From the NCBI GenBank assembly GCA_017531985.1, contig JAFXJY010000043.1:1-64000 (forward strand): a DNA stretch of 64,000 nt, given 5' to 3'. A model generated the notes under the pieces. That model had not been told where the DNA came from, ran no database searches, and was given only the letters and a program-made list of their open reading frames with translations. The number at the start of each line of letters is the position of its first letter. Position 1 is the stretch's first letter. Positions 1 to 64,000 of this stretch are shown here, one piece after another. The translations under genes were made by a program, and so were the position numbers. Source of the stretch: Bacteroidaceae bacterium (lineage in GTDB: Bacteria > Bacteroidota > Bacteroidia > Bacteroidales > Barnesiellaceae_A).

Positions 1-58
1 AAAGCATCTTCCTTTACCTTTTATATCGCTTGGAAAAAATCAAAAACAAACAAAAAAT

Positions 59-95
59 AAGAGAGATTTTCCTCGCCTTGGAAAAACCTCTCTTT
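59..95 (-). terminator. Hairpin terminator-like structure beyond fhs
   Basis: A 7 bp outer stem (59-65 with 88-94) and an inner TTTTCC/GGAAAA stem enclose a short loop. Read on the minus strand it is followed by a T-rich tail (complement of 40-58). It lies about 190 bases beyond the fhs stop, so it could back up the hairpin at 161-203 or end a plus-strand gene left of the window. Bases 1-283 hold no gene that I can see. Confidence 0.5.
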
Positions 96-160
96 GTATG
101 ATGATGCAGCTCTAAAACCAACTACTTTTTGCCACATTACCGAAACTATTCAACAAAAGA

Positions 161-203
161 AAAGACCACTTCATTCTCTGAAAAGAGTTGTGAAGTGGTC
201 TTT
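161..203 (-). terminator. Terminator after the pspC-uvrB-fhs operon
   Basis: A perfect 13 bp stem (161-173 with 191-203) has T-rich sequence on both exits, so it can work in both directions. It is the first strong hairpin after the fhs stop on the minus strand, about 80 bases downstream. Confidence 0.75.
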
Positions 204-283
204 TTGTAACGTTCAGAAGGCACCCCGCTTATAGGCAAAGGGTGTAAATGAGCGATAGGGCATCAGGGTGTGCCTCTCATATT

Positions 284-1954
284 TTACACAATACCCTCTA
301 CGTTGCCATCGTCGGCGAGGTGGATGTTGACAGCCTGTGGTGTTTTGCTCAATCCGGGCATACGCATGATGTCACCTGCAAGAGCTACGACGAAACCACT
401 ACCGGCATTGAGTTCGATATCCTTGATATTGATTTCAAAACCTTCGACACTGCCATAACGCTTGGCGTCGGCACTGAATGAGAACTGGGTCTTGGCTATA
501 CATACCGGCAGATTGCCCATACCCCACTTTTCGAGGAGTTCGATCTGCTTCTGAGCCTTCGGTCCGAATACTACCGAACCGGCTCCGTAGATATTCTTGG
601 CAACCTTGGTAATCTTCTCCTTGATACTATCATCCAACTCATAGGCATAGCGAATGGGCTGCGAGGGTTGAGTTTCAATGAGTTCGACTGCTGCCTGAGC
701 CAAATCGGCGGCACCCGCTCCACCCTCGGCATAGGCATTATTGATAACGCAACGCACACCGAGCTTCTCGCAATGTTCCATTACCATGGCAATCTCTTCG
801 TCGGTATCGCTTGCGAAGCGATTGAAGCAGACGAGAACTGTCTGACCAAACTTGTGAAGGTTGGCAACATGACGGTCGAGGTTGGCAAAACCACGCATCA
901 GACCACATGAATTGGGTAGCTTAATCTCAGCTTCGGGAACACCACCATGCATCTTCAAGGCAAGTGTTGAAGCTACGAGTACAGTCAAGTCGGGCTTCAA
1001 TCCTGCCTGACGGCACTTGATATCGAGGAATTTCTCAGCACCAAGATCAGCACCGAAACCGGCTTCGGTCACCGTATAGTCAGCCCACGACATAGCCATA
1101 CGGGTAGCAATTACCGAGTTACAACCATGAGCAATATTGGCAAACGGTCCACCGTGGATGATGACCGGATTATGTTCGGTTGTTTGCACCAGATTGGGGT
1201 TTATCGCATCTTTGAGCAGAGCCACAACAGCACCGGTTACGCCCAAGTCGTTGACCGTAAATGGAGTGTCGTCATATCGCACACCCAGTACAATGCGACC
1301 GATGCGTACATACAGGTCCTCAACACTGCGAGCGAGACAAAGAATAGCCATAATTTCGGATGCAGGAGTAATGTCAAAACCTGTTTCGGTGGGAATACCA
1401 TTGGTTGAACCACCCAACCCCGAAACGATGTTACGCAACGAACGGTCGTTCATGTCGAGAACACGACGCCACATGACCTTCTTCAATCCCACCTGTTTCG
1501 AGCGATTGTGATAAAGATAGTTATCGAGCAGAGCAGCTATCAAGTTATTGGCAGATGTAATGGCATGGAAGTCGCCGGTGAAATGCAAGTTAATATCCTC
1601 AGAGGGTAATACCTGTGCATATCCACCTCCGGTAGCACCACCTTTCATACCGAAGCAAGGTCCCAACGAAGGCTCTCGCAAGGCTATAATAGCCTTCTTA
1701 CCTATGTGATTGAGTCCCATACCCAATCCGATGCTTACGGTCGTTTTACCCACACCGGCTTTGGTGGCTGTGATGGCTGTAACAAGGATGAGGTGATTCT
1801 TGGCAACCTTCTTATCGTCAATGAGTCGATAAGGTATCTTGGCTATGTATTTGCCATAGTTAAATACTTCTTCATCGGGGAAACCCACTTGTGCTGCTAT
1901 CTCACGAATATTTTTCAATTTCGTTTCACGAGCTATTTCAATATCTGTTTTCAT
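284..1954 (-). CDS. fhs: Formate-tetrahydrofolate ligase
   Basis: This ligase makes 10-formyltetrahydrofolate from formate, THF and ATP in the cytoplasm, feeding purine synthesis and one-carbon metabolism. The 556-residue product has the family's usual length. The nucleotide-binding loop [11 protein letters not shown] is at about residues 62-72, followed by the conserved GLGMG and [18 protein letters not shown] segments. I chose the ATG at 1954; the open frame runs 29 codons further upstream, but that part would overlap the end of uvrB and resembles no family member. The stop of uvrB is 28 bases upstream, so the gene is probably co-transcribed with pspC and uvrB. Functionally it pairs with folD at 8.8 kb. 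Identification is from sequence motifs and is very secure. Confidence 0.97.
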
Positions 1955-1982
1955 AGTTAATAATTTTAATTTTATATGATAT

Positions 1983-4016
1983 TTATTTGTTATCTTCTTC
2001 CATAAGGTGGAGTCTATCTTCGAGTTTGAGCATTTCATCACGCAATCGTGCCGCCTCTATAAAGTCCATGTCGCGTGCCGCCTCTATCATCTCCTTTCGA
2101 GTACGTTCGATAGCCTTCTGCAATTGAGGGATACTCATATACTGCACCACCGGGTCGGCAGCAACGTTGGCGGTAGGCACATACTCGGTAGCATAAGGTT
2201 GCGGAGTTGCATCAACTTGACCGCTACGAGTGAGTATGTCGCGACGAGCCTTATTGATAGCCTGCGGTGTGATGCCATGCTTTTCGTTATAAGCCAGCTG
2301 TTTTTCACGTCGACGATTGGTCTCATCGATGGTAAGTCGCATACTATCGGTAATTTTATCGGCATACATAATGACCATACCGTTGAGGTTACGAGCAGCA
2401 CGCCCCACTGTCTGTGTGAGCGATCGATGTGAACGCAGAAAGCCCTCTTTATCGGCATCGAGGATAGCAACAAGCGACACTTCGGGCAGGTCAAGACCTT
2501 CACGCAAGAGATTGACTCCCACCAGCACATCATACACGCCGCTACGCAAGTCTTCAAGAATCTGTATGCGGTCGAGCGTATCGACATCAGAGTGTATATA
2601 GTTGCTGTGGATGTTGAGTCGCAACAAGTAGGTATTCAGCTCCTCAGCCATACGCTTGGTAAGAGTTGTCACCAATACTCGTTCTTTAAGTTCGATGCGT
2701 AATTGTATCTCTTCAAGTAGGTCATCAATCTGGTTAAGACTGGGACGCACCTCAATGATGGGGTCTAAAAGTCCTGTGGGACGTATGAGTTGCTCAACAA
2801 ACACACCTTCGCTGCGATTGAGTTCATAGTCGGCCGGAGTGGCACTGACATAAATAGTCTGCTTAACGAGTGACTCAAACTCTTCAAATTTCAAAGGGCG
2901 ATTGTCGACCGCAGCCGGTAGCCGGAATCCATACTCTACGAGATTCATCTTGCGAGAAGCATCGCCTCCGTACATGGCCCGTATCTGAGGCACCGTAACA
3001 TGGCTCTCGTCGATAATGAGCAAGAAGTCATCGGGGAAATAATCGAGCAGACAGAATGGTCGTGTGCCGGGAGCTCTACCATCGAAATAACGCGAATAGT
3101 TCTCGATACCCGAACAATAGCCCAACTCCTTGATCATCTCAACATCGTAAGTCACACGCTCATAGAGGCGTTTTGCTTCATATTCCTTTCCAATAGAACG
3201 AAAGAAGTCCACTTGACGACCTAAGTCGAGTTGTATCATATCAATGGCACGAGCTATACCCTCCTTGGTAGTCACAAAGATATTGGCAGGATATATTTTA
3301 TATCCCTCAAACGACTGCATACGCATACCCGACTGAGGGTCGATGGTGAAAATACCCTCTATCTCATCCCCCCAGAACATCACGCGTATGGCTATATCTT
3401 CGTATGCCAAGTATATGTCCACTGTATCACCTTTGACCCTGAATGTACCTCGCTTAAACTCTACTTCGTTACGCGAGTATAATGCATCGACAAGATGTCG
3501 TAGCAGGTCATTGCGGTCCATTCGTCCACCCACTTTTATCTCGGTCACATTGGAATGAAAATCCTGCGGATTACCTATACCATAGAGACACGAAACCGAT
3601 GATACAACAACCACATCTCTGCGTCCCGACAACAATGCCGAGGTTGCCGCCAACCTTAGACGGTCAATCTCTTGATTGATTGCCAAGTCTTTCTCGATAT
3701 ATGTATCGGTGGTGGGAATATAAGCCTCAGGCTGATAGTAGTCGTAATAGGAGACAAAATATTGTACCGAGTTGTCAGGGAAAAACGACTTAAACTCACC
3801 GTAGAGTTGTGCAGCGAGCGTCTTGTTGTGGCTGAGTATAAGTGTAGGCTTCTTTACCCTTTCAATGACATTGGCCATCGTAAAGGTCTTGCCCGAACCG
3901 GTTACACCCAGCAGTGTCTGTGCAGGGACTCCATCCCACACACCTTGACACAACTGTTCGATGGCCTCGGGCTGATCACCGGTAGGTGAAAATGGTGATA
4001 CCAACTTAAACTCCAT
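1983..4016 (-). CDS. uvrB: UvrABC excision repair helicase subunit UvrB
   Basis: UvrB is the damage-verification subunit of nucleotide excision repair; it is loaded by UvrA and recruits UvrC. The 677-residue product is full length. Visible motifs are the Walker A loop GVTGSGKT (37-44), the aromatic beta-hairpin around [15 protein letters not shown] (90-104) that inserts between DNA strands, the DESH Walker B box (336-339), the helicase motifs [14 protein letters not shown] and QTVGRAARN, and a C-terminal UVR coiled-coil (about 629-677) that contacts UvrC. It follows the PspC gene by 17 bases and precedes fhs by 28, suggesting one transcript. Confidence 0.98.
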
Positions 4017-4033
4017 ACCTGTTATATTAGCAA

Positions 4034-4240
4034 CTATTGAGGTAATTGCTTCGGCTCATCGGGCATAACTATCCATGCAATAATATAGGCCAAAATACCA
4101 CTTCCGCAGAATATTATTGCAAGCACCAGCAATAAGCGAACCACAGTAACATCTATACCCAAATAGTTGGCAATACCTTGGCACACACCTGCCAACTTGC
4201 GACCTTCCTGCGGACGAACAAGTTTCTTTTCGTTAGTCAT
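4034..4240 (-). CDS. Small PspC-domain membrane protein
   Basis: This 68-residue protein is a single PspC domain: an N-terminal RPQEGRKLAGVCQGIANYLG motif, then one hydrophobic segment (about residues 33-58) ending in IAWIVMPDEP. PspC proteins sit in the inner membrane; in enterobacteria PspC takes part in the phage-shock envelope stress response, but the stand-alone short forms of Bacteroidota have no established role. It is the first gene of the likely pspC-uvrB-fhs unit, with a good promoter directly upstream. Confidence 0.9.
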   Translation of the reverse strand: MTNEKKLVRPQEGRKLAGVCQGIANYLGIDVTVVRLLLVLAIIFCGSGILAYIIAWIVMPDEPKQLPQ

Positions 4241-4286
4241 TTTAATATGTTTTAAGTTCCACTTTTATTTTATTACATTCATCATG

Positions 4287-4317
4287 CAAATATAAGAATA
4301 TCCATAGCAATAACAAA
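4287..4317 (-). promoter_or_regulatory. Promoter of the pspC-uvrB-fhs operon
   Basis: On the minus strand a TATATTTG -7 element (4287-4294) is preceded at 19 bases by TTTG (4314-4317). This is the Bacteroidota housekeeping-sigma pattern. Transcription would begin about 35-40 bases before the pspC start. Confidence 0.7.
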
Positions 4318-4427
4318 ATCTCCGACTATTTTTATCCATTATCGTGCCAATCGTGATGTCGAACAACACAATTTATCGTTACATGCAATCGACCGCACAT
4401 TTAAATCGTTAAAAAATCATTCCAAAC

Positions 4428-4459
4428 TTGCTAATATTCGCAAGGAATGTGTACCTTTG
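4428..4459 (+). promoter_or_regulatory. Promoter of bamD-rpoZ
   Basis: TTG (4428-4430) and TACCTTTG (4452-4459), 21 bases apart, match the Bacteroides -33/-7 pattern. They lie just before bamD and are divergent from the pspC promoter. Confidence 0.7.
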
Positions 4460-4481
4460 CAGTTCAGTAAAATGAATAGTT

Positions 4482-5282
4482 ATGCGAAAATTTATCCTAC
4501 TCTCTCTCACCCTGTTGTTATTCGCCTCATGCGGCGAGTTTGAGAAGGTGCGTAAAAGCACCGACTACAACATGAAGTACGAGTATGCCAAAGATGCATT
4601 TGAGAGAGGAAAATATATGGAATGTGCCACCTTACTCGAAGAGTTGGTAACAATATACAAAGGCTCGACCAAGGCCGAGGAGGCATTATATCTGTTGGCT
4701 CGCAGCTACTACGAGAATCGCGATTATCTTACTGCCGGAGAGTATTTCAAGGCTTACTATCGCAATTTCCCTCGTGGTGAATATGCCGAATTGGCTCGAT
4801 ATTACTGCGGCTACGGCTATTACTTAGACTCGCCCGATCCACGTCTCGACCAGAGTGGTACATATAAGGCCATTGAAGAGATGCAACAGTTTCTCGACTT
4901 CTATCCACGCAGCGAAAAGGCAGCCGAAGCTCAACGCATCATCTTTGAGTTACAAGACAAACTTGTGTATAAAGAAGTACTCAACGCTCAGTTGTATTAT
5001 AACTTAGGAAATTACTTGGGCAACAACTATCAGTCGGCTATCATTACCGCACAGAATGCACTTAAAGAATACCCATATACACAATACAAGGAGACTCTTA
5101 TGCTGCTCATTCTTAAATCGAAATATCAAGAAGCCGTACAGAGTTACGAAGAACGCAAGCCCGAGCGTTTCCGCGGTGTGATTGACGAGTACTACTCTTT
5201 TATCAACGAATTTCCCGACAGTCCCAACCTCAACGAAGCCGAACACATCTACAAGGTTGCAAGTCGATATGTTAAGAATTAA
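4482..5282 (+). CDS. bamD: Outer-membrane assembly lipoprotein BamD
   Basis: BamD is a periplasm-facing lipoprotein of the BAM complex that inserts beta-barrel proteins into the outer membrane. The 266-residue product begins with a lipoprotein signal (LLLFASC, lipidated Cys17). It then has tetratricopeptide-like helical pairs such as YEYAKDAFERGKYMECATLLEELV and ALYLLARSYYENRDYLTAGEYFKAYYRNFP, the arrangement of the YfiO/BamD family. The next gene, encoding the omega subunit, follows after 23 bases. BamD next to rpoZ is, as I recall, a common Bacteroidales arrangement. Confidence 0.93.
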   Translation: MRKFILLSLTLLLFASCGEFEKVRKSTDYNMKYEYAKDAFERGKYMECATLLEELVTIYKGSTKAEEALYLLARSYYENRDYLTAGEYFKAYYRNFPRGEYAELARYYCGYGYYLDSPDPRLDQSGTYKAIEEMQQFLDFYPRSEKAAEAQRIIFELQDKLVYKEVLNAQLYYNLGNYLGNNYQSAIITAQNALKEYPYTQYKETLMLLILKSKYQEAVQSYEERKPERFRGVIDEYYSFINEFPDSPNLNEAEHIYKVASRYVKN

Positions 5283-5305
5283 AAAACTATTTATCATAAG
5301 CAGTT

Positions 5306-5656
5306 ATGGATTATAAAAAGACAAATGCCCCCACCAACACTGTTACTCGCGACATGATAAGCATGTCGGAAGATACAGGCAACGTGTATGAAACAGTAAG
5401 CATCATTGCCAAACGTGCCAATCAGATAGCACGCGAAATCAAGGATGAACTCAACAACAAACTGCAAGAGTTTGCAGCCAGCTCCGAGAAAGACAACATG
5501 GAGGAAGAAAGTGTCAACCGCGAGCAAATAGAGGTTTCACGTTACTACGAGAAGCTTCCCAAGCCCACCCTCATTGCCACTCAGGAGTATATCGAAGGTC
5601 GCATCCACCACCACAAAAACGAAAAGAACAAAGACATCAGCGAAGAAGAATTATAA
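5306..5656 (+). CDS. rpoZ: RNA polymerase omega subunit (Rpb6-like)
   Basis: The 116-residue acidic protein matches the Bacteroidota form of the omega subunit, which helps fold and hold the beta-prime subunit of RNA polymerase. The Rpb6/omega core is visible around GNVYETVSIIAKRANQIARE (about 28-47). A second conserved patch is LPKPTLIATQEYIEGRI, near residue 85. The gene follows bamD closely in the same transcript. In some relatives coaBC and recN come next; here an outer-membrane protein gene follows instead. Function is assigned by family resemblance and position. Confidence 0.85.
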   Translation: MDYKKTNAPTNTVTRDMISMSEDTGNVYETVSIIAKRANQIAREIKDELNNKLQEFAASSEKDNMEEESVNREQIEVSRYYEKLPKPTLIATQEYIEGRIHHHKNEKNKDISEEEL

Positions 5657-5683
5657 TACAACACATCATTCTTCAACACAACA

Positions 5684-5720
5684 CTCGCGAGGCAGTCATA
5701 ACTACACACTGTCTCGCGAG
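5684..5720 (+). terminator. 13 bp hairpin after rpoZ
   Basis: CTCGCGAGGCAGT (5684-5696) pairs with ACTGTCTCGCGAG (5708-5720) with one wobble and an 11-base loop. There is no T-tract, so it may be a Rho-assisted end or an mRNA-stabilising stem. The rest of the 5657-5861 gap contains a TAAATTTG -7 element at 5826-5833 that probably serves the next gene. Confidence 0.5.
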
Positions 5721-5861
5721 ATAGTATGTAAGCACATCACTAACTCGCTATCAATCCACAGTGTAGCAGACCGGCAAGTTTAACATTTATTATAGAGAGG
5801 ATTTTTTATTGAATAACTTTTTCACTAAATTTGTAACACAATTTTAGGGAGAGAAAAAATA

Positions 5862-6689
5862 ATGAAAGGAAAACTACTCATCAGTATGTTTATGTCGGCT
5901 ACATTATTATGTCCCGGCATAATGAAAGCGTCGGATATTGCCACAGCAAGTCGCGGCACACATGTCATGAGCTACGACGAACGCAACTACGACGACCACA
6001 ACTATTACTATGCAGCGACAACGCAAAAGAACTACCGCGGAGCAAAGAAGAAAAAGGGATTCAATGCACCTAAGACCAATGATTACTGGGGTGTAGTGGC
6101 AGGCTATGCATCGAAAGTGTGGAGCAAGCAGACACAGCCCGACAACAAGCACAACATCGGTGTTTACGATGCCGGATGGCTTCACGGCATTCAGTTCGGT
6201 ATCCGATTCAATCCGTTGTTCAAGTACGGATTTGGATTGGACACGGGAATCTACTATGAGTACTATCACAACAAAAGTTCCATATACGAAGATGGTGTAA
6301 ACGAAGAGGGAACTTTCAATTACTACAAAACCCTCAACGAACATGTCATACGAATACCGTTGCACCTTGAATATCGACTGAACTTTTCCAAGAGTTTCCA
6401 GATATTCTTTTATGGAGGTCTCGCAGCCGACTACGTCATATCGGGCAATATGAGCTACACCCAACAAGGCTATCAATCGCCCTACGAGGTACAGAAAGAT
6501 ATTTATGGCACCATCATTCCGTCAGCCCAACGATACAACGCATCACTTTCGTTCGGTGGAGGATTTAGATTTAGTGCTTTACAATTCAACGTCGGCTCAC
6601 AAATGGGTCTTATCGACGTATCACCATCACCCGAATACGAATTGCGACAGAACAACCCACTAAGCGTCACACTTTCCATCATGTTCTGA
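5862..6689 (+). CDS. Outer-membrane beta-barrel protein (PorT-like family)
   Basis: The 275-residue protein starts with a signal peptide (about residues 1-23). A short linker rich in Tyr, Asn and Asp follows, then alternating amphipathic strands: YWGVVAGYASKVW, YGFGLDTGIYYEYYHN, EHVIRIPLHLEYRLNF, FQIFFYGGLAADYVISG, and the final NPLSVTLSIMF. An aromatic final residue is typical of proteins inserted by the BAM complex. The pattern matches the small OmpA-like/PorT-like barrels of Bacteroidota; ligand and function are unknown. It has its own likely -7 element and ends before the terminator shared with tmRNA. Confidence 0.8.
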   Translation: MKGKLLISMFMSATLLCPGIMKASDIATASRGTHVMSYDERNYDDHNYYYAATTQKNYRGAKKKKGFNAPKTNDYWGVVAGYASKVWSKQTQPDNKHNIGVYDAGWLHGIQFGIRFNPLFKYGFGLDTGIYYEYYHNKSSIYEDGVNEEGTFNYYKTLNEHVIRIPLHLEYRLNFSKSFQIFFYGGLAADYVISGNMSYTQQGYQSPYEVQKDIYGTIIPSAQRYNASLSFGGGFRFSALQFNVGSQMGLIDVSPSPEYELRQNNPLSVTLSIMF

Positions 6690-6762
6690 CGAAATATAGA
6701 TAGCAACTCCCGCAACACCTCATGCGGACGTTGAGTCTCAAAGTTTATTATAGAAATAAAAA

Positions 6763-6804
6763 AAGAGCCTGCATCATAACTACAAGATTACGATACAGGC
6801 TCTT
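6763..6804. terminator. Bidirectional terminator between barrel gene and tmRNA
   Basis: AAGAGCCTG (6763-6771) pairs with CAGGCTCTT (6796-6804); the stem extends to 13 bp if one G-U pair is allowed on the minus strand. The minus-strand exit is a long T-tract (complement of 6756-6762 and beyond), and the plus exit reads AATTTTTC. It therefore serves the convergent barrel gene and ssrA. Confidence 0.85.
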
Positions 6805-6815
6805 AATTTTTCTTG

Positions 6816-7212
6816 TGGAGCTGGAGGGAATCGAACCCTCGTCCAAACGAGGAACTGACGTGCTTTCTACATGCTTATCTTCGCAACTATTGTAGGGAGG
6901 TGGCGAGTGCGAAGCAACCAACCACAACCTTAGTCCTTAGAAGTTTCACCATAGGCTCAGGACAAGCCGCCGGCTATTTCCGATATTACCTGCACCACCT
7001 TATCGGACCGCTTCGGAACAACAGCATCCGGGTGATGTCTCGTTCCCTCACCTTGTGGGGGAATAAAGCCAATCTACTGTGCTTCGATTAGGCAGCGAGA
7101 GCGTAAGTGTTTTCGCCAATTAACTTTGTGAAGTCTGAGATTAAAGAGCCAGGCTACGACGCTCTGCATGCTTACACACCACCTCTACCCGCTGTCAAAG
7201 CCAGTCAGCCCC
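6816..7212 (-). ncRNA. ssrA: Transfer-messenger RNA (tmRNA)
   Basis: tmRNA rescues ribosomes stalled on mRNAs lacking a stop codon and adds a degradation tag. The minus-strand 5' end reads GGGGCTGACTGGCTTTGACA and its first seven bases pair with CAGCTCC at the 3' end, forming the alanine-type acceptor stem. A T-arm with GGTTCGATTCC sits near 6824-6845. The tag frame GGC GAA AAC ACT TAC GCT CTC GCT GCC TAA lies at about 7091-7120 and encodes GENTYALAA, so the full tag would be A-GENTYALAA. After the discriminator A the genome reads CAA rather than CCA, so CCA must be added, for example by the Cca protein at 14.6 kb. The mature length without CCA is 397 nt. Confidence 0.96.
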
Positions 7213-7267
7213 ATGTGGTATGAGCAGAAAAATGCGACATCGCCATGTCACACCTCTATTGGGAGTG

Positions 7268-7298
7268 CGAAGATACAACATTATTGCCCACTTGTCAA
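7268..7298 (-). promoter_or_regulatory. Probable ssrA promoter
   Basis: On the minus strand TTG (7296-7298) and TATCTTCG (7268-7275) are 20 bases apart, a one-mismatch Bacteroides promoter. It would give a leader of about 50 nt, presumably removed by RNase P. Confidence 0.5.
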
Positions 7299-7362
7299 GT
7301 ATTGGCTCTGTTATTTTTTGTTATTGCATCGAAAACTTATTACACATAAAAACGTTACACTA

Positions 7363-7393
7363 TTTGAGTATTGCAGTAAAATTGTTAACTTTG
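7363..7393 (+). promoter_or_regulatory. Promoter of ffh-folD
   Basis: TTTG (7363-7366) and TAACTTTG (7386-7393), 19 bases apart, are a full match to the Bacteroidota promoter pattern, about 45 bases before the ffh start. Confidence 0.75.
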
Positions 7394-7437
7394 CACTTTG
7401 AAACTTAATAGTAAAAAAATTTCAACACCACATAATT

Positions 7438-8775
7438 ATGTTTGAAAATCTAAGTGAAAGATTAGAACGGTCGTTCAAGATACTGAAAGGCGAAGGTAAA
7501 ATTACCGAAATAAACGTTGCCGAGACACTGAAAGATGTGCGTCGTGCCTTGCTTGATGCCGACGTAAACTACAAAGTGGCCAAACAATTTACCGACACTG
7601 TAAAAGCTAAGGCACTGGGACAAGATGTACTCACAGCTGTTAAGCCGGGTCAGATGATGGTAAAAATCGTGCATGACGAGTTGGCTATTCTTATGGGAGG
7701 CGAGACTGCCGATGTAAATATCAATGGTAATCCCGCTATCATATTAATGTCGGGTCTGCAAGGTTCGGGTAAAACCACATTCTCAGGCAAGCTAGCCAAG
7801 ATGTTAAAGTCGAAAAAGGGTAAACGTCCGCTACTCGTGGCATGCGACGTGTACCGCCCTGCTGCCATCGACCAGTTGAAAGTTCTTGGCGAACAGATAA
7901 ATGTACCTGTATATAGTGAAGAAGGCTCAAAAGACCCTGTACAAATAGCCCAAAATGGTATTCGCTACGCACGCGAGCAAAACCTCGACCTTGTCATTGT
8001 CGATACCGCTGGTCGCCTTGCCATTGACGAAGAGATGATGAAAGAGATAGCAGCCATCAAGGCAGCCATCAACCCCAGTGAGACACTCTTTGTTGTCGAC
8101 TCCATGACCGGTCAAGATGCCGTTAACACAGCCAAAGAGTTCAACGAACGTCTCGACTTCGATGGTGTTGTACTCACCAAGCTCGATGGTGACACTCGTG
8201 GTGGTGCTGCCCTCTCGATACGCACAGTTGTCAACAAGCCTATTAAGTTTGTTGGTATGGGCGAAAAACTCGATGCAGTCGACTACTTCCACCCATCGCG
8301 TATGGCCGACCGTATCCTTGGCATGGGTGATATCGTATCGCTTGTGGAGCGAGCCCAAGAACAATACGACGAGGAGGAAGCTCGTCGCTTACAAAAGAAA
8401 ATTGCCAAGAACCAGTTTGACTTCAACGATTTCCTTGCACAGATACACCAAATAAAGAAAATGGGAAATATCAAAGAACTCGCATCAATGATACCCGGTG
8501 TAGGCAAGGCTATCAAGGACATGGATATAGATGACAATGCATTCAAAGGCATTGAAGCCATCATATACTCCATGACCCCGGAAGAACGCACCAATCCGGC
8601 CATCCTCAATGGCTCACGCCGTCAACGCATTGCCAAGGGTAGCGGTACATCCATACAAGAGGTAAACCGACTGATAAAACAATTTGACGACACTCGCAAG
8701 GTAATGCGTATGATGACACAAAACGGAGGTGCCGGCATGCGTAATGCCATGAAAAATATGCGTCGCAAAAAATAA
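7438..8775 (+). CDS. ffh: Signal recognition particle GTPase Ffh
   Basis: Ffh binds signal sequences and the SRP RNA and, with FtsY, delivers nascent membrane proteins to the translocon. The 445-residue product has the N-domain helices (1-90) and the G-domain motifs GLQGSGKT (106-113), DTAGR (189-193) and [10 protein letters not shown] (247-256). The C-terminal M domain is methionine-rich (about 300-445) and ends in a basic tail (MKNMRRKK). The length is normal for the family. folD follows after 23 bases and is probably co-transcribed. Confidence 0.98.
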
Positions 8776-8798
8776 TTTTAACCATTAAAGGAGAGTAT

Positions 8799-9683
8799 AT
8801 GCAACTGATTGATGGTAAAGCCATCTCGGCACAGATTAAGCTCGAGATAGCACAAGAGGTAGAAAATATTGTAGCTGCGGGAGGCAAACGCCCCCACTTG
8901 GCAGCTGTACTTGTAGGTCATGATGGCGGTAGTGAAAGCTATGTAGCTCACAAAGTAAAGGCTTGTGAACAGTGTGGTTTCAAATCGTCACTCATCCGCT
9001 TCGATGAAGATATTACCGAAGAAGAACTTATTGCTCAGATAGAGCGACTCAACAACGACGATGATGTAGACGGTTTCATTGTACAGTTGCCCCTCCCTCG
9101 TCACATAAAGGAGCAACGCGTAATCGAATCTATTGACTATCGCAAAGACGTCGATGGATTTCACCCCATCAACGTAGGTCGTCTATCGATAGGACTACCC
9201 TGCTTCGTATCGGCAACTCCCGCCGGAATCATGGAACTGTTGGCACGTTACAACATAGATACACGCGGCAAACACTGCGTGGTATTGGGTCGCAGCAACA
9301 TTGTGGGTAAGCCCATCGCCTCACTTATGATGCAAAAGACCAACCCCGGTAATGCCACCGTCACTGTATGTCACAGTGCCACTCCCAATATCAAGGAGAT
9401 ATGCCGCACTGCCGACATCATCATTGCCGCCATGGGTAGCCCCGGTTTCGTAACAGCCGACATGGTAAAACAAGGTGCAGTTGTTATAGACGTAGGTACA
9501 ACCCGAGTACCCAATGCCGAGAGCAAGAACGGCTGGAAACTCACCGGTGATGTATGCTTTGACGAAGTAGCACCCCTGTGCAGCTACATCACTCCCGTAC
9601 CCGGCGGTGTAGGTCCCATGACCATTGTTTCGCTCATGCGTAACACTCTACTCGCAGGAAAGAAAGTCATTTTTGACTATTAA
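8799..9683 (+). CDS. folD: Methylenetetrahydrofolate dehydrogenase/cyclohydrolase
   Basis: FolD interconverts 5,10-methylene-THF, methenyl-THF and 10-formyl-THF using NADP, linking serine-derived one-carbon units to the 10-formyl-THF also made by Fhs. The 294-residue protein has the YVAHK catalytic motif (Tyr48, Lys52), VQLPLP (95-100), KDVDGF (116-121) and the dinucleotide-binding GRSNIVGKP (164-172). The C-terminal [10 protein letters not shown] motif is present. A strong AAAGGAG site (8787-8793) lies five bases before the start, which is rare in this phylum and may boost expression within the ffh-folD transcript. The gene ends at a strong terminator. Confidence 0.98.
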
Positions 9684-9703
9684 AAACAATCAACCTTCAC
9701 CAC

Positions 9704-9752
9704 ACTAACGACACATCGCTCATAGTGAACGATGTGTCGTTAGTCTTTTTTT
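9704..9752 (+). terminator. Intrinsic terminator after folD
   Basis: A perfect 15 bp stem (9704-9718 with 9730-9744) and an 11-base loop are followed by C and seven T residues (9746-9752). It is a textbook terminator about 20 bases after the folD stop. Confidence 0.92.
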
Positions 9753-9765
9753 ACTACCCTACATC

Positions 9766-9796
9766 TTGACAATCTCGATACTGATTACTATCTTTG
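9766..9796 (+). promoter_or_regulatory. Promoter of nfo
   Basis: TTG (9766-9768) and TATCTTTG (9789-9796) are 20 bases apart, and the nfo start lies 25 bases downstream. Confidence 0.75.
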
Positions 9797-9820
9797 TTTT
9801 ACTAACTTAAAAACGATAAT

Positions 9821-10663
9821 ATGAAATACATAGGAGCACACGTCAGTGCACAAGGTGGAGTAGAAAATGCCCCCATCAATGCACACAGTATAGGAGCCAA
9901 AGCCTTTGCACTCTTTACCAAGAACCAACGCCAATGGATGGCACCAGCACTCACGCAACGCAGTATCGACGCATTTCGCTCAGCCTGCGAGCAATACGGC
10001 TATGAGCCACAATACATCCTACCACACGATAGTTATCTTATCAACTTAGGTCACCCCGAAACCGAAGGATTAGATAAGTCGCGACAATCATTCATCGGCG
10101 AGATGCAACGCTGCGAGGCCTTAGGCCTCACTCGGCTCAACTTCCATCCCGGCAGTCATCTGCGAACTATCGACATCGACACCTGTCTGGCACGCATTGC
10201 CGAGAGCATCAACATCGCACTCGAACACACCCGGGGCGTAACAGCCGTTATCGAAAACACAGCCGGTCAAGGTTCGAACGTAGGCTACGACTTTGCACAC
10301 CTGGCAGCCATCATCGATCGCATCGACGACAAAAGCCGTGTGGGTGTATGCATTGACACCTGTCATGCCTTTGCTGCCGGATATGACCTCTCGACCGACG
10401 AGGGCTACCACCGCACATGGGACGAATTTGACCGCATTATAGGATTTGAATACCTACGAGGTATGCACCTCAACGACACTAAGAAAGGAGTAGGTTCACG
10501 CGTCGACCGCCATGAAAGCCTCGGACAAGGCATACTCGGCATACGCTGCTTCCAACTCATGATGCAAGACCCTCGTTTCGACAACATACCCCTCATCCTC
10601 GAAACACCCAATGAAGACCTCTGGGAAGAGGAGATAAAGTTGCTGTATAGCATGACGAAGTAG
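9821..10663 (+). CDS. nfo: Endonuclease IV (AP endonuclease)
   Basis: Endonuclease IV cuts DNA 5' to abasic sites in base excision repair using three zinc ions. The 280-residue TIM-barrel protein keeps every metal ligand known from E. coli Nfo, at identical numbering: His69, His109, Glu145, Asp179, His182, His216, Asp229, His231 and Glu261. Clear signatures are [23 protein letters not shown] and [20 protein letters not shown]. It stands alone between its own promoter and the amylase promoter. Confidence 0.98.
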
Positions 10664-10709
10664 AGTGTGTATTTAATGAGCTTTCAATAGGCTATGAAGC
10701 ATATAGCAT

Positions 10710-10741
10710 TTTGCACATACAATAAAAATTTGCTACCTTTG
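10710..10741 (+). promoter_or_regulatory. Promoter of the alpha-amylase gene
   Basis: TTTG (10710-10713) and TACCTTTG (10734-10741) with a 20-base spacer match the Bacteroidota pattern, 43 bases before the start. Confidence 0.75.
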
Positions 10742-10784
10742 TAAAAATATATTGCAACAGGTAACAATAATAACCATATAATCT

Positions 10785-12215
10785 ATGAAACATTTTTTAT
10801 TATCAACAGCAGTTGCAGCTGCTGCGTCGATGTGCATGGTGGGGTGTGGCAATAATGCACAAGTGCCTGCCGCTGATACCAACGACGAGGTGATACTTCA
10901 TGCTTGGTCGTGGTCGTTCAATACTATTGGTGAAAACATGAAGTTGATAGCCGATGCCGGCTACGACATGGTGCAAACATCGCCGGCACAAACTTGCTTC
11001 GTGGGCGAAGGTGGCGGACTGGCTCTGTGGAGCGAAGAGGGTGATAGTGTGCGTGGAAAGTGGTACTACTATTATCAACCCATCGACTGGAAAATAGGCA
11101 ACTACATGCTGGGAAGTCGCGATGAGTTTAAGGCTATGTGCGATAGTGCAAGCAAGTATGGCGTGCGAGTGCTGGTGGATGTCCTACCCAACCACGTTGC
11201 CATTGACCACACTGCTGTAACGGCAGCTCTCGACAGCGTGGTAGGTGGTCATGAGAACTTGTTCCATGCCAACGGTTTTACCGATATTACCCAATGGAAC
11301 GATCGTTATGAGTGTACCACCGGCATGATGGGTAAACTTCCCGATGTAAATACCGAGAACCCCGAGTTTCAGTACTATTACATGAAGTATGTCAATGACT
11401 TGATTGCTTGTGGTGCTCGCGGTTTCCGCTACGATACGGCCAAGCATATAGGTCTGCCCAGCGACCCTACCGATGAGAAGTCGGAGCGTAACAACTTCTG
11501 GGACATAGCTACCGGTCGCGAAGCAATCAAGGACATCACATTGCTCTACCCCGATAGTCTCTTCATATACGGAGAAGTATTACAGGATAAGAATGTAAAG
11601 GAACTGGAATATGCCGAGTACATGGACTTGACAGCAAGTAATTACGGAGGTGCTTTGCGTAATGCACTGAACCATCATAGCTACCATGCCGACAACCTCA
11701 GCGAATGGCATCATCCGGTTTCGCCCGACCGCTTGGTAACTTGGGTTGAATCGCACGACACCTATTGCAATGGTCATGAGTCAGCCCACATGAGCGACGA
11801 GCTTATTCGCCAAGGTTATGTATTCCTCACTGCACGCCAACATGGCACACCTCTATTTTACAGCCGACCTGCCGGCAGCACTCGTGACAACTATTACGGC
11901 AACAACCGCGTAGGAGAGCGTGGTAACGACGAGTTTTTCCACCCCGAAGTAGTAGCTGCCATCGCTTTCCGCAAGGCTATGAGTGGATACAGCGAAGAGG
12001 TTCATGCTTCGGACAACGGAGCTGTCATTGAGGTAGTTCGTGGCAACAAGGGCATTGCTCTCATCAACATCGGTGAGGAGGCTCAGACTATTTCTATGCC
12101 CACCACTCTCCCTGATGGCACTTACACCGACAAGGTACACAACGCATCATTCACCGTTGCCGATGGTATGATTAACGGTGAACTCGCACCTCTTGCTTCG
12201 TATATAATCTACTAA
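10785..12215 (+). CDS. Secreted lipoprotein alpha-amylase (GH13)
   Basis: This is a 476-residue GH13 alpha-amylase predicted to hydrolyse alpha-1,4-glucans. The signal peptide ends in MVGC (lipidated Cys21), so it is probably anchored in the outer membrane or periplasm. The GH13 motifs are present: region I VDVLPNH (131-137), nucleophile Asp217 in GFRYDTAKH, acid/base Glu264 in IYGEVLQ, and transition-state Asp325 in WVESHDTY. A short beta-sandwich domain C follows to the end. Unlike SusG it is not next to susC/susD-like genes; it has its own promoter and terminator. No starch-binding module is evident. Confidence 0.92.
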   Translation: MKHFLLSTAVAAAASMCMVGCGNNAQVPAADTNDEVILHAWSWSFNTIGENMKLIADAGYDMVQTSPAQTCFVGEGGGLALWSEEGDSVRGKWYYYYQPIDWKIGNYMLGSRDEFKAMCDSASKYGVRVLVDVLPNHVAIDHTAVTAALDSVVGGHENLFHANGFTDITQWNDRYECTTGMMGKLPDVNTENPEFQYYYMKYVNDLIACGARGFRYDTAKHIGLPSDPTDEKSERNNFWDIATGREAIKDITLLYPDSLFIYGEVLQDKNVKELEYAEYMDLTASNYGGALRNALNHHSYHADNLSEWHHPVSPDRLVTWVESHDTYCNGHESAHMSDELIRQGYVFLTARQHGTPLFYSRPAGSTRDNYYGNNRVGERGNDEFFHPEVVAAIAFRKAMSGYSEEVHASDNGAVIEVVRGNKGIALINIGEEAQTISMPTTLPDGTYTDKVHNASFTVADGMINGELAPLASYIIY

Positions 12216-12235
12216 AATACAATTGCTTAATATCA

Positions 12236-12275
12236 AAGCACGAAGTCGTAAATGGCTTCGTGCTTCTGTTTTTAT
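12236..12275 (+). terminator. Terminator after the amylase gene
   Basis: AAGCACGAAGTC (12236-12247) pairs with GGCTTCGTGCTT (12254-12265) with one wobble and a six-base loop, followed by CTGTTTTTAT. The remainder up to 12507 shows no gene. Confidence 0.85.
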
Positions 12276-12507
12276 ATTATGCTTCTTACTACATCACCTA
12301 TACACGCTGTTGCAATGAGGGGTACTACACTCTTTCGATAGCGACATATCCTATCGCAATAATGCTCAACCGGCTTCTAAGAAATATAGCTCAAATCATC
12401 TTCCAAATCAACTCGACTTTATTTTCATAGCTTACCCGAAAAAAGATTGTTTTTATTTCGTAATGAGCGTAGATTATATTAACTTCGCAACTGCAAACAA
12501 TCAAGTT

Positions 12508-13146
12508 ATGATCATAAGCAAGAATACCGACGCAATAATATTCGATATGGATGGTACGATGTGGGATGCCATCGATACTTATGCATCGATATGGAATATG
12601 GCATTTGAGCAAGAAGGTATCGACCTACACATCACTCGTGACGACTTGTTGTCACACATAGGTACGCCCATCGATGACATTATGCGACAGTTTGTCCCCT
12701 GCGAGGATGTAAAACGACTCCTTAGCATAATAGCCACCCTTGTCCCCACCGAGCTGGCTCGAAAGGGAGGAATATTGTATGAGGGGGTACAGGAGGGAGT
12801 AGCTCGACTTGCCAAACATTATAAGCTCTTTATGCTCAGTAACTGCGACGAACTGGAGCTACCCATTTTTGTTCACTTTGCAGGATTGGATAACTACATA
12901 ACCGACACACTTGCCTATGGCAATACACGACAGCCTAAGGCCGAAAACATCCGACTACTCATGCAACGTCATGGAATACAACACCCCATCTATGTGGGCG
13001 ACACCGATGGCGATTGTCGTGAAGCCCATCGTGCAGGAATTCCTTTTGTGTGGATGAGTTATGGTTTTGGGACAACCAACGACTACGACCTTCGTTTCGA
13101 CTCATTCAGCGAGTTAACACAACATTTTACACATATCAAAGAATAA
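12508..13146 (+). CDS. HAD-superfamily phosphatase
   Basis: The 212-residue protein is a haloacid dehalogenase-type hydrolase of the phosphoglycolate phosphatase-like group. Motif I is DMDGT (nucleophile Asp13, Asp15), motif II is in FMLSNCD, and motif IV is VGDTDGDCREAHRAG; the cap inserted after motif I is helical. The substrate cannot be read from sequence. The frame is open from an ATG at 12463, but a TAACTTCG -7-like element (12480-12487) lies inside that extension, so the ATG at 12508 is preferred. The M24 peptidase gene follows after 27 bases. Confidence 0.88.
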   Translation: MIISKNTDAIIFDMDGTMWDAIDTYASIWNMAFEQEGIDLHITRDDLLSHIGTPIDDIMRQFVPCEDVKRLLSIIATLVPTELARKGGILYEGVQEGVARLAKHYKLFMLSNCDELELPIFVHFAGLDNYITDTLAYGNTRQPKAENIRLLMQRHGIQHPIYVGDTDGDCREAHRAGIPFVWMSYGFGTTNDYDLRFDSFSELTQHFTHIKE

Positions 13147-13173
13147 TAAAAACCATAAATAAACGATATATCT

Positions 13174-14349
13174 ATGTATACACAAGAATTTGCAGCCGAA
13201 GTACAACTTCGCAAAGATAAGATAGTAGCAGCACTCCGCAGCATGAACACCGATGCCATACTGCTCGGTACTAATGTCAATAACTATTACATGGCAGGAC
13301 GCGTGTTCAGTGGCTATGTATATATCAATAGCGATGGATACTTACACTACTATGTAAAGCGTCCGGCTCTGCTCAAAGGTGATGACATTACCTATATACG
13401 CAAGCCCGAGGAGATACCGGCACTGCTGCAAGAGGCAGGTGTATCGATGCCCTCGACCATAGGACTTGAAATGGACTTCATGTCGTACAACGATATAACC
13501 CGACTGGCCAAGGTATTCCCCGAGGCAACCGCCATGAATGGCTCTGGTATCATGCGATATGTGCGTTCCACCAAGACAGCCTACGAAATAGAGAAGATAC
13601 GCATCTCGGCACAAGGTCACATGAGTGTATATAAGAGTTTGCAAGGCACTTACTATCCTGGAATTACCGATACCGAATTACAAATAGAGATAGAGTCGCG
13701 ATTGCGTCGAGCCGGATGCTTGGGTATCTTCCGCGTGGCAGGTCCCAGCATGGAAGTGTTTATGGGAAGCCTCATCAGTGGCGATAATGCCGATAACCCA
13801 TCGCCCTACGACTTTGCTATGGGAGGAGCCGGACTCGACTCGTCACTCCCGGTGGGAGGAAACGGCACTGTGATAGAACCGGGTATGAGTACTATGGTGG
13901 ACTTGTGCGGTAACTTTACCGGCTACATGACCGATATATCACGCACCTACTCAGTAGGACGACTCAGCGACTTGGCCTACAAAGCCCACGATTGTTCAGT
14001 AGCTATTCATCATGCTATTGCAAAGATGGCTCGTCCCGGTGTAAAAGCCTCCGATATTTACAATTTGGCATACAACATGGCTGCCGAAGCCGAATTGTCG
14101 GCATACTTCATGGGACACAATCAACAAGCCGGTTTCATGGGTCATGGTGTGGGTATAGAGATCAACGAGGCTCCTGTACTGGCACCTCGCTCTCGCGATG
14201 TACTCGAAGCAGGTAATGTTATTGCCGTTGAACCCAAATTTGTTATCCCCGGTACCGGTGCCGTAGGTATTGAAAACACCTATCTCATCACATCCGACGG
14301 CTGTGAATGCCTCACCGACTTCAACGAAGAGATAATGCCTCTCGACTAA
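13174..14349 (+). CDS. M24-family Xaa-Pro peptidase-like protein
   Basis: This 391-residue protein has a creatinase-like N-terminal domain (about 1-135) and a pita-bread metallopeptidase domain (about 140-391). The five dimetal ligands of family M24 are in place: Asp243 and Asp254 in MVDLCGNFTGYMTDISRTY, His324 in MGHGVGIEI, Glu353 in AVEPKF and Glu367 in GIENTY. A cytoplasmic prolidase or aminopeptidase P role is likely, since there is no signal peptide. Repeat copy 1 begins 45 bases after the stop. Confidence 0.9.
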   Translation: MYTQEFAAEVQLRKDKIVAALRSMNTDAILLGTNVNNYYMAGRVFSGYVYINSDGYLHYYVKRPALLKGDDITYIRKPEEIPALLQEAGVSMPSTIGLEMDFMSYNDITRLAKVFPEATAMNGSGIMRYVRSTKTAYEIEKIRISAQGHMSVYKSLQGTYYPGITDTELQIEIESRLRRAGCLGIFRVAGPSMEVFMGSLISGDNADNPSPYDFAMGGAGLDSSLPVGGNGTVIEPGMSTMVDLCGNFTGYMTDISRTYSVGRLSDLAYKAHDCSVAIHHAIAKMARPGVKASDIYNLAYNMAAEAELSAYFMGHNQQAGFMGHGVGIEINEAPVLAPRSRDVLEAGNVIAVEPKFVIPGTGAVGIENTYLITSDGCECLTDFNEEIMPLD

Positions 14350-14393
14350 TGTCAATGACAACTTACACATATTTAACAAACTATTACACATAA

Positions 14394-14597
14394 GGTAGGT
14401 TTTATAAATTAGGTCGAGTTGATTTTGAAGCTCATCGTGTAGAGATTCCCAATTTCTCACAAAGGCACAATAAAAACATTATAACTGAGTGAAAATCAGA
14501 AATATACTACAACAAATTCAATAGCGACCGAAATAGAAGCTACCGACAACGAAAAATTTATTTACTAATTCATAGAACATACCATAATATATTACCG
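14394..14597 (+). repeat. Dispersed ~203 bp repeat, copy 1 (decayed coding remnant)
   Basis: This stretch is clearly homologous to 19750-19951. Shared blocks include GGTAGGTT, AATTAGGTCGAGTTGA, CTACCGACAACGAAAAA and TATAGAACATACC. One frame reads GRFYKLGRVDFEAHRVEIPN in this copy and GRFYQLGRVDFEAYCVEISN in the other, which suggests a former protein-coding sequence. Here a TGA stop follows NIITE and a one-base insertion near 14520 shifts the frame relative to copy 2. It runs right up to the ATG of the next gene. I do not recognise the parent gene. Confidence 0.7.
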
Positions 14598-16016
14598 ATG
14601 CGTAATCATTTAACACATCCCATCTTCAGCCTCATCAGTGAAGTTGCCGACGAGATGCAACGTCCATGCTTTGTCATAGGAGGATTTGTACGCGACATCA
14701 TACTGCATCGTCCATCGAAAGACATTGATGTAGTCACCTTGGGGAGCGGTATAGAACTGGCCGAGGCTCTGTGCCGGAGATTAGGGTCCCACGCACATCT
14801 TGCTGTATTCCGCAACTTCGGTACAGCACAGGTAAAATATCACGATGGCAAAGAGTGGATTGAGGTAGAATTTGTGGGGGCTCGCCGAGAATCATACTCT
14901 CACAACTCTCGCAAACCCATCGTTGAAGATGGTACGCTGCAAGATGACCAGAATCGTCGCGACTTTACCATCAACGCACTTGCTTTGTGCCTCAACGGTG
15001 AACGATTTGGTGAACTTGTCGACCCGTTTGATGGTATTGGCGACATAGAAAGGGAATTGATACGCACACCTCTCGACCCCGACATAACATTCAGCGACGA
15101 TCCATTGCGGATGATGCGAGCCATAAGGTTTGCCACACAGCTCAACTTTCGTATCTACCCCGACACCTTCGATGCCATCAAGCGTAACAGCGAACGCATC
15201 AAGATAATATCACGCGAACGCATTGCCGATGAGTTGGGCAAAATCATTCGTGCCGATATTCCATCAAGAGGATTTATATTACTTGAAGAGAGTGGATTGC
15301 TTCCTTACATTTGCCCCGAACTTGCCGCTCTGAAAGGGGTAGAGACAAAGGACGGACATGGTCACAAAGATAATTTTTATCACACACTCACCGTTCTTGA
15401 CAATGTAGCCTTGCGTTCACGCAATGAATGGTTGCGTTGGGCGGCACTCTTTCATGACATTGCAAAACCTCGAACCAAGCGATACGATGTACGTCTGGGT
15501 TGGACATTTCACAACCACAACTTCATAGGAGCCAAGATGATACCCGGCATATTCAGGTTTATGAAATTGCCTCTCGACGAACGCATGAAATATGTACAGA
15601 AACTTGTCGAACTCCACATGCGACCCATTGTCTTGGCCGAAGAAGTAGTTACTGACTCGGCAGTGAGAAGACTGCTCTTTGATGCTGGCGATGATATTGA
15701 CGATCTTATGTGCCTGTGCGAAGCCGATATTACATCACGCAATGCCGAGAAAGTGCGTCGCTACTTAGAGAATTTTGCCCTCGTGCGTCGCAAACTTACA
15801 GAGATAGAGGAGAAAGACCGCATACGCAACTTTCAGCCCCCTGTGGATGGTAGCGAAATCATGGAATACTTTGCTCTACCACCTTCCCGCGAAGTGGGTG
15901 AACTGAAAAGTGCCATCAAGAATGCCATTCTTGACGGTATTATTCCCAACGAACGTGATGCTGCTTGGCAATACATGTTAAAAGCTGCCGAACAAATGGG
16001 TATAAAGAAACCTTAA
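14598..16016 (+). CDS. cca: CCA-adding tRNA nucleotidyltransferase with HD domain
   Basis: The 472-residue protein combines a class II nucleotidyltransferase head with an HD domain. The head has GGFVRD (28-33), the catalytic carboxylates in KDIDVV (Asp42, Asp44), RRDFTINAL (120-128) and DPLRMMRAIRFA (168-179). The HD metal site is in LFHDIAKPR (His286, Asp287). Such proteins add or repair the tRNA 3' CCA end; the tmRNA in this window lacks an encoded CCA and would need this. Poly(A) polymerases share the head domain, so a purely polyadenylating role cannot be excluded. The upstream region consists of repeat copy 1. Confidence 0.9.
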   Translation: MRNHLTHPIFSLISEVADEMQRPCFVIGGFVRDIILHRPSKDIDVVTLGSGIELAEALCRRLGSHAHLAVFRNFGTAQVKYHDGKEWIEVEFVGARRESYSHNSRKPIVEDGTLQDDQNRRDFTINALALCLNGERFGELVDPFDGIGDIERELIRTPLDPDITFSDDPLRMMRAIRFATQLNFRIYPDTFDAIKRNSERIKIISRERIADELGKIIRADIPSRGFILLEESGLLPYICPELAALKGVETKDGHGHKDNFYHTLTVLDNVALRSRNEWLRWAALFHDIAKPRTKRYDVRLGWTFHNHNFIGAKMIPGIFRFMKLPLDERMKYVQKLVELHMRPIVLAEEVVTDSAVRRLLFDAGDDIDDLMCLCEADITSRNAEKVRRYLENFALVRRKLTEIEEKDRIRNFQPPVDGSEIMEYFALPPSREVGELKSAIKNAILDGIIPNERDAAWQYMLKAAEQMGIKKP

Positions 16017-16108
16017 TACTCCTAACCAAAGAAAACGTCTATAAATCAACACTTCAAATACTCATTGTAAAAAGAATAATTTATAGAACATAATATAATC
16101 ATTACACC

Positions 16109-17872
16109 ATGAAACATCTTCTATACACACTATGCATGTTACTTGCAGTACCCTGCTTTGCCATGATACAGGATAACGAAGCTATCGCATTTCCGGGAGC
16201 CGAGGGTTGGGGTCGGCACGCCACAGGCGGTCGCGGAGGACGCGTAGTATTTGTAACAAATACCGACGATTACACTTCTTCCGAAACACCCATCGAGGGT
16301 AGTTTTCGTGCAGCGATGCATAGTAGCGGCAACGACCCGATAACGATCATCTTTCGCACGTCGGGACGCATCGACCTGAAAGAAGTTCTCAAAGTCACTC
16401 GTGGCAACATCACCATAGCCGGGCAATCAGCTCCCGGCGATGGTATATGCATATCGGGACGTCGCATATACTTCTCGGGCGAAAACTACATCATCCGTTA
16501 TATGCGTTTTCGCTCGGGTGATGGCAATGCCAGCAACGAATCGTCACTCGACATAGAAAACGCTACCAATGTTATCGTTGATCATTGTTCCATGAGCTGG
16601 TCGGTCGAAGAGAATGTTACCATGTACGATAATAAATATACCACCATGCAATGGTGTATCCTCAGCGAGCCACTCTACAATAGTGTTCACAACAAAGGTA
16701 GTCGCGGTTATGGAGCTCAATGGGGTGGAGAACACAGTACCTACCACCACAACCTTATAGCCCATTGTATGAGCCGCTCACCTCGCTTGAATGGCGTTCG
16801 TGATGACTCGGATGGACACGATTACCAAGTAACACAAGAGGTAGTCAATAATGTTATCTACAACTGGGGAAAGAAAGAAGCTGTATACGGAGGTGAATTA
16901 TATTCTGCTCGCGAAGGAGCCTACTGCCACAACATCCTACGCAACAACTACTACAAAGCAGGTCCTGCTACTTGGAAACAACAGTATCGTTGGTTTGCCC
17001 GACTCACATACTCATCGGGCGACAATCATGCCGGTGAAGGGAAATACGGCATGTGGTATATCGACGGAAACTATATGGAACCGCAGCCCCATCGTCCCAA
17101 TGCCACCAATGACAAGTTGAAGGGTGATTACACCGCAATCAATAACGACAATTGGCACAACAGCAACACCACAAGCAGTGCCAAGGCTCTCGACTTGCAA
17201 AACTCGCAATACGAGGGCGATAGCATCTTCCAACGACTATATGAACTTCCCGATGAGTGTAGCGGTGTGACCATTACATCGGCCATCGAAGCCTACGAAG
17301 CTGTACTGGCACAAGCCGGTTGTCGCGTTCCTCGCATGGATGCAATAGACACTCGCATCATCAACGAAGCAGCCGGACGTATAGCACCCATATATGGCGA
17401 TTCATTCGGAGCCGAGAGTGGTATTATCGACTCACAAGACAACGTGGGCGGCTATCCACAATATAACAGCACCACAGCACCCATCGATAACGATAACGAC
17501 GGCATGAGCGATGAATGGGAAAGCCTGAACAATATTGACGACCCCAATGGTTATGACCTATCGGAACAATTTACCAACTTGGAGATGTATCTCGAAGATA
17601 TTATCAACAGCATGGCTTCAATATCGACCATTACTACCACAGTTGCTCCTTCTCTGTGGTATGATGCCACACATCATGCCGTAACCTTCCATGCCACACA
17701 ACAAGTACAAGCTATCGATGTCTACGACACAAACGGCGTCGTAGTAGCACATTACCGTCCCCTGCTCCAAGCTACTACTTGTTTCCTTCCATCGTTGCAC
17801 AAAGGAATTTATGTAGTATCGATGACACTCCAAGACAGTAGTCGACATACCACAAAGATAGCTGTACTATAA
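16109..17872 (+). CDS. Secreted pectate lyase (PL1-like) with T9SS sorting domain
   Basis: The 587-residue protein has a signal peptide (about 1-18) and then the hallmark FPGAEGWGRHATGGRGG of Bacteroidota PL1 lyases. A right-handed beta-helix follows, with GNITIAGQSAPGDGICI, NVIVDHCSMSWSVEENVT and STYHHNLIAHCMSRSPRLNG; the last holds the Arg of the catalytic region. A calcium-binding DNDNDGMSDEWE motif lies near residue 463. The last ~75 residues (IDVYDTNGVVVAHYRP ... KGIYVVSMTL ... TTKIAVL) look like a type A T9SS sorting domain, so export by the Gld/Por machine in this window is likely. It would cleave polygalacturonate or a related pectin at the surface. A 15-base match to the end of the dispersed repeat (16078-16092) lies just upstream. 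Confidence 0.85.
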   Translation: MKHLLYTLCMLLAVPCFAMIQDNEAIAFPGAEGWGRHATGGRGGRVVFVTNTDDYTSSETPIEGSFRAAMHSSGNDPITIIFRTSGRIDLKEVLKVTRGNITIAGQSAPGDGICISGRRIYFSGENYIIRYMRFRSGDGNASNESSLDIENATNVIVDHCSMSWSVEENVTMYDNKYTTMQWCILSEPLYNSVHNKGSRGYGAQWGGEHSTYHHNLIAHCMSRSPRLNGVRDDSDGHDYQVTQEVVNNVIYNWGKKEAVYGGELYSAREGAYCHNILRNNYYKAGPATWKQQYRWFARLTYSSGDNHAGEGKYGMWYIDGNYMEPQPHRPNATNDKLKGDYTAINNDNWHNSNTTSSAKALDLQNSQYEGDSIFQRLYELPDECSGVTITSAIEAYEAVLAQAGCRVPRMDAIDTRIINEAAGRIAPIYGDSFGAESGIIDSQDNVGGYPQYNSTTAPIDNDNDGMSDEWESLNNIDDPNGYDLSEQFTNLEMYLEDIINSMASISTITTTVAPSLWYDATHHAVTFHATQQVQAIDVYDTNGVVVAHYRPLLQATTCFLPSLHKGIYVVSMTLQDSSRHTTKIAVL

Positions 17873-17924
17873 TACCTCTTAACAGAAGAAAAGGGGTGAA
17901 TCCGTTCATAGCACCTACAAGACA

Positions 17925-19253
17925 ATGAATACAACTCAACTGATAGAACATGCCTGCACACGATTAGGAATAGCATCACTCAATGCCATGCAGGAGGCTT
18001 GTATAGAAACATGCAAGACATCGAATGATGTCATTCTGTTAGCACCCACCGGCTCGGGTAAGACCTTGGCCTACCTCATTCCACTCTTGTCACGCATCAC
18101 ACCCGATGCTCATCGACTACAAGCCTTGGTCATCGTCCCCACTCGCGAGTTGGCTCAACAAGTCGAGCAGGTAGCCCGCACCATTGCATCAGGTTGTCGT
18201 ATAGTATGCTGCTACGGAGGACATTCGTATCGCGACGAAGCTCGTTCCTTAGAGACAACAGCCGATATTATATTGGGAACACCGGGAAGAGTGCTCGACC
18301 ATGTACAACGAGGACGCTTGTCGCTCGAAAGTGTATCGATGCTCGTTCTTGACGAATTTGACAAGAGCCTCGAACTGGGCTTTCACAACGAGATGCAAGC
18401 TCTCATCCGCTCCATGAAGCAACTGACCCGACGTCTACTCACATCGGCCACCGACCTGCAAGAACTACCTTCGTTTCTACCCATGAACAATGCGACACGC
18501 CTCTACTACATCGACAGCAATAAAAAAACAGAGCAGAAGTCGCAACTTGCCGTCTATCAGGTAGCATCACCCGAGAAAGACAAATTAGCCACTCTATACG
18601 AATTGTTGTGTCACATCGACAACACCCCTTCACTAATCTTCTGCAATCAACGCGAAAGTGTGGAACGGGTAACCAATTACTTAAAGAGTAAACACGTCGT
18701 GTGCGTTGCCTTCCACGGCGGTATGGAACAACCCGACCGCGAGCGTGCGTTGTGTCGCTTCCGCAATCGCAGTGCCAACATACTTGTTGCTACCGACCTT
18801 GCCGCACGAGGTCTCGACATCACCGCAGTAGGACACGTTATCCACTACCACTTGCCATTAGATGCCGAGGCGTACACCCACCGCAATGGTCGCACTGCAC
18901 GCATGGATGCCGAAGGAGAAGCCTACCTCATCATAGCCCCTCACGAAGAACCTCCGCTATATATCGAAGATATTCGTTACCTGCGACTTGATGGCGAGCC
19001 ACACCATCCTACTCCACCCTCTATGGAGACAATCCATTTTGCCGCCGGCAAACGCGAAAAACTAAGCAAAGGCGATATATTAGGCTTCCTCACCCGCGTG
19101 TGCAACCTCTCGGCCGACCAAGTGGGACTCATCGAGGTTAAAGACCATTATTGCTACGCAGCTATCCACCGCGACTGCATGAAGAGTGTACTTGAAATAG
19201 CTCGCACAGAGAAAATCAAAGGTCGTCGCATAAAAATAAGCAAAGCAATATAA
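17925..19253 (+). CDS. dbpA: DEAD-box RNA helicase, DbpA-like
   Basis: The 442-residue protein is an ATP-dependent RNA helicase. Motifs are APTGSGKT (40-47), PTREL (72-76), TPGR (119-122), SAT (174-176), ATDLAARGLDI and HRNGRTAR. Motif II is DEFD (143-146) instead of DEAD, a substitution that keeps the catalytic Asp-Glu. The C-terminal 70 residues (KGDILGFLTRVCNLSADQVG ... GRRIKISKAI) match the DbpA RNA-binding domain, which in E. coli recognises 23S rRNA hairpin 92; a role in 50S assembly is therefore likely. The YhcH gene follows after 27 bases. Confidence 0.9.
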   Translation: MNTTQLIEHACTRLGIASLNAMQEACIETCKTSNDVILLAPTGSGKTLAYLIPLLSRITPDAHRLQALVIVPTRELAQQVEQVARTIASGCRIVCCYGGHSYRDEARSLETTADIILGTPGRVLDHVQRGRLSLESVSMLVLDEFDKSLELGFHNEMQALIRSMKQLTRRLLTSATDLQELPSFLPMNNATRLYYIDSNKKTEQKSQLAVYQVASPEKDKLATLYELLCHIDNTPSLIFCNQRESVERVTNYLKSKHVVCVAFHGGMEQPDRERALCRFRNRSANILVATDLAARGLDITAVGHVIHYHLPLDAEAYTHRNGRTARMDAEGEAYLIIAPHEEPPLYIEDIRYLRLDGEPHHPTPPSMETIHFAAGKREKLSKGDILGFLTRVCNLSADQVGLIEVKDHYCYAAIHRDCMKSVLEIARTEKIKGRRIKISKAI

Positions 19254-19280
19254 GCATGTGTAAAATAACAATCTGACACT

Positions 19281-19733
19281 ATGATACTCGTTAACCTTCA
19301 CGATACAGCAACCATCTGCCACTTGCATCCCGCTTTTGAAACACTCTTCAACTACATCGCCTCGCACAACTTGTTGGAGATGCCCTGCGGTCGCATTGAA
19401 CTTGATGGAGAACGTCTCTTCATCAATAATGACATGCCCACACTACGCACAGCCGAAGAACAGACCATCGAGGTACACCGTCGATACATCGATGTGCATA
19501 TACCACTCGACCACGATGAGATAATAGGATGGAAAGCCACACGAAACTGCATCGACTTAATAAGCGAATATGAGAGCGACAAGGACCGCATGTTCTACCG
19601 AGATACTCCCACCACCTACATCACCCTCCATCCCGGCGAAGCATGCATCTGCTACCCCGAGGACGGACATGCCCCCATCATAGGCACCGGTACCATGCGT
19701 AAAGCCGTTGCCAAAGTACTACTGGATAAATAA
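19281..19733 (+). CDS. YhcH/YjgK/YiaL-family protein
   Basis: The 150-residue protein is a cupin-like member of the YhcH/YjgK/YiaL (DUF386) family. Conserved features are EVHRRYIDVHIPL, a DISEYESDKDRMFY-like segment, and LHPGEACICYPEDGHAP with the His and Glu residues expected to bind a metal. Relatives are linked to sialic acid or other sugar catabolism (for example EbgC and NanQ), but nothing around it here indicates a specific sugar. It follows the helicase gene closely and is probably co-transcribed. Confidence 0.88.
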   Translation: MILVNLHDTATICHLHPAFETLFNYIASHNLLEMPCGRIELDGERLFINNDMPTLRTAEEQTIEVHRRYIDVHIPLDHDEIIGWKATRNCIDLISEYESDKDRMFYRDTPTTYITLHPGEACICYPEDGHAPIIGTGTMRKAVAKVLLDK

Positions 19734-19749
19734 AGGAAACTCTCCGTCG

Positions 19750-19951
19750 GGTAGGTTCTATCAATTAGGTCGAGTTGACTTTGAAGCTTATTGTGTGGAG
19801 ATTTCCAACTTCTCATAAAGGCTCAATGTGGACATTGTAACTGAATGGAAATTAGAAACATACTACAATCCATTCATGGCAACCGAAATAGAGTCTACCG
19901 ACAACGAAAAACTTATTTACCAATTTATAGAACATACCTATATTACATTCC
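19750..19951 (+). repeat. Dispersed ~202 bp repeat, copy 2 (decayed coding remnant)
   Basis: Homologous over its whole length to 14394-14597. One frame reads GRFYQLGRVDFEAYCVEISN, then FS and a TAA stop, then (same frame) DIVTEWKLETYYNPFMATEI and further. The internal stop and lack of a start show it is not intact. It begins 17 bases after the YhcH stop codon; copy 1 also begins shortly after a stop codon. Confidence 0.7.
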
Positions 19952-19953
19952 AT

Positions 19954-20136
19954 CTATCCATTAGGCAAATAGTATTCCCACAGATTTCCTATCCAATCAA
20001 CCACATCATCAATTGAACACAGATTCAAGATTATACCCATTGCACCAAAGATGATTGCAAGAATCGAGATAATCAACCAAATAAAAAACTTTACTATAAG
20101 AAATGGAATTAAAAAAATAAAAATAATTGCCTTCAT
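19954..20136 (-). CDS. Possible 60-residue hydrophobic peptide
   Basis: This short minus-strand frame opens with an ATG and encodes MKAIIFIFLIPFLIVKFFIW followed by a second hydrophobic stretch, then a short tail DDVVDWIGNLWEYYLPNG. The pattern of one long or two short membrane helices with a charged tail is reasonable for a small membrane protein. However, there is no TAnnTTTG element or ribosome site upstream, and its stop lies at the edge of repeat copy 2. I do not recognise a family, so it may be a chance frame in AT-rich DNA. Confidence 0.3.
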   Translation of the reverse strand: MKAIIFIFLIPFLIVKFFIWLIISILAIIFGAMGIILNLCSIDDVVDWIGNLWEYYLPNG

Positions 20137-20220
20137 TACTAATATTTTAACTTTCTACCCTACTCTATGCACGGATTTTCAGGTTACTCCGTTAGTACCC
20201 ATAATAGAAAAATACACACA

Positions 20221-20436
20221 AAAAAATAGCGTAGGTACTTTTAGCGTATTCTCATTCAGAGGTGTTTGGCGTAACCTATCGGCAGAATAACTAAAAGCCC
20301 ACGCTATAAGCGTGAGCATTTTTGCTATATCCTTGCCGAAATTCATTTAGTCGCCAAACTTTCTGAATGACAGAATAAAGCTAAAACGCTTTTCCAATAT
20401 GTCTAAGTTGTGCGTATTAACAGTACGCTATTTTTT
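20221..20436. repeat. 216 bp nested inverted-repeat element (MITE-like or structured RNA)
   Basis: The ends are a perfect 13 bp inverted repeat (AAAAAATAGCGTA at 20221-20233 and its complement at 20424-20436). Inside are further matching arms: CATTCAGA (20253-20260) with TCTGAATG (20362-20369), GTTTGGCG (20264-20271) with CGCCAAAC (20352-20359), and CGGCAG with the TGCCG near 20334. A central hairpin (20297-20305 with 20309-20317) is flanked by A- and T-tracts. The two arms are similar throughout but unequal in length. It contains no gene. It resembles a miniature inverted-repeat element; the central part could also act as a two-way terminator. Confidence 0.65.
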
Positions 20437-20608
20437 CATAGGCAATATATTTTATATGTTTTTACAAATGTAAGACTATTTTAGAAAATATACAACTATT
20501 ACAACTGATAATATTTTATGGATGTCAGTAATAAACTCACTACTCCAATATTACTCAGTGTGACTTCATGTGTAACGCAACGCTTCTAAAAAAAAGATGT
20601 AAGATAGC

Positions 20609-20639
20609 TTGCACAATAAATTATTTAAACATATCTTTG
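20609..20639 (+). promoter_or_regulatory. Promoter of the efflux operon
   Basis: TTG (20609-20611) and TATCTTTG (20632-20639), 20 bases apart, fit the Bacteroidota pattern. They lie between the palindromic element and tetR. Confidence 0.75.
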
Positions 20640-20642
20640 CAT

Positions 20643-20669
20643 TAACAAAATTGTTAGACATAATTGTTA
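20643..20669 (+). promoter_or_regulatory. Candidate TetR operator
   Basis: A TAACAA-AA-TTGTTA palindrome (20643-20656) is followed by a second AATTGTTA (20662-20669) in direct repeat, 13 bases on. The sites cover the expected transcription start just after the -7 element, where bound TetR would block transcription. This is inferred from position and symmetry only. Confidence 0.45.
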
Positions 20670-20682
20670 ACATGAAAAAGTT

Positions 20683-21309
20683 ATGGAGAATAAGGAACAG
20701 CCAAGTAAAGAACAACTGATACTTGCAGCAGCAGAATATGAATTTCTGACCAAAGGATACGATGGGGCAAGAACAACGTCGATAGCCAGTGCAGCCGGGG
20801 TTACTCACGCTATGCTTCACTATTACTTTCGCACCAAAGAGCAACTCTTTGAACGCATCGTCGACGAAAAGTTTAGAACCGTGTCGCACGCTATGTTCAA
20901 CATAATGGGAGACCCATCATTACCCATTATGGAACGAATTAAATGCGGCATCGAGACTCACTTTGATTTCATTGCCCAAAATCCTCTTCTGCCCCGTTTT
21001 GTAATAAACGAAATAATAACACGACCTGAGCGATACGAAGTACTGCACAAACGATTAGAAAGCTTCGTAAAGAACGTATTCAAGAGTTTGCAGGATGAAA
21101 TAGACCAAGAAGCAGCCCTCGGAAAGATTGAAAAAATTGATATCAAGATGTTGTTTATCAGCATCATGTCGCTCAACACATTTACCTTCGTTGCCTATCC
21201 GTTTATCGAACCACTGATGGGCGAATTGATGGTGGATAGAGAACAATTCTTGTCATCTCGCAAGGCCGAAAATGTAGAAATAATCATTAGAAGAATCAAA
21301 AAACAATAA
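20683..21309 (+). CDS. TetR-family regulator of the efflux operon
   Basis: The 208-residue protein has an N-terminal helix-turn-helix (about 28-50) with the typical TTSIASAAGVTHAMLHYYFR run and TKEQLF following it. The rest is the helical ligand-binding domain. It is the first gene of a seven-gene transcript; tolC starts three bases after its stop. In E. coli the equivalent ybhGFSR genes are controlled by the TetR protein CecR (YbiH), so autorepression relieved by a ligand exported by the pump is likely. Confidence 0.9.
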   Translation: MENKEQPSKEQLILAAAEYEFLTKGYDGARTTSIASAAGVTHAMLHYYFRTKEQLFERIVDEKFRTVSHAMFNIMGDPSLPIMERIKCGIETHFDFIAQNPLLPRFVINEIITRPERYEVLHKRLESFVKNVFKSLQDEIDQEAALGKIEKIDIKMLFISIMSLNTFTFVAYPFIEPLMGELMVDREQFLSSRKAENVEIIIRRIKKQ

Positions 21310-21312
21310 GAA

Positions 21313-22590
21313 ATGAGACGTTTTGTAGCAACACTGCTCACCGTAGTTCTTGCAACAACTATTGAGGCACAATCGTTAGATGAGTGCCGAAGACTGGCAC
21401 GAGAACATTATCCCGAAATAAAGCAGTACGACCTAATATCACAGACCGAGCAGTACAATCTTTCCAATGCAGCTCGTGCATGGATTCCGCAAGTTGCACT
21501 ATCGGGACAGGCAACCTATCAAACGGCTACCCCTACCTACCCCGATGTGTTCAAAACAATCCTGCAAGCCAACGGAGTAGAAATGGCAGGCATTCGCAAA
21601 GAGCAATATAAAGTGGCCATTGATGTAACACAGAATATCTGGGATGGTGGAGCATCAAGTGCCAGTCGTGCTGTTTACGAGGCCGAGGCCGAAGAACAAC
21701 GCAGCCGCGTAGATGTGGCTCTATATGACGTGCAGACAAGAGTTGACAATCTATATTTCGGCATCCTGCTACTCGACGAACAGATGGCCCAAACAGAGGC
21801 ACTGATTGAAGTACTGAACAGCAACCTTGCACGCATGCGTACATATTATAAAAACGGGGTTGCTATGCAGTCGGATGTCGATGCAGTGGAAGCCGAATTA
21901 CTGACAGCCCGACAAAATCTCGGACAAATAGATGCATCACGATCGAGCTATCGCCGCATGCTGGAAGTATTTATCGGTTGCCCACTTACGACTGATAAAT
22001 TAGAACGTCCCATGGAATGTGAGTTGACAAGCCGACATTCGGCACGACCCGAATTAGACTTATTTGCAGCACAAGAATATAAACTACAAGCCCAACGCAG
22101 CATTATCAACGCGTCGGTTATGCCGCAATTTACAGCCTTTGCACAAGGATATTATGGTTATCCCGGCATGGATCTATTCAAGAGCATGGTCTCCTCGAAG
22201 GGTTCGTTCAATGCCATTGTCGGTGTGCGTATGTCGTGGAATATTGGTTCATTCTACACCAAGAAGAACAATGTTGCAAAGCTCAATACAGCACAGCAGC
22301 AGATAGCCGTCGAGCGAGATATATTCTTGTTTAATACACAAATGCAGACCCTCCAAGAAGATGGAGAGATAGCTCGACTACACAAAGCTATTGAAGATGA
22401 CAAACGCATCGTCGAACTGCGAAGTCGAGTGCGTAAAGCTGCCGAGTCGCAACTCGACAATGGTGTCATAGACACAACCGACCTGCTACGCAAAATAACC
22501 GACGAGACTAATGCAATACTGGCTCGCAGTATTCACGAAATAGAACTACTGCAAGCAATATACCGACTTAAAACAACACTTAATCAATAA
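21313..22590 (+). CDS. TolC-like outer-membrane efflux protein
   Basis: The 425-residue protein has a signal peptide (about 1-20, ending IEAQS) and two repeats of the OEP fold: long coiled-coil helices plus barrel strands. Typical segments are SLDECRRLAREHYPEIKQYD near the start and the long ARTAR-like helices around residues 195-215 and 340-400. It would form the outer-membrane exit duct for the ABC transporter encoded downstream. It starts 3 bases after tetR and ends 5 bases before the adaptor gene. Confidence 0.9.
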   Translation: MRRFVATLLTVVLATTIEAQSLDECRRLAREHYPEIKQYDLISQTEQYNLSNAARAWIPQVALSGQATYQTATPTYPDVFKTILQANGVEMAGIRKEQYKVAIDVTQNIWDGGASSASRAVYEAEAEEQRSRVDVALYDVQTRVDNLYFGILLLDEQMAQTEALIEVLNSNLARMRTYYKNGVAMQSDVDAVEAELLTARQNLGQIDASRSSYRRMLEVFIGCPLTTDKLERPMECELTSRHSARPELDLFAAQEYKLQAQRSIINASVMPQFTAFAQGYYGYPGMDLFKSMVSSKGSFNAIVGVRMSWNIGSFYTKKNNVAKLNTAQQQIAVERDIFLFNTQMQTLQEDGEIARLHKAIEDDKRIVELRSRVRKAAESQLDNGVIDTTDLLRKITDETNAILARSIHEIELLQAIYRLKTTLNQ

Positions 22591-22595
22591 GAGAT

Positions 22596-23480
22596 ATGAA
22601 ACCAATCGTTTATATCGCCACGACGCTACTTGTGGTATCGTGTGGCACTAAGACCGAGTTTGATGCCCAAGGAACATTTGAAGCCACCGAAGTGGTTGTT
22701 TCATCCGAGGCATCGGGAAAGATACTTAACTTCGATATCGAGGAAGGAATGACCGTTGCAGCCGGCGAGTCTATCGCCGAGATAGATAGTGTTCAATTGC
22801 ACTTACAACGCAAGCAACTCGCAGCACAGTTGTCGGCACTGATAGGCTCACGCCCCGACATAAAGAAGCAAGTGGCTTCACTGCAAGAACAGATAGCCCA
22901 ACAGAAGAGCGAACTGCAACGAGTGGATAATATGCTTAAAGATGGTGCCGCAACTCAAAAGCAGCGAGACGACATCGAAGCCCAAATCAAGATATTAGAG
23001 GGGCAACTCGATGCTACACTCTCCACTCTCGATAAGAATACAGCAACCATAAACGACAACTCTGTGGCCTTAGAAGCACAGATTGCCGCTCTTAACGACC
23101 GCATTGACAAGTGTCGTATTACATCACCCATAAATGGCACAGTGCTGGTCAAGTATGCCGAGGCCGGCGAATTGGCAACAATAGGCAAGCCAATAATGAA
23201 GGTTGCCAATCTCGACAATGTCTATCTGAGAGCCTACTTCACATCGGAGCAACTTGCCCGACTGAACTTGGGTGACAAGGTTACCGTCGTGGCCGACTTT
23301 GGTAGTAATGAACGATACAACTACGAGGGTCGCATTGAGTGGATCTCATCGGAAAATGAATTTACACCCAAAAACATCCAGACAAAAGATTCTCGTGCCA
23401 ACTTGGTCTATGCTGTAAAAATTGCTGTTAAGAACGATGGACGATTAAAGTTGGGGCTTGCCGGCGAAGTAATATTATAG
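22596..23480 (+). CDS. HlyD-family periplasmic adaptor lipoprotein
   Basis: The 294-residue protein is a membrane-fusion adaptor equivalent to E. coli YbhG. A lipoprotein signal ends in VVSC (Cys16). The lipoyl-like half motifs flank a long alpha-helical hairpin (about 65-165, for example KQVASLQEQIAQQKSELQRV). The beta-barrel domain includes GELATIGKPIMKVANLDNVY. It should bridge the inner-membrane permeases and the TolC-like duct. It starts 5 bases after the tolC stop. Confidence 0.9.
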   Translation: MKPIVYIATTLLVVSCGTKTEFDAQGTFEATEVVVSSEASGKILNFDIEEGMTVAAGESIAEIDSVQLHLQRKQLAAQLSALIGSRPDIKKQVASLQEQIAQQKSELQRVDNMLKDGAATQKQRDDIEAQIKILEGQLDATLSTLDKNTATINDNSVALEAQIAALNDRIDKCRITSPINGTVLVKYAEAGELATIGKPIMKVANLDNVYLRAYFTSEQLARLNLGDKVTVVADFGSNERYNYEGRIEWISSENEFTPKNIQTKDSRANLVYAVKIAVKNDGRLKLGLAGEVIL

Positions 23481-23559
23481 GAGAACACCATCCTTAGCTT
23501 TGTTCCTATTTATGAATAATGAATTACCAATCGGTGGAATTGATCAAGCCCCCTGCGTC

Positions 23560-24459
23560 ATGAATGCTATTGAAATAAATAACTTATCGAAACGTTACGG
23601 TAAGGTTCAAGCACTCGACGGCATATCTTTCGCAGTCGGGCAAGGCGAGTTGTTTGGACTTATCGGACCGGATGGAGCCGGTAAAACCACACTTTTTCGC
23701 CTGCTCACAACCCTCATACACCCCGATTCGGGTAGTGCCAAGGTCGATGGGTACGACACGGTGAATGAATACCGCATCATTCGCTCGCGTGTAGGATACA
23801 TGCCGGGACGCTTCTCGCTCTATCCCGACCTGACAGTAGAGGAGAATTTACAATTCTTTGCTGCCACATTCGGTGTAACCATTGAGGAATCATATGACCT
23901 CATTGCACCAATATACAAGCAAATAGAGCCTTTCAAAAAGCGTCCTGCCGGAAAACTTTCAGGTGGCATGAAGCAGAAGCTGGCTCTATCATGTGCCTTG
24001 ATACATCGTCCGAGTGTTTTATTCTTGGATGAACCGACAACGGGAGTCGATGCCGTATCGCGTAGCGAGTTCTGGGATATGCTCGCAGGATTGAAGAAGT
24101 TGGGCATAACGATTCTCGTCTCCACCCCCTACATGGACGAAGCATCACGATGCGACCGCATTGCTCTCTGCAACGAAGGGAAAATACTCGGCATTGACAC
24201 ACCGAAAGGAATTGTAAGAGGATTTGACAGGCGACTATACGGAATAAGAGCAAAGAATATGTTTACGTTGCTCGAAAGGTCTCGTCGGGTTGCAGGCGTA
24301 GAAGATTGTTATCCATGCGGCGAGCAACATCACTTGGTTGCAGCAGACAACTTTGACGTAGCGATGTTTAAGGCTCAGCTCAGCGACATGGAAGATGTGA
24401 ATATAGTAATTAAAGAACCTACAATCGAAGATATGTTTATTAAACTGATGAAACGATGA
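23560..24459 (+). CDS. ABC transporter ATPase, equivalent to the first half of YbhF
   Basis: This ATPase (299 residues from this start) has Walker A GPDGAGKTT, the signature LSGGMKQKL, and Walker B VLFLDEPTTGVD. The unusual GPDGAGKTT loop is the same as in the first ATPase of E. coli YbhF. ATG codons at 23512 and 23560 are both possible (the frame is open from a TTG at 23500). The second was chosen because family members begin directly with the MNAIEINNLSKRYG-type strand, but it leaves a 79-base gap in an otherwise tight operon. The next ATPase gene overlaps by four bases. Confidence 0.9.
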   Translation: MNAIEINNLSKRYGKVQALDGISFAVGQGELFGLIGPDGAGKTTLFRLLTTLIHPDSGSAKVDGYDTVNEYRIIRSRVGYMPGRFSLYPDLTVEENLQFFAATFGVTIEESYDLIAPIYKQIEPFKKRPAGKLSGGMKQKLALSCALIHRPSVLFLDEPTTGVDAVSRSEFWDMLAGLKKLGITILVSTPYMDEASRCDRIALCNEGKILGIDTPKGIVRGFDRRLYGIRAKNMFTLLERSRRVAGVEDCYPCGEQHHLVAADNFDVAMFKAQLSDMEDVNIVIKEPTIEDMFIKLMKR

Positions 24460-25196
24460 ACGATGTAGTTATTTCAGTGCGAGAACTCACCAAACGATTT
24501 TGCAACTTTACAGCCGTTGACCACATCTCATTCGATGTACACAAAGGCGAGATATTCGGCTTCCTCGGTGCAAATGGAGCTGGCAAAACTACCGCCATGC
24601 GTATATTGTGCGGACTGAGTTACCCGACATCGGGTAGTGGCACAGTAGCCGGTTACGATGTAATGCACGATGGAGAAGAGATAAAACGCCACATAGGGTA
24701 CATGAGCCAGCGGTTCTCTCTTTACAACGACCTGACTGTGTGGGAGAATATGCGACTATTTGCAGGCATATACGGGCTTACATCTAAGCAGACCGAGCAG
24801 CGGTCCACTGAATTGCTCGATCGCCTGAATTTCTCATCCGAACGCAATACACTTGTTGGCTCTTTACCACTGGGATGGAAACAAAAACTATCATTTGCCA
24901 TCGCCACAATACATCGCCCCGAAGTGGTATTTCTGGACGAACCCACCGGCGGTGTAGATCCTGTTACCCGTCGTCAATTCTGGGAGTTAATCTATGAGGC
25001 AGCCAACGAAGGAACAACTATATTTGTAACCACCCATTACATGGACGAAGCTGAGTACTGTTCACGCCTCTCCATCATGGTCGATGGCAAGGTGCAAGCT
25101 CTTGACACCCCCGCACGACTCAAACAACAATACGCTGCGGAGTCAATGGATGAAGTATTTAGAACACTGGCACGCGGTGCAAAAAGAGGAGAATAG
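24456..25196 (+). CDS. ABC transporter ATPase, equivalent to the second half of YbhF
   Basis: The 246-residue ATPase has Walker A GANGAGKTT and Walker B VVFLDEPTGGVD. Its signature motif is the altered LPLGWKQKL rather than LSGGQ. The same altered signature is, as I recall, characteristic of the second ATPase half of YbhF, so this gene and its neighbour look like a split YbhF, with asymmetric ATP sites. Its ATG overlaps the preceding stop (ATGA), indicating translational coupling. Confidence 0.92.
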   Translation: MNDVVISVRELTKRFCNFTAVDHISFDVHKGEIFGFLGANGAGKTTAMRILCGLSYPTSGSGTVAGYDVMHDGEEIKRHIGYMSQRFSLYNDLTVWENMRLFAGIYGLTSKQTEQRSTELLDRLNFSSERNTLVGSLPLGWKQKLSFAIATIHRPEVVFLDEPTGGVDPVTRRQFWELIYEAANEGTTIFVTTHYMDEAEYCSRLSIMVDGKVQALDTPARLKQQYAAESMDEVFRTLARGAKRGE

Positions 25197-25200
25197 CACT

Positions 25201-26295
25201 ATGAAACACAACTTTGGCTCATTTGTAAAAAAGGAGACACTGCACATACTCCGCGATAAGCGAACAATGCTCGTTGTGATGCTTATTCCCATTGTACTGA
25301 TGGTACTCTTTGGGTTTGCCATCTCAACCGAGGTGAATAACATCAATGTGGCAGTCGTAGCACCCCACCGTACCGACGGTGTGCATGATGCAGTAAAACG
25401 ACTTGATGCGAACGAATATTTCACTTTCAAGGGTTATATTACACCCAATGAGATAGACTCTCACCTTCGCACAGGTAATGTAGGAGCAGTGATAGTCTTT
25501 GCCTCCGATTACGAAAGAGGTACAGCACAAGCGACTGCGGGTATTCCTACAAGACCTATTATCCAACTCATCGTCGATGCATCGAATGTCAATACCGCAA
25601 GTTCTGCAACAGCCTACTTACAGAGCATTTTGCTCGGCTCAGCTTCACAACAAACGATGTTTGAAACCCGGATGTTATTCAATCCGCAAATGAAATCGGC
25701 TTACAACTTTGTACCCGGCATCATGGGACTAATCTTTATCTTGGTGTGTGCCATGATGACCTCGGTGTCAATAGTCCGAGAGAAAGAGATGGGAACCATG
25801 GAAGTACTGCTTGTTTCGCCCGTTCGCCCTGTAAAGATTATTTTTGCCAAGATGGTACCTTACTTTGCAATCTCATGCATAGTACTGATAACCATACTAC
25901 TCTTAGCACGATACCTTCTCGGTGTACCCATGTCGGGAGGTGTGGGAGGAATATTTGCCCTGTCGCTACTCTATTTGATATTATCACTTTCACTCGGGCT
26001 GTTTGTCTCTACCATATCCAAGACACAAGTTGTTGCACTGCTTGTATCGGCAATGGTTATGATGATGCCCATAATGATGCTTTCCGGCATGCTCTTTCCC
26101 ATTGAAAATCTCCCCCGATTTTTTCAGATTGTTTCGACCATCGTTCCCGCTCGCTGGTATATCGATGCCATACGCAAGATGATGATTCAGGGAGTGCCTC
26201 TGATGGCTGTATGGGAAAATGGAATAATTCTGTTAGGCATGACAATAGTACTGCTCAGTATTTCACTCCGTAAGTTCAACGACAAACTCGAATAA
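25201..26295 (+). CDS. ABC-2 type permease, YbhS-like
   Basis: The 364-residue inner-membrane protein has one N-terminal membrane helix (about 22-42), a periplasmic domain, and five helices in the C-terminal half, with the ABC-2 signature REKEMGTMEVLLVSPVRP. The frame is open from 25084, but that part lies over the upstream ATPase; the ATG at 25201 is four bases after the previous stop. With the next gene it forms the membrane pore driven by the two ATPases. Confidence 0.92.
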   Translation: MKHNFGSFVKKETLHILRDKRTMLVVMLIPIVLMVLFGFAISTEVNNINVAVVAPHRTDGVHDAVKRLDANEYFTFKGYITPNEIDSHLRTGNVGAVIVFASDYERGTAQATAGIPTRPIIQLIVDASNVNTASSATAYLQSILLGSASQQTMFETRMLFNPQMKSAYNFVPGIMGLIFILVCAMMTSVSIVREKEMGTMEVLLVSPVRPVKIIFAKMVPYFAISCIVLITILLLARYLLGVPMSGGVGGIFALSLLYLILSLSLGLFVSTISKTQVVALLVSAMVMMMPIMMLSGMLFPIENLPRFFQIVSTIVPARWYIDAIRKMMIQGVPLMAVWENGIILLGMTIVLLSISLRKFNDKLE

Positions 26296-27404
26296 TGAAT
26301 ATGCGTGCATTTTTAGTATTAATACAGAAAGAATTTCTGCAAATCAGACGCAACTCGTTTCTTCCTCGACTCATTATAGCCTTTCCTATAATGATCATGC
26401 TGATAATGCCTCTGATCATGACGATGGATGTTCGCAATGTCAATGTTGCCATTGTTGATCTCGACCGTTCTACTGCTTCGCGTCGCATTGCCTCGCACAT
26501 AGAGGCATCGGAGTACCTTACCCTGACTCACACCACCACCGAATATTCTCGTGCCATTGAAGCATTGGAACATGGGATGATCGATGTCATTGTACAAATA
26601 CCGGAGCATTTCGACCGCGACTTCATGATAGCAACTCCCCAACGAATTAGTATCACAGCCAACGCCGTTAATGCCACAAAAGGAGGACTGGGTATGCAAT
26701 ACATTATGCAGACCATTGCTCTATCACTTAGCGAAATGCGTAGCGAGAGTGTTCCGGTTGAAATATCGGAACTGGTAACTATCGAAAATCGTTATAATCC
26801 CACACTCAACTACCGTCACTACATGATTCCTGCCTTGATGATTATACTCTTCATTCTTATTTGCGGATTCTTACCGGCACTAAGCATTGTAGGCGAAAAA
26901 GAGAGTGGTTCGATTGAACAGATAAATGTAACGCCTATCTCTCGTTTTACATTCACACTATCCAAACTTGTTCCATACTGGATAATCGGGCTGTTTGTTG
27001 TTACAGTGGCTATGCTTGTGGCACGATTGGCTTACGGACTTGTTCCGATTGGTTCTGTTGGAGCAATATATCTGGGAGCTATACTATTTATCTTGACAAT
27101 CTCAGGGTTTAGCCTAACGATAGCCAATTTCTCGGAAACCATGCAGCAGACAATGTTTGTAATGTTCTTCTTTATTATGGTTTTTATGTTGATGAGCGGA
27201 CTGCTTACTCCTATTGATTCGATGCCCGATTGGGCTCAGAAGTTCACTATCATACTTCCTCCACGATACTACATCGAGATACTACGCTCGGTCTATCTCA
27301 AAGGTTCGACCATCGCCGAACTAAACTCCAATTTTATTGCACTCGGGGTATTTGCTATTATTTTCAACACATTGGCAGCTCTAACCTACAAAAAACAAGC
27401 ATAA
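26295..27404 (+). CDS. ABC-2 type permease, YbhR-like
   Basis: The 369-residue permease has the same layout as its neighbour: an N-terminal helix (about 19-40), a periplasmic domain, and C-terminal helices after VGEKESGSIEQINVTPISRF. Its ATG shares one base with the preceding TAA (TAATG). An ATG two codons later (26301) is also possible. It is the last gene of the operon. Confidence 0.92.
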   Translation: MNMRAFLVLIQKEFLQIRRNSFLPRLIIAFPIMIMLIMPLIMTMDVRNVNVAIVDLDRSTASRRIASHIEASEYLTLTHTTTEYSRAIEALEHGMIDVIVQIPEHFDRDFMIATPQRISITANAVNATKGGLGMQYIMQTIALSLSEMRSESVPVEISELVTIENRYNPTLNYRHYMIPALMIILFILICGFLPALSIVGEKESGSIEQINVTPISRFTFTLSKLVPYWIIGLFVVTVAMLVARLAYGLVPIGSVGAIYLGAILFILTISGFSLTIANFSETMQQTMFVMFFFIMVFMLMSGLLTPIDSMPDWAQKFTIILPPRYYIEILRSVYLKGSTIAELNSNFIALGVFAIIFNTLAALTYKKQA

Positions 27405-27450
27405 ACAGGAATACTGTGTCGCAACTGTGCAAGGATGAAGAATGATTGGT

Positions 27451-27507
27451 GTCCGATAAAAATTTTTAGAAGGAGTTATTTTTTTGCATTAATGATTTTT
27501 CTCGGAC
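27451..27507 (+). terminator. Possible hairpin end of the efflux operon
   Basis: GTCCGA-TAAAAAT (27451-27463) can pair with the complementary ATTTTTCTCGGAC stretch ending at 27507. The loop is long and holds a run of T (27479-27485). It lies about 50 bases after the last permease gene. It is a weaker structure than the hairpin at 27533-27579. Confidence 0.35.
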
Positions 27508-27532
27508 GATAATAATAAAGAATAACCACTTA

Positions 27533-27579
27533 TGAAGTGACCCCAAAAGTTTTTTGTCTAAACTTTTGGGGTCACTTCA
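27533..27579. terminator. 20 bp perfect hairpin between convergent operons
   Basis: 27533-27552 and 27560-27579 are perfectly complementary around a 7-base loop. It lies between the plus-strand efflux operon and the minus-strand T9SS operon, so it probably ends both. There is no T-tract outside the stem, which is unusual for an intrinsic terminator. The arm sequence TGACCCCAAAAGTTTAGACA recalls, from memory, the terminal repeats of some Bacteroidota IS3-family elements, so an insertion-sequence origin is possible. Confidence 0.6.
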
Positions 27580-27620
27580 AAAAGCAGCCTCTTTTGTTTT
27601 CAATCTCTATTTCATTGCTT

Positions 27621-28760
27621 TTATTTAGTGCGTCGTACCGAGCGAACAGGGGCATTGTCACTCGATGATTTCTGAGGTTTGGGTTTCTTGGCCTTGGCAC
27701 CGCTGCGTGATGACCGCGACTTGGTTTTACTTTCGCCATTATCCTCTTTCTCAACCTTGGCTTCACTCTTTTTCACCGAGCGTTTCTTGTCCTCTTTTTT
27801 CTCGACAACATCTTCACTCTCTCCATCAGCATCACTGTCACCGGTCGCAGCTTCTTCAAGAGCAGCTTTTTCCTCGGGAGTAAGCACCCACAACTGCTTA
27901 TCGAAAGCAGCGAGAGTATTCTCTATACTATCTTGTGCATGACGTAGGAGCGAGTCGGTGGGGAACTGCTGCATGAGCGATTGGTTACGCAGGTTGCGAG
28001 TTTTATATATGTCGCCATCATACATCTGCATCTTGAAGTAATCGTCGTAGTTATATTGCAGTACTTGGTTAGCATCTCCGGTAATGATGTATTGCTGAGC
28101 CATGTAAGGACGCAAGTCGTCATATTTGAGCCAGAACATAGGGTAACGCAAAGGCTCTCCACCGAAGTCACCACTGCGGTGCAAAACAGGACAGATAGCC
28201 TCTATCATTACGTCGAACTTAGATGTACCGCGGTTGAAAGCCCATTTTTCTATAATATAATATGATAACACTTCGTAGCAAGGCACATCGCTCTCATCGA
28301 TGGTAAAGAGAGGATTTTTCTCGGTACTACCTTTTTGCTCGGTATATATAATGGAGAAGCGATCAAGCATTTCTCTCACATTGATTTTATATTTTTCAGT
28401 AAACACCTCACGACCATCGAGATACTCATAAGCAGTTATCTTGTTGTCGGCAAGCAGTCGCATGATAATACGGAAGAGGTTTTGTAACTCTTCGGTAGGG
28501 TCCTCGGGGTAATAGAGCGGAAGATTGGCATCCTTGGTAAGATCGAGCTGACGATACACCACTCGCAACCAAGGAATATCCTTCTCGGCAGGCGAATTAG
28601 GCTCATAAAGTCCCTTGGCACGCACCGAAAGATTATTCTCTTTCTCGGTATTCTTTTTTTCGGTATCACGACCGGCACGTCGCACACCTTGTGCATCGGC
28701 AGCGGTAATGGCAAGCATGGCCATTGCAACAGTAACTATGATAGCACGGAACATTTTCAT
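27621..28760 (-). CDS. gldN: Type IX secretion protein GldN/PorN
   Basis: GldN (PorN) is the periplasmic partner that, with lipoprotein GldK, forms a ring under the outer membrane in T9SS. The 379-residue product has a signal peptide ending AADAQG and the conserved domain around RVVYRQLDLTKDANLPLYYP (about residues 65-84). The last ~70 residues form a strongly basic Lys/Ser/Arg-rich tail after EEAATGDSDADGESED. That tail is low complexity and is probably not part of the fold. An ATG at 28793 overlaps the gldM stop (TAATG) and is an alternative start; 28760 gives a more normal signal peptide. It is the last gene of the operon. Confidence 0.9.
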   Translation of the reverse strand: MKMFRAIIVTVAMAMLAITAADAQGVRRAGRDTEKKNTEKENNLSVRAKGLYEPNSPAEKDIPWLRVVYRQLDLTKDANLPLYYPEDPTEELQNLFRIIMRLLADNKITAYEYLDGREVFTEKYKINVREMLDRFSIIYTEQKGSTEKNPLFTIDESDVPCYEVLSYYIIEKWAFNRGTSKFDVMIEAICPVLHRSGDFGGEPLRYPMFWLKYDDLRPYMAQQYIITGDANQVLQYNYDDYFKMQMYDGDIYKTRNLRNQSLMQQFPTDSLLRHAQDSIENTLAAFDKQLWVLTPEEKAALEEAATGDSDADGESEDVVEKKEDKKRSVKKSEAKVEKEDNGESKTKSRSSRSGAKAKKPKPQKSSSDNAPVRSVRRTK

Positions 28761-28792
28761 ATGATAGTTTTTATGCGTTATATCATTATACA

Positions 28793-30361
28793 TTAATTCA
28801 CTATTACCTCAATAGGTGATAAGTCGCGAGTAACACCATCGGGACCTATCGCTTTGATATTGGATATATAGAAGCGTTTACCTCGACTCAGACGATTGAT
28901 AGCATCACTTTGACGTTTAGAGAAATTGGCACCCTCTGACTTCTCGAGCATGGCGTTACCCATCTGATCGAATGTAACAAGTTCGAAACTCAACACATTG
29001 AACGACACATTGACAAGTCCATCATCAATAGCAGCACCCAATGTAGTAGCACCTCGCAACAAGCCTTTTGAGAATGGTTTTCCGCCTTTATAATGCTGTT
29101 CTTGCCCATTGGCATCCTTATAGGGGATATAGGGTGTAGGGTCGGGCAAACGACGTACGCGGAAAGTTGTACTTGCCACTGTTTGCGTATTGCCATCAAC
29201 AGTAGCCGTTACAGTTATAACCGCATCTTCACCGACATTGGTGGGGCGAGCATCCCAAGCATCACCATTACGAGTCAGTGTACCATTGGTCATCGTGGCT
29301 TGTATGGCATTGTTGGGTATACCGGGTACCGATATGCTCACGGGGTTGGAAATACCTGCATACATGACATTCATCATGGTTGCCGATACGGTGGCAGTAG
29401 GCTCTACGACAGTATAGCTTGATGCGAAGTTGTGACGGGTGGTAGTACCATCGCCATGAGGCACTTCAAGATAACCATTAAAGTCAAATACTCCGGTTGA
29501 GTTGCAGAATATCTCGTATAGGCCATTGTTACCTTCGGGCAATTTCTTCCCATTGATATAAATATCGGGAACTTGCGTGGTATCGATAGCCGCCAACACG
29601 ATGTTAGCCGAGTATTTACTACCTCGCATGATATTCTTGGAGTTGGGGATAACAAAGGCATCCAACTTGTTTACACGCACATCGCTGGCATCAATATTGG
29701 TAATGAGTGTATTGAGTGCCAAGTTCTCCACATAGAGAACATCGCTCTGCATCTTGGTAAGGATGGTAACAGCTGCGACTACGGGCATATTCTCAAATAG
29801 TGTAGTTTCCCACACAATGGGATTAATCTGCTCGGTTCGTGAGTTTATCTTTGTCGACAAGCACTCCTCGACGGTCGCTTTCTTGATAGAATCGGGCATA
29901 AGACCGCTTGCATAGGTACGATACTCTTCGATGGCTTTTCGCAACTTGCCTCCATGCTGCATCGAAGGTGACAGCATCACATACGAAGCAGCTTCAAGAT
30001 CGTCTTGGCTCTTGATATTCTTTATATCGGCATCTTTACCATCGGCCTTGCGGACAATAAGATATTTGAGTGAATCAATATAGTTGTACAATTCGCTTGT
30101 TTTTTCACGCAGTTGAATCGACTCATTGTACCACACACCTCCCTTTTCAGGGTTCTGCTCGTTGAAATCGGCCAGTTGCTGATACAGAGCCTCATTGCGG
30201 ACGGCAGCTGTGGTTGTGGAGCGACCCAAACCCTCCTCGACTTGACGAAATCCGTTGAGGACATCGCTCGACACATTGAGTGCCAACATGGCTGTCAAGA
30301 CGATATACATAAGGTTTATCATCTTCTGCCGTGGAGAGAGTTTTGTGCTATTTCCTGCCAT
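28793..30361 (-). CDS. gldM: Type IX secretion protein GldM/PorM
   Basis: GldM (PorM) spans the periplasm as a dimer and, with GldL, forms the proton-driven motor of T9SS. The 522-residue protein has a single N-terminal membrane helix (about 16-33, INLMYIVLTAMLALNV) and a helical bundle (40-220). Three beta-rich domains follow up to VTRDLSPIEVIVN. The length and the NSTKLSPRQKMINLMY start are typical. gldL ends four bases upstream. Confidence 0.95.
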   Translation of the reverse strand: MAGNSTKLSPRQKMINLMYIVLTAMLALNVSSDVLNGFRQVEEGLGRSTTTAAVRNEALYQQLADFNEQNPEKGGVWYNESIQLREKTSELYNYIDSLKYLIVRKADGKDADIKNIKSQDDLEAASYVMLSPSMQHGGKLRKAIEEYRTYASGLMPDSIKKATVEECLSTKINSRTEQINPIVWETTLFENMPVVAAVTILTKMQSDVLYVENLALNTLITNIDASDVRVNKLDAFVIPNSKNIMRGSKYSANIVLAAIDTTQVPDIYINGKKLPEGNNGLYEIFCNSTGVFDFNGYLEVPHGDGTTTRHNFASSYTVVEPTATVSATMMNVMYAGISNPVSISVPGIPNNAIQATMTNGTLTRNGDAWDARPTNVGEDAVITVTATVDGNTQTVASTTFRVRRLPDPTPYIPYKDANGQEQHYKGGKPFSKGLLRGATTLGAAIDDGLVNVSFNVLSFELVTFDQMGNAMLEKSEGANFSKRQSDAINRLSRGKRFYISNIKAIGPDGVTRDLSPIEVIVN

Positions 30362-30365
30362 GGGA

Positions 30366-31409
30366 TTATGCGTTTACGTCGTTGTTATCGGTTGTATTAT
30401 TCTCGGGTCGTGCCTCGGGTGCGGGTTGAATAGGATTGACAGCTGCTCCTCCCATGGGGTTATACATGTTGATGGTCATGGCTGTAATCATCTTTTCATA
30501 TACCGAGTTGAGTTGTTTCATGTATTGAGCCATACGTTCAGTTTCACGACAGTAGCGGTCGCTGTCGCCCATAGCATTTTCATACATGCGACTGATATTC
30601 TTAATACCGGCATTGACACGATCAATGTTGTCGAGCTGCGAACTTACACTCTTCAATTGTATTTCGTATATCGTGTTCAATCCACTGATATTACGATTGA
30701 GAGCCTCCATTTGCTCTACATATCCGGTCGACTGCTCATTTAAGCCATCGGAGTTGGATGTGATAGCTTGACATGAACCGAGAAGGGTATTAGAGACTTG
30801 GGTGAGAGCCTCGGTGGTGGCACGCAATTGCTCCATCTGAGTGGAGATAGCTGCCAATTGTGAGAGATATTGTTGAGTAGCATCGGTCAGCTCGGCCATA
30901 CGCGACAACTGGTCGGCTGCCGCAGCCATCTTCTGTATACTTTCGCTAAGGCTACGCGAATCTTCTTCGCTGAGGTCTATGCCCTCGGGGATGCCCACTG
31001 CACGACGAGCATCACCGGGCGATACTTGATTGTCGCCTATTATCACACCTTCGGATGTACCTGTGCCACCATTGATGATAACAGTACCTCCGTTACCACC
31101 TACAATACCACCACCGCCGCCAAATTGCGGACGGTCTTCCTCATTGCGAGAGGCAAGTACAGGAAACACATCTTCCCAATGGTAGGACTTTCCGGGGTTG
31201 TCGAATGCCGACAAAACGAACATCAACACCTCAGTACCCATACCCAACGACAACAAGAAGTTGCCACCGGGCAAGTGTAAGAGCTTGAACAATGCTCCCC
31301 ATATAACGATTGCAGCACCTATACTATATGCGAAATTGAAGAATCGTTGACCCTTTTCGCTCGACAAAAATTCGCCTATTTTACTTTTATATTTTTTATA
31401 TTTTCCCAT
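30366..31409 (-). CDS. gldL: Type IX secretion motor protein GldL/PorL
   Basis: GldL (PorL) is the inner-membrane partner of GldM and forms a pentamer through which protons flow. The 347-residue protein has two membrane helices (about 28-46 and 51-69); Glu60 in SLGMGTEVLMF sits in the second, where a glutamate is important in characterised GldL. A Gly-rich linker with GGGGGIVGGNGGTVIINGG follows (about 97-115). A long cytoplasmic coiled-coil (about 150-315) and an Asn/Pro-rich tail complete it. It is in the porP-gldK-gldL-gldM-gldN transcript. Confidence 0.93.
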   Translation of the reverse strand: MGKYKKYKSKIGEFLSSEKGQRFFNFAYSIGAAIVIWGALFKLLHLPGGNFLLSLGMGTEVLMFVLSAFDNPGKSYHWEDVFPVLASRNEEDRPQFGGGGGIVGGNGGTVIINGGTGTSEGVIIGDNQVSPGDARRAVGIPEGIDLSEEDSRSLSESIQKMAAAADQLSRMAELTDATQQYLSQLAAISTQMEQLRATTEALTQVSNTLLGSCQAITSNSDGLNEQSTGYVEQMEALNRNISGLNTIYEIQLKSVSSQLDNIDRVNAGIKNISRMYENAMGDSDRYCRETERMAQYMKQLNSVYEKMITAMTINMYNPMGGAAVNPIQPAPEARPENNTTDNNDVNA

Positions 31410-31444
31410 AATCCGGCAAACATCTATGATATTATACTACTCTA

Positions 31445-32866
31445 TTATTTACTTCGTCCGCGAGCAAATCCCACTTGTGTGCGTACACAACGGAAACCGA
31501 TGTAAGAACGTTGTTCGTTCTGATATTCCCACATACGCAAGTCGGAACGTACATAGTGCGATACATCCTTCCACGAACCGCCACGCACTATCTTACGCTT
31601 CATGCGGTAGGGATCCTCCTTGGCAGCATTATACTTATACTCGGGATTCATATCGCTGGTAATGCGACTCAATGCTTCGTTATAAGAGGTTGATGTCCAC
31701 TCCGACACGTTACCTGCCATGTCATACAATCCGAAATCATTGGGTGTGTAAGTTCCTACACGAGCGGTGATAAGGTGTCCGTCGCGTACATAATCGCCAT
31801 CACCGGGCTTAAAGTTGGCATAAAAACAACCTCTGTCATCGACCGACTCGGTTCCTTGCCAGGGGTACATATTCTCACTATCACCCATGCGTGCAGCAAA
31901 TTCCCACTCGGCCTCGGTGGGCAGACGGAACGGCTCTACTATCACAGGATTACTACCGAGCGATGCTCTATAATATTGTGTACGCCATGCACAGAATGCG
32001 TTGGCTTGATCCCACGATACTCCCACTACGGGATAGTCGTTGTAGCCCGAGTGAGCGAAGTACATGCGTACATATGGCTCGTTATAGGCATTGTCGAAGT
32101 CATTAATCCACACTGTTGTGTCAGGGTAGATGTTTACGATGTAAGTGTTGAGGAAATCAAACTCGCTCGACAACTGGCGTGTGATAGTCTCACGTTGTAT
32201 CTTACCTTCATCATCGATAAAGGCAGTATCCTTCGAAATCATGATAATCTCATCATAGTCGACAGGCACATCGGTATTGAGGTTTCGCAACTCGGGGTTG
32301 AGACGGTTGCGACGCTTCGATGCCTCGGTATAATCGTACACTTCATAGCGATAATTGAGTTGCGACACATCGAGTTCCTTGCGACCGGTTATCGGATTGG
32401 TACGATAAACACTCTCTATGGCACGAGCTTCATCCTCATTGGGGTTACGCCAAGGGATAGCCTTGTTCCAGTTCAAATAGGGCTTGATGGGATTGCCATC
32501 CTTGTCCTCTTCAATCTTGAAAACTTCATTACCTCCGTAAGCAGGGTCGGCCAATCGTTCACGAATGATAGAGTCACGCACCCAATATACAAATTGTTTA
32601 TACTTCGAGTTGGTAATCTCGGTTTCGTCCATGTAGAAAGCATCTACCGATATTCCATGAGCATCCTTAGCAACACCCCACAGGCTATCGTTGTGGGCAG
32701 GTCCCATTTCATAAGCACCACGACTGACCAATACCATACCATATGGGGCTGGTTCAGCCCAAGATATTCCGCTCACACCGGTAACCTCACCCGAAGTCTG
32801 CGAACCCGGGGCACAGGCCATCATCAACGCGGCAGCAGCTATCAAGAATAACAAACTTTTTTTCAT
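31445..32866 (-). CDS. gldK: Type IX secretion lipoprotein GldK/PorK
   Basis: GldK (PorK) is an outer-membrane lipoprotein that forms the T9SS ring with GldN. The 473-residue product has lipobox MMAC (Cys18) and a formylglycine-generating-enzyme (FGE-sulfatase) fold. Evidence for the fold includes GAYEMGPAHND, VSVDAFYMDETEITNSKYK-like and LYDMAGNVSEWTSTSYN segments and a final RSYIGFRCVRT. The fold is not expected to be catalytic in GldK. It starts three bases after porP and precedes gldL by 35 bases. Confidence 0.95.
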   Translation of the reverse strand: MKKSLLFLIAAAALMMACAPGSQTSGEVTGVSGISWAEPAPYGMVLVSRGAYEMGPAHNDSLWGVAKDAHGISVDAFYMDETEITNSKYKQFVYWVRDSIIRERLADPAYGGNEVFKIEEDKDGNPIKPYLNWNKAIPWRNPNEDEARAIESVYRTNPITGRKELDVSQLNYRYEVYDYTEASKRRNRLNPELRNLNTDVPVDYDEIIMISKDTAFIDDEGKIQRETITRQLSSEFDFLNTYIVNIYPDTTVWINDFDNAYNEPYVRMYFAHSGYNDYPVVGVSWDQANAFCAWRTQYYRASLGSNPVIVEPFRLPTEAEWEFAARMGDSENMYPWQGTESVDDRGCFYANFKPGDGDYVRDGHLITARVGTYTPNDFGLYDMAGNVSEWTSTSYNEALSRITSDMNPEYKYNAAKEDPYRMKRKIVRGGSWKDVSHYVRSDLRMWEYQNEQRSYIGFRCVRTQVGFARGRSK

Positions 32867-32869
32867 AAC

Positions 32870-33850
32870 TTACAGTATACGAATACTTTTATGTTTGGTT
32901 TTATTTTTATCTGATAAATCTAATTTCATGCTATATCCCACAAATACTTCATGGCTTCCACTACTGGCTTTCAGCACTGCCGAGACAGGCAAGTCGTAAG
33001 AATATCCGAGGATGAATCCCTTAAATTCGCCTCCAATCATGATGGAAACCGCATCGTTCCAACGGTAGCCAAGACCACCCCAGAAGAACTTATTGTAACG
33101 CAAACGCACCGTTGCTTCGGCCGTAAATACGTTCAAGTCGGTCGACACCATCACTGATGGCTGTATTTCATATAACGGATTTTTTAATGGTATATTGCCT
33201 CCTGCCATAAAATAAAATTGTCGAGGCACAAAAAATTCAAACCCATTCTCACTTGCCGAGCCACTACTGTCATCGTAACGAATGGTTGGCTCGGTGAGAT
33301 GCGTAGCTGACAGTCCTACATAGAAACGGGGATGCATATAATAGAGACCGAATGCAGCATCGAAAGCCATACCCGATACTTCGGTTGTGGGAATGTCTTC
33401 ATCTTCGCCCGGTGGCGTGTGGTGATCGCTCGATGGTATCTCGACCTTCGTTCCGTCAAACTTCTGGTCGACCATGCCTAACTGTACACCAAAACAGAGG
33501 AAACTTTTCTTGATTTTGAGTTTGTAAGCATACTGGGCTCCAAATACCATATTGGAGAACAATCCTTCGTTGGTACTACTGAATGCTATACCCACTCCAT
33601 GATGTCCGCCAAGAAAACGTAACGGCATGTCGGCACGCCCCCAGAATGAGGATGGTGCACCTTCAATGCCCACCCATTGCTGACGTGTACCCACCATGAA
33701 GTTAAGTTTATCGCCCTGACCGGCTGCGGCGGCATTGTAGTAGGATGGCACTGCCCAATACTGCGACAACTGTATGTCGGACTGTGCCTGCATCTTCATG
33801 GGGGCTATGCAAGCTATCAATAGGATAATATGTAGAATGTAACGACGCAT
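32870..33850 (-). CDS. porP: T9SS outer-membrane protein PorP/SprF
   Basis: The 326-residue protein has a signal peptide ending MKMQAQS and the PorP/SprF signature DIQLSQYWAVPSYYNAAAAG. A 14-strand-type barrel pattern follows (YALKLGV-like alternating strands such as KSFLCFGVQLGMVDQ and FGLYYMHPRFYVGLSATH). PorP/SprF proteins sit in the outer membrane and bind secreted substrates or the GldK ring. The ATG at 33850 is preferred over an upstream TTG at 33868. It is the first gene of the T9SS operon; a weak TATAATTG -7-like box lies just upstream. Confidence 0.9.
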   Translation of the reverse strand: MRRYILHIILLIACIAPMKMQAQSDIQLSQYWAVPSYYNAAAAGQGDKLNFMVGTRQQWVGIEGAPSSFWGRADMPLRFLGGHHGVGIAFSSTNEGLFSNMVFGAQYAYKLKIKKSFLCFGVQLGMVDQKFDGTKVEIPSSDHHTPPGEDEDIPTTEVSGMAFDAAFGLYYMHPRFYVGLSATHLTEPTIRYDDSSGSASENGFEFFVPRQFYFMAGGNIPLKNPLYEIQPSVMVSTDLNVFTAEATVRLRYNKFFWGGLGYRWNDAVSIMIGGEFKGFILGYSYDLPVSAVLKASSGSHEVFVGYSMKLDLSDKNKTKHKSIRIL

Positions 33851-33931
33851 TTTCGCAGTATATATCAATTATAATAACTGCAAAAAGTCAATTAAATTGT
33901 ATAGACACGGCTATTTTTTTCCTCGAACAAT

Positions 33932-34612
33932 TTAGTATATCCCGAATCTTGGTTTATTTATGCTATCTATCACTTCTTGATTAATTTTTAGCCAAAGTAG
34001 AACATCTGGATCAATAGAATCTTGATTAATAGAATCTTGTCTAATTGGATCGTACAATTTATTTACTTTATCATGTTCTTTATTTATTTGTTTTTCTTCT
34101 ATCAAATGATTAATTCTGCTATATATCATTCCAACAATAATACCTATAATGACTATTAAGCATATAAATATTATTCTTTTTTTTCGGTTTTATATCAGAG
34201 GATAAAACCTGAGAATTATCTATATTGCAAGAGCCAAGTGCTTTTAGAGACTCTATAAGCACTTAGCTCTGTATTTACGCATTGTACGTTGGTAAATAAT
34301 AAATCTAAAAAGATGTTATTCTCTAAACGAAAATCATTAACTAGGTAAGGAATTATTTTTTTGTTGTTTTTTTTGTGCAAAGAGTATCTCTTTTTGAGTC
34401 CATTGCGACGATGCTGAATGATGAGATGCTATAAATACTACAATATGAGAATCGAGAATATTATTAGCTATTTCGGTAATAAAATTAGAAGAACCATATA
34501 GATTCCTATCTATCCAATAAATAATACCTTCTTTATCAAATTCTTTACATAATTTATCAGCAATAACCTTATCTTTTCGAGAGTAACTAATAAAAACATC
34601 ATATTTAGCCAT
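33932..34612 (-). pseudogene. TIR-domain membrane protein broken by three frameshifts
   Basis: An intact start encodes a TIR domain (MAKYDVFISYSRKDK; Glu75 after SSQW at the NADase position). It ends early at 34337. Stepping one base at the A8 run near 34373 restores KKIIPYLVNDFRLENNIFLD, the normal TIR continuation. A second +1 step near 34250 restores the last TIR helix (VLIESLKALGSCNIDNSQ). A third, at the A8 run 34177-34184, restores RIIFICLIVIIGIIVGM, a membrane helix, then a charged tail ending FGIY at 33932. Three steps return to the original frame. The original was therefore probably a ~225-residue TIR protein with a C-terminal membrane anchor. The DNA is visibly AT-richer than its surroundings. 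Sequencing error in the homopolymers cannot be excluded. Confidence 0.75.
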
Positions 34613-34681
34613 ATGTGTAGTTTTTCATAGTTAAACAATAGTTTATTAATCAAAAGATTTAGCTATCTATTATAACATCAA

Positions 34682-35632
34682 TTAAAATGTGATAATAGCT
34701 CGTGCATAATTCGCTACAACATCCTTACAAAAGCTTTTTTTATTACTTGTTTGTATGTTTACACACAAGGCATATTTCTCACCGTCCTCTTCATCTTCAG
34801 TTGAAGACCAATACCACAACCCAGATAATTCATCTCCATTGTTCTTTTGAAGTGCTGCGTTAATTTTATCACAATTATGATGTATCATTAATAATTCTTC
34901 GACAGCAGGTAAGTACCAATCTGCACCTTCGCTACGACACCATTGTAAAGCAGGATATTTATCTAATCCAAATTGTGCTATCATGTTAGAATTAACATAT
35001 CCGTCAAACTCGTTTAATGCTCCAATAAATACTTTTGCTTTGTATTGTAAAAGAGTACACCATGCTATAACAACTTGATGCATGCTTAGCAATTTACCAT
35101 GTTTGCCATTTTCATTTACATCAAATACAACTCCTTGTATACCTTTGTAATCATAATAATCACCAATTTTATAACACGATGTTTCTTGATATGATTCTAT
35201 AATCATTCTTATTCTTTGTTCAACCAACGTATTAACAGTTAATTTTAGATGCTGTCCTCTAAAAACTTCAAAAAAATTATGTTGTTCTAGTGCTTCTCGC
35301 ACCAATGCTGGACATTTTACAGGAAACGTTTTAAATTCGTTGTCGGGATTAATAGGTATTATTTCCTTTCGCAACTTATATGCATATTCAATTTCTTCTC
35401 TTACCATATCATCTTCATTCTCACATCTTTCTAATGATTTCTTAGACAAAATAAAAATAAAGACTTTTGAATTTTCTATTCCTTTCTTTATTTTTTCTCT
35501 CCAAGAGGAATAATTGCAAGACTCCAAATCAATAAAAACAGTAAAGCCATGGTTTTCTAACAAGAATTGTATTTGTCGTGCAATATCCATACCCCCTTCT
35601 CTTCGATAACTAATAAATATGTCGTGTGCCAT
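34682..35632 (-). CDS. TIR-domain protein with C-terminal Lcl/DUF1566-like domain (second of array)
   Basis: The 316-residue soluble protein starts with a TIR domain (about 1-130): AHDIFISYRREGG, an FIDLESC strand, and Glu80 in the VREEIEYA helix where catalytic Glu sits in NAD-cleaving TIRs. After a linker, a domain at about 155-316 reads IGDYYDYKGIQGVVFDVNEN ... WYLPAVEELLMI ... YWSSTEDEE ... YARAIITF. This matches the Lcl C-terminal/DUF1566-like fold (C-type-lectin related), likely a sensing or ligand-binding module. AT-rich DNA suggests acquisition by transfer. It lies 69 bases upstream of the broken TIR gene and 90 bases downstream of its paralogue, all in one direction. Catalytic activity is inferred only. 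Confidence 0.8.
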   Translation of the reverse strand: MAHDIFISYRREGGMDIARQIQFLLENHGFTVFIDLESCNYSSWREKIKKGIENSKVFIFILSKKSLERCENEDDMVREEIEYAYKLRKEIIPINPDNEFKTFPVKCPALVREALEQHNFFEVFRGQHLKLTVNTLVEQRIRMIIESYQETSCYKIGDYYDYKGIQGVVFDVNENGKHGKLLSMHQVVIAWCTLLQYKAKVFIGALNEFDGYVNSNMIAQFGLDKYPALQWCRSEGADWYLPAVEELLMIHHNCDKINAALQKNNGDELSGLWYWSSTEDEEDGEKYALCVNIQTSNKKSFCKDVVANYARAIITF

Positions 35633-35722
35633 AGTATAATATTCTTTTATTTGTTTTATACAATAAATTGATAATAAGTAACTACCTTCCCTCAGAGTTT
35701 GTAAACTTAATAATTTATATAA

Positions 35723-36658
35723 TCAGAAAGAAGTTACTGCCCGAACAAGGTTCTTGGAATTTTTGGTATTATAGAAACCTGATCCTACAATACTGGCTCG
35801 GAGTTCGTTATACTCGGTCGATGTCCAATATCGGGGTTTGGCTTCTGTACTTAATGGCTTGCCATGTTTCTCCAATGTTGCATTGAGTTTATCACGATTG
35901 ATATATATTGTCATCATCTCTTCACAAGCCGGCAAGTACCAGTTTTTTCCCTTGTTTCTGCACCAAACGAAGGCCGGATATTCATGGCTGTCGTTTCTTA
36001 TCATTACATAATTGGTATTGAACATACCATCATTTCTTGATAGGGCATCGGTCATAATTGCCTCTCCATATTGTGAAATTGTACACCATCGGAGTTGCGT
36101 CTCTTCCAGACTGACCACCTTGCCATGATGACCGTCATCGCTTACCTCAAAGACTACTCCTCGCACACCATTATTATCATAATAGTCACCTACTTGATAT
36201 GTTTTTTCATCCACTTCCATAACAAAAGGCGGCTGCGGAACAGCACCCGCAGTCAGATCTATGTCCAACAACTTGGCTACATTGGTAAGTAGGCTGCCAA
36301 AGTTGTCCTCAGGATGGGGGTATGCATCGATCCAATTGAGATTTTTCAGATAGTATTTTTTGGCACCCTTAAAGTCGGAATCGGATATACGGAACGTGAG
36401 TATGGGTTTCTTGTCCTCACTCGCCAACTCTATTTCGCGGTCGACCTGATCCGATATATTAAATTCGTCTGAGAATACAACGACCATCATACGACTCTTT
36501 TCCAGTGCATCGACAATAGCCCTCGCCCACACGACTCCTTTGGGTATGTCGCGATAGGCTACAAAGCAGCGTATCTTATGCTGTTCGAGATAGGCACAGA
36601 TGGCCTCAACTGTCTTTTGGTCCTTGCTGGAATAACTGATAAAAACGTCGTAGATCAT
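35723..36658 (-). CDS. TIR-domain protein with C-terminal Lcl/DUF1566-like domain (first of array)
   Basis: This 311-residue protein is a paralogue of the next gene. Its TIR domain (1-140) contains MIYDVFISYSSKDQK, VAYRDIPKGVVW and Glu75 in DREIELA, and ends with FGSLLTNVAKLLDID. A proline-containing linker leads to the same C-terminal domain: VGDYYDNNGVRGVVFEVSDD ... WYLPACEEMMTI ... RYWTSTEYNE ... LVRAVTSF. Base composition is closer to the chromosome average than that of its two neighbours. The ATG at 36658 is used; a TTG at 36682 would extend it. A TATCTTTG box (minus strand, 36680-36687) is a good -7 element for the array, although the -33 part is weak. It lies downstream of the rho terminator. 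Confidence 0.82.
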   Translation of the reverse strand: MIYDVFISYSSKDQKTVEAICAYLEQHKIRCFVAYRDIPKGVVWARAIVDALEKSRMMVVVFSDEFNISDQVDREIELASEDKKPILTFRISDSDFKGAKKYYLKNLNWIDAYPHPEDNFGSLLTNVAKLLDIDLTAGAVPQPPFVMEVDEKTYQVGDYYDNNGVRGVVFEVSDDGHHGKVVSLEETQLRWCTISQYGEAIMTDALSRNDGMFNTNYVMIRNDSHEYPAFVWCRNKGKNWYLPACEEMMTIYINRDKLNATLEKHGKPLSTEAKPRYWTSTEYNELRASIVGSGFYNTKNSKNLVRAVTSF

Positions 36659-36733
36659 GATTCGGAATATTTCTTTTTGCAAAGATATGATTTTTTTACA
36701 ATTCTCGGTTATCTTTGTTTCAATAAAAAGAGG

Positions 36734-36767
36734 AATCCCACTGTAAGCAATTGCCTACAATGGGATT
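36734..36767 (-). terminator. Terminator of rho
   Basis: A 15 bp stem with two wobbles (36734-36748 with 36753-36767), a four-base loop, and a T-rich exit on the minus strand. It lies about 30 bases after the rho stop and insulates rho from the TIR genes. Confidence 0.8.
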
Positions 36768-36796
36768 GTCTATTATCAGTTTTTATGAAAGAGTTT

Positions 36797-38845
36797 TCAA
36801 TCGTTGTTCATCGACAATAGGAATTCTTCATTGGTCGATGTACGTTCGAGACGTTCTTTCAAGAACTCCATAGCCTCGACCGAGTTCATGTCGGCAAGGT
36901 AACGACGGAGTATCCACATGCGATTGAGTGTCTCTTTATCTTGCAGAAGATCGTCACGACGAGTGCTGGATGCATTGATGTCGACTGCCGGGAAGATGCG
37001 TTTATTGGAGAGCTTACGATCGAGCTGCAACTCCATGTTACCTGTTCCCTTAAACTCTTCAAAGATAACTTCGTCCATCTTCGAACCGGTATCAATGAGA
37101 GCTGTGGCTATGATGGTGAGACTGCCGCCATTCTCTATATTACGAGCAGCACCAAAGAATCTCTTGGGCTTGTGCAGGGCATTGGCATCGACACCTCCTG
37201 ACAGGACTTTACCTGACGCAGGCGAAACGGTGTTAAAGGCTCGTGCCAATCGTGTGATGGAGTCAAGCAGGATGACCACGTCGTGTCCACACTCTACCAT
37301 GCGTTTGGCCTTTTCGAGAACAATATTGGTTACCTTCACATGGCGTTCGGCCGGCTCATCAAATGTCGATGCTATAACCTCGGCTTTCACGCTGCGTGCC
37401 ATATCGGTCACCTCCTCAGGACGCTCGTCAATGAGCAAGATAATCATATATACCTCGGGGTGATTTTCCGATATCGCATTGGCTATATCTTTGAGTATAA
37501 CCGTTTTACCGGTTTTAGGCTGTGCCACAATAAGTCCACGTTGACCCTTACCTATGGGCGAGAACATGTCGACAACACGAGTAGAAAGGTTACATGACTT
37601 ACCACTGGTGAGGTCAAACTTCTCATTGGGGAAAAGGGGTGTCAAGTGGTCGAAAGGTACGCGGTCGCGAACGAACTCGGGCAGACGTCCATTGATGCGT
37701 TCTACTCCGGCAAGTGGGAAGTATTTTTCTCCCTCCTTAGGAGGACGAATGGGGCCTTCTACAACGTCGCCTGTTTTAAGACCGTAATGCTTGATCTGCG
37801 ATTGCGATACATATATATCATCGGGCGAGGTTAAGTAATTATAGTCGGGCGAACGCAGGAAACCGTAACCATCGGGCATCATTTCCAACACGCCCGAACC
37901 CATGAGAATACCCTCAAAGTCGTAGAGACGTTCATTGGCAAACATTTCATCTCGTGGTTCTTCGTTGCGAGGTTCTTCTTGGTGATTGTTGGCCAACTGC
38001 TTGTTGCGTTTGTTGTTGGACTTATTATTGGACTTATTGTTTTGAGGCTCGTTATTGTTATTCGCCTTATTTTGTGGAGTAAATTGCTGCTTGATGACGT
38101 TTCCGTCCTTATCGCGTGAAATAAATCGTGTGGCTTTGGGGAAAAATGCCGACAGACCGGGTGAAGGTGGCAAAACTTGTTCCTGAACTTGTCGGGGAGC
38201 TTCTTCTTGCGATTGGGGTTCGGCGACTTGCTCGGTTTGTTGCGGTTCAGCATCTGCTACTACCGATGTTGCATCCTCATTCTCAGCAACTTGTTTGGCA
38301 GCATTTTCTTTTTCGGCCTTCGACATTCTCTTACGCGGAGTCTTGACAGGCTTGGTTTCTTGCACTTCGACTTGCTCTATAACCGGTTCGGCGGAAATAA
38401 CCTCATTTACCGACTCGACAATCGGCTCGACAACAACCTCCTCGGCAGGTTTCTGTTTTTTCTTTCGGCCGGGACGACCTTTCTTGGGAGCCTCGGCTAC
38501 AACCTCAGTTGTGGCAACTTCCTCTACTACATTGACTTCGGCAACAACTTCGGCAACAGGCTGCTCTTCATGCTCGATGAGAGTAACGCTATCATCACTT
38601 TGAGGTTGAACCGACTCAACAAGAGTCTCTTCGGCATTTTCATCCTTAGCAGTGCGAGACTTCCTTTTTTTTCTACGTCCTTCTCCACCCTGCTGTGTTT
38701 TACTGGCTGTAATAGCCTGCTCATCAAGAATGATATATACCAAATCTTCAACTTCAATGTTGTTGGATACATTCAAGCCCAATTGAGCTGCTATCTCTTT
38801 CAATTCGAGTAACGTCTTGGCTTTAAGTTCAAAAATGTTATACAT
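36797..38845 (-). CDS. rho: Transcription termination factor Rho with large insertion
   Basis: Rho is a hexameric RNA translocase that ends transcription. The 682-residue protein is about 260 residues longer than E. coli Rho. Order of parts: Rho N-terminal helical domain (1-45); a low-complexity segment (about 50-290) alternating Lys/Arg-rich and Glu/Gln/Val-rich runs plus an Asn-rich [16 protein letters not shown] stretch; the RNA-binding cold-shock-like domain ([20 protein letters not shown]). The ATPase domain has Walker A AQPKTGKT and the Q- and R-loop region. Such insertions are known in Bacteroidota Rho, and related disordered insertions elsewhere can drive condensation. It is monocistronic with a ~130-base leader. 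Confidence 0.96.
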
Positions 38846-38979
38846 TATTTATGTCTTTTTTTCGCAACCGTGCTACTTACAATCTTACTATTGATTGAGT
38901 ATCACCTGCTTAACTTAATATAAGAAATTTGCTGTGAGATTGAGAGGCTTCCGACTGAACACCTCATGAAAAAGTGGTG

Positions 38980-39008
38980 CAAATATACGGTTAATTTTTT
39001 ATTATCAA
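38980..39008 (-). promoter_or_regulatory. Promoter of rho
   Basis: On the minus strand TTG (39006-39008) and TATATTTG (38980-38987) are 18 bases apart, slightly short of the usual spacing. The predicted leader of about 130 bases could allow Rho autoregulation, as in E. coli. Confidence 0.55.
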
Positions 39009-39057
39009 CATTAGAGAGCGGTTATTTGTTGATTTTTTTAACACTTTTTCTATATTT

Positions 39058-40392
39058 CTATTCGTTACACGGCAACGAGCTATGACGCACAACCAACACG
39101 CGTGTTGTCGCATTGGTAATGCGTGCAGTATTATCAGTGCGTTCATCAACTATCCACAATATCTTCTCAGCATCGCACAATATCAAGGCTTTCTCTTTAT
39201 CGACAAGCGAGTACTTACGATCGGCGAAATAGTCGCTCACTTTCTTGCGACCCTTCATCCCGAAGGGAACAAAGCTATCGCCCTTACGCCACCTACGCAA
39301 CATGAGGGGAAACCGTACTTTATCGGCATCCATACATGCCACTTTTCTATCACGTATTATCTCAAAGCCTTCTCGTTCATGCCACTCGATGGTAATACCA
39401 CTTTGCTCGGCAACATCGTCTTCGCTCCATGTGGCCAACACATCATCGGCTTCGAGGTCTCTCAACGGATGCACTATCATATACTTCCGATGGGTAACTG
39501 CTCGATGGGTTGCCGACAGGAATTGCCGCCCCGACTGCTCCCCCACTCGCACCATATCGGCTACCTGCTCTGCCACGAAGCCCAGAGGCGAAACTATCTC
39601 ATGCAGCAAGGTACGAGGTGCCGGAGATGTGTGTAACAACTGCATGTCGATGTACAACTCATCGCCATGCCACTCACTCACACGCCGACGCCACGCATCG
39701 ATAGCCTCACGATAAAATTGCTCAGCATCACGCAGATTCTCGATAGTACGTTCCATGCACGCGTCGACCGCCGGATTTATTTCTCGCAGTAAGGGTAACA
39801 CTTCGAGACGAATTTTATTGCGTGTATAGATGGCTTCGAGATTGGTACTATCGGTAACATATTCGATACCTTCCTCCGACAAATATTGCAACAATTCTTC
39901 ACGCGACACACACAACAATGGTCGCACAATATATCCATTGCGAGGACTCATTCCTGTTACACCCGCTATACCGGTGCCTCGAACAAGATTCAACAAGAGA
40001 GTCTCCACGTTGTCATCACGATGATGAGCCACAGCCACTGCATGTGCATCATGCTCCTTGCGTACACGTTCAAACCATTCGTAGCGTAACTCGCGTGCTG
40101 CCATTTCGATGGAAACGCCCCGCTCCCGGGCATAAGTCACTGTATCGAATTGTGTCTCAACAAACGGCACTTGCAGCTTCCGAGCCACCATAGCTGCATG
40201 ATGGCGATCGCGAATGCTCTCATCACCTCGCAACATAAAGTTACAATGGCAGGCCACACAATCGTAACCCAGCCGCACAAGGACTGACAGCAGTGCCACC
40301 GAGTCGGCTCCGCCACTCAGCCCCACCATCACCCTTGCTCCATCAGGCAATAATTGCTTTCGGACAATATAATCTGCTATGCGATGTATCAT
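39058..40392 (-). CDS. tilS: tRNA(Ile)-lysidine synthase
   Basis: TilS converts the wobble cytidine of tRNA-Ile(CAU) to lysidine, so that AUA is read as isoleucine. The 444-residue protein has the PP-loop SGGADS (about residues 27-32) and the conserved HCNFMLRGDES and AVAHHRDDNVETLLLNLVRG motifs. A C-terminal substrate-binding domain ends near RRWRKGDSFVPFGMKGRKKVSDYF. The ATG at 40392 gives the normal start; the frame is open further to 40425. The gene stands alone between rho and a palindromic promoter region. Confidence 0.95.
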   Translation of the reverse strand: MIHRIADYIVRKQLLPDGARVMVGLSGGADSVALLSVLVRLGYDCVACHCNFMLRGDESIRDRHHAAMVARKLQVPFVETQFDTVTYARERGVSIEMAARELRYEWFERVRKEHDAHAVAVAHHRDDNVETLLLNLVRGTGIAGVTGMSPRNGYIVRPLLCVSREELLQYLSEEGIEYVTDSTNLEAIYTRNKIRLEVLPLLREINPAVDACMERTIENLRDAEQFYREAIDAWRRRVSEWHGDELYIDMQLLHTSPAPRTLLHEIVSPLGFVAEQVADMVRVGEQSGRQFLSATHRAVTHRKYMIVHPLRDLEADDVLATWSEDDVAEQSGITIEWHEREGFEIIRDRKVACMDADKVRFPLMLRRWRKGDSFVPFGMKGRKKVSDYFADRKYSLVDKEKALILCDAEKILWIVDERTDNTARITNATTRVLVVRHSSLPCNE

Positions 40393-40402
40393 ATTCACTT
40401 GG

Positions 40403-40494
40403 CAAAGATACGCATAAGCGAGCAAGAAATATCAAGCTTGCTTGAATATTTTTTTCAGCGAGCGAAAGTATCTTCGCGGGTTACCGCAAAGATA
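40403..40494 (-). promoter_or_regulatory. tilS promoter within an imperfect palindrome with duplicated -7 boxes
   Basis: Two minus-strand TATCTTTG elements occur at 40403-40410 and 40487-40494. Between them is an imperfect palindrome centred on CAAGCTTG (about 40433-40440), whose arms (GCTTGATATTTCTTGCTCGC and GCTTGAATATTTTTTTCAGC) end in AAGATAC/GTATCTT. A third related block, CTTGCTTGATTTTTTTCTTC, lies at about 40521-40540. The proximal box is 10 bases from the tilS start and has a TTG at 22 bases. Confidence 0.4.
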
Positions 40495-40576
40495 GTGAAA
40501 CGTGTGTGAAGATAAAACAATCTTGCTTGATTTTTTTCTTCGCTATTATTGACCAACGATATAAACAGTCAAAAGG

Positions 40577-40607
40577 TTGTTCGTTCGGTTTATTTTGCCT
40601 AACTTCG
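40577..40607 (+). promoter_or_regulatory. Promoter of the AspT-like transporter
   Basis: TTG (40577-40579) and TAACTTCG (40600-40607) are 20 bases apart; the -7 element has one change from TAnnTTTG. Confidence 0.55.
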
Positions 40608-40683
40608 CAGCCGAAATCGAGAGTTGAGCCGAAAGTGGCTTTTTCAATATGTTTTTCAAACTAAATTAATACACGAAAAAAAA

Positions 40684-42351
40684 ATGGAATGGTTATCTGA
40701 TTTAATCAGTGGCACATCTATTGCACACACTGTATTCCTCTATGCTATTGTCATAGCAGTGGGAGTAGTGTTAGGCAAGGTCAAAATCTTCGGTGTGTCG
40801 TTAGGTGTCACCTTTGTACTCTTTGTGGGTATCTTACTGGGACATTTTGGATTATCGGTCGATGGCGAAATACTGCATTTTGTCAAGGAATTCGGACTGA
40901 TATTGTTTGTCTTCTCCATCGGCTTGCAAGTGGGTCCGGGATTTTTTGCATCGTTCAAGAACGAAGGTGTCAAGCTCAACTTGCTTGCCATGGCAATTAT
41001 CGCACTGAACATTATCGTTGCGTTGGTTATCTACTTCTTCGATGACAGTATTGGGTTGATGATAGTGGGTATCTTATCGGGTGCTGTCACTAACACACCC
41101 GGATTGGGTGCCGCCGAGCAAGCTCTCTCCCAACTCTACACCGATGGTATCATCACCGAAGTTCCACAATTGGCATTAGGATACGCCGTAGCCTATCCGT
41201 TGGGTGTTGTGGGTATTATTCTGGCTATGATTATTGTTCGGGCTATTTTCAGGGTTAACTTCCAAGAGGAGACTGACAAGATAGAGCGTGAAAATAACGA
41301 CAGCCAATTAATTCCTCATATTATCACTTATCGCACCGAGAACAAACTCATCGTGGGTCGTACTCTCAGTGAACTTTCGTCGATGATTAATCGTAACTTT
41401 GTGGTGTCGCGTATCAAACGTAATGACGAAATCATTATCCCCAACTCCAAGACAATCCTGCAAGACAAAGACTTACTGCTCACTGTGCTTTCAGAAGCCG
41501 ATGAAGAGGCATTGACAGCCTTTATAGGTCCTAAGATAGAGATGGACTGGGAGGCTATACAAGCACCGGTCATATCGCGTCGCATACTGGTGTCGAAGGA
41601 GGAATATAATGGTCGTAAGATAGGTTCTATGCGTCTGCGTATGGGTTATAGACTGAATGTAACTCGTGTCACTCGTGCCGGTGTCGATCTCTTGGCAAGT
41701 CCCAATCTGGCCTTACAAATGGGCGACCGCATTACCGTTGTGGGTAAAGAGGAGGATATAGACCGCTTGGCCGAAAAATTAGGTAACTCGATGAAGCACC
41801 TCAATCACCCCAATCTGTTTACCATATTTATAGGTATCATGATAGGTGTTATCTTTGGCAGCATGCCCTTCACTGTACCGGGAATGCCTGTTCCATTGAA
41901 ATTGGGTCTTGCCGGTGGTCCTCTTATTATAGCTATCTTAATAGGTCGTTTCGGACACAAGATGCACTTGACCACTTACACATCGACGAGTGCCAATCTC
42001 ATGCTCCGCGAGGTAGGTATCTGCTTGTTCCTTGCCAGTGTGGGTATCAGTGCCGGTGGTGAATTTGTAAAGACCATCATGGAAGGTGGCTTGATGTGGG
42101 TATTGTGGGGATTTCTCATTACCCTCATTCCCCTGCTCATTGTTGGCTCGGTGGGACGTGGATATTATAAATTGAACTATTTCACACTTATGGGACTCAT
42201 GTCGGGAGCCTGCACCGATCCTCCAGCATTGGCTTACAGCAACAAAGTTGCCAACAACGATGCTCCTTCGGTAGCCTACTCAACCGTATATCCGCTCACA
42301 ATGTTCTTGCGTATTCTCACCGCCCAAGTTCTTATATTGGCGTTGGCATAA
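40684..42351 (+). CDS. AspT/YidE-type transporter with RCK_C domains
   Basis: The 555-residue inner-membrane protein belongs to the aspartate:alanine exchanger (AAE/YidE/YbjL) family. It has two blocks of membrane helices (about 15-205 and 385-555) around two cytoplasmic TrkA-C/RCK_C domains (about 215-375; [20 protein letters not shown] and [20 protein letters not shown]). Each membrane half carries the duplicated signature, [17 protein letters not shown] and [20 protein letters not shown]. The ATG at 40684 is preferred over a TTG at 40624. Substrate is unknown; family members exchange amino or dicarboxylic acids. Confidence 0.88.
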
Positions 42352-42366
42352 CACGATACGACACAC

Positions 42367-42410
42367 AACAACGCGGGGTGTGACCTGAATGGTTCACACC
42401 CCGCGTTGTT
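42367..42410. terminator. Terminator between transporter and dedA
   Basis: 17 perfectly complementary bases (42367-42383 with 42394-42410) form a GC-rich stem, and two more pairs extend it towards the loop. It separates two convergent genes. A T-tract is nearly absent, so Rho or the stem alone may act. Confidence 0.65.
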
Positions 42411-42436
42411 ATTCGACTACTTACTGTCAGGCAAGG

Positions 42437-43075
42437 CTACGACTCGGTGGAGGCTTGTGACTTGTGAGTAAAGAATCGTACGATAAAAAATAGTATGACA
42501 AGAACTAACAGCCCCCAAATAACCAACTTCACGATGTGACTAAACTCATCGACCGTAGCATTGAGTTGCTCAGGTGTGACGAGCGAACGCAAGAAGTAAC
42601 CCAACAAAGCAAGTATCGTGTTCCACACTCCTGCACCAATGGTCGTATATAGAATAAACTTGCCAAAGTGCATGCGTGATAGTCCGGCAGGAATGGAGAT
42701 GAGCTGTCTTACACCGGGAACAAGGCGACCGATAAGCGTCGATACAACTCCATGCTTGTTGAAAAATTGCTCGGCACGAGCTATCTTCTGCGAGTTGAGC
42801 AGACACATGTGTCCTACGCGACTATCGGCAAACTTGTAAACGACCGGACGTCCTATCCACTGTGCCAGCAAATAGTTGATAACAGCACCTAAGTCGGCTC
42901 CCATGGTAGCACAAACGATAACCATGACAAGACTTACCTCGCCAAAGTAGGCTGCCGGAGGCACTACTATCTCGGAGGGAAAGGGGATAAATGAACTCTC
43001 GATAGTCATCAACAGAATGATTGTCCACTCATTGAGATTATCGATACACCATTGTATAAAAGGCAGTGATTCCAT
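42437..43075 (-). CDS. DedA-family membrane protein
   Basis: The 212-residue protein is a DedA/SNARE-associated (VTT) family member with four to six membrane segments. The two signatures are present: ESSFIPFPSE near residue 26 and GRLVPGVRQLISIPAG near residue 115, with the functionally important Glu and Arg. DedA proteins are lipid scramblases or transporters that recycle undecaprenyl phosphate or phospholipids. The gene is monocistronic; a TACCTTTG -7 element (minus strand, 43108-43115) precedes it. Confidence 0.92.
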   Translation of the reverse strand: MESLPFIQWCIDNLNEWTIILLMTIESSFIPFPSEIVVPPAAYFGEVSLVMVIVCATMGADLGAVINYLLAQWIGRPVVYKFADSRVGHMCLLNSQKIARAEQFFNKHGVVSTLIGRLVPGVRQLISIPAGLSRMHFGKFILYTTIGAGVWNTILALLGYFLRSLVTPEQLNATVDEFSHIVKLVIWGLLVLVILFFIVRFFTHKSQASTES

Positions 43076-43142
43076 AATATTGTTTCATTTTTTTATTTTT
43101 TGTTCCACAAAGGTAAAACAATCGCATCAATTAGTAAAATTA

Positions 43143-43174
43143 TTGTATAGTTAAAAAAAAAATAAGTATATTTG
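43143..43174 (+). promoter_or_regulatory. Promoter of the WG-repeat gene
   Basis: TTG (43143-43145) and TATATTTG (43167-43174) with a 21-base spacer. The start codon is at 43343, so the leader is about 160 bases long. I see no clear riboswitch in it. Confidence 0.6.
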
Positions 43175-43342
43175 CATCATACAACGTATGCAATGAATCA
43201 TTGCTACTTAGATGTAATGAGGGACGGGGAATAGCATTAAATATATCAAGGGGAAATTGATAGATTTTATAATATCTCAACATCTGTAATTACACAAAGG
43301 GGAATATATTTTATTATCAACAATATCAAAAAACACAAAACT

Positions 43343-44353
43343 ATGAAAACATTTTTCAAAATCGTGGGATGGATTGCCATTGCAGCAGTGGCAACGGGAA
43401 TCATTATTGCAGGTGTAAAAATTTACAATGCCCACTACGACATGAGTGAGTATTACTACGATGAGTATGTCAACGACAAGTTGGAGGTGCATGAGAATTA
43501 CGAAAAAGAAAGACATGCATTGTACAACAACGAAACGCAGGCATACACTATTCGCAACATCGACTGGGTGTCGAAAATTCCCAACGATGAGGGCTATGCC
43601 GTATTTTCACGTCGAAACAAACGCGGATTTTTTGACCCCAATAGCGGTAAAATTGCCATCAAGGAGCAATATACCCATGCATGGGTATTTGCAGAGGGTG
43701 TGGCTGCGGTCATGAAGGGCGATTCGTTAGGTTTTATCAACGCTGCCAATGAGGTGGTCATTCCATTCCAATATGTCATTACTGATACAGACAACTTCGA
43801 CTGCGTATTTCACGACGGGTATTGCATCATGAAGAGTGAGGATGGCAAGTATGGCTTTATCGATAAAAGCGGTAAGTGGGTCGTTGAGCCTATCTATGAG
43901 AGTATAGAGGCAAGCAAAGACTATTATTACGTCGTGTTCGCTGATAATAGATATGGTCTTTTGGACAGCAAACTCAATACCATTTACCCGGTCGAGTATC
44001 AATACATCAGAGAAAGTTACAATAAGCCTTACATATACATCGCCAAGAATGGCATTATGCAGTGTGTCGATTATGAAGGCAAGATTGTACAACCATTTGT
44101 GTGCGACTTTACCACTCACTTAGAGTATTATCCCGATGATTGCACAAGCGATTATTCATCGCAACTTGTTTCCAATTACATTAAATACAACTTCGGGAAT
44201 TACTATGGTGTCATGCGTCGCGACAATGGGCAAGTCATCATTCCTGCCATTTACAATAACATTCGCATGGTTTCACGCACTCTGTTTAAAGTGAGTATTA
44301 ACGATGTATACATCTTGATTGACGAGCATGGTAATATTGTCGATGGGGAATAA
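43343..44353 (+). CDS. Membrane-anchored WG-repeat protein
   Basis: The 336-residue protein has one N-terminal membrane helix (about 7-27) and a periplasmic or external region of WG-like repeats, about one every 40 residues. Examples are GYAVFSRRNKRGFFDPNSGK, KYGFIDKSGKWVVEPIYESI and RYGLLDSKLNTIYPVEYQYI. WG repeats form beta-rich solenoid or propeller-like scaffolds; no catalytic activity is known. The repeats weaken toward the C terminus. It stands alone between its own promoter and terminator. Confidence 0.85.
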   Translation: MKTFFKIVGWIAIAAVATGIIIAGVKIYNAHYDMSEYYYDEYVNDKLEVHENYEKERHALYNNETQAYTIRNIDWVSKIPNDEGYAVFSRRNKRGFFDPNSGKIAIKEQYTHAWVFAEGVAAVMKGDSLGFINAANEVVIPFQYVITDTDNFDCVFHDGYCIMKSEDGKYGFIDKSGKWVVEPIYESIEASKDYYYVVFADNRYGLLDSKLNTIYPVEYQYIRESYNKPYIYIAKNGIMQCVDYEGKIVQPFVCDFTTHLEYYPDDCTSDYSSQLVSNYIKYNFGNYYGVMRRDNGQVIIPAIYNNIRMVSRTLFKVSINDVYILIDEHGNIVDGE

Positions 44354-44420
44354 GAGAATATATAACTTCTCGACAAATAATCCTTTATAGAGTTATCGTC
44401 TGAGTCTCCATAAATGAAAG

Positions 44421-44463
44421 AAGAGTGAACCTTTGGCAACAGGTTCACTCTTCCTATTTTTCG
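44421..44463. terminator. Terminator between WG-repeat and T9SS cargo genes
   Basis: AAGAGTGAACCT (44421-44432) pairs perfectly with AGGTTCACTCTT (44441-44452). The plus exit has ATTTTTC, so it can end the WG gene and also the convergent minus-strand gene. Confidence 0.8.
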
Positions 44464-44477
44464 GGTTGATAATACGC

Positions 44478-47400
44478 TTAACGCACTATCAGTACTTTGA
44501 CAGTTTCCACATCGCTTTCGCGATAAATGTTGAGCAGATAGCTGCCAACAGGAAGCGAAGTTACATCCACGACATCGGCAGAGGTCTCGGCTACTATACG
44601 ACCCGACATGTCGAGCAATACAACTCTTTCGCACTCACCCTCTACTGTTATATAAGAGGTAGCGGGGTTGGGATACACCTTCACGCGGTCTATCTCGATA
44701 CGCTCAACCGATGCCTGTACATTGAAGTATATCTGTGAGCCTTTCACTTCGGGTTCACCCTCTACATCAAAGATGGTATTGACACGCATACGGTTGGTTG
44801 AGCCATTCTTCAACGACAAGTTTTCATTCAGATAGCTTGTCTCGGTAACAAGAGCATCATTGAGTTGTTCACCATTGAGTTCTACGTTATAACCCTTTAC
44901 AGGCAGTAATTGCGAACTTCCATTGTTGATGTTCATACCCAACATCCAGCTACCGGTCACACCACCATCGGCATTGGCCGAGCTGAATCGGCTATAATCC
45001 CACGAATAGAGGTCGCTCACACCACCTATGGTGCGACCACGATCGGTACAGATGGGATAGGTAGAGGGGTCGACATCGGAACATACCAATTTGATTCTAA
45101 TCGAATTGGAATTGGTTATCTGATAGGGTGTTGTCAATTTTACATTATTCCAAGTATTGAGTGTGTATCCACCTTCTTCATCCAGACCATTCAACACGAT
45201 AAAATCATAATCAATACCATTCACTTCGAGAGCTATGGCAAAGGTTGCCTCGGCTGTGGGATAGAAACGTAGGGACTCGATATAATATCCTTCATACCAG
45301 TCGAAATAGTCGTTGGAGTAATCATGTGCCACGGTATACTCAATCAAGTCGGTTGCACCGGTACGCGTGATACCTCGACCCGAGCTGGACGATCCGGCAT
45401 GAGATATAACGGTAGCATCGTTGTCACGAGGAACTTCCCACGAGGCATTTACATAATTGATCTCAGCTTCAATATCTACATTATCAACAGCAGTCAGCAC
45501 CTCGCTTTTGGGACGGAAGTTAACATTGAACGTTGTAGGCTCAGCTACACTGCCATCGGCATAACGTGCTGCTACACCATAGGTATAAAATCCCGATGCA
45601 AGATTTTCATCATAATAGTGAGCTTGCTCGGTGGTGCTTATCAACTCATTATTGCGATACAAGTCGTAACCATCCAATATATCACACTCGACATTGGGCT
45701 TTCCATTGGCATCCAACTCGGCAAAGATAGCCGATATAGCCCAGCTGATAGCCATTTCGCCGTAACCGGCATCCAACGACGACTGGTTCAACGAATAATA
45801 TTCGGGTTCAACCAATTGACGCAACAGGTCAGAATATCCTGTAACTACTTCACCATATGACATACCGATAACATCGTTCGATGCAGCGGAAAAACTGGTA
45901 GCATCAACGTCAACGGCCACGAGTATGTTGTCAATACCATTGAATGTGATGGGAGTATCGAGGTCAATAGTATTCATGTTGTTGTACGACAATGTAGCAT
46001 TATCGACCGGCTGACTCACACGTTCGTCTCCGTTGACATACACCTTGATGGTATAACGAGCCTCAGGATTACGAGGCATGAATGCCACACGAGCTATCAC
46101 ATGGCTTTCGGCATAGTTGTTAACAATGTCGTAAGGCAAGCGTATTGCAGCCGAGAACGATACAAGTCCACCTCCAAATCCCGAGATTGTTCCTTCGCTG
46201 TTGAAGTAAGTGAGCGAAGGCAGATTGGACTCGGGAGCACCCCAACGCAATTTAAGGTCATTGTAATTGACTGCATGCGTCTCTATGTTGCGTGCTTTGT
46301 TAATGGGCTCATCAACGACGTTAATTGTTACAGGGACCGAGTGTTCCGATTCGACAAACTCATCGCCTTCACCTTCATAGAGAGCTGTGGCAGTGTAGCT
46401 GTAAGTACCCTCGGCAGGTACTTCGTCAATATAAGCCATCTCACTGATACCCTCCACAATAAGCTGATTATCACGATAGAGGTTGTAGCCCAATACATTA
46501 GCAGCATTCATCATAGGTTCTTTCCATGTTACACGCACTTTGTTGACACCGCGTATTTTCTCGGCAGTAAGAGTTACAGGAGGACATATATCGACCTCAC
46601 GATCAAGCACCACTACCAACGATACATAATCAGCTGTCAAAGCTCCATTTTGCAAAGTATAAGCCAGCATGGCTATCACCTTACCATCTTCGCTCATCTG
46701 CACACCACGATATATTTTATATTGCTGAGGGTCAATCTCTACATTATGCTTCTCTTTAAGCCACTGATTCATATCCCATGCTTTTCCATCATCGTAGACG
46801 TAGCCATAGACATCACTCTGACCGGTGAGGTTGTTGAACATCTCTTCACCACCCAGCACTACACCATCGTTGTTGACATAGCATAATATCTGATTGGAAC
46901 AATCGAGACTGTAAAAGGGCAACTCGAGTTTTTCCTTGGTATTGAGGTTGTAGACAAACTTATGCCCCATTGCCTCACACAGCAATAAAGAGTTGTCGGA
47001 CGAGAAGTGACGACCGGCCTCGGCAAATGAGGCACGCTTACTCAGATATTCGACTGTTGTATCAGTCCACAGAGCAATGGTGCGGTTGAGCGGAGCATCA
47101 CCGGTAGTGGTATAACCCCATCCGGCGGCATATTGACCATCATCCGATATAGCATAACATTGTGCTACACCATTGTCGTAAGGATAGATAACCGCAAGCT
47201 TACCATCTACCCACTTGGCAGGAGCATAATCGCCACCCATCATTACATAACCAGCCACATAGCGGCCATCCTTCGAGATGGCAAAATGAGTACCGCCACC
47301 GGCTCCGGGGAAAGCACTGTTGTCGAAACGATGCCATGCACCATCTTTGTAGTAGCCACCCGAACCTACTACGGTTCCGTCATCTGACACATCATAGGCT

Positions 47401-47633
47401 ACCGAACTTCCTGTTGTCGACAGATAGGTCATTTCACCGGTTTCCAAGTTCCATAGTACGCCTTTCTCGGTCGAGGAAATACCATCGCCCGATACTCCAC
47501 AAGCCCATTTTCCATTAGGCGATACTGCCAATACTTGAAAAGATGTAGGACTGGAAATAATCATTGTTCCTTTTTCGGCAAACACGCTTATAACAGCAAG
47601 AAATGCCATTAAGAGAGTAGATAGTTTCTTCAT
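44478..47633 (-). CDS. Large secreted T9SS substrate, family A copy 2
   Basis: The 1051-residue protein starts with a signal peptide (about 1-19). The N-terminal ~330 residues hold repeats such as VLAVSPNGKWACGVSGDG, SVAYDVSDDGTVVGS and YAISDDGQYAAGWGY, the pattern of a HAF-type or WD-like beta-propeller. Fibronectin III-like domains follow (VRVTWKEPMMNAANVLGYNL). Two jelly-roll-like regions come next, and the T9SS type A sorting domain (VKVYPNPATSYITVEGECER ... SLPVGSYLLNIY ... VKVLIVR) closes the protein. The function is unknown; scaffold, adhesin or glycan binding are possible. It is a tandem paralogue of the gene at 47797-51021, each with its own hairpin end. Confidence 0.85.
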   Translation of the reverse strand: MKKLSTLLMAFLAVISVFAEKGTMIISSPTSFQVLAVSPNGKWACGVSGDGISSTEKGVLWNLETGEMTYLSTTGSSVAYDVSDDGTVVGSGGYYKDGAWHRFDNSAFPGAGGGTHFAISKDGRYVAGYVMMGGDYAPAKWVDGKLAVIYPYDNGVAQCYAISDDGQYAAGWGYTTTGDAPLNRTIALWTDTTVEYLSKRASFAEAGRHFSSDNSLLLCEAMGHKFVYNLNTKEKLELPFYSLDCSNQILCYVNNDGVVLGGEEMFNNLTGQSDVYGYVYDDGKAWDMNQWLKEKHNVEIDPQQYKIYRGVQMSEDGKVIAMLAYTLQNGALTADYVSLVVVLDREVDICPPVTLTAEKIRGVNKVRVTWKEPMMNAANVLGYNLYRDNQLIVEGISEMAYIDEVPAEGTYSYTATALYEGEGDEFVESEHSVPVTINVVDEPINKARNIETHAVNYNDLKLRWGAPESNLPSLTYFNSEGTISGFGGGLVSFSAAIRLPYDIVNNYAESHVIARVAFMPRNPEARYTIKVYVNGDERVSQPVDNATLSYNNMNTIDLDTPITFNGIDNILVAVDVDATSFSAASNDVIGMSYGEVVTGYSDLLRQLVEPEYYSLNQSSLDAGYGEMAISWAISAIFAELDANGKPNVECDILDGYDLYRNNELISTTEQAHYYDENLASGFYTYGVAARYADGSVAEPTTFNVNFRPKSEVLTAVDNVDIEAEINYVNASWEVPRDNDATVISHAGSSSSGRGITRTGATDLIEYTVAHDYSNDYFDWYEGYYIESLRFYPTAEATFAIALEVNGIDYDFIVLNGLDEEGGYTLNTWNNVKLTTPYQITNSNSIRIKLVCSDVDPSTYPICTDRGRTIGGVSDLYSWDYSRFSSANADGGVTGSWMLGMNINNGSSQLLPVKGYNVELNGEQLNDALVTETSYLNENLSLKNGSTNRMRVNTIFDVEGEPEVKGSQIYFNVQASVERIEIDRVKVYPNPATSYITVEGECERVVLLDMSGRIVAETSADVVDVTSLPVGSYLLNIYRESDVETVKVLIVR

Positions 47634-47707
47634 CTTTGTTGAGATTAAAAAAAAATTTAAGATTGTATTAGAATTTTATAATTTTCGGCTCCATCATTTT
47701 GTGGCTG

Positions 47708-47740
47708 CAAATTTACAAAAAAACACAGTACAAACAAAAA
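47708..47740 (-). promoter_or_regulatory. Promoter of the 44478-47633 gene
   Basis: On the minus strand TAAATTTG (47708-47715) is preceded at 19 bases by a TTTTTG -33 element (47735-47740). The -33 element overlaps the foot of the upstream gene's terminator. Confidence 0.6.
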
Positions 47741-47775
47741 CCCCACAGAGGCATAATTTCCTCGGTGGGGTTTTT
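47736..47775 (-). terminator. Terminator after the 47797-51021 gene
   Basis: AAAAACCCCACAGAGG (47736-47751) pairs with CCTCGGTGGGGTTTTT (47760-47775) with one mismatch and an 8-base loop. The minus-strand exit begins with T residues from the stem foot. Confidence 0.75.
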
Positions 47776-47796
47776 TAATAAATATAGAATTAGTTC

Positions 47797-50700
47797 TTAT
47801 CGAACAATCACAACCTTAACAGTTGCAACTTCACCATTGTTATAAACGTTGAGCAAGTAGTTACCAACGGGGAGTGAAGTTACATCAAGTACATCGGCTG
47901 TAGTCTCGGCAGCAATGCGACCAGCCATGTCAATCAAGACAAGTTTCTCGGCATTGCCTTCCACTGCGATGTATGAAGTAGCGGGGTTGGGATAAACCTT
48001 CACGCGGTCAACCTCGATGCTCTCAACAGCTGTGGGAGATACGGTGAATATCTGTTGAAGACCTTCAACCTCGAGAGTACCACCATTAACGGCAAACAAG
48101 GTGTTAACCTTCACGCGGTGAGTAGCTCCCTCTTTCCAATCGAGACCTTCTTGTACGAACGATGTAGTTGTAACCAACTCGGTATTAACTTGCTTGCCAT
48201 CGAGCATAACGTTGTAACCTTCAACGGGAAGAGCCTCGGTGTTGTCGTTAACAACAACCATACCCAACATCCAGTTACCGGGAAGTGTAGCATCGACATT
48301 GGCCGAGCTGTATGAGCTGTAATCCCAAGAATAGAGGTCGCTGACACCAACGATACCTACACCGCTATCCAAGCACATGGGGTTGGTGTTGGGGTCAACA
48401 TCGGTACAATATACTTTCACACGATAAACAGTTCCCGGAACAATTTTTACAGATGTTTCCAAGTTAACAGTATTCCATGTATTGAGTGTATAACCACCCT
48501 CTTCACCCATGCCATTCAGCACGATAAATTCGTGGTCGATACCATTCACTTCGAGAGCAACGGCAAATGTAGCCTCGTCGGTGGGATAGAAACGAATAGC
48601 CTCGATGTTATAACCATCGTACCACTCTAAATAGTCGTAGGGGAAGTCAGCGGCACAAGTATATTCAATGAGGTCGGTAGCACCTGCAAGACGAATACCC
48701 TTGCCACTCGAAGGCTTGTTGGAGTAAGAGATGAATGAAGCATCATTATTAAGAGGAGCCTCCCACGAAGTCTCGATAAACGAAGGTTCAGCCTTGATCT
48801 TTACATTTTCAACAGCTTGCAGAGCCTCGGTCTTAGCTGTGAAATCGATATTGATTGTTGCAGCCTCGGCATCCTCGCCATTAGCATACTTGGCAACAAT
48901 ACCGTAAGTATGCTCACCTTCGGCAATGTTGGTATCGAAATAGTTGGTTTCAGTAACCGTAGCCAACTTGTTGTTGTCACGATAAACATCGTAACCGGCA
49001 ATAATGTCGGCACCAATTTCGGCTTTACCGTTCTCGTCGAGCGTAGCAAATACGGCTGAGATAGCCCAGCTTACAGGCATTTCACCATATCCGGCATCAA
49101 TCGACGATTGGTTAAGCGAGTAAAATTCCGCTTCCGAAGCATTGTGCAAGAGGTCAGAGAAACCATTTACACAATTGCCATAAGAGGCACCTATCACGCG
49201 GTTAGATGCAGCCGAGAACTGAGAAGCATCAACATCGATACTTACCAATACGTTCTGGTTGGCTGTAAGCGATACAGGGTTGTTCAAGTCGATAGTGTTC
49301 ATCACACCATATTGTAAGAGTTCCGAATTGACAGATTGGTTGACAACCTCTACGCCATCGACAATGACCGAAATGCTATAACCTGCCTCGCTGTTCAAAG
49401 GCATGAACGACACACGAGCAAGGCTATACAAGCCGGCAAAATTGCTGACTACATCATAGGGTAAGCGGATTGCAACAGAGAATGAATTGAGACCACCACC
49501 AAATCCGGTGAATGTACCATTCTTATCGAAGTAAGTAGTTACAGGAAGGTTTGACTCAGGCTCAGCCCAACGCAACTTCAAGTCATTGTAGTTGACAGCA
49601 TGGTACTCGATGTTCTGAGCTTTGTGAAGAGCATCGGGACCAACCTCTACGACAGCTGCAACACTATGAATAGATTCGATCAAGTCATCGCCTTCGCCAC
49701 CATAGATAGCTGTTACAGTGTAGGTGTAAGTACCTTCGGCATCGAGATTATCAACATAAGCCAACTCGGCAGTCTCGGCAACAATCTTTACACCATCACG
49801 ATATACGTTGTAACCCAACACTTCACCGGCATTGGCCAAAGGCTCTTTCCATGTAAGACGTACACTATTGAGAGCAGTCAGCTTGGTAGCTTTGAGAGCA
49901 ACGGGTTCGCAATATTCAGTCTCACGATCGAGCAATATAGCCATTGAAGCCCATGCACCTACCATCATACCATCTTCGAGAGGATAACCATACATAACGA
50001 TAACCTTACCATCGGCACTCATGTCGACACCCGACTGAATGATAAATTCGCTGGTGGGCAGATCGACATTATAAGTCTCTTTCAACCACTCATGCATTTT
50101 CCATGCCTTCTCACCATCATAAACGTAACCGTATATTTCAGAACGGCCTGTACTTTCGTCACGCATATCCTCGCCACCCAATACGAGTCCGTCATTGTTT
50201 ACATAGAACATGCTTTGACTCCACACTGCATCACCTGCCAACTTAGGGATGAAATGTTTTTCCTTGGTAACAATATCATATACATAACGAGTTCCGAATG
50301 CATCGCAGAGCAACTTGGTATTGTCGGGAGATATTTTACGACCGGCCTCGGCAAAGGTGGGCGATTCGCTGATCATTTCAACTGTCTCGTCAGTCCACAA
50401 AGCGATACTGCGGTTGTGACCTTCACCATCTTCATAGGGTTGGTAACCCCAACCGGTAGCATACTTACCATCATCCGATACAGCATAAGCCACACCGGCA
50501 ACATAATGCTCATAGATGCGTTCGAGTTTACCATCTACCCACTTGGCAGGTGCAAGGTCAGAGTCTTTGGGACCATCTTGTACATAACCAACAGCTACAC
50601 GACCATCGGCCGAAACGGCATATACTTCGCCTCCGATTTCTTGAACACCTTCAATGGTTGTATTGTCAAAACGATGCCATTCGCCATCTTTGTACCAACC

Positions 50701-51021
50701 GGCAACCAACGTTCCGGCACCATTTCCTGTGATTTCGTAGTCGGTGTACGAACCTACTACCATACCATCATCGGTTACATCGAATGCATATGATTCATCG
50801 GCTCCTGACAAAATCATAGACTCGCCTGTCTCCATGTCCCACAACAAGGCTTGTTGTATGTTTACTTGGCCATCACCAATAACACCACAAGCCCATTTGC
50901 CGTTGGGCGAAACAGCCATTACTTGGAGTTCCATAGGGCTGAGCAATTTCAATGCTCCCTTCTCGGCAAAACCACTGACTGCCATTAAGACAGCAGCACA
51001 TAGAATTGAAAATTTCTTCAT
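47797..51021 (-). CDS. Large secreted T9SS substrate, family A copy 1
   Basis: The 1074-residue protein has a signal peptide (ending GFAEKG) and the same architecture as the neighbouring 1051-residue protein, with long stretches nearly identical. Examples are MAVSPNGKWACGVIGDGQVN, HAVNYNDLKLRWAEPESNLP and NQSSIDAGYGEMPVSWAISA. Propeller-like repeats (about 25-350), fibronectin III-like domains and paired beta-sandwich regions lead to the T9SS sorting domain (VKVYPNPATSYIAVEGNAEK ... SLPVGNYLLNVY ... VKVVIVR). It starts 40 bases after the Omp28-like gene and is probably co-transcribed with it. It should be cell-surface or secreted; the ligand is unknown. Confidence 0.85.
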   Translation of the reverse strand: MKKFSILCAAVLMAVSGFAEKGALKLLSPMELQVMAVSPNGKWACGVIGDGQVNIQQALLWDMETGESMILSGADESYAFDVTDDGMVVGSYTDYEITGNGAGTLVAGWYKDGEWHRFDNTTIEGVQEIGGEVYAVSADGRVAVGYVQDGPKDSDLAPAKWVDGKLERIYEHYVAGVAYAVSDDGKYATGWGYQPYEDGEGHNRSIALWTDETVEMISESPTFAEAGRKISPDNTKLLCDAFGTRYVYDIVTKEKHFIPKLAGDAVWSQSMFYVNNDGLVLGGEDMRDESTGRSEIYGYVYDGEKAWKMHEWLKETYNVDLPTSEFIIQSGVDMSADGKVIVMYGYPLEDGMMVGAWASMAILLDRETEYCEPVALKATKLTALNSVRLTWKEPLANAGEVLGYNVYRDGVKIVAETAELAYVDNLDAEGTYTYTVTAIYGGEGDDLIESIHSVAAVVEVGPDALHKAQNIEYHAVNYNDLKLRWAEPESNLPVTTYFDKNGTFTGFGGGLNSFSVAIRLPYDVVSNFAGLYSLARVSFMPLNSEAGYSISVIVDGVEVVNQSVNSELLQYGVMNTIDLNNPVSLTANQNVLVSIDVDASQFSAASNRVIGASYGNCVNGFSDLLHNASEAEFYSLNQSSIDAGYGEMPVSWAISAVFATLDENGKAEIGADIIAGYDVYRDNNKLATVTETNYFDTNIAEGEHTYGIVAKYANGEDAEAATINIDFTAKTEALQAVENVKIKAEPSFIETSWEAPLNNDASFISYSNKPSSGKGIRLAGATDLIEYTCAADFPYDYLEWYDGYNIEAIRFYPTDEATFAVALEVNGIDHEFIVLNGMGEEGGYTLNTWNTVNLETSVKIVPGTVYRVKVYCTDVDPNTNPMCLDSGVGIVGVSDLYSWDYSSYSSANVDATLPGNWMLGMVVVNDNTEALPVEGYNVMLDGKQVNTELVTTTSFVQEGLDWKEGATHRVKVNTLFAVNGGTLEVEGLQQIFTVSPTAVESIEVDRVKVYPNPATSYIAVEGNAEKLVLIDMAGRIAAETTADVLDVTSLPVGNYLLNVYNNGEVATVKVVIVR

Positions 51022-51061
51022 AGATTCTAATAAGATAAGTTAATATTGATTGTTATTCTAT

Positions 51062-52906
51062 TTATTTGATTATTACTTTATTACGTTGCACTCCTTGTGC
51101 AGTCTCCACTGTCACAATAGCTACTCCACGATAGTCGTGAGCATCCACTGCAACTACACGACTGCCCACTGCCGTACCTAAGAGACGTCCGTCGGTAGCA
51201 TACAACTTAACAATGGCATGTGCATCGATATCAGAGACTACCACACAATTCTGCTCTACGACATAGCGATAGTTCGATGCTTCGGGCTTAACGGTTATTA
51301 CGTTGTTACTCCAATCGAAGTCCTCACCTGCCACACGAGCTGCATTCATTACTTCATGCGAACGGGTGTTGATAACAAATACTACAACCGAGATATTCTT
51401 CTTATCGATCACCGACGAAGGAATATCCATAGTATAGGTAGTCTCGTAATCGATACCCGAGGTAAGGCTCTCGTTGGGAAGAGAAAGGGCAACACCATCG
51501 AAAGCGGTGCTATCACCACGGGCAATGTTGTGATAGTACATTCTCTTGCTGGGAATACTGGAAGGAAGATAATAGTACTCACGACAACTAATACGTTGAC
51601 AATTGTTGGCTTGATTATAACCTTCGTTCTCGACATGCACCACATCTTCGACTACGGCATAACCTACGCGATAACGATCTTTGCTATTATCGTATTCTTG
51701 CGAAAAACGTACAATACTATTAATTTCCAACTTGTCGTCTTTGAGATATTTAACCGAAGGAACAACCTCGGCCGATACATCCTTAGCCATCACCTTGGCT
51801 GCGTATCCATCATCTTGGGCACTCTGAGAAACAAATCCCACCTTGCGGTCGTATATAAGGCTCGGAAGATTGGATGAAAATCTATTCAGACCGGTTGCAT
51901 AATAATAATCTTGCATGAGGTCGTTGACGTGACCCTCGACCGATATAATGCGATTGCGATAGCGTTGTTGCAACTTGTGCAGTGTGATAGAACCCTCAGG
52001 ACAACCGTTACACCATGTACCTGTAAACTTCTCTACAAGCAAGTTATGGGCAAAGTCAGAACAGAATATTGAATCGGTAACTGTCCAATCATCTGCTTTA
52101 ATAGTATATTTGAAAATAGTATCTTCGGGAACGGTTACAGTAAACGAGAACGCAACCTCTTCACCAGCTTCCCACATAACCGGGGGGATGACTTCATCAT
52201 CCTGACCATAGAACGGAGTCTCGACACCATCAATAACGAGTGTGGGGTTGAACCATGTAGCAGAAGAAAGATTGCGAATAGAACCTTTAATTTGCACCTC
52301 ACTACCACCTTGTGCCGAAACATCGGTATCATTGACAAGGGCATACTCGCCCATCCACTCACCTATCTTGATGTTGTCGATGGCAAGTATAAAACCATCT
52401 TGTCCGGTGTGGACAAAGGCAACATATATATCTTTACCCGCATAGTTGGCCAACGATATGGCATGACGACGGGGAAAATAATCTTCATCAGTTACGGAAT
52501 ATACCTCAACAAAATCATCGGCATCGGTACCTGTTTCCGAAATAAGCACTTTGTAATCTTCACGATAGTCATAGTGCAAAGAAATACCATCCCATGCCAA
52601 TACATCCTCGGTACTATTGACATGAACAGAAGGAAGAATCATCCAGTCATCGACAGGATAATCATAAGTTGTGTAAGAAGAACTGACAGCGGCAGGGTTA
52701 CCCTTCTCGACAAGAGCTGTCGACCAAGAACCTTTGGTAAAATCGACATTCGACACACCGCTCATGGTAGGATTTTCATCATAATCTTTCACGATAGTAC
52801 CCGAGGGCATACCACGCGAGAAATCGGCTTCAAAATATACATTGTCAGCCAATGCGGTAGAACAAGCCACCGACGAAATTAAGAGAATGGAGAATAATTT
52901 TTTCAT
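51062..52906 (-). CDS. Secreted Omp28-like protein with anchor-J domain and T9SS sorting domain
   Basis: The 614-residue protein has a signal peptide (about 1-20). A choice-of-anchor-J/cleaved-adhesin type jelly roll follows (about 21-185: YFEADFSRGMPSGTIVKDYD ... VDDWMILPSVHV ... IAFVHTGQDGFILAIDNIKI-like). A beta-sandwich linker precedes a thioredoxin-like Omp28 domain with LLVEKFTGTWCNGCPEGS, whose CNGC is a CxxC redox motif. The end (YRYVVEQNCVVVSDIDAHAI ... KLYATDGRLLGTAV ... NKVIIK) is a T9SS sorting domain. The ATG at 52906 is preferred to upstream codons in the open frame. A redox or metal role at the surface is possible but unproven. Confidence 0.82.
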   Translation of the reverse strand: MKKLFSILLISSVACSTALADNVYFEADFSRGMPSGTIVKDYDENPTMSGVSNVDFTKGSWSTALVEKGNPAAVSSSYTTYDYPVDDWMILPSVHVNSTEDVLAWDGISLHYDYREDYKVLISETGTDADDFVEVYSVTDEDYFPRRHAISLANYAGKDIYVAFVHTGQDGFILAIDNIKIGEWMGEYALVNDTDVSAQGGSEVQIKGSIRNLSSATWFNPTLVIDGVETPFYGQDDEVIPPVMWEAGEEVAFSFTVTVPEDTIFKYTIKADDWTVTDSIFCSDFAHNLLVEKFTGTWCNGCPEGSITLHKLQQRYRNRIISVEGHVNDLMQDYYYATGLNRFSSNLPSLIYDRKVGFVSQSAQDDGYAAKVMAKDVSAEVVPSVKYLKDDKLEINSIVRFSQEYDNSKDRYRVGYAVVEDVVHVENEGYNQANNCQRISCREYYYLPSSIPSKRMYYHNIARGDSTAFDGVALSLPNESLTSGIDYETTYTMDIPSSVIDKKNISVVVFVINTRSHEVMNAARVAGEDFDWSNNVITVKPEASNYRYVVEQNCVVVSDIDAHAIVKLYATDGRLLGTAVGSRVVAVDAHDYRGVAIVTVETAQGVQRNKVIIK

Positions 52907-52987
52907 TGTCTTTAATAAAATAGGTACGAGTGTGTGCCACACGACACACACTCATACACTTATAAGTTTAGTTATTTAATACCGACA

Positions 52988-55900
52988 TTAAAGAGCAACC
53001 TTTAATACTTGTGCGGCATTACCTATCTTAACAACAGCTACATAGACACCCGAAGGCATAGCCGAAAGGTCAATAGCTTGGTTGTTATTATAAGTTGCAA
53101 CAGCAGCACCTGCAACGTTGTAGATTGTCACTTGCGACTGAGGCTCAACATAGAGGGTCTTACCGGCAACATAAGCCGAACCGGCAAGAGATATATTCTC
53201 AACAGATGACAATTTTACCTCAAATACATGAGTAACACCTTCCGATTCACCAAGCGAATAGAGAACTTTTACTTCAACCGAAGTTGACATTTGTTGGTTG
53301 GCTATGTTCTCAGCCTCCTCACGATATACCCACACACTATCATTGCAATTGGTAGTGGTAGCTACGGGAATCTTAAATCCGTCTTGATAGATATTGTAGC
53401 AAATGATGGGCAAAGTAGTCTCGGGAGCATCCCACTCGAAGTGTATCCAATAAGCCGGCATCTTACCCAACTCGGGATCTTTGTACTCACCCTCAGTCTG
53501 GCTGATGTAACGCAGATTTGAAACAGGATTCAACTCGACCTCCATAGTAATCTTGCAAGGAGCAGTTGCATTGAAGGCTTTACCGGTTGCAGCATCATAA
53601 GTTTGTACGATGTATTCATAAGTACCATTTTCCACATCGGCATCACGGAAACGGATAGCACCTTGTGCAGCAGTAGCAGTTACTGTATCAACGGGAATCC
53701 ATCCACGCCAGATGATGTATTGAGCATCGGCGAGACGAGTTTGGGGGAAGTTACATTCTACCTCAATGGTATTGGGTGACTCGGGAGTCGATACATTGCT
53801 AACAACAAGGTTTTGGGGAGCCAAAGAACCGTTGAGGGGTGAATAGTATTCCATCGTGTAGCGGCCATTAAAGTACCATGATTGAGATTTAAGGTCGTAG
53901 CTCTCATCATAACGTTTGTAAACTTTATTACCTTGATCTTCACGAACGGTACGGTTAGAAAGTACAAATTGCTCGGTAGCTTGATAAGTCTCATCATCAT
54001 AAAGAGGTGAGAATTTAGTCTTATTTATCTCTATGCCATAGGCATCATACTCATGAACAAATTTCTCATAGGCTAAACCTTCGGGAGTACGAGATTCTTT
54101 AATCAATACACGACCTTTCTCATCGTAGGTGATGGTCGAGTTATAACAACTGCTTGCATACATTGCGTGAACAAACTCAACATATTCAGGAAGACCTTGT
54201 TCGTTGAACTGGCTGTAAGTAGTAGTTGAATAGAGCTTGTCATACTCTTCCGAACCCCAGTTCTTACCCTTATCGGTTTCTGTTACAAGACGACCCTCTT
54301 CATCGTAGAAGTATTCATACAGACGATTAGACAATGTATCTTCCTTGGTAGTGAGTTGACCTTGTGCATTGTAAGTGTAAACGTAAGGCATACGGTTCTT
54401 ACCCCACTCGCCCAAGGCATTCATCTGACGATAGAACTCCGAGATGAGTTGACCATTGCTGTTGTACTCGTAGAAGTAGTTGTAAGTAGGTACGGTAGAA
54501 CCATCGGTTTGATAACCATAGTCGACACGACGAGAGAGATTGTTGTTACTATCATATATGTAGTAGTTGATACCCGAGGCACCTGCACCACCCATATGAT
54601 CGCCATACGACTCTTCGTAAGTCAAATAATATTTGAGTTTGGGTTCACCTTCAAAGTCGGCAGTGTTGTCCCAGAACAAAGGAACATAAGAACCTTCTTT
54701 CACACCGAGTTCATACACAACGTCAATGCGGAAGTTACCGGCAGTAGCATCGGTCATGGGGACATCGATGGTTCTTGTATCGCCATCGATTTCATACATG
54801 GCATACGCCCAAGGATACAACCACACCTTGTAGCCAAGTATTTCTTGACCGCAATCGGCAACATCCCAAGCAAGTTTCACATAGAATGAATCGTGTTCGG
54901 GTGTCTGAGCATCGCTGAATTTACCCCAGTAACCACCGGCTACGCGGATATTGGTAGCTTCGCTCAGGGGTACTGTGATTTCAACAGTGGCAACATCCGA
55001 AGTATTGTAATATACATCGTTGGTTGCATCGTATGTCATAACAACATATTCATATGTATCATTTTCCAAGCCCGAATCGATAAACTCAATCTTACCATCG
55101 GTAGCAGTAACAGTACCTGCCAACACGCCATTACGCCAGATGATGTAGCTTACATTCTCGCAAGGCAGTGTAGTGGGAACTTCGGCTGTTACTTTGGCAG
55201 TATTGGGTTGCTCGGTTGTAGAGATATTCTCGGCAACGATGTTGCGAGGTGCTGTCTCGCCATTCAACTCCATGTAGAGTTCATTGAAAGGAGAACCACC
55301 CTTCATAAAGTCTTTAATGATTGTATCCCAAGTCCAAACCTCTTTTTGATACCAACCATTGCCAAGGTCTTTACGAATGACATTTTGGTGATAACGGAGC
55401 GTATCTTTTACGCCACCCACTTCACCGCCTTCACGACCACCTTTGCCATAGGCCGAGATATATTCCATTGTACCGATAGCAATACCTTTTTCATCGTAAG
55501 TATATTCAGTCTTACTGTGAACGGTACCCGATACACAATGACGCATAATCTCTACACAACGACCCAATTCATCGTAGGTGTAAACGGCATCAAAACGATA
55601 ATCAGAGTTGTAACCATCCGACTCGGCAGTGGCGGGGTTGCCATTAGCATCATAGTCAGAGAAAGTTATCTCTTGTATTACTACGTCTGATGAGTTACTG
55701 TAATACTTCTCGTAGTAACGATTGCCATCGGCATCGTATTTGTACTGATAGCCACGAGTTGCATCATCGTACTGAATGAGACGACCTTGCTCATCGTATT
55801 GATAATAGTTGTGATCGCCCTCTTCATAGTCACCGTAAGCAGGACGGTATTGGACGCTATAGTCTTCAAGCAACAAGCCATTATCATCGTACACATAGTA

Positions 55901-56119
55901 AACGATGGTTTCAACATAGCTGAGACCAGTATAGTCGGTTACCGTAGTAGCCGCACGCAACAACTTGTTTTCGGCATCATAGTAATTGATGGTCTTGGCT
56001 TTAATACCTTCGCCACCCATCACATCACCAATCTGATAAGATGCCACCATTTGAGGCTCGGCCAAGGCTGATACAGCCACTGTGGCACAGAGAGCCATAG
56101 AAAGTAATTTTTTCTTCAT
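52988..56119 (-). CDS. Large secreted T9SS substrate with YD-like repeats, family B copy 2
   Basis: The 1043-residue protein has a signal peptide (about 1-20). Two blocks of YD-like repeats follow (YYQYDEQGRLIQYDD, YKYDADGNRYYEKYY, YTYDELGRCVEIM in the first; FYEYNSNGQLISEFY, YTYNAQGQLTTKED, YFYDEEGRLVTETD in the second). After each block there are fibronectin-like segments such as PCENVSYIIWRNGVLAGTVT. The last ~75 residues (YVAGKTLYVEPQSQVTIYNV ... DLSAMPSGVYVAVVKIGN) are a T9SS sorting domain. YD repeats form beta-cage shells in Rhs proteins, but there is no toxin domain here. It is paralogous to the 56366-59521 gene; a TAATTTTG -7 element precedes it (minus strand, 56156-56163). Confidence 0.83.
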   Translation of the reverse strand: MKKKLLSMALCATVAVSALAEPQMVASYQIGDVMGGEGIKAKTINYYDAENKLLRAATTVTDYTGLSYVETIVYYVYDDNGLLLEDYSVQYRPAYGDYEEGDHNYYQYDEQGRLIQYDDATRGYQYKYDADGNRYYEKYYSNSSDVVIQEITFSDYDANGNPATAESDGYNSDYRFDAVYTYDELGRCVEIMRHCVSGTVHSKTEYTYDEKGIAIGTMEYISAYGKGGREGGEVGGVKDTLRYHQNVIRKDLGNGWYQKEVWTWDTIIKDFMKGGSPFNELYMELNGETAPRNIVAENISTTEQPNTAKVTAEVPTTLPCENVSYIIWRNGVLAGTVTATDGKIEFIDSGLENDTYEYVVMTYDATNDVYYNTSDVATVEITVPLSEATNIRVAGGYWGKFSDAQTPEHDSFYVKLAWDVADCGQEILGYKVWLYPWAYAMYEIDGDTRTIDVPMTDATAGNFRIDVVYELGVKEGSYVPLFWDNTADFEGEPKLKYYLTYEESYGDHMGGAGASGINYYIYDSNNNLSRRVDYGYQTDGSTVPTYNYFYEYNSNGQLISEFYRQMNALGEWGKNRMPYVYTYNAQGQLTTKEDTLSNRLYEYFYDEEGRLVTETDKGKNWGSEEYDKLYSTTTYSQFNEQGLPEYVEFVHAMYASSCYNSTITYDEKGRVLIKESRTPEGLAYEKFVHEYDAYGIEINKTKFSPLYDDETYQATEQFVLSNRTVREDQGNKVYKRYDESYDLKSQSWYFNGRYTMEYYSPLNGSLAPQNLVVSNVSTPESPNTIEVECNFPQTRLADAQYIIWRGWIPVDTVTATAAQGAIRFRDADVENGTYEYIVQTYDAATGKAFNATAPCKITMEVELNPVSNLRYISQTEGEYKDPELGKMPAYWIHFEWDAPETTLPIICYNIYQDGFKIPVATTTNCNDSVWVYREEAENIANQQMSTSVEVKVLYSLGESEGVTHVFEVKLSSVENISLAGSAYVAGKTLYVEPQSQVTIYNVAGAAVATYNNNQAIDLSAMPSGVYVAVVKIGNAAQVLKVAL

Positions 56120-56365
56120 AGTAGAACTATTTGGTTAATTAAATATTTGTTGGCACAAAATTACTACACTCTCTTTATATAATTGCTAACATTTATCATA
56201 TTTCGTATTTCTATAAACATTAATTAACACTTATCATTGATATGCAAGATGCATACTCACACCTACACGAATAGCCACATATTGAATATTTTACATATCG
56301 ATATAAACAAGATGTGTGCCACTCAACGAGCAGCACACATCACAATACCATATTTCAAATTGAAA

Positions 56366-59300
56366 CTAACGAGCTATCTTGACAACTTGCAATGTATCAC
56401 CCACCTTAACCCGTGCCACATATACACCGGCAGGAAGTGATGCAAGGCGAATGCGTGTCTTATTGTTATAATTTGCTACCAAGGCTCCGGCTGCATTATA
56501 CAATTCGACCGCTGCATGGTTATCAACTATAAGATATTCACCTGCAACATATGCCGAACGAACACTTTCAACATGACCGATACCGGCATTTTCGACAGCG
56601 AATATCTCAACGACACCTTCCGATTCGCCCAACATATACTCAACCGATACTTCTACTTGAACTTCCTTCTGTTGATCGGGAGAGTCAAAGTTATTTTCGC
56701 GATACACATATACACTATCGGTAGTGTTGGTAGTAGTATGGAACGGCACTGACCAACCATCCATATAAACATTGTAATGAAGTATTTCGAGGTTGGTCTC
56801 GGGAGCATCCCACTTGAAACTTACCCACAAAGCGGGTATTGCATTACCTTCATTGACAAACTCACCTCGTGTAGTAGCGATGTAGGTCAGGTTGCTTACA
56901 GGAGGTAATTCTACCATAAAATTAATAGTAGCAACATCCGACACATTGTAAAGCACATCGTTGACAGCATCGTACGACTGTACAACAAACTCTATTTCAC
57001 GATCATTCTCCAATGAAGAGATTGCATAAGTTATCTTACCATCGACGGCAGCAACAGTGTCGACAGGTTGCCAGTCGCACCAGATAATATATTGAGCATT
57101 GTCAACTTCTTGCTCGGGTACATCGCAGGTAATCTCCACTGCATTGGGAAGCTCGGTCGTGGTTACATCGGTCACAACAAGGTTGCGAGGTGCATATTTA
57201 CCATTAATGGGGGCATAGTTCTCAGTGTAAGTGCGATATTGCACCCATTCTTGGTCATACTCTACATAATTCCAGATAATATATTCATACTCATTATCGG
57301 CAACTTCGGTACGCGTCTCTTTATTGGCGTAAACAAATCCGCCTTCATAGTTATTGTTTGACTTGATCTTCTCTACAACAATACCATCTTCATTATAAGC
57401 ATATTCATATTTCATGTAAGGAGTCTTGGCATTTTCGTCATCCGATGTAAGGTCAGGCTTCCACGACTCTTCCATCAGCACTTGTCCCTTTGCATCGTAG
57501 GTTACATAAGTAAAATAGCTGCTTGTGGGATAGAGTGCATCATCAACAGTAATCATTTGAGGATTGTTATTCTCATCGAAATCGCTATAAGTTACCGTAC
57601 TACGCAACTTGTCATACTCGGCCGATGGCGAGTTGCGATCTTTCTTACCATAGTGAACGTATTGCACAAGACGGCCTTGCTCATCATAGCTGTAAATATA
57701 CTTATCGTTGTAGGTGTAGAGATTCTCGCTACTGATGAGGCGTCCCTGTTCATCGTACTCATAGTAGGTAAGATCCTTGGGGTCGGTCCACACGCCCATG
57801 TCGCGATACTGTATGAAGTAATATTCATCAAGCAAGCCATTAACATAGTTGTAATAGTACTGATAGTTGGGGGCATATTTACCTTCGCCCACCGACATCA
57901 GATTTTTGACACGCGAAAGATTGTTTTCGGCGTTGTATAGGTTCACTATCAACTCACCGTTCTTGTCCTGCTTAACAAGATAGAGTGCATCCTTCTCAGG
58001 AACGACCACTTCGGGTAAGATTTCACCGGTGAAATCTTGCGAATTATCCCAAGTAAACTTGGCAAATTCACCCTCTACAATACCCAAGTCGTAGACTACA
58101 TCGACGCGAAACTCGCCGGTAGTGGCATCAATGACGTTGACATCGCAAGTCAATGTATAGGCATCAACCTCAACAACGGGGATGGCAAATTGCTTGTCGT
58201 AAATCTTATATCCTGTTATGTTATACTCGGTATTGGGTGCATTCCATGCCAACTTGATATAGAAAGTTTCATATTCGGCTGTCTCTTTATCCTTATAAGT
58301 TCCTTTATATCCACCGGTGATACGCAAGTTGCTGGCAGGAAGCAACGGAGCAACCATATCGATGGTAGCAATGTCGGTCGAACCGTAATATTCACCGGTC
58401 GTAGCATTATACAATTGTATCATGTAGTCATGTACACCACTTGACACACCGGCATCGACATACTCAATCTTACCATCTTGGGCAGTTACAACAGCAGCTA
58501 TTTCGTAGTCACGCCATATGATGTACGAAGCACCTTCAATAGGACTAACCGGAGCAGTGGCTGATATTTTCACTGCATTAGGCAGGTCGTTGGTAGTGGC
58601 ATTGGTAAGCACAACATCGGTAGGCAACATATCGGCAGTAGTATGAGTATAGACTTCTTTGTATGTTGAGTTTGACTTCACCCACTCGTATATCTGATTT
58701 TCCCAATCCATCTCGGTATATACCCACTCTTCCTGAGTGTAATAGTTATTACCAAGAGGCTTACGCTCAATGCACTTGCTATAACGCAGTGTATCCTCGG
58801 CACTACCCGGAGTAATCATCTCGGGGGTCCAACTGGGCGACTCAGCCCACAACTCGCGTAGACACACATCATTGTCATCATATGTATAAGTAATAGTTTG
58901 TTTCTTGGAACCGACAAGGGTCAACTGACGATCTTCAACGAGACGACCACGCTCATCATATATCAGTTCGCCATCAAACTCATACATGGCATAAGCACCT
59001 GATGCCTCATATTTGCGGGGCTTATTGATGTATCCCTCCAAGAAGTCGGAGTAAGTAATGGTTTGAATAACCATTCCTGTCTGCGTAACACTTTGCGACT
59101 TGGTAAGGATATTACCATTGGCATCGTAGGTGTAGGTGTAAGTATCGCGTGTACCCACCTCAGTTATCATTTGTCCTTTATCGTTATATTCATAAAAGAC
59201 AGTATCACGCAAGCTCCACTCTTGATAACCGGCATTCCACTGACGATAATAATAGCTGGTCAACAGACCCTGCTCATCATAATCGTAGAAATAGACATTC

Positions 59301-59521
59301 TGGATTCCAAATTCACCGGCAACATTAGCATTTTGTTGAAGATGTCGCACCGGATTGCCCTGAGCATTAAACAGGTAATAATCGCGTTGTTCAGCCGCAT
59401 TGGAAGTTCCCATGTGATTGCCATACTTTTCAGTAAAGGTCTTTTTCACATCGGCACTTGCACTCAACGCCACAGCAGCCACAAGACCACATAGGCACAA
59501 TGAAAGTAATTTTTTCTTCAT
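56366..59521 (-). CDS. Large secreted T9SS substrate with YD-like repeats, family B copy 1
   Basis: The 1051-residue protein mirrors its neighbour. It has a signal peptide (about 1-23) and YD-like repeats (YFYDYDEQGLLTSYYYRQW, YTYDANGNILTKSQS, YTYNDKYIYSYDEQGRLVQY). Paired fibronectin-like domains contain AQYIIWCDWQPVDTVAAVDG, and the C-terminal sorting domain reads VDNHAAVELYNAAGALVANY ... LASLPAGVYVARVKVGD. Two repeat blocks, each followed by fibronectin-like segments, suggest an internal duplication as well as the tandem gene duplication. The surface function is unknown. It has its own promoter upstream. Confidence 0.83.
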   Translation of the reverse strand: MKKKLLSLCLCGLVAAVALSASADVKKTFTEKYGNHMGTSNAAEQRDYYLFNAQGNPVRHLQQNANVAGEFGIQNVYFYDYDEQGLLTSYYYRQWNAGYQEWSLRDTVFYEYNDKGQMITEVGTRDTYTYTYDANGNILTKSQSVTQTGMVIQTITYSDFLEGYINKPRKYEASGAYAMYEFDGELIYDERGRLVEDRQLTLVGSKKQTITYTYDDNDVCLRELWAESPSWTPEMITPGSAEDTLRYSKCIERKPLGNNYYTQEEWVYTEMDWENQIYEWVKSNSTYKEVYTHTTADMLPTDVVLTNATTNDLPNAVKISATAPVSPIEGASYIIWRDYEIAAVVTAQDGKIEYVDAGVSSGVHDYMIQLYNATTGEYYGSTDIATIDMVAPLLPASNLRITGGYKGTYKDKETAEYETFYIKLAWNAPNTEYNITGYKIYDKQFAIPVVEVDAYTLTCDVNVIDATTGEFRVDVVYDLGIVEGEFAKFTWDNSQDFTGEILPEVVVPEKDALYLVKQDKNGELIVNLYNAENNLSRVKNLMSVGEGKYAPNYQYYYNYVNGLLDEYYFIQYRDMGVWTDPKDLTYYEYDEQGRLISSENLYTYNDKYIYSYDEQGRLVQYVHYGKKDRNSPSAEYDKLRSTVTYSDFDENNNPQMITVDDALYPTSSYFTYVTYDAKGQVLMEESWKPDLTSDDENAKTPYMKYEYAYNEDGIVVEKIKSNNNYEGGFVYANKETRTEVADNEYEYIIWNYVEYDQEWVQYRTYTENYAPINGKYAPRNLVVTDVTTTELPNAVEITCDVPEQEVDNAQYIIWCDWQPVDTVAAVDGKITYAISSLENDREIEFVVQSYDAVNDVLYNVSDVATINFMVELPPVSNLTYIATTRGEFVNEGNAIPALWVSFKWDAPETNLEILHYNVYMDGWSVPFHTTTNTTDSVYVYRENNFDSPDQQKEVQVEVSVEYMLGESEGVVEIFAVENAGIGHVESVRSAYVAGEYLIVDNHAAVELYNAAGALVANYNNKTRIRLASLPAGVYVARVKVGDTLQVVKIAR

Positions 59522-59594
59522 AAGGTAATTATTTAAAGTTTAAGATTGGTTGACTGGTATAATAGAATAGAATCTAATATATAATATATTGCTG

Positions 59595-59626
59595 CAAATG
59601 TAAAAACTTTCATGCGAAGAGACAAA
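59595..59626 (-). promoter_or_regulatory. Promoter of the 56366-59521 gene
   Basis: On the minus strand TTTG (59623-59626) and TACATTTG (59595-59602) are 20 bases apart. The other half of the 59522-59853 gap holds a TACTTTTG -7 element on the plus strand (59775-59782) for the ROK gene; its -33 part is weak. Confidence 0.7.
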
Positions 59627-59853
59627 TATTTTGCAAGAAATCGTATTTTCTAATATGGATATTATAAAAGCATCCCTATAATAGGAACTTTAATTCTAAT
59701 ACTATTGCCCCACTTACAGGGTGAAACTTGCAACTTTTTTCGTCCAAAAACAATCATATCCTACAAATTATTATTACTTTTGCATAAAATCATATACAAC
59801 AGTCGCATTACTTTAATGTAAAAACTTGATTAACAACAATATAAATCTTTAAA

Positions 59854-60846
59854 ATGAATAGTATGTCTCTTAGCAAGCCTTATGTAGTAGGTATCGATAT
59901 AGGCGGTACTAATACAGCCTACGGAATTGTTGATACACGCGGCAATGTAGTAGCCGGAGGTTCTATCAAAACTCCCAAACATGTAGAGTTTAAAGACTAT
60001 GTTGAACAACTCCACCTTGCCGTAACTCGTCTCATCGAGCAAGAAGGTCTCGTGGGACAAATAGCCGGTATCGGTGTGGGAGCTCCAAACGCCAATTTTT
60101 ACACCGGAAGAATTGAAAGTCCCGCCAATTTATTCTGGATGGATAATGGCAAACGTATCGAGAATATACCTTTTGCCGACACTTTAAAGGAAAAATTCGG
60201 CATACCCGTAGCCATCACCAATGATGCCAATGCTGCCGCTGTGGGCGAAATGACCTATGGAGCAGCTCGCGGCATGAAGGATTTCATCATGATAACCTTG
60301 GGAACAGGTGTTGGCAGTGGCATCGTGGTCAATGGTCAGTTACTCTACGGCCATGATGGTTTTGCAGGTGAGTTGGGTCACGTTACTATGCGTCGAAATA
60401 ATGGTCGCATGTGTGGATGTGGTCGCACAGGTTGTCTCGAAGCATATGCATCGGCCACCGGTGTTGCTCGTACTGCTCGCGAATATCTGGAAACTCGCAA
60501 GGATGCCTCTCTATTGCGTAACCTGCCCCTCGATGACATCACATCGAAGGATGTATATGAGGCTGCTGTTGCCGGCGACGAATTGGCTCGCGAAGTTTTC
60601 GAGTTCACAGGCAACATTCTGGGTGAAGCTTTTGCCGACTTTATTGCTTTTTCAAGCCCCAAGGCCATTATCTTGTTTGGAGGTCTTACCAAGGCAGGCG
60701 AACTGCTGATGCGTCCTCTTCGCGAAAGCCTCGACCGCAATGTTATGCCCATCTTCCGCGGCAAGGCTCAAGTTATCCTCTCGGAGCTGAAAGAAGGCGA
60801 TGCCGCCGTTCTCGGAGCCAGTGCCCTCGGCTGGGAAGCTAAGTAA
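59854..60846 (+). CDS. ROK-family glucokinase
   Basis: The 330-residue protein is a ROK-family sugar kinase, probably glucokinase, phosphorylating glucose with ATP. The N-terminal phosphate loop reads VVGIDIGGTNTAYGIVD. The catalytic Asp lies in ITNDANAAAVGE, and GTGVGSGIVVNG follows. The zinc-binding signature is CGCGRTGCLEAYAS with the HVTM region upstream (GELGHVT). There is no DNA-binding domain, so it is a kinase rather than a NagC-type regulator. N-acetylglucosamine or other hexoses remain possible substrates. It stands alone and ends at a terminator facing hydF. Confidence 0.92.
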   Translation: MNSMSLSKPYVVGIDIGGTNTAYGIVDTRGNVVAGGSIKTPKHVEFKDYVEQLHLAVTRLIEQEGLVGQIAGIGVGAPNANFYTGRIESPANLFWMDNGKRIENIPFADTLKEKFGIPVAITNDANAAAVGEMTYGAARGMKDFIMITLGTGVGSGIVVNGQLLYGHDGFAGELGHVTMRRNNGRMCGCGRTGCLEAYASATGVARTAREYLETRKDASLLRNLPLDDITSKDVYEAAVAGDELAREVFEFTGNILGEAFADFIAFSSPKAIILFGGLTKAGELLMRPLRESLDRNVMPIFRGKAQVILSELKEGDAAVLGASALGWEAK

Positions 60847-60868
60847 TAACTGATAAGAACATATAGTA

Positions 60869-60903
60869 ATAGTGCGATGCATTCATACGATGCATCGCAC
60901 TAT
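60869..60903. terminator. Terminator between the ROK kinase and hydF
   Basis: ATAGTGCGATGCAT (60869-60882) pairs perfectly with ATGCATCGCACTAT (60890-60903). The two genes converge here. The T-tract is short, so it may act as a weak two-way terminator. Confidence 0.65.
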
Positions 60904-60946
60904 TTGTATCATGCCAACCGCAGTACCGCGATTCAAGACCATTTTA

Positions 60947-62125
60947 TCAATACTCTATCCTATCAAGGATACCTGTGAGAGCTGCAATGGCTATTCCATA
61001 GTTGGTAATAGGAACCGATTGTATTCTGGCACGAGCTATGCGATTGAGAACATGTCGACTATTGAACATACAGGCACCACAGTGTATCACAAGATCGTAG
61101 GTGGTAAGATCTTGTGGAAATTCATTGCCGCTGACCACATCGATGTGTAGCATGGGACTTATCTTACGACGCAACAATGCGGGCAATTTTACCCGACCTA
61201 TATCCTCGTTCTGCGGAATGTGTGTACAAGCCTCTGCTATCAGCACACGAGAATTATCCGTAAGACATGATAACATCTTGGCACCCTCAACAAAGGTCGT
61301 AATATCACCCTTATATCGTGCAAACAGCACCGAAAAAGATGTCAATCTCGATGCTTCGGGTTTAAGTCGATATACGGCCTCAAAAACTTGCGAATCGGTA
61401 ATGATAAGCCGAGGTGGTGCTGCCAATGCTGCCAATGCTGCCGGCATGCCCTCGGTAGTAGAACTTATCACTGTACATTGTCTATCAAGCAGTTCGCGAA
61501 TAGTTTGCACCTGAGGCTGTATGAGTCGGCCTTTGGGTGCCGAAGCATCCTGAGGCATAATCAGCATCACAGTATCGCCAGCCTCTACAAGACCTTGCAG
61601 GATGGTACGTTCCTCACGTTGCACTGCTTGTTGCAACGCTACACGCAATTCATCCATCCCTTCACCCGTTATAGCACTTACAGCTATGAGTGAATGTCCC
61701 ATTTTTTCCTTTATTCGCATCGATAGTTCATCACGCTCGACACAACGATCAACTTGTGCCAACAATAGTATAACCGGTATATCTCGTGCTTTCAGCTCTT
61801 TGTACCACCGCATCTCTTCATCGGTAACATCATCGGTCAGTAGCAATAAAGCAACATCAACACGATCTATAACCTTGATGGTCTGAGCCACACGTTGCTC
61901 ACCCAGCACACTCTTATCGTCAAATCCGGGTGTATCTATCAGTACACAAGCACCTATACCGGGCAACTCTATCGACTTACTCACAGAGTCGGTTGTTGTG
62001 CCACTTACATCGCTTACTACGGCAATATTTTGCCCTGTAAGTGCGTTGATAAGCGTCGACTTACCGCTATTGCACCGCCCAAAGAAAGCTATATGTACAC
62101 GTTCCGATTGAGGTCTTTGTTGCAT
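60947..62125 (-). CDS. hydF: [FeFe]-hydrogenase maturation GTPase HydF
   Basis: HydF is the GTPase scaffold on which the diiron subcluster of the H-cluster is assembled before transfer to HydA. The 392-residue protein has P-loop GRCNSGKS (16-23), switch SGTTTD (41-46), DTPG (64-67) and a dimerisation domain. The C-terminal iron-sulfur site is formed by Cys300, His302 (EACTHIP) and His348, Cys349, Cys352 (IHCGACMFN). It follows hydG by 13 bases in the hydE-hydG-hydF transcript. Confidence 0.96.
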   Translation of the reverse strand: MQQRPQSERVHIAFFGRCNSGKSTLINALTGQNIAVVSDVSGTTTDSVSKSIELPGIGACVLIDTPGFDDKSVLGEQRVAQTIKVIDRVDVALLLLTDDVTDEEMRWYKELKARDIPVILLLAQVDRCVERDELSMRIKEKMGHSLIAVSAITGEGMDELRVALQQAVQREERTILQGLVEAGDTVMLIMPQDASAPKGRLIQPQVQTIRELLDRQCTVISSTTEGMPAALAALAAPPRLIITDSQVFEAVYRLKPEASRLTSFSVLFARYKGDITTFVEGAKMLSCLTDNSRVLIAEACTHIPQNEDIGRVKLPALLRRKISPMLHIDVVSGNEFPQDLTTYDLVIHCGACMFNSRHVLNRIARARIQSVPITNYGIAIAALTGILDRIEY

Positions 62126-62138
62126 AACTATCTGGCAT

Positions 62139-63563
62139 TTAGAAACGGAAATCTCGTTGACCCTCTGCTATTTTACGCAAGTTTTCTATGGTTATACCAC
62201 GCACCTTATCCGAGGGGATAAGAGGTATCTCGCGGTCAATGATACGACGAGCCAGCTCACGAGTACGAGGCGATGCGTAATCTTGCATGTATTCTTGCAG
62301 AGTAAATAGTGCATTAGGGGCACAACAATTACCTATCAGGCCTCGCTTGGCAAGCGACATAAAGCGATCGCCGGTACGACCTTCACGATAACACGCCGTA
62401 CAGAAACTGGGTATATATCCCAACTCTAAGAGCCATGCCACAATCTCATCGAGCGTACGATTGTCCGATATATCAAATTGAGCCGACTCCTCTACGTTTT
62501 CGTCATTCTCGGCATATCCTCCCACCGAGGTACGCGAGCCACCGCTCAACTGCGACACACCTACATCAAGAACCAATTCGCGAGAGCGTTGCGACTCGCG
62601 AGTGGACACTATCATACCTGTATAAGGAACAGCTATACGCAGCACAGCAACAATGCGTCGGAACACTTCGTCGGTAACAGCATCGGGGAAATCGGCAGGG
62701 TCGATATCATCGGCAGGACGTATACGAGGCACACTGATAGTATGAGGTCCTACCCCATATCGGGCTTCAAGATGCTCGGCATGCATGAGTATGCCCACAA
62801 AATCATATCTATAATTACACAACCCGAATAATGCTCCTATACCCACGTCATCAATACCACCTTCCATCGCTCTGTCCATAGCTTCGGTGTGGTAAGCCCA
62901 GTCGCTCTTCGGTCCGGTGGGATGCAGTGCTTCGTAAACGCTTCTATTATAGGTCTCCTCAAAGAGGATGTATGTACCTATGCCGGCATCCTTCAATAAG
63001 CGGTAATTCTCAACCGTCGTTGCCGCGATATTGACATTAACACGACGTATGGCTCCATTTTTGTGATGTATAGAGTATATCGTATCAATTGATTCCAATA
63101 CATATTCAATAGGATTTTTCACAGGATGTTCACCCGTTTCAAGAGCCAATCGCTTATGACCCATATCCTGTAAGGCTATAACCTCTCGACGTATCTCTTC
63201 TTGGGTAAGTTTGCGACGAGGTATGGTACGATTCTTAGCATGGTAAGGACAGTACACACAGCCATTTATACAATAGTTGGACAGATATAAGGGTGCAAAC
63301 ATAACAATGCGATTGCCATATATTCGCTGCTTAATATTGCGTGCAAGTGTAAATATCTGCTCAACAATCTCGGGCTTATCACACTCGAGAAGCACCATTG
63401 CATCGCGGTGATTTAAGCCTTTACCCTCGGCAGCCTTGGCCAAGATTTCCTTAGCCAGCACTTCATCATTACGATGGGCGGCAGCATATTCAAGAGTTGC
63501 CCTTATCTCACCATCGTGTATAAACTCGTCGGCATGTGCCGAACCTACTTTATATTCTATCAT
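62139..63563 (-). CDS. hydG: [FeFe]-hydrogenase maturase HydG (radical SAM tyrosine lyase)
   Basis: HydG cleaves tyrosine to supply CO and cyanide as an Fe(CO)2(CN) synthon for the H-cluster. The 474-residue protein has the radical-SAM CX3CX2C motif (Cys98, Cys102, Cys105 in NYCINGCVYCPYH), a TIM barrel, and the HydG-specific C-terminal cluster site CTACYREGRTGDRFM ... GNCC, which fits CX2CX22C. That second site separates HydG from ThiH. It lies between hydE (15 bases) and hydF (13 bases). Confidence 0.97.
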   Translation of the reverse strand: MIEYKVGSAHADEFIHDGEIRATLEYAAAHRNDEVLAKEILAKAAEGKGLNHRDAMVLLECDKPEIVEQIFTLARNIKQRIYGNRIVMFAPLYLSNYCINGCVYCPYHAKNRTIPRRKLTQEEIRREVIALQDMGHKRLALETGEHPVKNPIEYVLESIDTIYSIHHKNGAIRRVNVNIAATTVENYRLLKDAGIGTYILFEETYNRSVYEALHPTGPKSDWAYHTEAMDRAMEGGIDDVGIGALFGLCNYRYDFVGILMHAEHLEARYGVGPHTISVPRIRPADDIDPADFPDAVTDEVFRRIVAVLRIAVPYTGMIVSTRESQRSRELVLDVGVSQLSGGSRTSVGGYAENDENVEESAQFDISDNRTLDEIVAWLLELGYIPSFCTACYREGRTGDRFMSLAKRGLIGNCCAPNALFTLQEYMQDYASPRTRELARRIIDREIPLIPSDKVRGITIENLRKIAEGQRDFRF

Positions 63564-63578
63564 AATCTAACTCCTTTC

Positions 63579-64000
63579 TTAATTATCACTTTTATAATCA
63601 CCTTTTTCATAACTAATTTCATACCCTATCTCGGCCAATCGTTCGGAAAGTATCAACAACCCTTCGGCGGCCTCACTTCCGAATGCTGCTTTACCTTCGT
63701 ATATCTGGTAACTATCACGCACATCGGATGGTGAAAGATTGGGCATAATAACATTGGCCCCACATTGTATGCCTTGCAACTGTGCCTGCGACGAAAGCGA
63801 TGCCAATGCCGTAGTAGAGGGTATAAGAGCCGATGGCAACATCAGTCGTACTATACATATCAACATCAATGTAAGCCTAACTGAACCAGCCGGATGATGT
63901 CCCAACGGTGTGAGAGAGTGGGGTATGAACGGACCTATTCCCACCATGTGCGGACGCATTTGCTGCATGAGCAATAAATCCTCGACAAGATGGTCGATAC
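63579..64000 (-). CDS. hydE: [FeFe]-hydrogenase maturase HydE, C-terminal part
   Basis: This frame runs off the right end of the window; the first codons and the radical-SAM cysteines lie outside. The visible ~140 residues match the end of HydE: MRPHMVGIGPFIPHSLTPLG, then VRLTLMLICIVRLMLPSALI, GANVIMPNLSPSDVRDSYQI and YEGKAAFGSEAAEGLL. HydE is a radical-SAM enzyme acting between HydG and HydF in building the azadithiolate bridge. The order hydE-hydG-hydF on one strand, with spacings of 15 and 13 bases, indicates an operon. An apparent start at 63974 is inside the gene. Confidence 0.93.
   Translation of the reverse strand, partial: IDHLVEDLLLMQQMRPHMVGIGPFIPHSLTPLGHHPAGSVRLTLMLICIVRLMLPSALIPSTTALASLSSQAQLQGIQCGANVIMPNLSPSDVRDSYQIYEGKAAFGSEAAEGLLILSERLAEIGYEISYEKGDYKSDN

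What the first reader, a model, noticed from the sequence alone, without database searches (positions are those of the whole stretch)
33932..36658. Array of three TIR-domain genes, two fused to an Lcl/DUF1566-like domain
Three TIR genes lie head to tail between the T9SS operon and rho. Two share an unusual architecture: N-terminal TIR with a glutamate at the NADase position (E80, E75) and a C-terminal GDYY...WYLPA.EE...YW.STE domain. The third had a membrane anchor instead. TIR proteins of bacteria commonly act in anti-phage defence through NAD+ cleavage or signalling. No Thoeris SLOG protein, CBASS cyclase or Argonaute is nearby, so this is not one of those systems as described. The C-terminal domain could be the sensor. 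AT-rich DNA in two of the three suggests horizontal origin. This is my best candidate for an undescribed system.
Basis: partly seen in the sequence, partly recalled or inferred. Interest (0 to 1): 0.7.

Follow-up and report, generated by a model that had tools for sequence, protein, structure and literature searches.

The report
TIR enzymes with a lectin-fold sensor
Two intact genes pair a probable NAD-cutting TIR enzyme with a lectin-fold binding domain; the same domain is shared with kinases elsewhere in this genome, where several copies carry the mutation signature of a reverse-transcriptase hypervariation system, so the pair probably belongs to a set of receptor-type sensors, though these two copies do not themselves look hypermutated.

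Summary
Two of the three TIR genes are real and intact: TIR-A (35723-36658) and TIR-B (34682-35632). Each has an N-terminal TIR with the SARM1-type catalytic glutamate (E75, E80) and a C-terminal Lcl_C/DUF1566 C-type-lectin-fold domain. The third is a frameshifted pseudogene. The flanks are housekeeping genes, with no known TIR defence partner.

The C-terminal domain is the informative part. In the same draft genome it is fused to two more TIR genes and two Ser/Thr kinases; a related Lcl_C subtype is fused to two more kinases and probably two more TIR genes. In seven of these eight other copies the last ~30 residues vary at codon positions 1 and 2 while position 3 is largely kept (89/86/6 in one subset), the footprint of a diversity-generating retroelement (DGR). 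The genome holds one DGR, whose template serves a different (FGE-type) kinase; no template for the Lcl_C copies was found. TIR-A and TIR-B lack the footprint.

Best reading: cytosolic receptor-effectors in which ligand binding clusters and activates a TIR NADase. TIR-CLec and kinase-CLec DGR targets are already described in cyanobacteria and gammaproteobacteria, so this is a new variant of a known kind. The defence role is inferred.

The parts
35723..36658 (-). TIR-A, TIR-Lcl_C protein, 311 aa (ATG at 36658; an upstream TTG at 36682 is also possible)
   Evidence: ORF; TIR_2 77.3 bits; AF2 model mean pLDDT 87.5; full-length homologue L050, 57%; TIR under purifying selection, pN 0.13 with synonymous sites saturated
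36254..36658 (-). TIR domain of TIR-A (residues 1-135); E75 codon at 36434-36436
   Evidence: Z 18 to SPARTA and SARM1 TIR structures; E75 aligns with the catalytic-Glu motif of TIR-1/SARM1
35726..36211 (-). Lcl_C/DUF1566 C-type-lectin-fold domain of TIR-A (residues 150-311)
   Evidence: 4eps Z 14.9 over model residues 147-311; 8q4e (Lcl C-terminal domain) is the top Foldseek row and top profile hit
35747..35812 (-). TIR-A residues 283-304, equivalent of the DGR variable region of the paralogues; no DGR codon signature here
   Evidence: codon tests
34682..35632 (-). TIR-B, TIR-Lcl_C protein, 316 aa, AT-rich
   Evidence: ORF; TIR_2 64 bits; AF2 model mean pLDDT 91.1; 29-32% GC
35183..35632 (-). 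SARM1-type TIR domain of TIR-B (residues 1-150); E80 codon at 35393-35395
   Evidence: top Foldseek rows are human SARM1 and C. elegans TIR-1, 26-31% identity, TM up to 0.86; E80 shares a column with E75
34685..35176 (-). Lcl_C/DUF1566 domain of TIR-B (residues 153-316)
   Evidence: 261 bits to the A1 profile, which includes this sequence; Pfam Lcl_C 26.7 bits, below cut-off; 8q4e in Foldseek
34706..34795 (-). TIR-B residues 280-309, equivalent of the variable region; no DGR codon signature here
33932..34612 (-). third TIR gene: frameshifted pseudogene of the C7/C43 TIR type; only 34337-34612 (91 aa) reads in frame; hydrophobic stretch in the downstream remnant
36734..36767 (-). 15-pair hairpin followed by a T-rich tail between rho and TIR-A, probably the rho-gene terminator
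   Evidence: pattern match only

Best explanation
TIR-A and TIR-B are single-protein cytosolic receptor-effectors. The Lcl_C domain, a C-type-lectin fold, is the ligand-binding sensor. Ligand binding clusters the proteins (Lcl_C of Legionella is a trimer) and so brings the TIR domains together, which then cleave NAD+ or make a nucleotide signal. The likeliest biological use is response to an invader such as a phage, ending in arrest or death of the cell. They belong to a modular set in this genome in which related Lcl_C sensors sit on TIR effectors or on Ser/Thr kinases, and in which most of the other copies have been diversified by a DGR. TIR-A and TIR-B are fixed or ex-members that are not being diversified now. 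Shown here: architecture, fold, catalytic Glu, no strongly hydrophobic segment in TIR-A or TIR-B, sharing of the sensor with kinases, DGR footprint in other copies, one complete DGR in the genome. Inferred: ligand binding, clustering, NADase activity, defence role.
For: Architecture and fold. Catalytic Glu. No long hydrophobic segment in TIR-A, TIR-B, C7 or C43, whereas kinases C16 and C4 have one between kinase and sensor (hydropathy scan). Module sharing: this sensor subtype is also on TIR genes C7 and C43 and kinases C16 and C12. A related subtype is on kinases C4 and C5 and on contig ends C30 and C36, which probably complete the TIR genes cut at C20 and C52; both pairs of ends break at an identical 141 bases. 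DGR footprint: second subtype, codon-position differences 89/86/6; C7/C16/C12 pairs, Fisher p 0.0002 to 0.004 against upstream; C43 has an excess of codons ending in C/T, p 0.002. DGR in the genome: RT, template and in-cis variable region with 13 of 13 changes at template adenines (p 2e-9), plus a remote copy on C15. Purifying selection on the TIR. Rows with other C-termini (WG or Sel1 repeats) on a TIR 71-78% identical to TIR-A's support free recombination of parts.
Against: TIR-A and TIR-B themselves show no DGR footprint, and no template for any Lcl_C copy was found in this assembly or, for L050, in its genome. No ligand, enzymatic or phage data exist. Both proteins have Q or M in place of the W of the WxxxE motif. 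There is no defence-gene neighbourhood at this locus. The architecture is rare: none in the other 392 genomes sampled from the order at the thresholds used.
Confidence: 0.55

Rival explanations
1. They are regulatory sensors of an endogenous signal (envelope stress, cell-cell contact, glycans), not defence proteins. The kinases that share the sensor domain do the same job, as proposed for cyanobacterial DGR kinases.
For: The sensor is shared with Hanks-type kinases, some with a hydrophobic segment that would place it outside the cytoplasm; pathway-tuning hypothesis in PMC7517822; no defence neighbours.
Against: The TIR copies have no hydrophobic segment, so their sensor would be cytosolic; the TIRs resemble NADases; patchy distribution and AT-rich DNA fit mobile conflict genes better than core regulation.
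Confidence: 0.25
2. They are decaying remnants of a formerly DGR-diversified set, with no present function.
For: One of the three genes is broken; neither intact copy shows a fresh DGR footprint; no template found.
Against: Both intact frames are open and fold with high confidence; TIR-A's TIR is 81% identical to L050 with saturated synonymous sites, which is purifying selection.
Confidence: 0.12
3. They are exported effectors acting on neighbouring bacteria or the animal host (many bacterial TIR proteins do), perhaps linked to the adjacent T9SS genes.
For: Adjacent to GldL/M/N and PorP; Lcl_C and its relatives are usually on surface proteins; Legionella Lcl binds host glycosaminoglycans (PMC11162425).
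Against: Both proteins start directly with the TIR, with no N-terminal signal sequence seen, and end in the conserved R-A-[VI]-x-x-F tail of Lcl_C rather than a separate T9SS sorting domain; the T9SS neighbours are core genes; the homologue L050 is not next to T9SS genes.
Confidence: 0.05

Closest known systems
DGR variable proteins with N-terminal TIR or Ser/Thr kinase and C-terminal CLec domain (cyanobacteria, PMC7517822; Thiohalocapsa and other multicellular bacteria, PMC10907252)
   Same: Signalling or effector domain at the N-terminus, C-type-lectin fold at the C-terminus, several unlinked copies per genome, some without a findable template; proposed as sensors of conflict systems
   Different: Bacteroidales-type genome; Lcl_C/DUF1566 subtype; the two window copies lack the DGR footprint; no NTPase, vWA or MoxR partner seen
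DUF1566/Fib_succ_major DGR target proteins of human microbiomes (PMC4159848)
   Same: Same lectin-fold family (4EPS-like) with the variable stretch at the very C-terminus
   Different: The examples detailed there are surface-type (for instance a lipoprotein with Mfa2), not TIR or kinase fusions
SARM1 / C. elegans TIR-1 and bacterial NADase TIRs (AbTir, SPARTA TIR-APAZ)
   Same: TIR fold, catalytic Glu column; TIR-B is 26-31% identical to SARM1/TIR-1
   Different: Different sensor domain; no ARM/SAM or APAZ; activity untested
Legionella Lcl C-terminal domain (8q4e) and Bacteroides fimbrial protein BACOVA_04982 (4eps)
   Same: Closest solved folds of the C-terminal domain
   Different: Those domains sit on surface proteins; here the domain is on a protein with no export signal or hydrophobic segment seen

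Membership tests
DGR target (variable) protein | C-terminal domain of C-type-lectin or Ig fold | tested here: met
   Lcl_C/4eps fold; Lcl_C called C-type-lectin-like in PMC11162425
DGR target (variable) protein | Variable stretch changed at codon positions 1 and 2 with position 3 kept (template AAY codons), in TIR-A and TIR-B | tested here: not met
   C/T-ending codons 0.59 vs 0.55 and 0.53 vs 0.46 in the rest of the gene; position-3 differences not depleted
DGR target (variable) protein | Same test for the paralogues C7, C16, C12, C4, C5, C30, C36 | tested here: met
DGR target (variable) protein | Matching template repeat in the genome | tested here: not met
   None for the Lcl_C copies; draft assembly, 95.7% complete, so absence is not proof. 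The FGE-type target on C4 does have one
DGR target (variable) protein | DGR reverse transcriptase in the same genome | tested here: met
   One RT, on C4, not near the window genes
TIR NADase | Glutamate at the catalytic position of the TIR | tested here: met
   E75, E80
TIR NADase | NAD+ cleavage | not testable with these tools
   needs an enzyme assay
Thoeris | ThsA (SLOG/SIR2 or other effector) next to a ThsB-type TIR | tested here: not met
   Ten neighbours from 26295 to 44353 are T9SS, rho, TilS, transporters or membrane proteins and a WG-repeat protein; ThcB4 model 32 of 220 bits
CBASS / Pycsar TIR effector | Cyclase gene nearby, SAVED or other nucleotide-sensing domain | tested here: not met
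   None among the neighbours; C-terminal domain is Lcl_C
SPARTA (short pAgo TIR-APAZ) | APAZ domain and adjacent short Argonaute | tested here: not met
   only the TIR part matches SPARTA

The most novel reading that the evidence does not exclude
A Bacteroidales-type bacterium carries a repertoire of innate-immune-like receptors in which one hypervariable lectin-fold sensor is swapped between TIR NADases and Ser/Thr kinases, and is diversified in trans by a DGR: a germ-line receptor repertoire in an organism not known to be multicellular. TIR-A and TIR-B would be its fixed members.
Probability: 0.3. Interest if true: 0.75.

Novelty: new variant of a known kind. Interest (0 to 1): 0.5.

Why it matters
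If TIR and kinase effectors share a DGR-diversified sensor in a Bacteroidales-type bacterium, DGR-based recognition inside the cell is not limited to filamentous or aggregate-forming bacteria. It would also give a small, tractable pair of intact proteins (311 and 316 aa) in which to test whether a lectin-fold domain can switch on a TIR NADase, a step proposed for these systems but, in the papers read here, supported by sequence rather than by assay.

Tried and rejected
Template repeat for the Lcl_C copies: no match by BLAST with real variable regions, with predicted adenine-rich templates in this genome and eight others of the genus, by exact pattern in viral contigs, or in L050's genome. DGR cassette just beyond the C12 kinase gene, where the contig ends: only repeat-rich DNA, no RT or template. 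Relatives in viral contigs with the sensor profile: none confirmed. Plasmids: no match; phages: one unannotated 8.3-kb record matching the TIR only. Sixteen loci with the closest DGR RTs in the order (40-54% identical): where a target was seen it was of FGE type, and none was TIR- or kinase-fused by motif scan. Literature: no open-access paper holding both DUF1566 and TIR apart from two versions of the Lcl paper. Rejected: three-gene operon as the functional unit (third gene broken; homologue L050 stands alone). Rejected for TIR-A and TIR-B: 'DGR target', because the codon test was made and not met.

Full report
What is there. On the minus strand between porP/sprF and rho lie two intact genes and one broken one. 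TIR-A (35723-36658) has 311 residues and TIR-B (34682-35632) has 316. The third TIR (33932-34612) changes reading frame at about residue 80 of the homologous C7 and C43 TIRs, in a run of A, and again further down. GC is 27-32% over TIR-B and the third gene against 42-48% around them, which fits acquisition from elsewhere but does not prove it.

The N-terminal domains. Pfam TIR_2 matches both (77.3 and 64 bits, cut-off 28). AlphaFold models have mean pLDDT 87.5 (TIR-A) and 91.1 (TIR-B). TIR-A's TIR aligns with SPARTA and SARM1 TIRs at Z about 18. TIR-B's nearest solved structures are human SARM1 and C. elegans TIR-1 at 26-31% identity. E75 of TIR-A and E80 of TIR-B share a column that aligns with the W-V-H-K-E motif of TIR-1/SARM1, whose glutamate is catalytic (own knowledge; PDB 7cm7 is titled SARM1 E642A). 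The tryptophan is replaced by Q or M, so activity is likely but not certain. TIR-A's TIR is 81% identical to that of L050 with synonymous sites saturated: it is under purifying selection.

The C-terminal domains. Pfam Lcl_C is below cut-off. The profile search puts the Legionella Lcl C-terminal domain (8q4e) first and 4eps among the hits, and structure comparison agrees (8q4e top Foldseek row for TIR-A; 4eps Z 14.9 over residues 147-311). The Lcl paper describes the fold as C-type-lectin-like and trimeric (PMC11162425). DUF1566 is the commonest target domain of DGRs in human microbiomes, and 4EPS was compared there with the DGR target TvpA (PMC4159848).

The same domain elsewhere in this genome. 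The draft genome (2.4 Mb, 53 contigs, 95.7% complete) has nine TIR matches. The TIR-A type of sensor is also on TIR genes at C7 and C43 and on Ser/Thr kinases at C16 and C12. A related Lcl_C subtype is on kinases at C4 and C5 and on fragments at the starts of C30 and C36. C20 and C52 end inside TIR genes, in an identical 141 bases; C30 and C36 begin with another identical 141 bases. This suggests two TIR-Lcl_C genes that the assembler could not resolve; the joins were not made and are not proven. Hydrophobic segments between kinase and sensor occur in C16, C4 and the DGR kinase, none in the four complete TIR copies.

The DGR link. On C4 a complete DGR lies together: a kinase-FGE target, an accessory gene, the RT and a template. 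Template and target differ at 13 positions, all adenines in the template (p 2e-9); a second, remote target is on C15. For the second Lcl_C subtype, pairwise differences in the last stretch fall 89/86/6 on codon positions 1/2/3. Against their upstream parts the pairs C4-C30 and C5-C36 give p 1e-7 and 5e-6. For C7, C16 and C12 p is 0.0002 to 0.004. C43 shows only an excess of codons ending in C/T (p 0.002). Ordinary drift or selection does not keep position 3 while changing 1 and 2; DGR mutagenesis of AAY codons does (variable positions almost exclusively first or second in PMC10907252). No template for these copies was found. A comparable situation is reported in Thiohalocapsa, where some targets have no match elsewhere in the assembled genome and long reads revealed variants with the missing parts (PMC10907252).

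What this means for the window. TIR-A and TIR-B fail the codon test. They are members of the architecture, not demonstrable DGR targets. I therefore do not file them as DGR variable proteins. The statement that holds is narrower: they share domain and architecture with copies that were diversified.

How it probably works. Shown: a TIR with a catalytic Glu, a lectin-fold domain, no signal sequence or strongly hydrophobic segment seen. Inferred: the lectin-fold domain binds a ligand in the cytosol, its oligomeric state changes, the TIR domains meet and cleave NAD+. A defence use is the likeliest but rests on analogy with bacterial TIR systems and with published DGR-linked conflict systems (PMC10907252, PMC7159879). 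Pathway tuning, proposed for cyanobacterial DGR kinases (PMC7517822), remains a fair rival.

Distribution. The TIR-Lcl_C pairing was not seen in the other 392 sampled genomes of the order at the thresholds used (only the loci fetched were inspected for TIR or kinase motifs). In the species-level genome collection one full-length relative appeared, L050 (57%). Others share a 64-78% identical TIR with WG or Sel1 repeats instead. Elsewhere in the order TIRs carry repeat domains (TPR-, Sel1- and MORN-like, judged by eye) or an FGE domain. TIR and sensor are thus freely recombined parts.

Scores. Interest 0.5: a clear extension of a published idea to a Bacteroidales-type genome, with the strongest evidence in the paralogues rather than in the window.

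Noticed in passing
L031 4885-8572 (own genome C4, about 66.9-70.6 kb): Complete DGR: kinase-FGE target, accessory gene, RT and template; the kinase has a hydrophobic segment before the variable domain. A remote FGE target lies on C15 (L122).
   Followed up: partly
L031 11921-17348 (own genome C4): A 1382-aa ORF with a Cas9-like start, followed by ORFs that look like cas1 and cas2, a few kb from the DGR; identified by eye only.
   Followed up: no
L026 7214-9934 (own genome C4): Single 906-aa protein with transglutaminase-like, protein kinase and TIR domains.
   Followed up: no
L025 8003-9088 (own genome C1): Macro domain fused to a TIR domain, 361 aa; could sense or remove ADP-ribose products.
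   Followed up: no
L035 3641-4309 (own genome C33): First residues of a TIR joined directly to an Lcl_C domain, apparently a deletion or recombination scar; its last stretch is only weakly DGR-like (p 0.06).
   Followed up: partly
window 43343-44353 (+): WG-repeat protein of 336 aa close to the TIR genes; WG-like repeats are the alternative C-terminus of TIR-A-like TIRs in L051 and L053.
   Followed up: no
window 31445-32866 (-): T9SS-operon protein (GldK-like by position) carries an FGE-sulfatase domain, the other lectin-fold family used by DGR targets; here an ordinary T9SS component.
   Followed up: no
L024 14828-15477 and L031 8600-9900: Similar mosaics of short GC-rich repeats (GCGTCCCTACCTCAGGAGAAAACACAGGGGCGAAAATGG and others) follow the C12 kinase gene and the DGR.
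   Followed up: no
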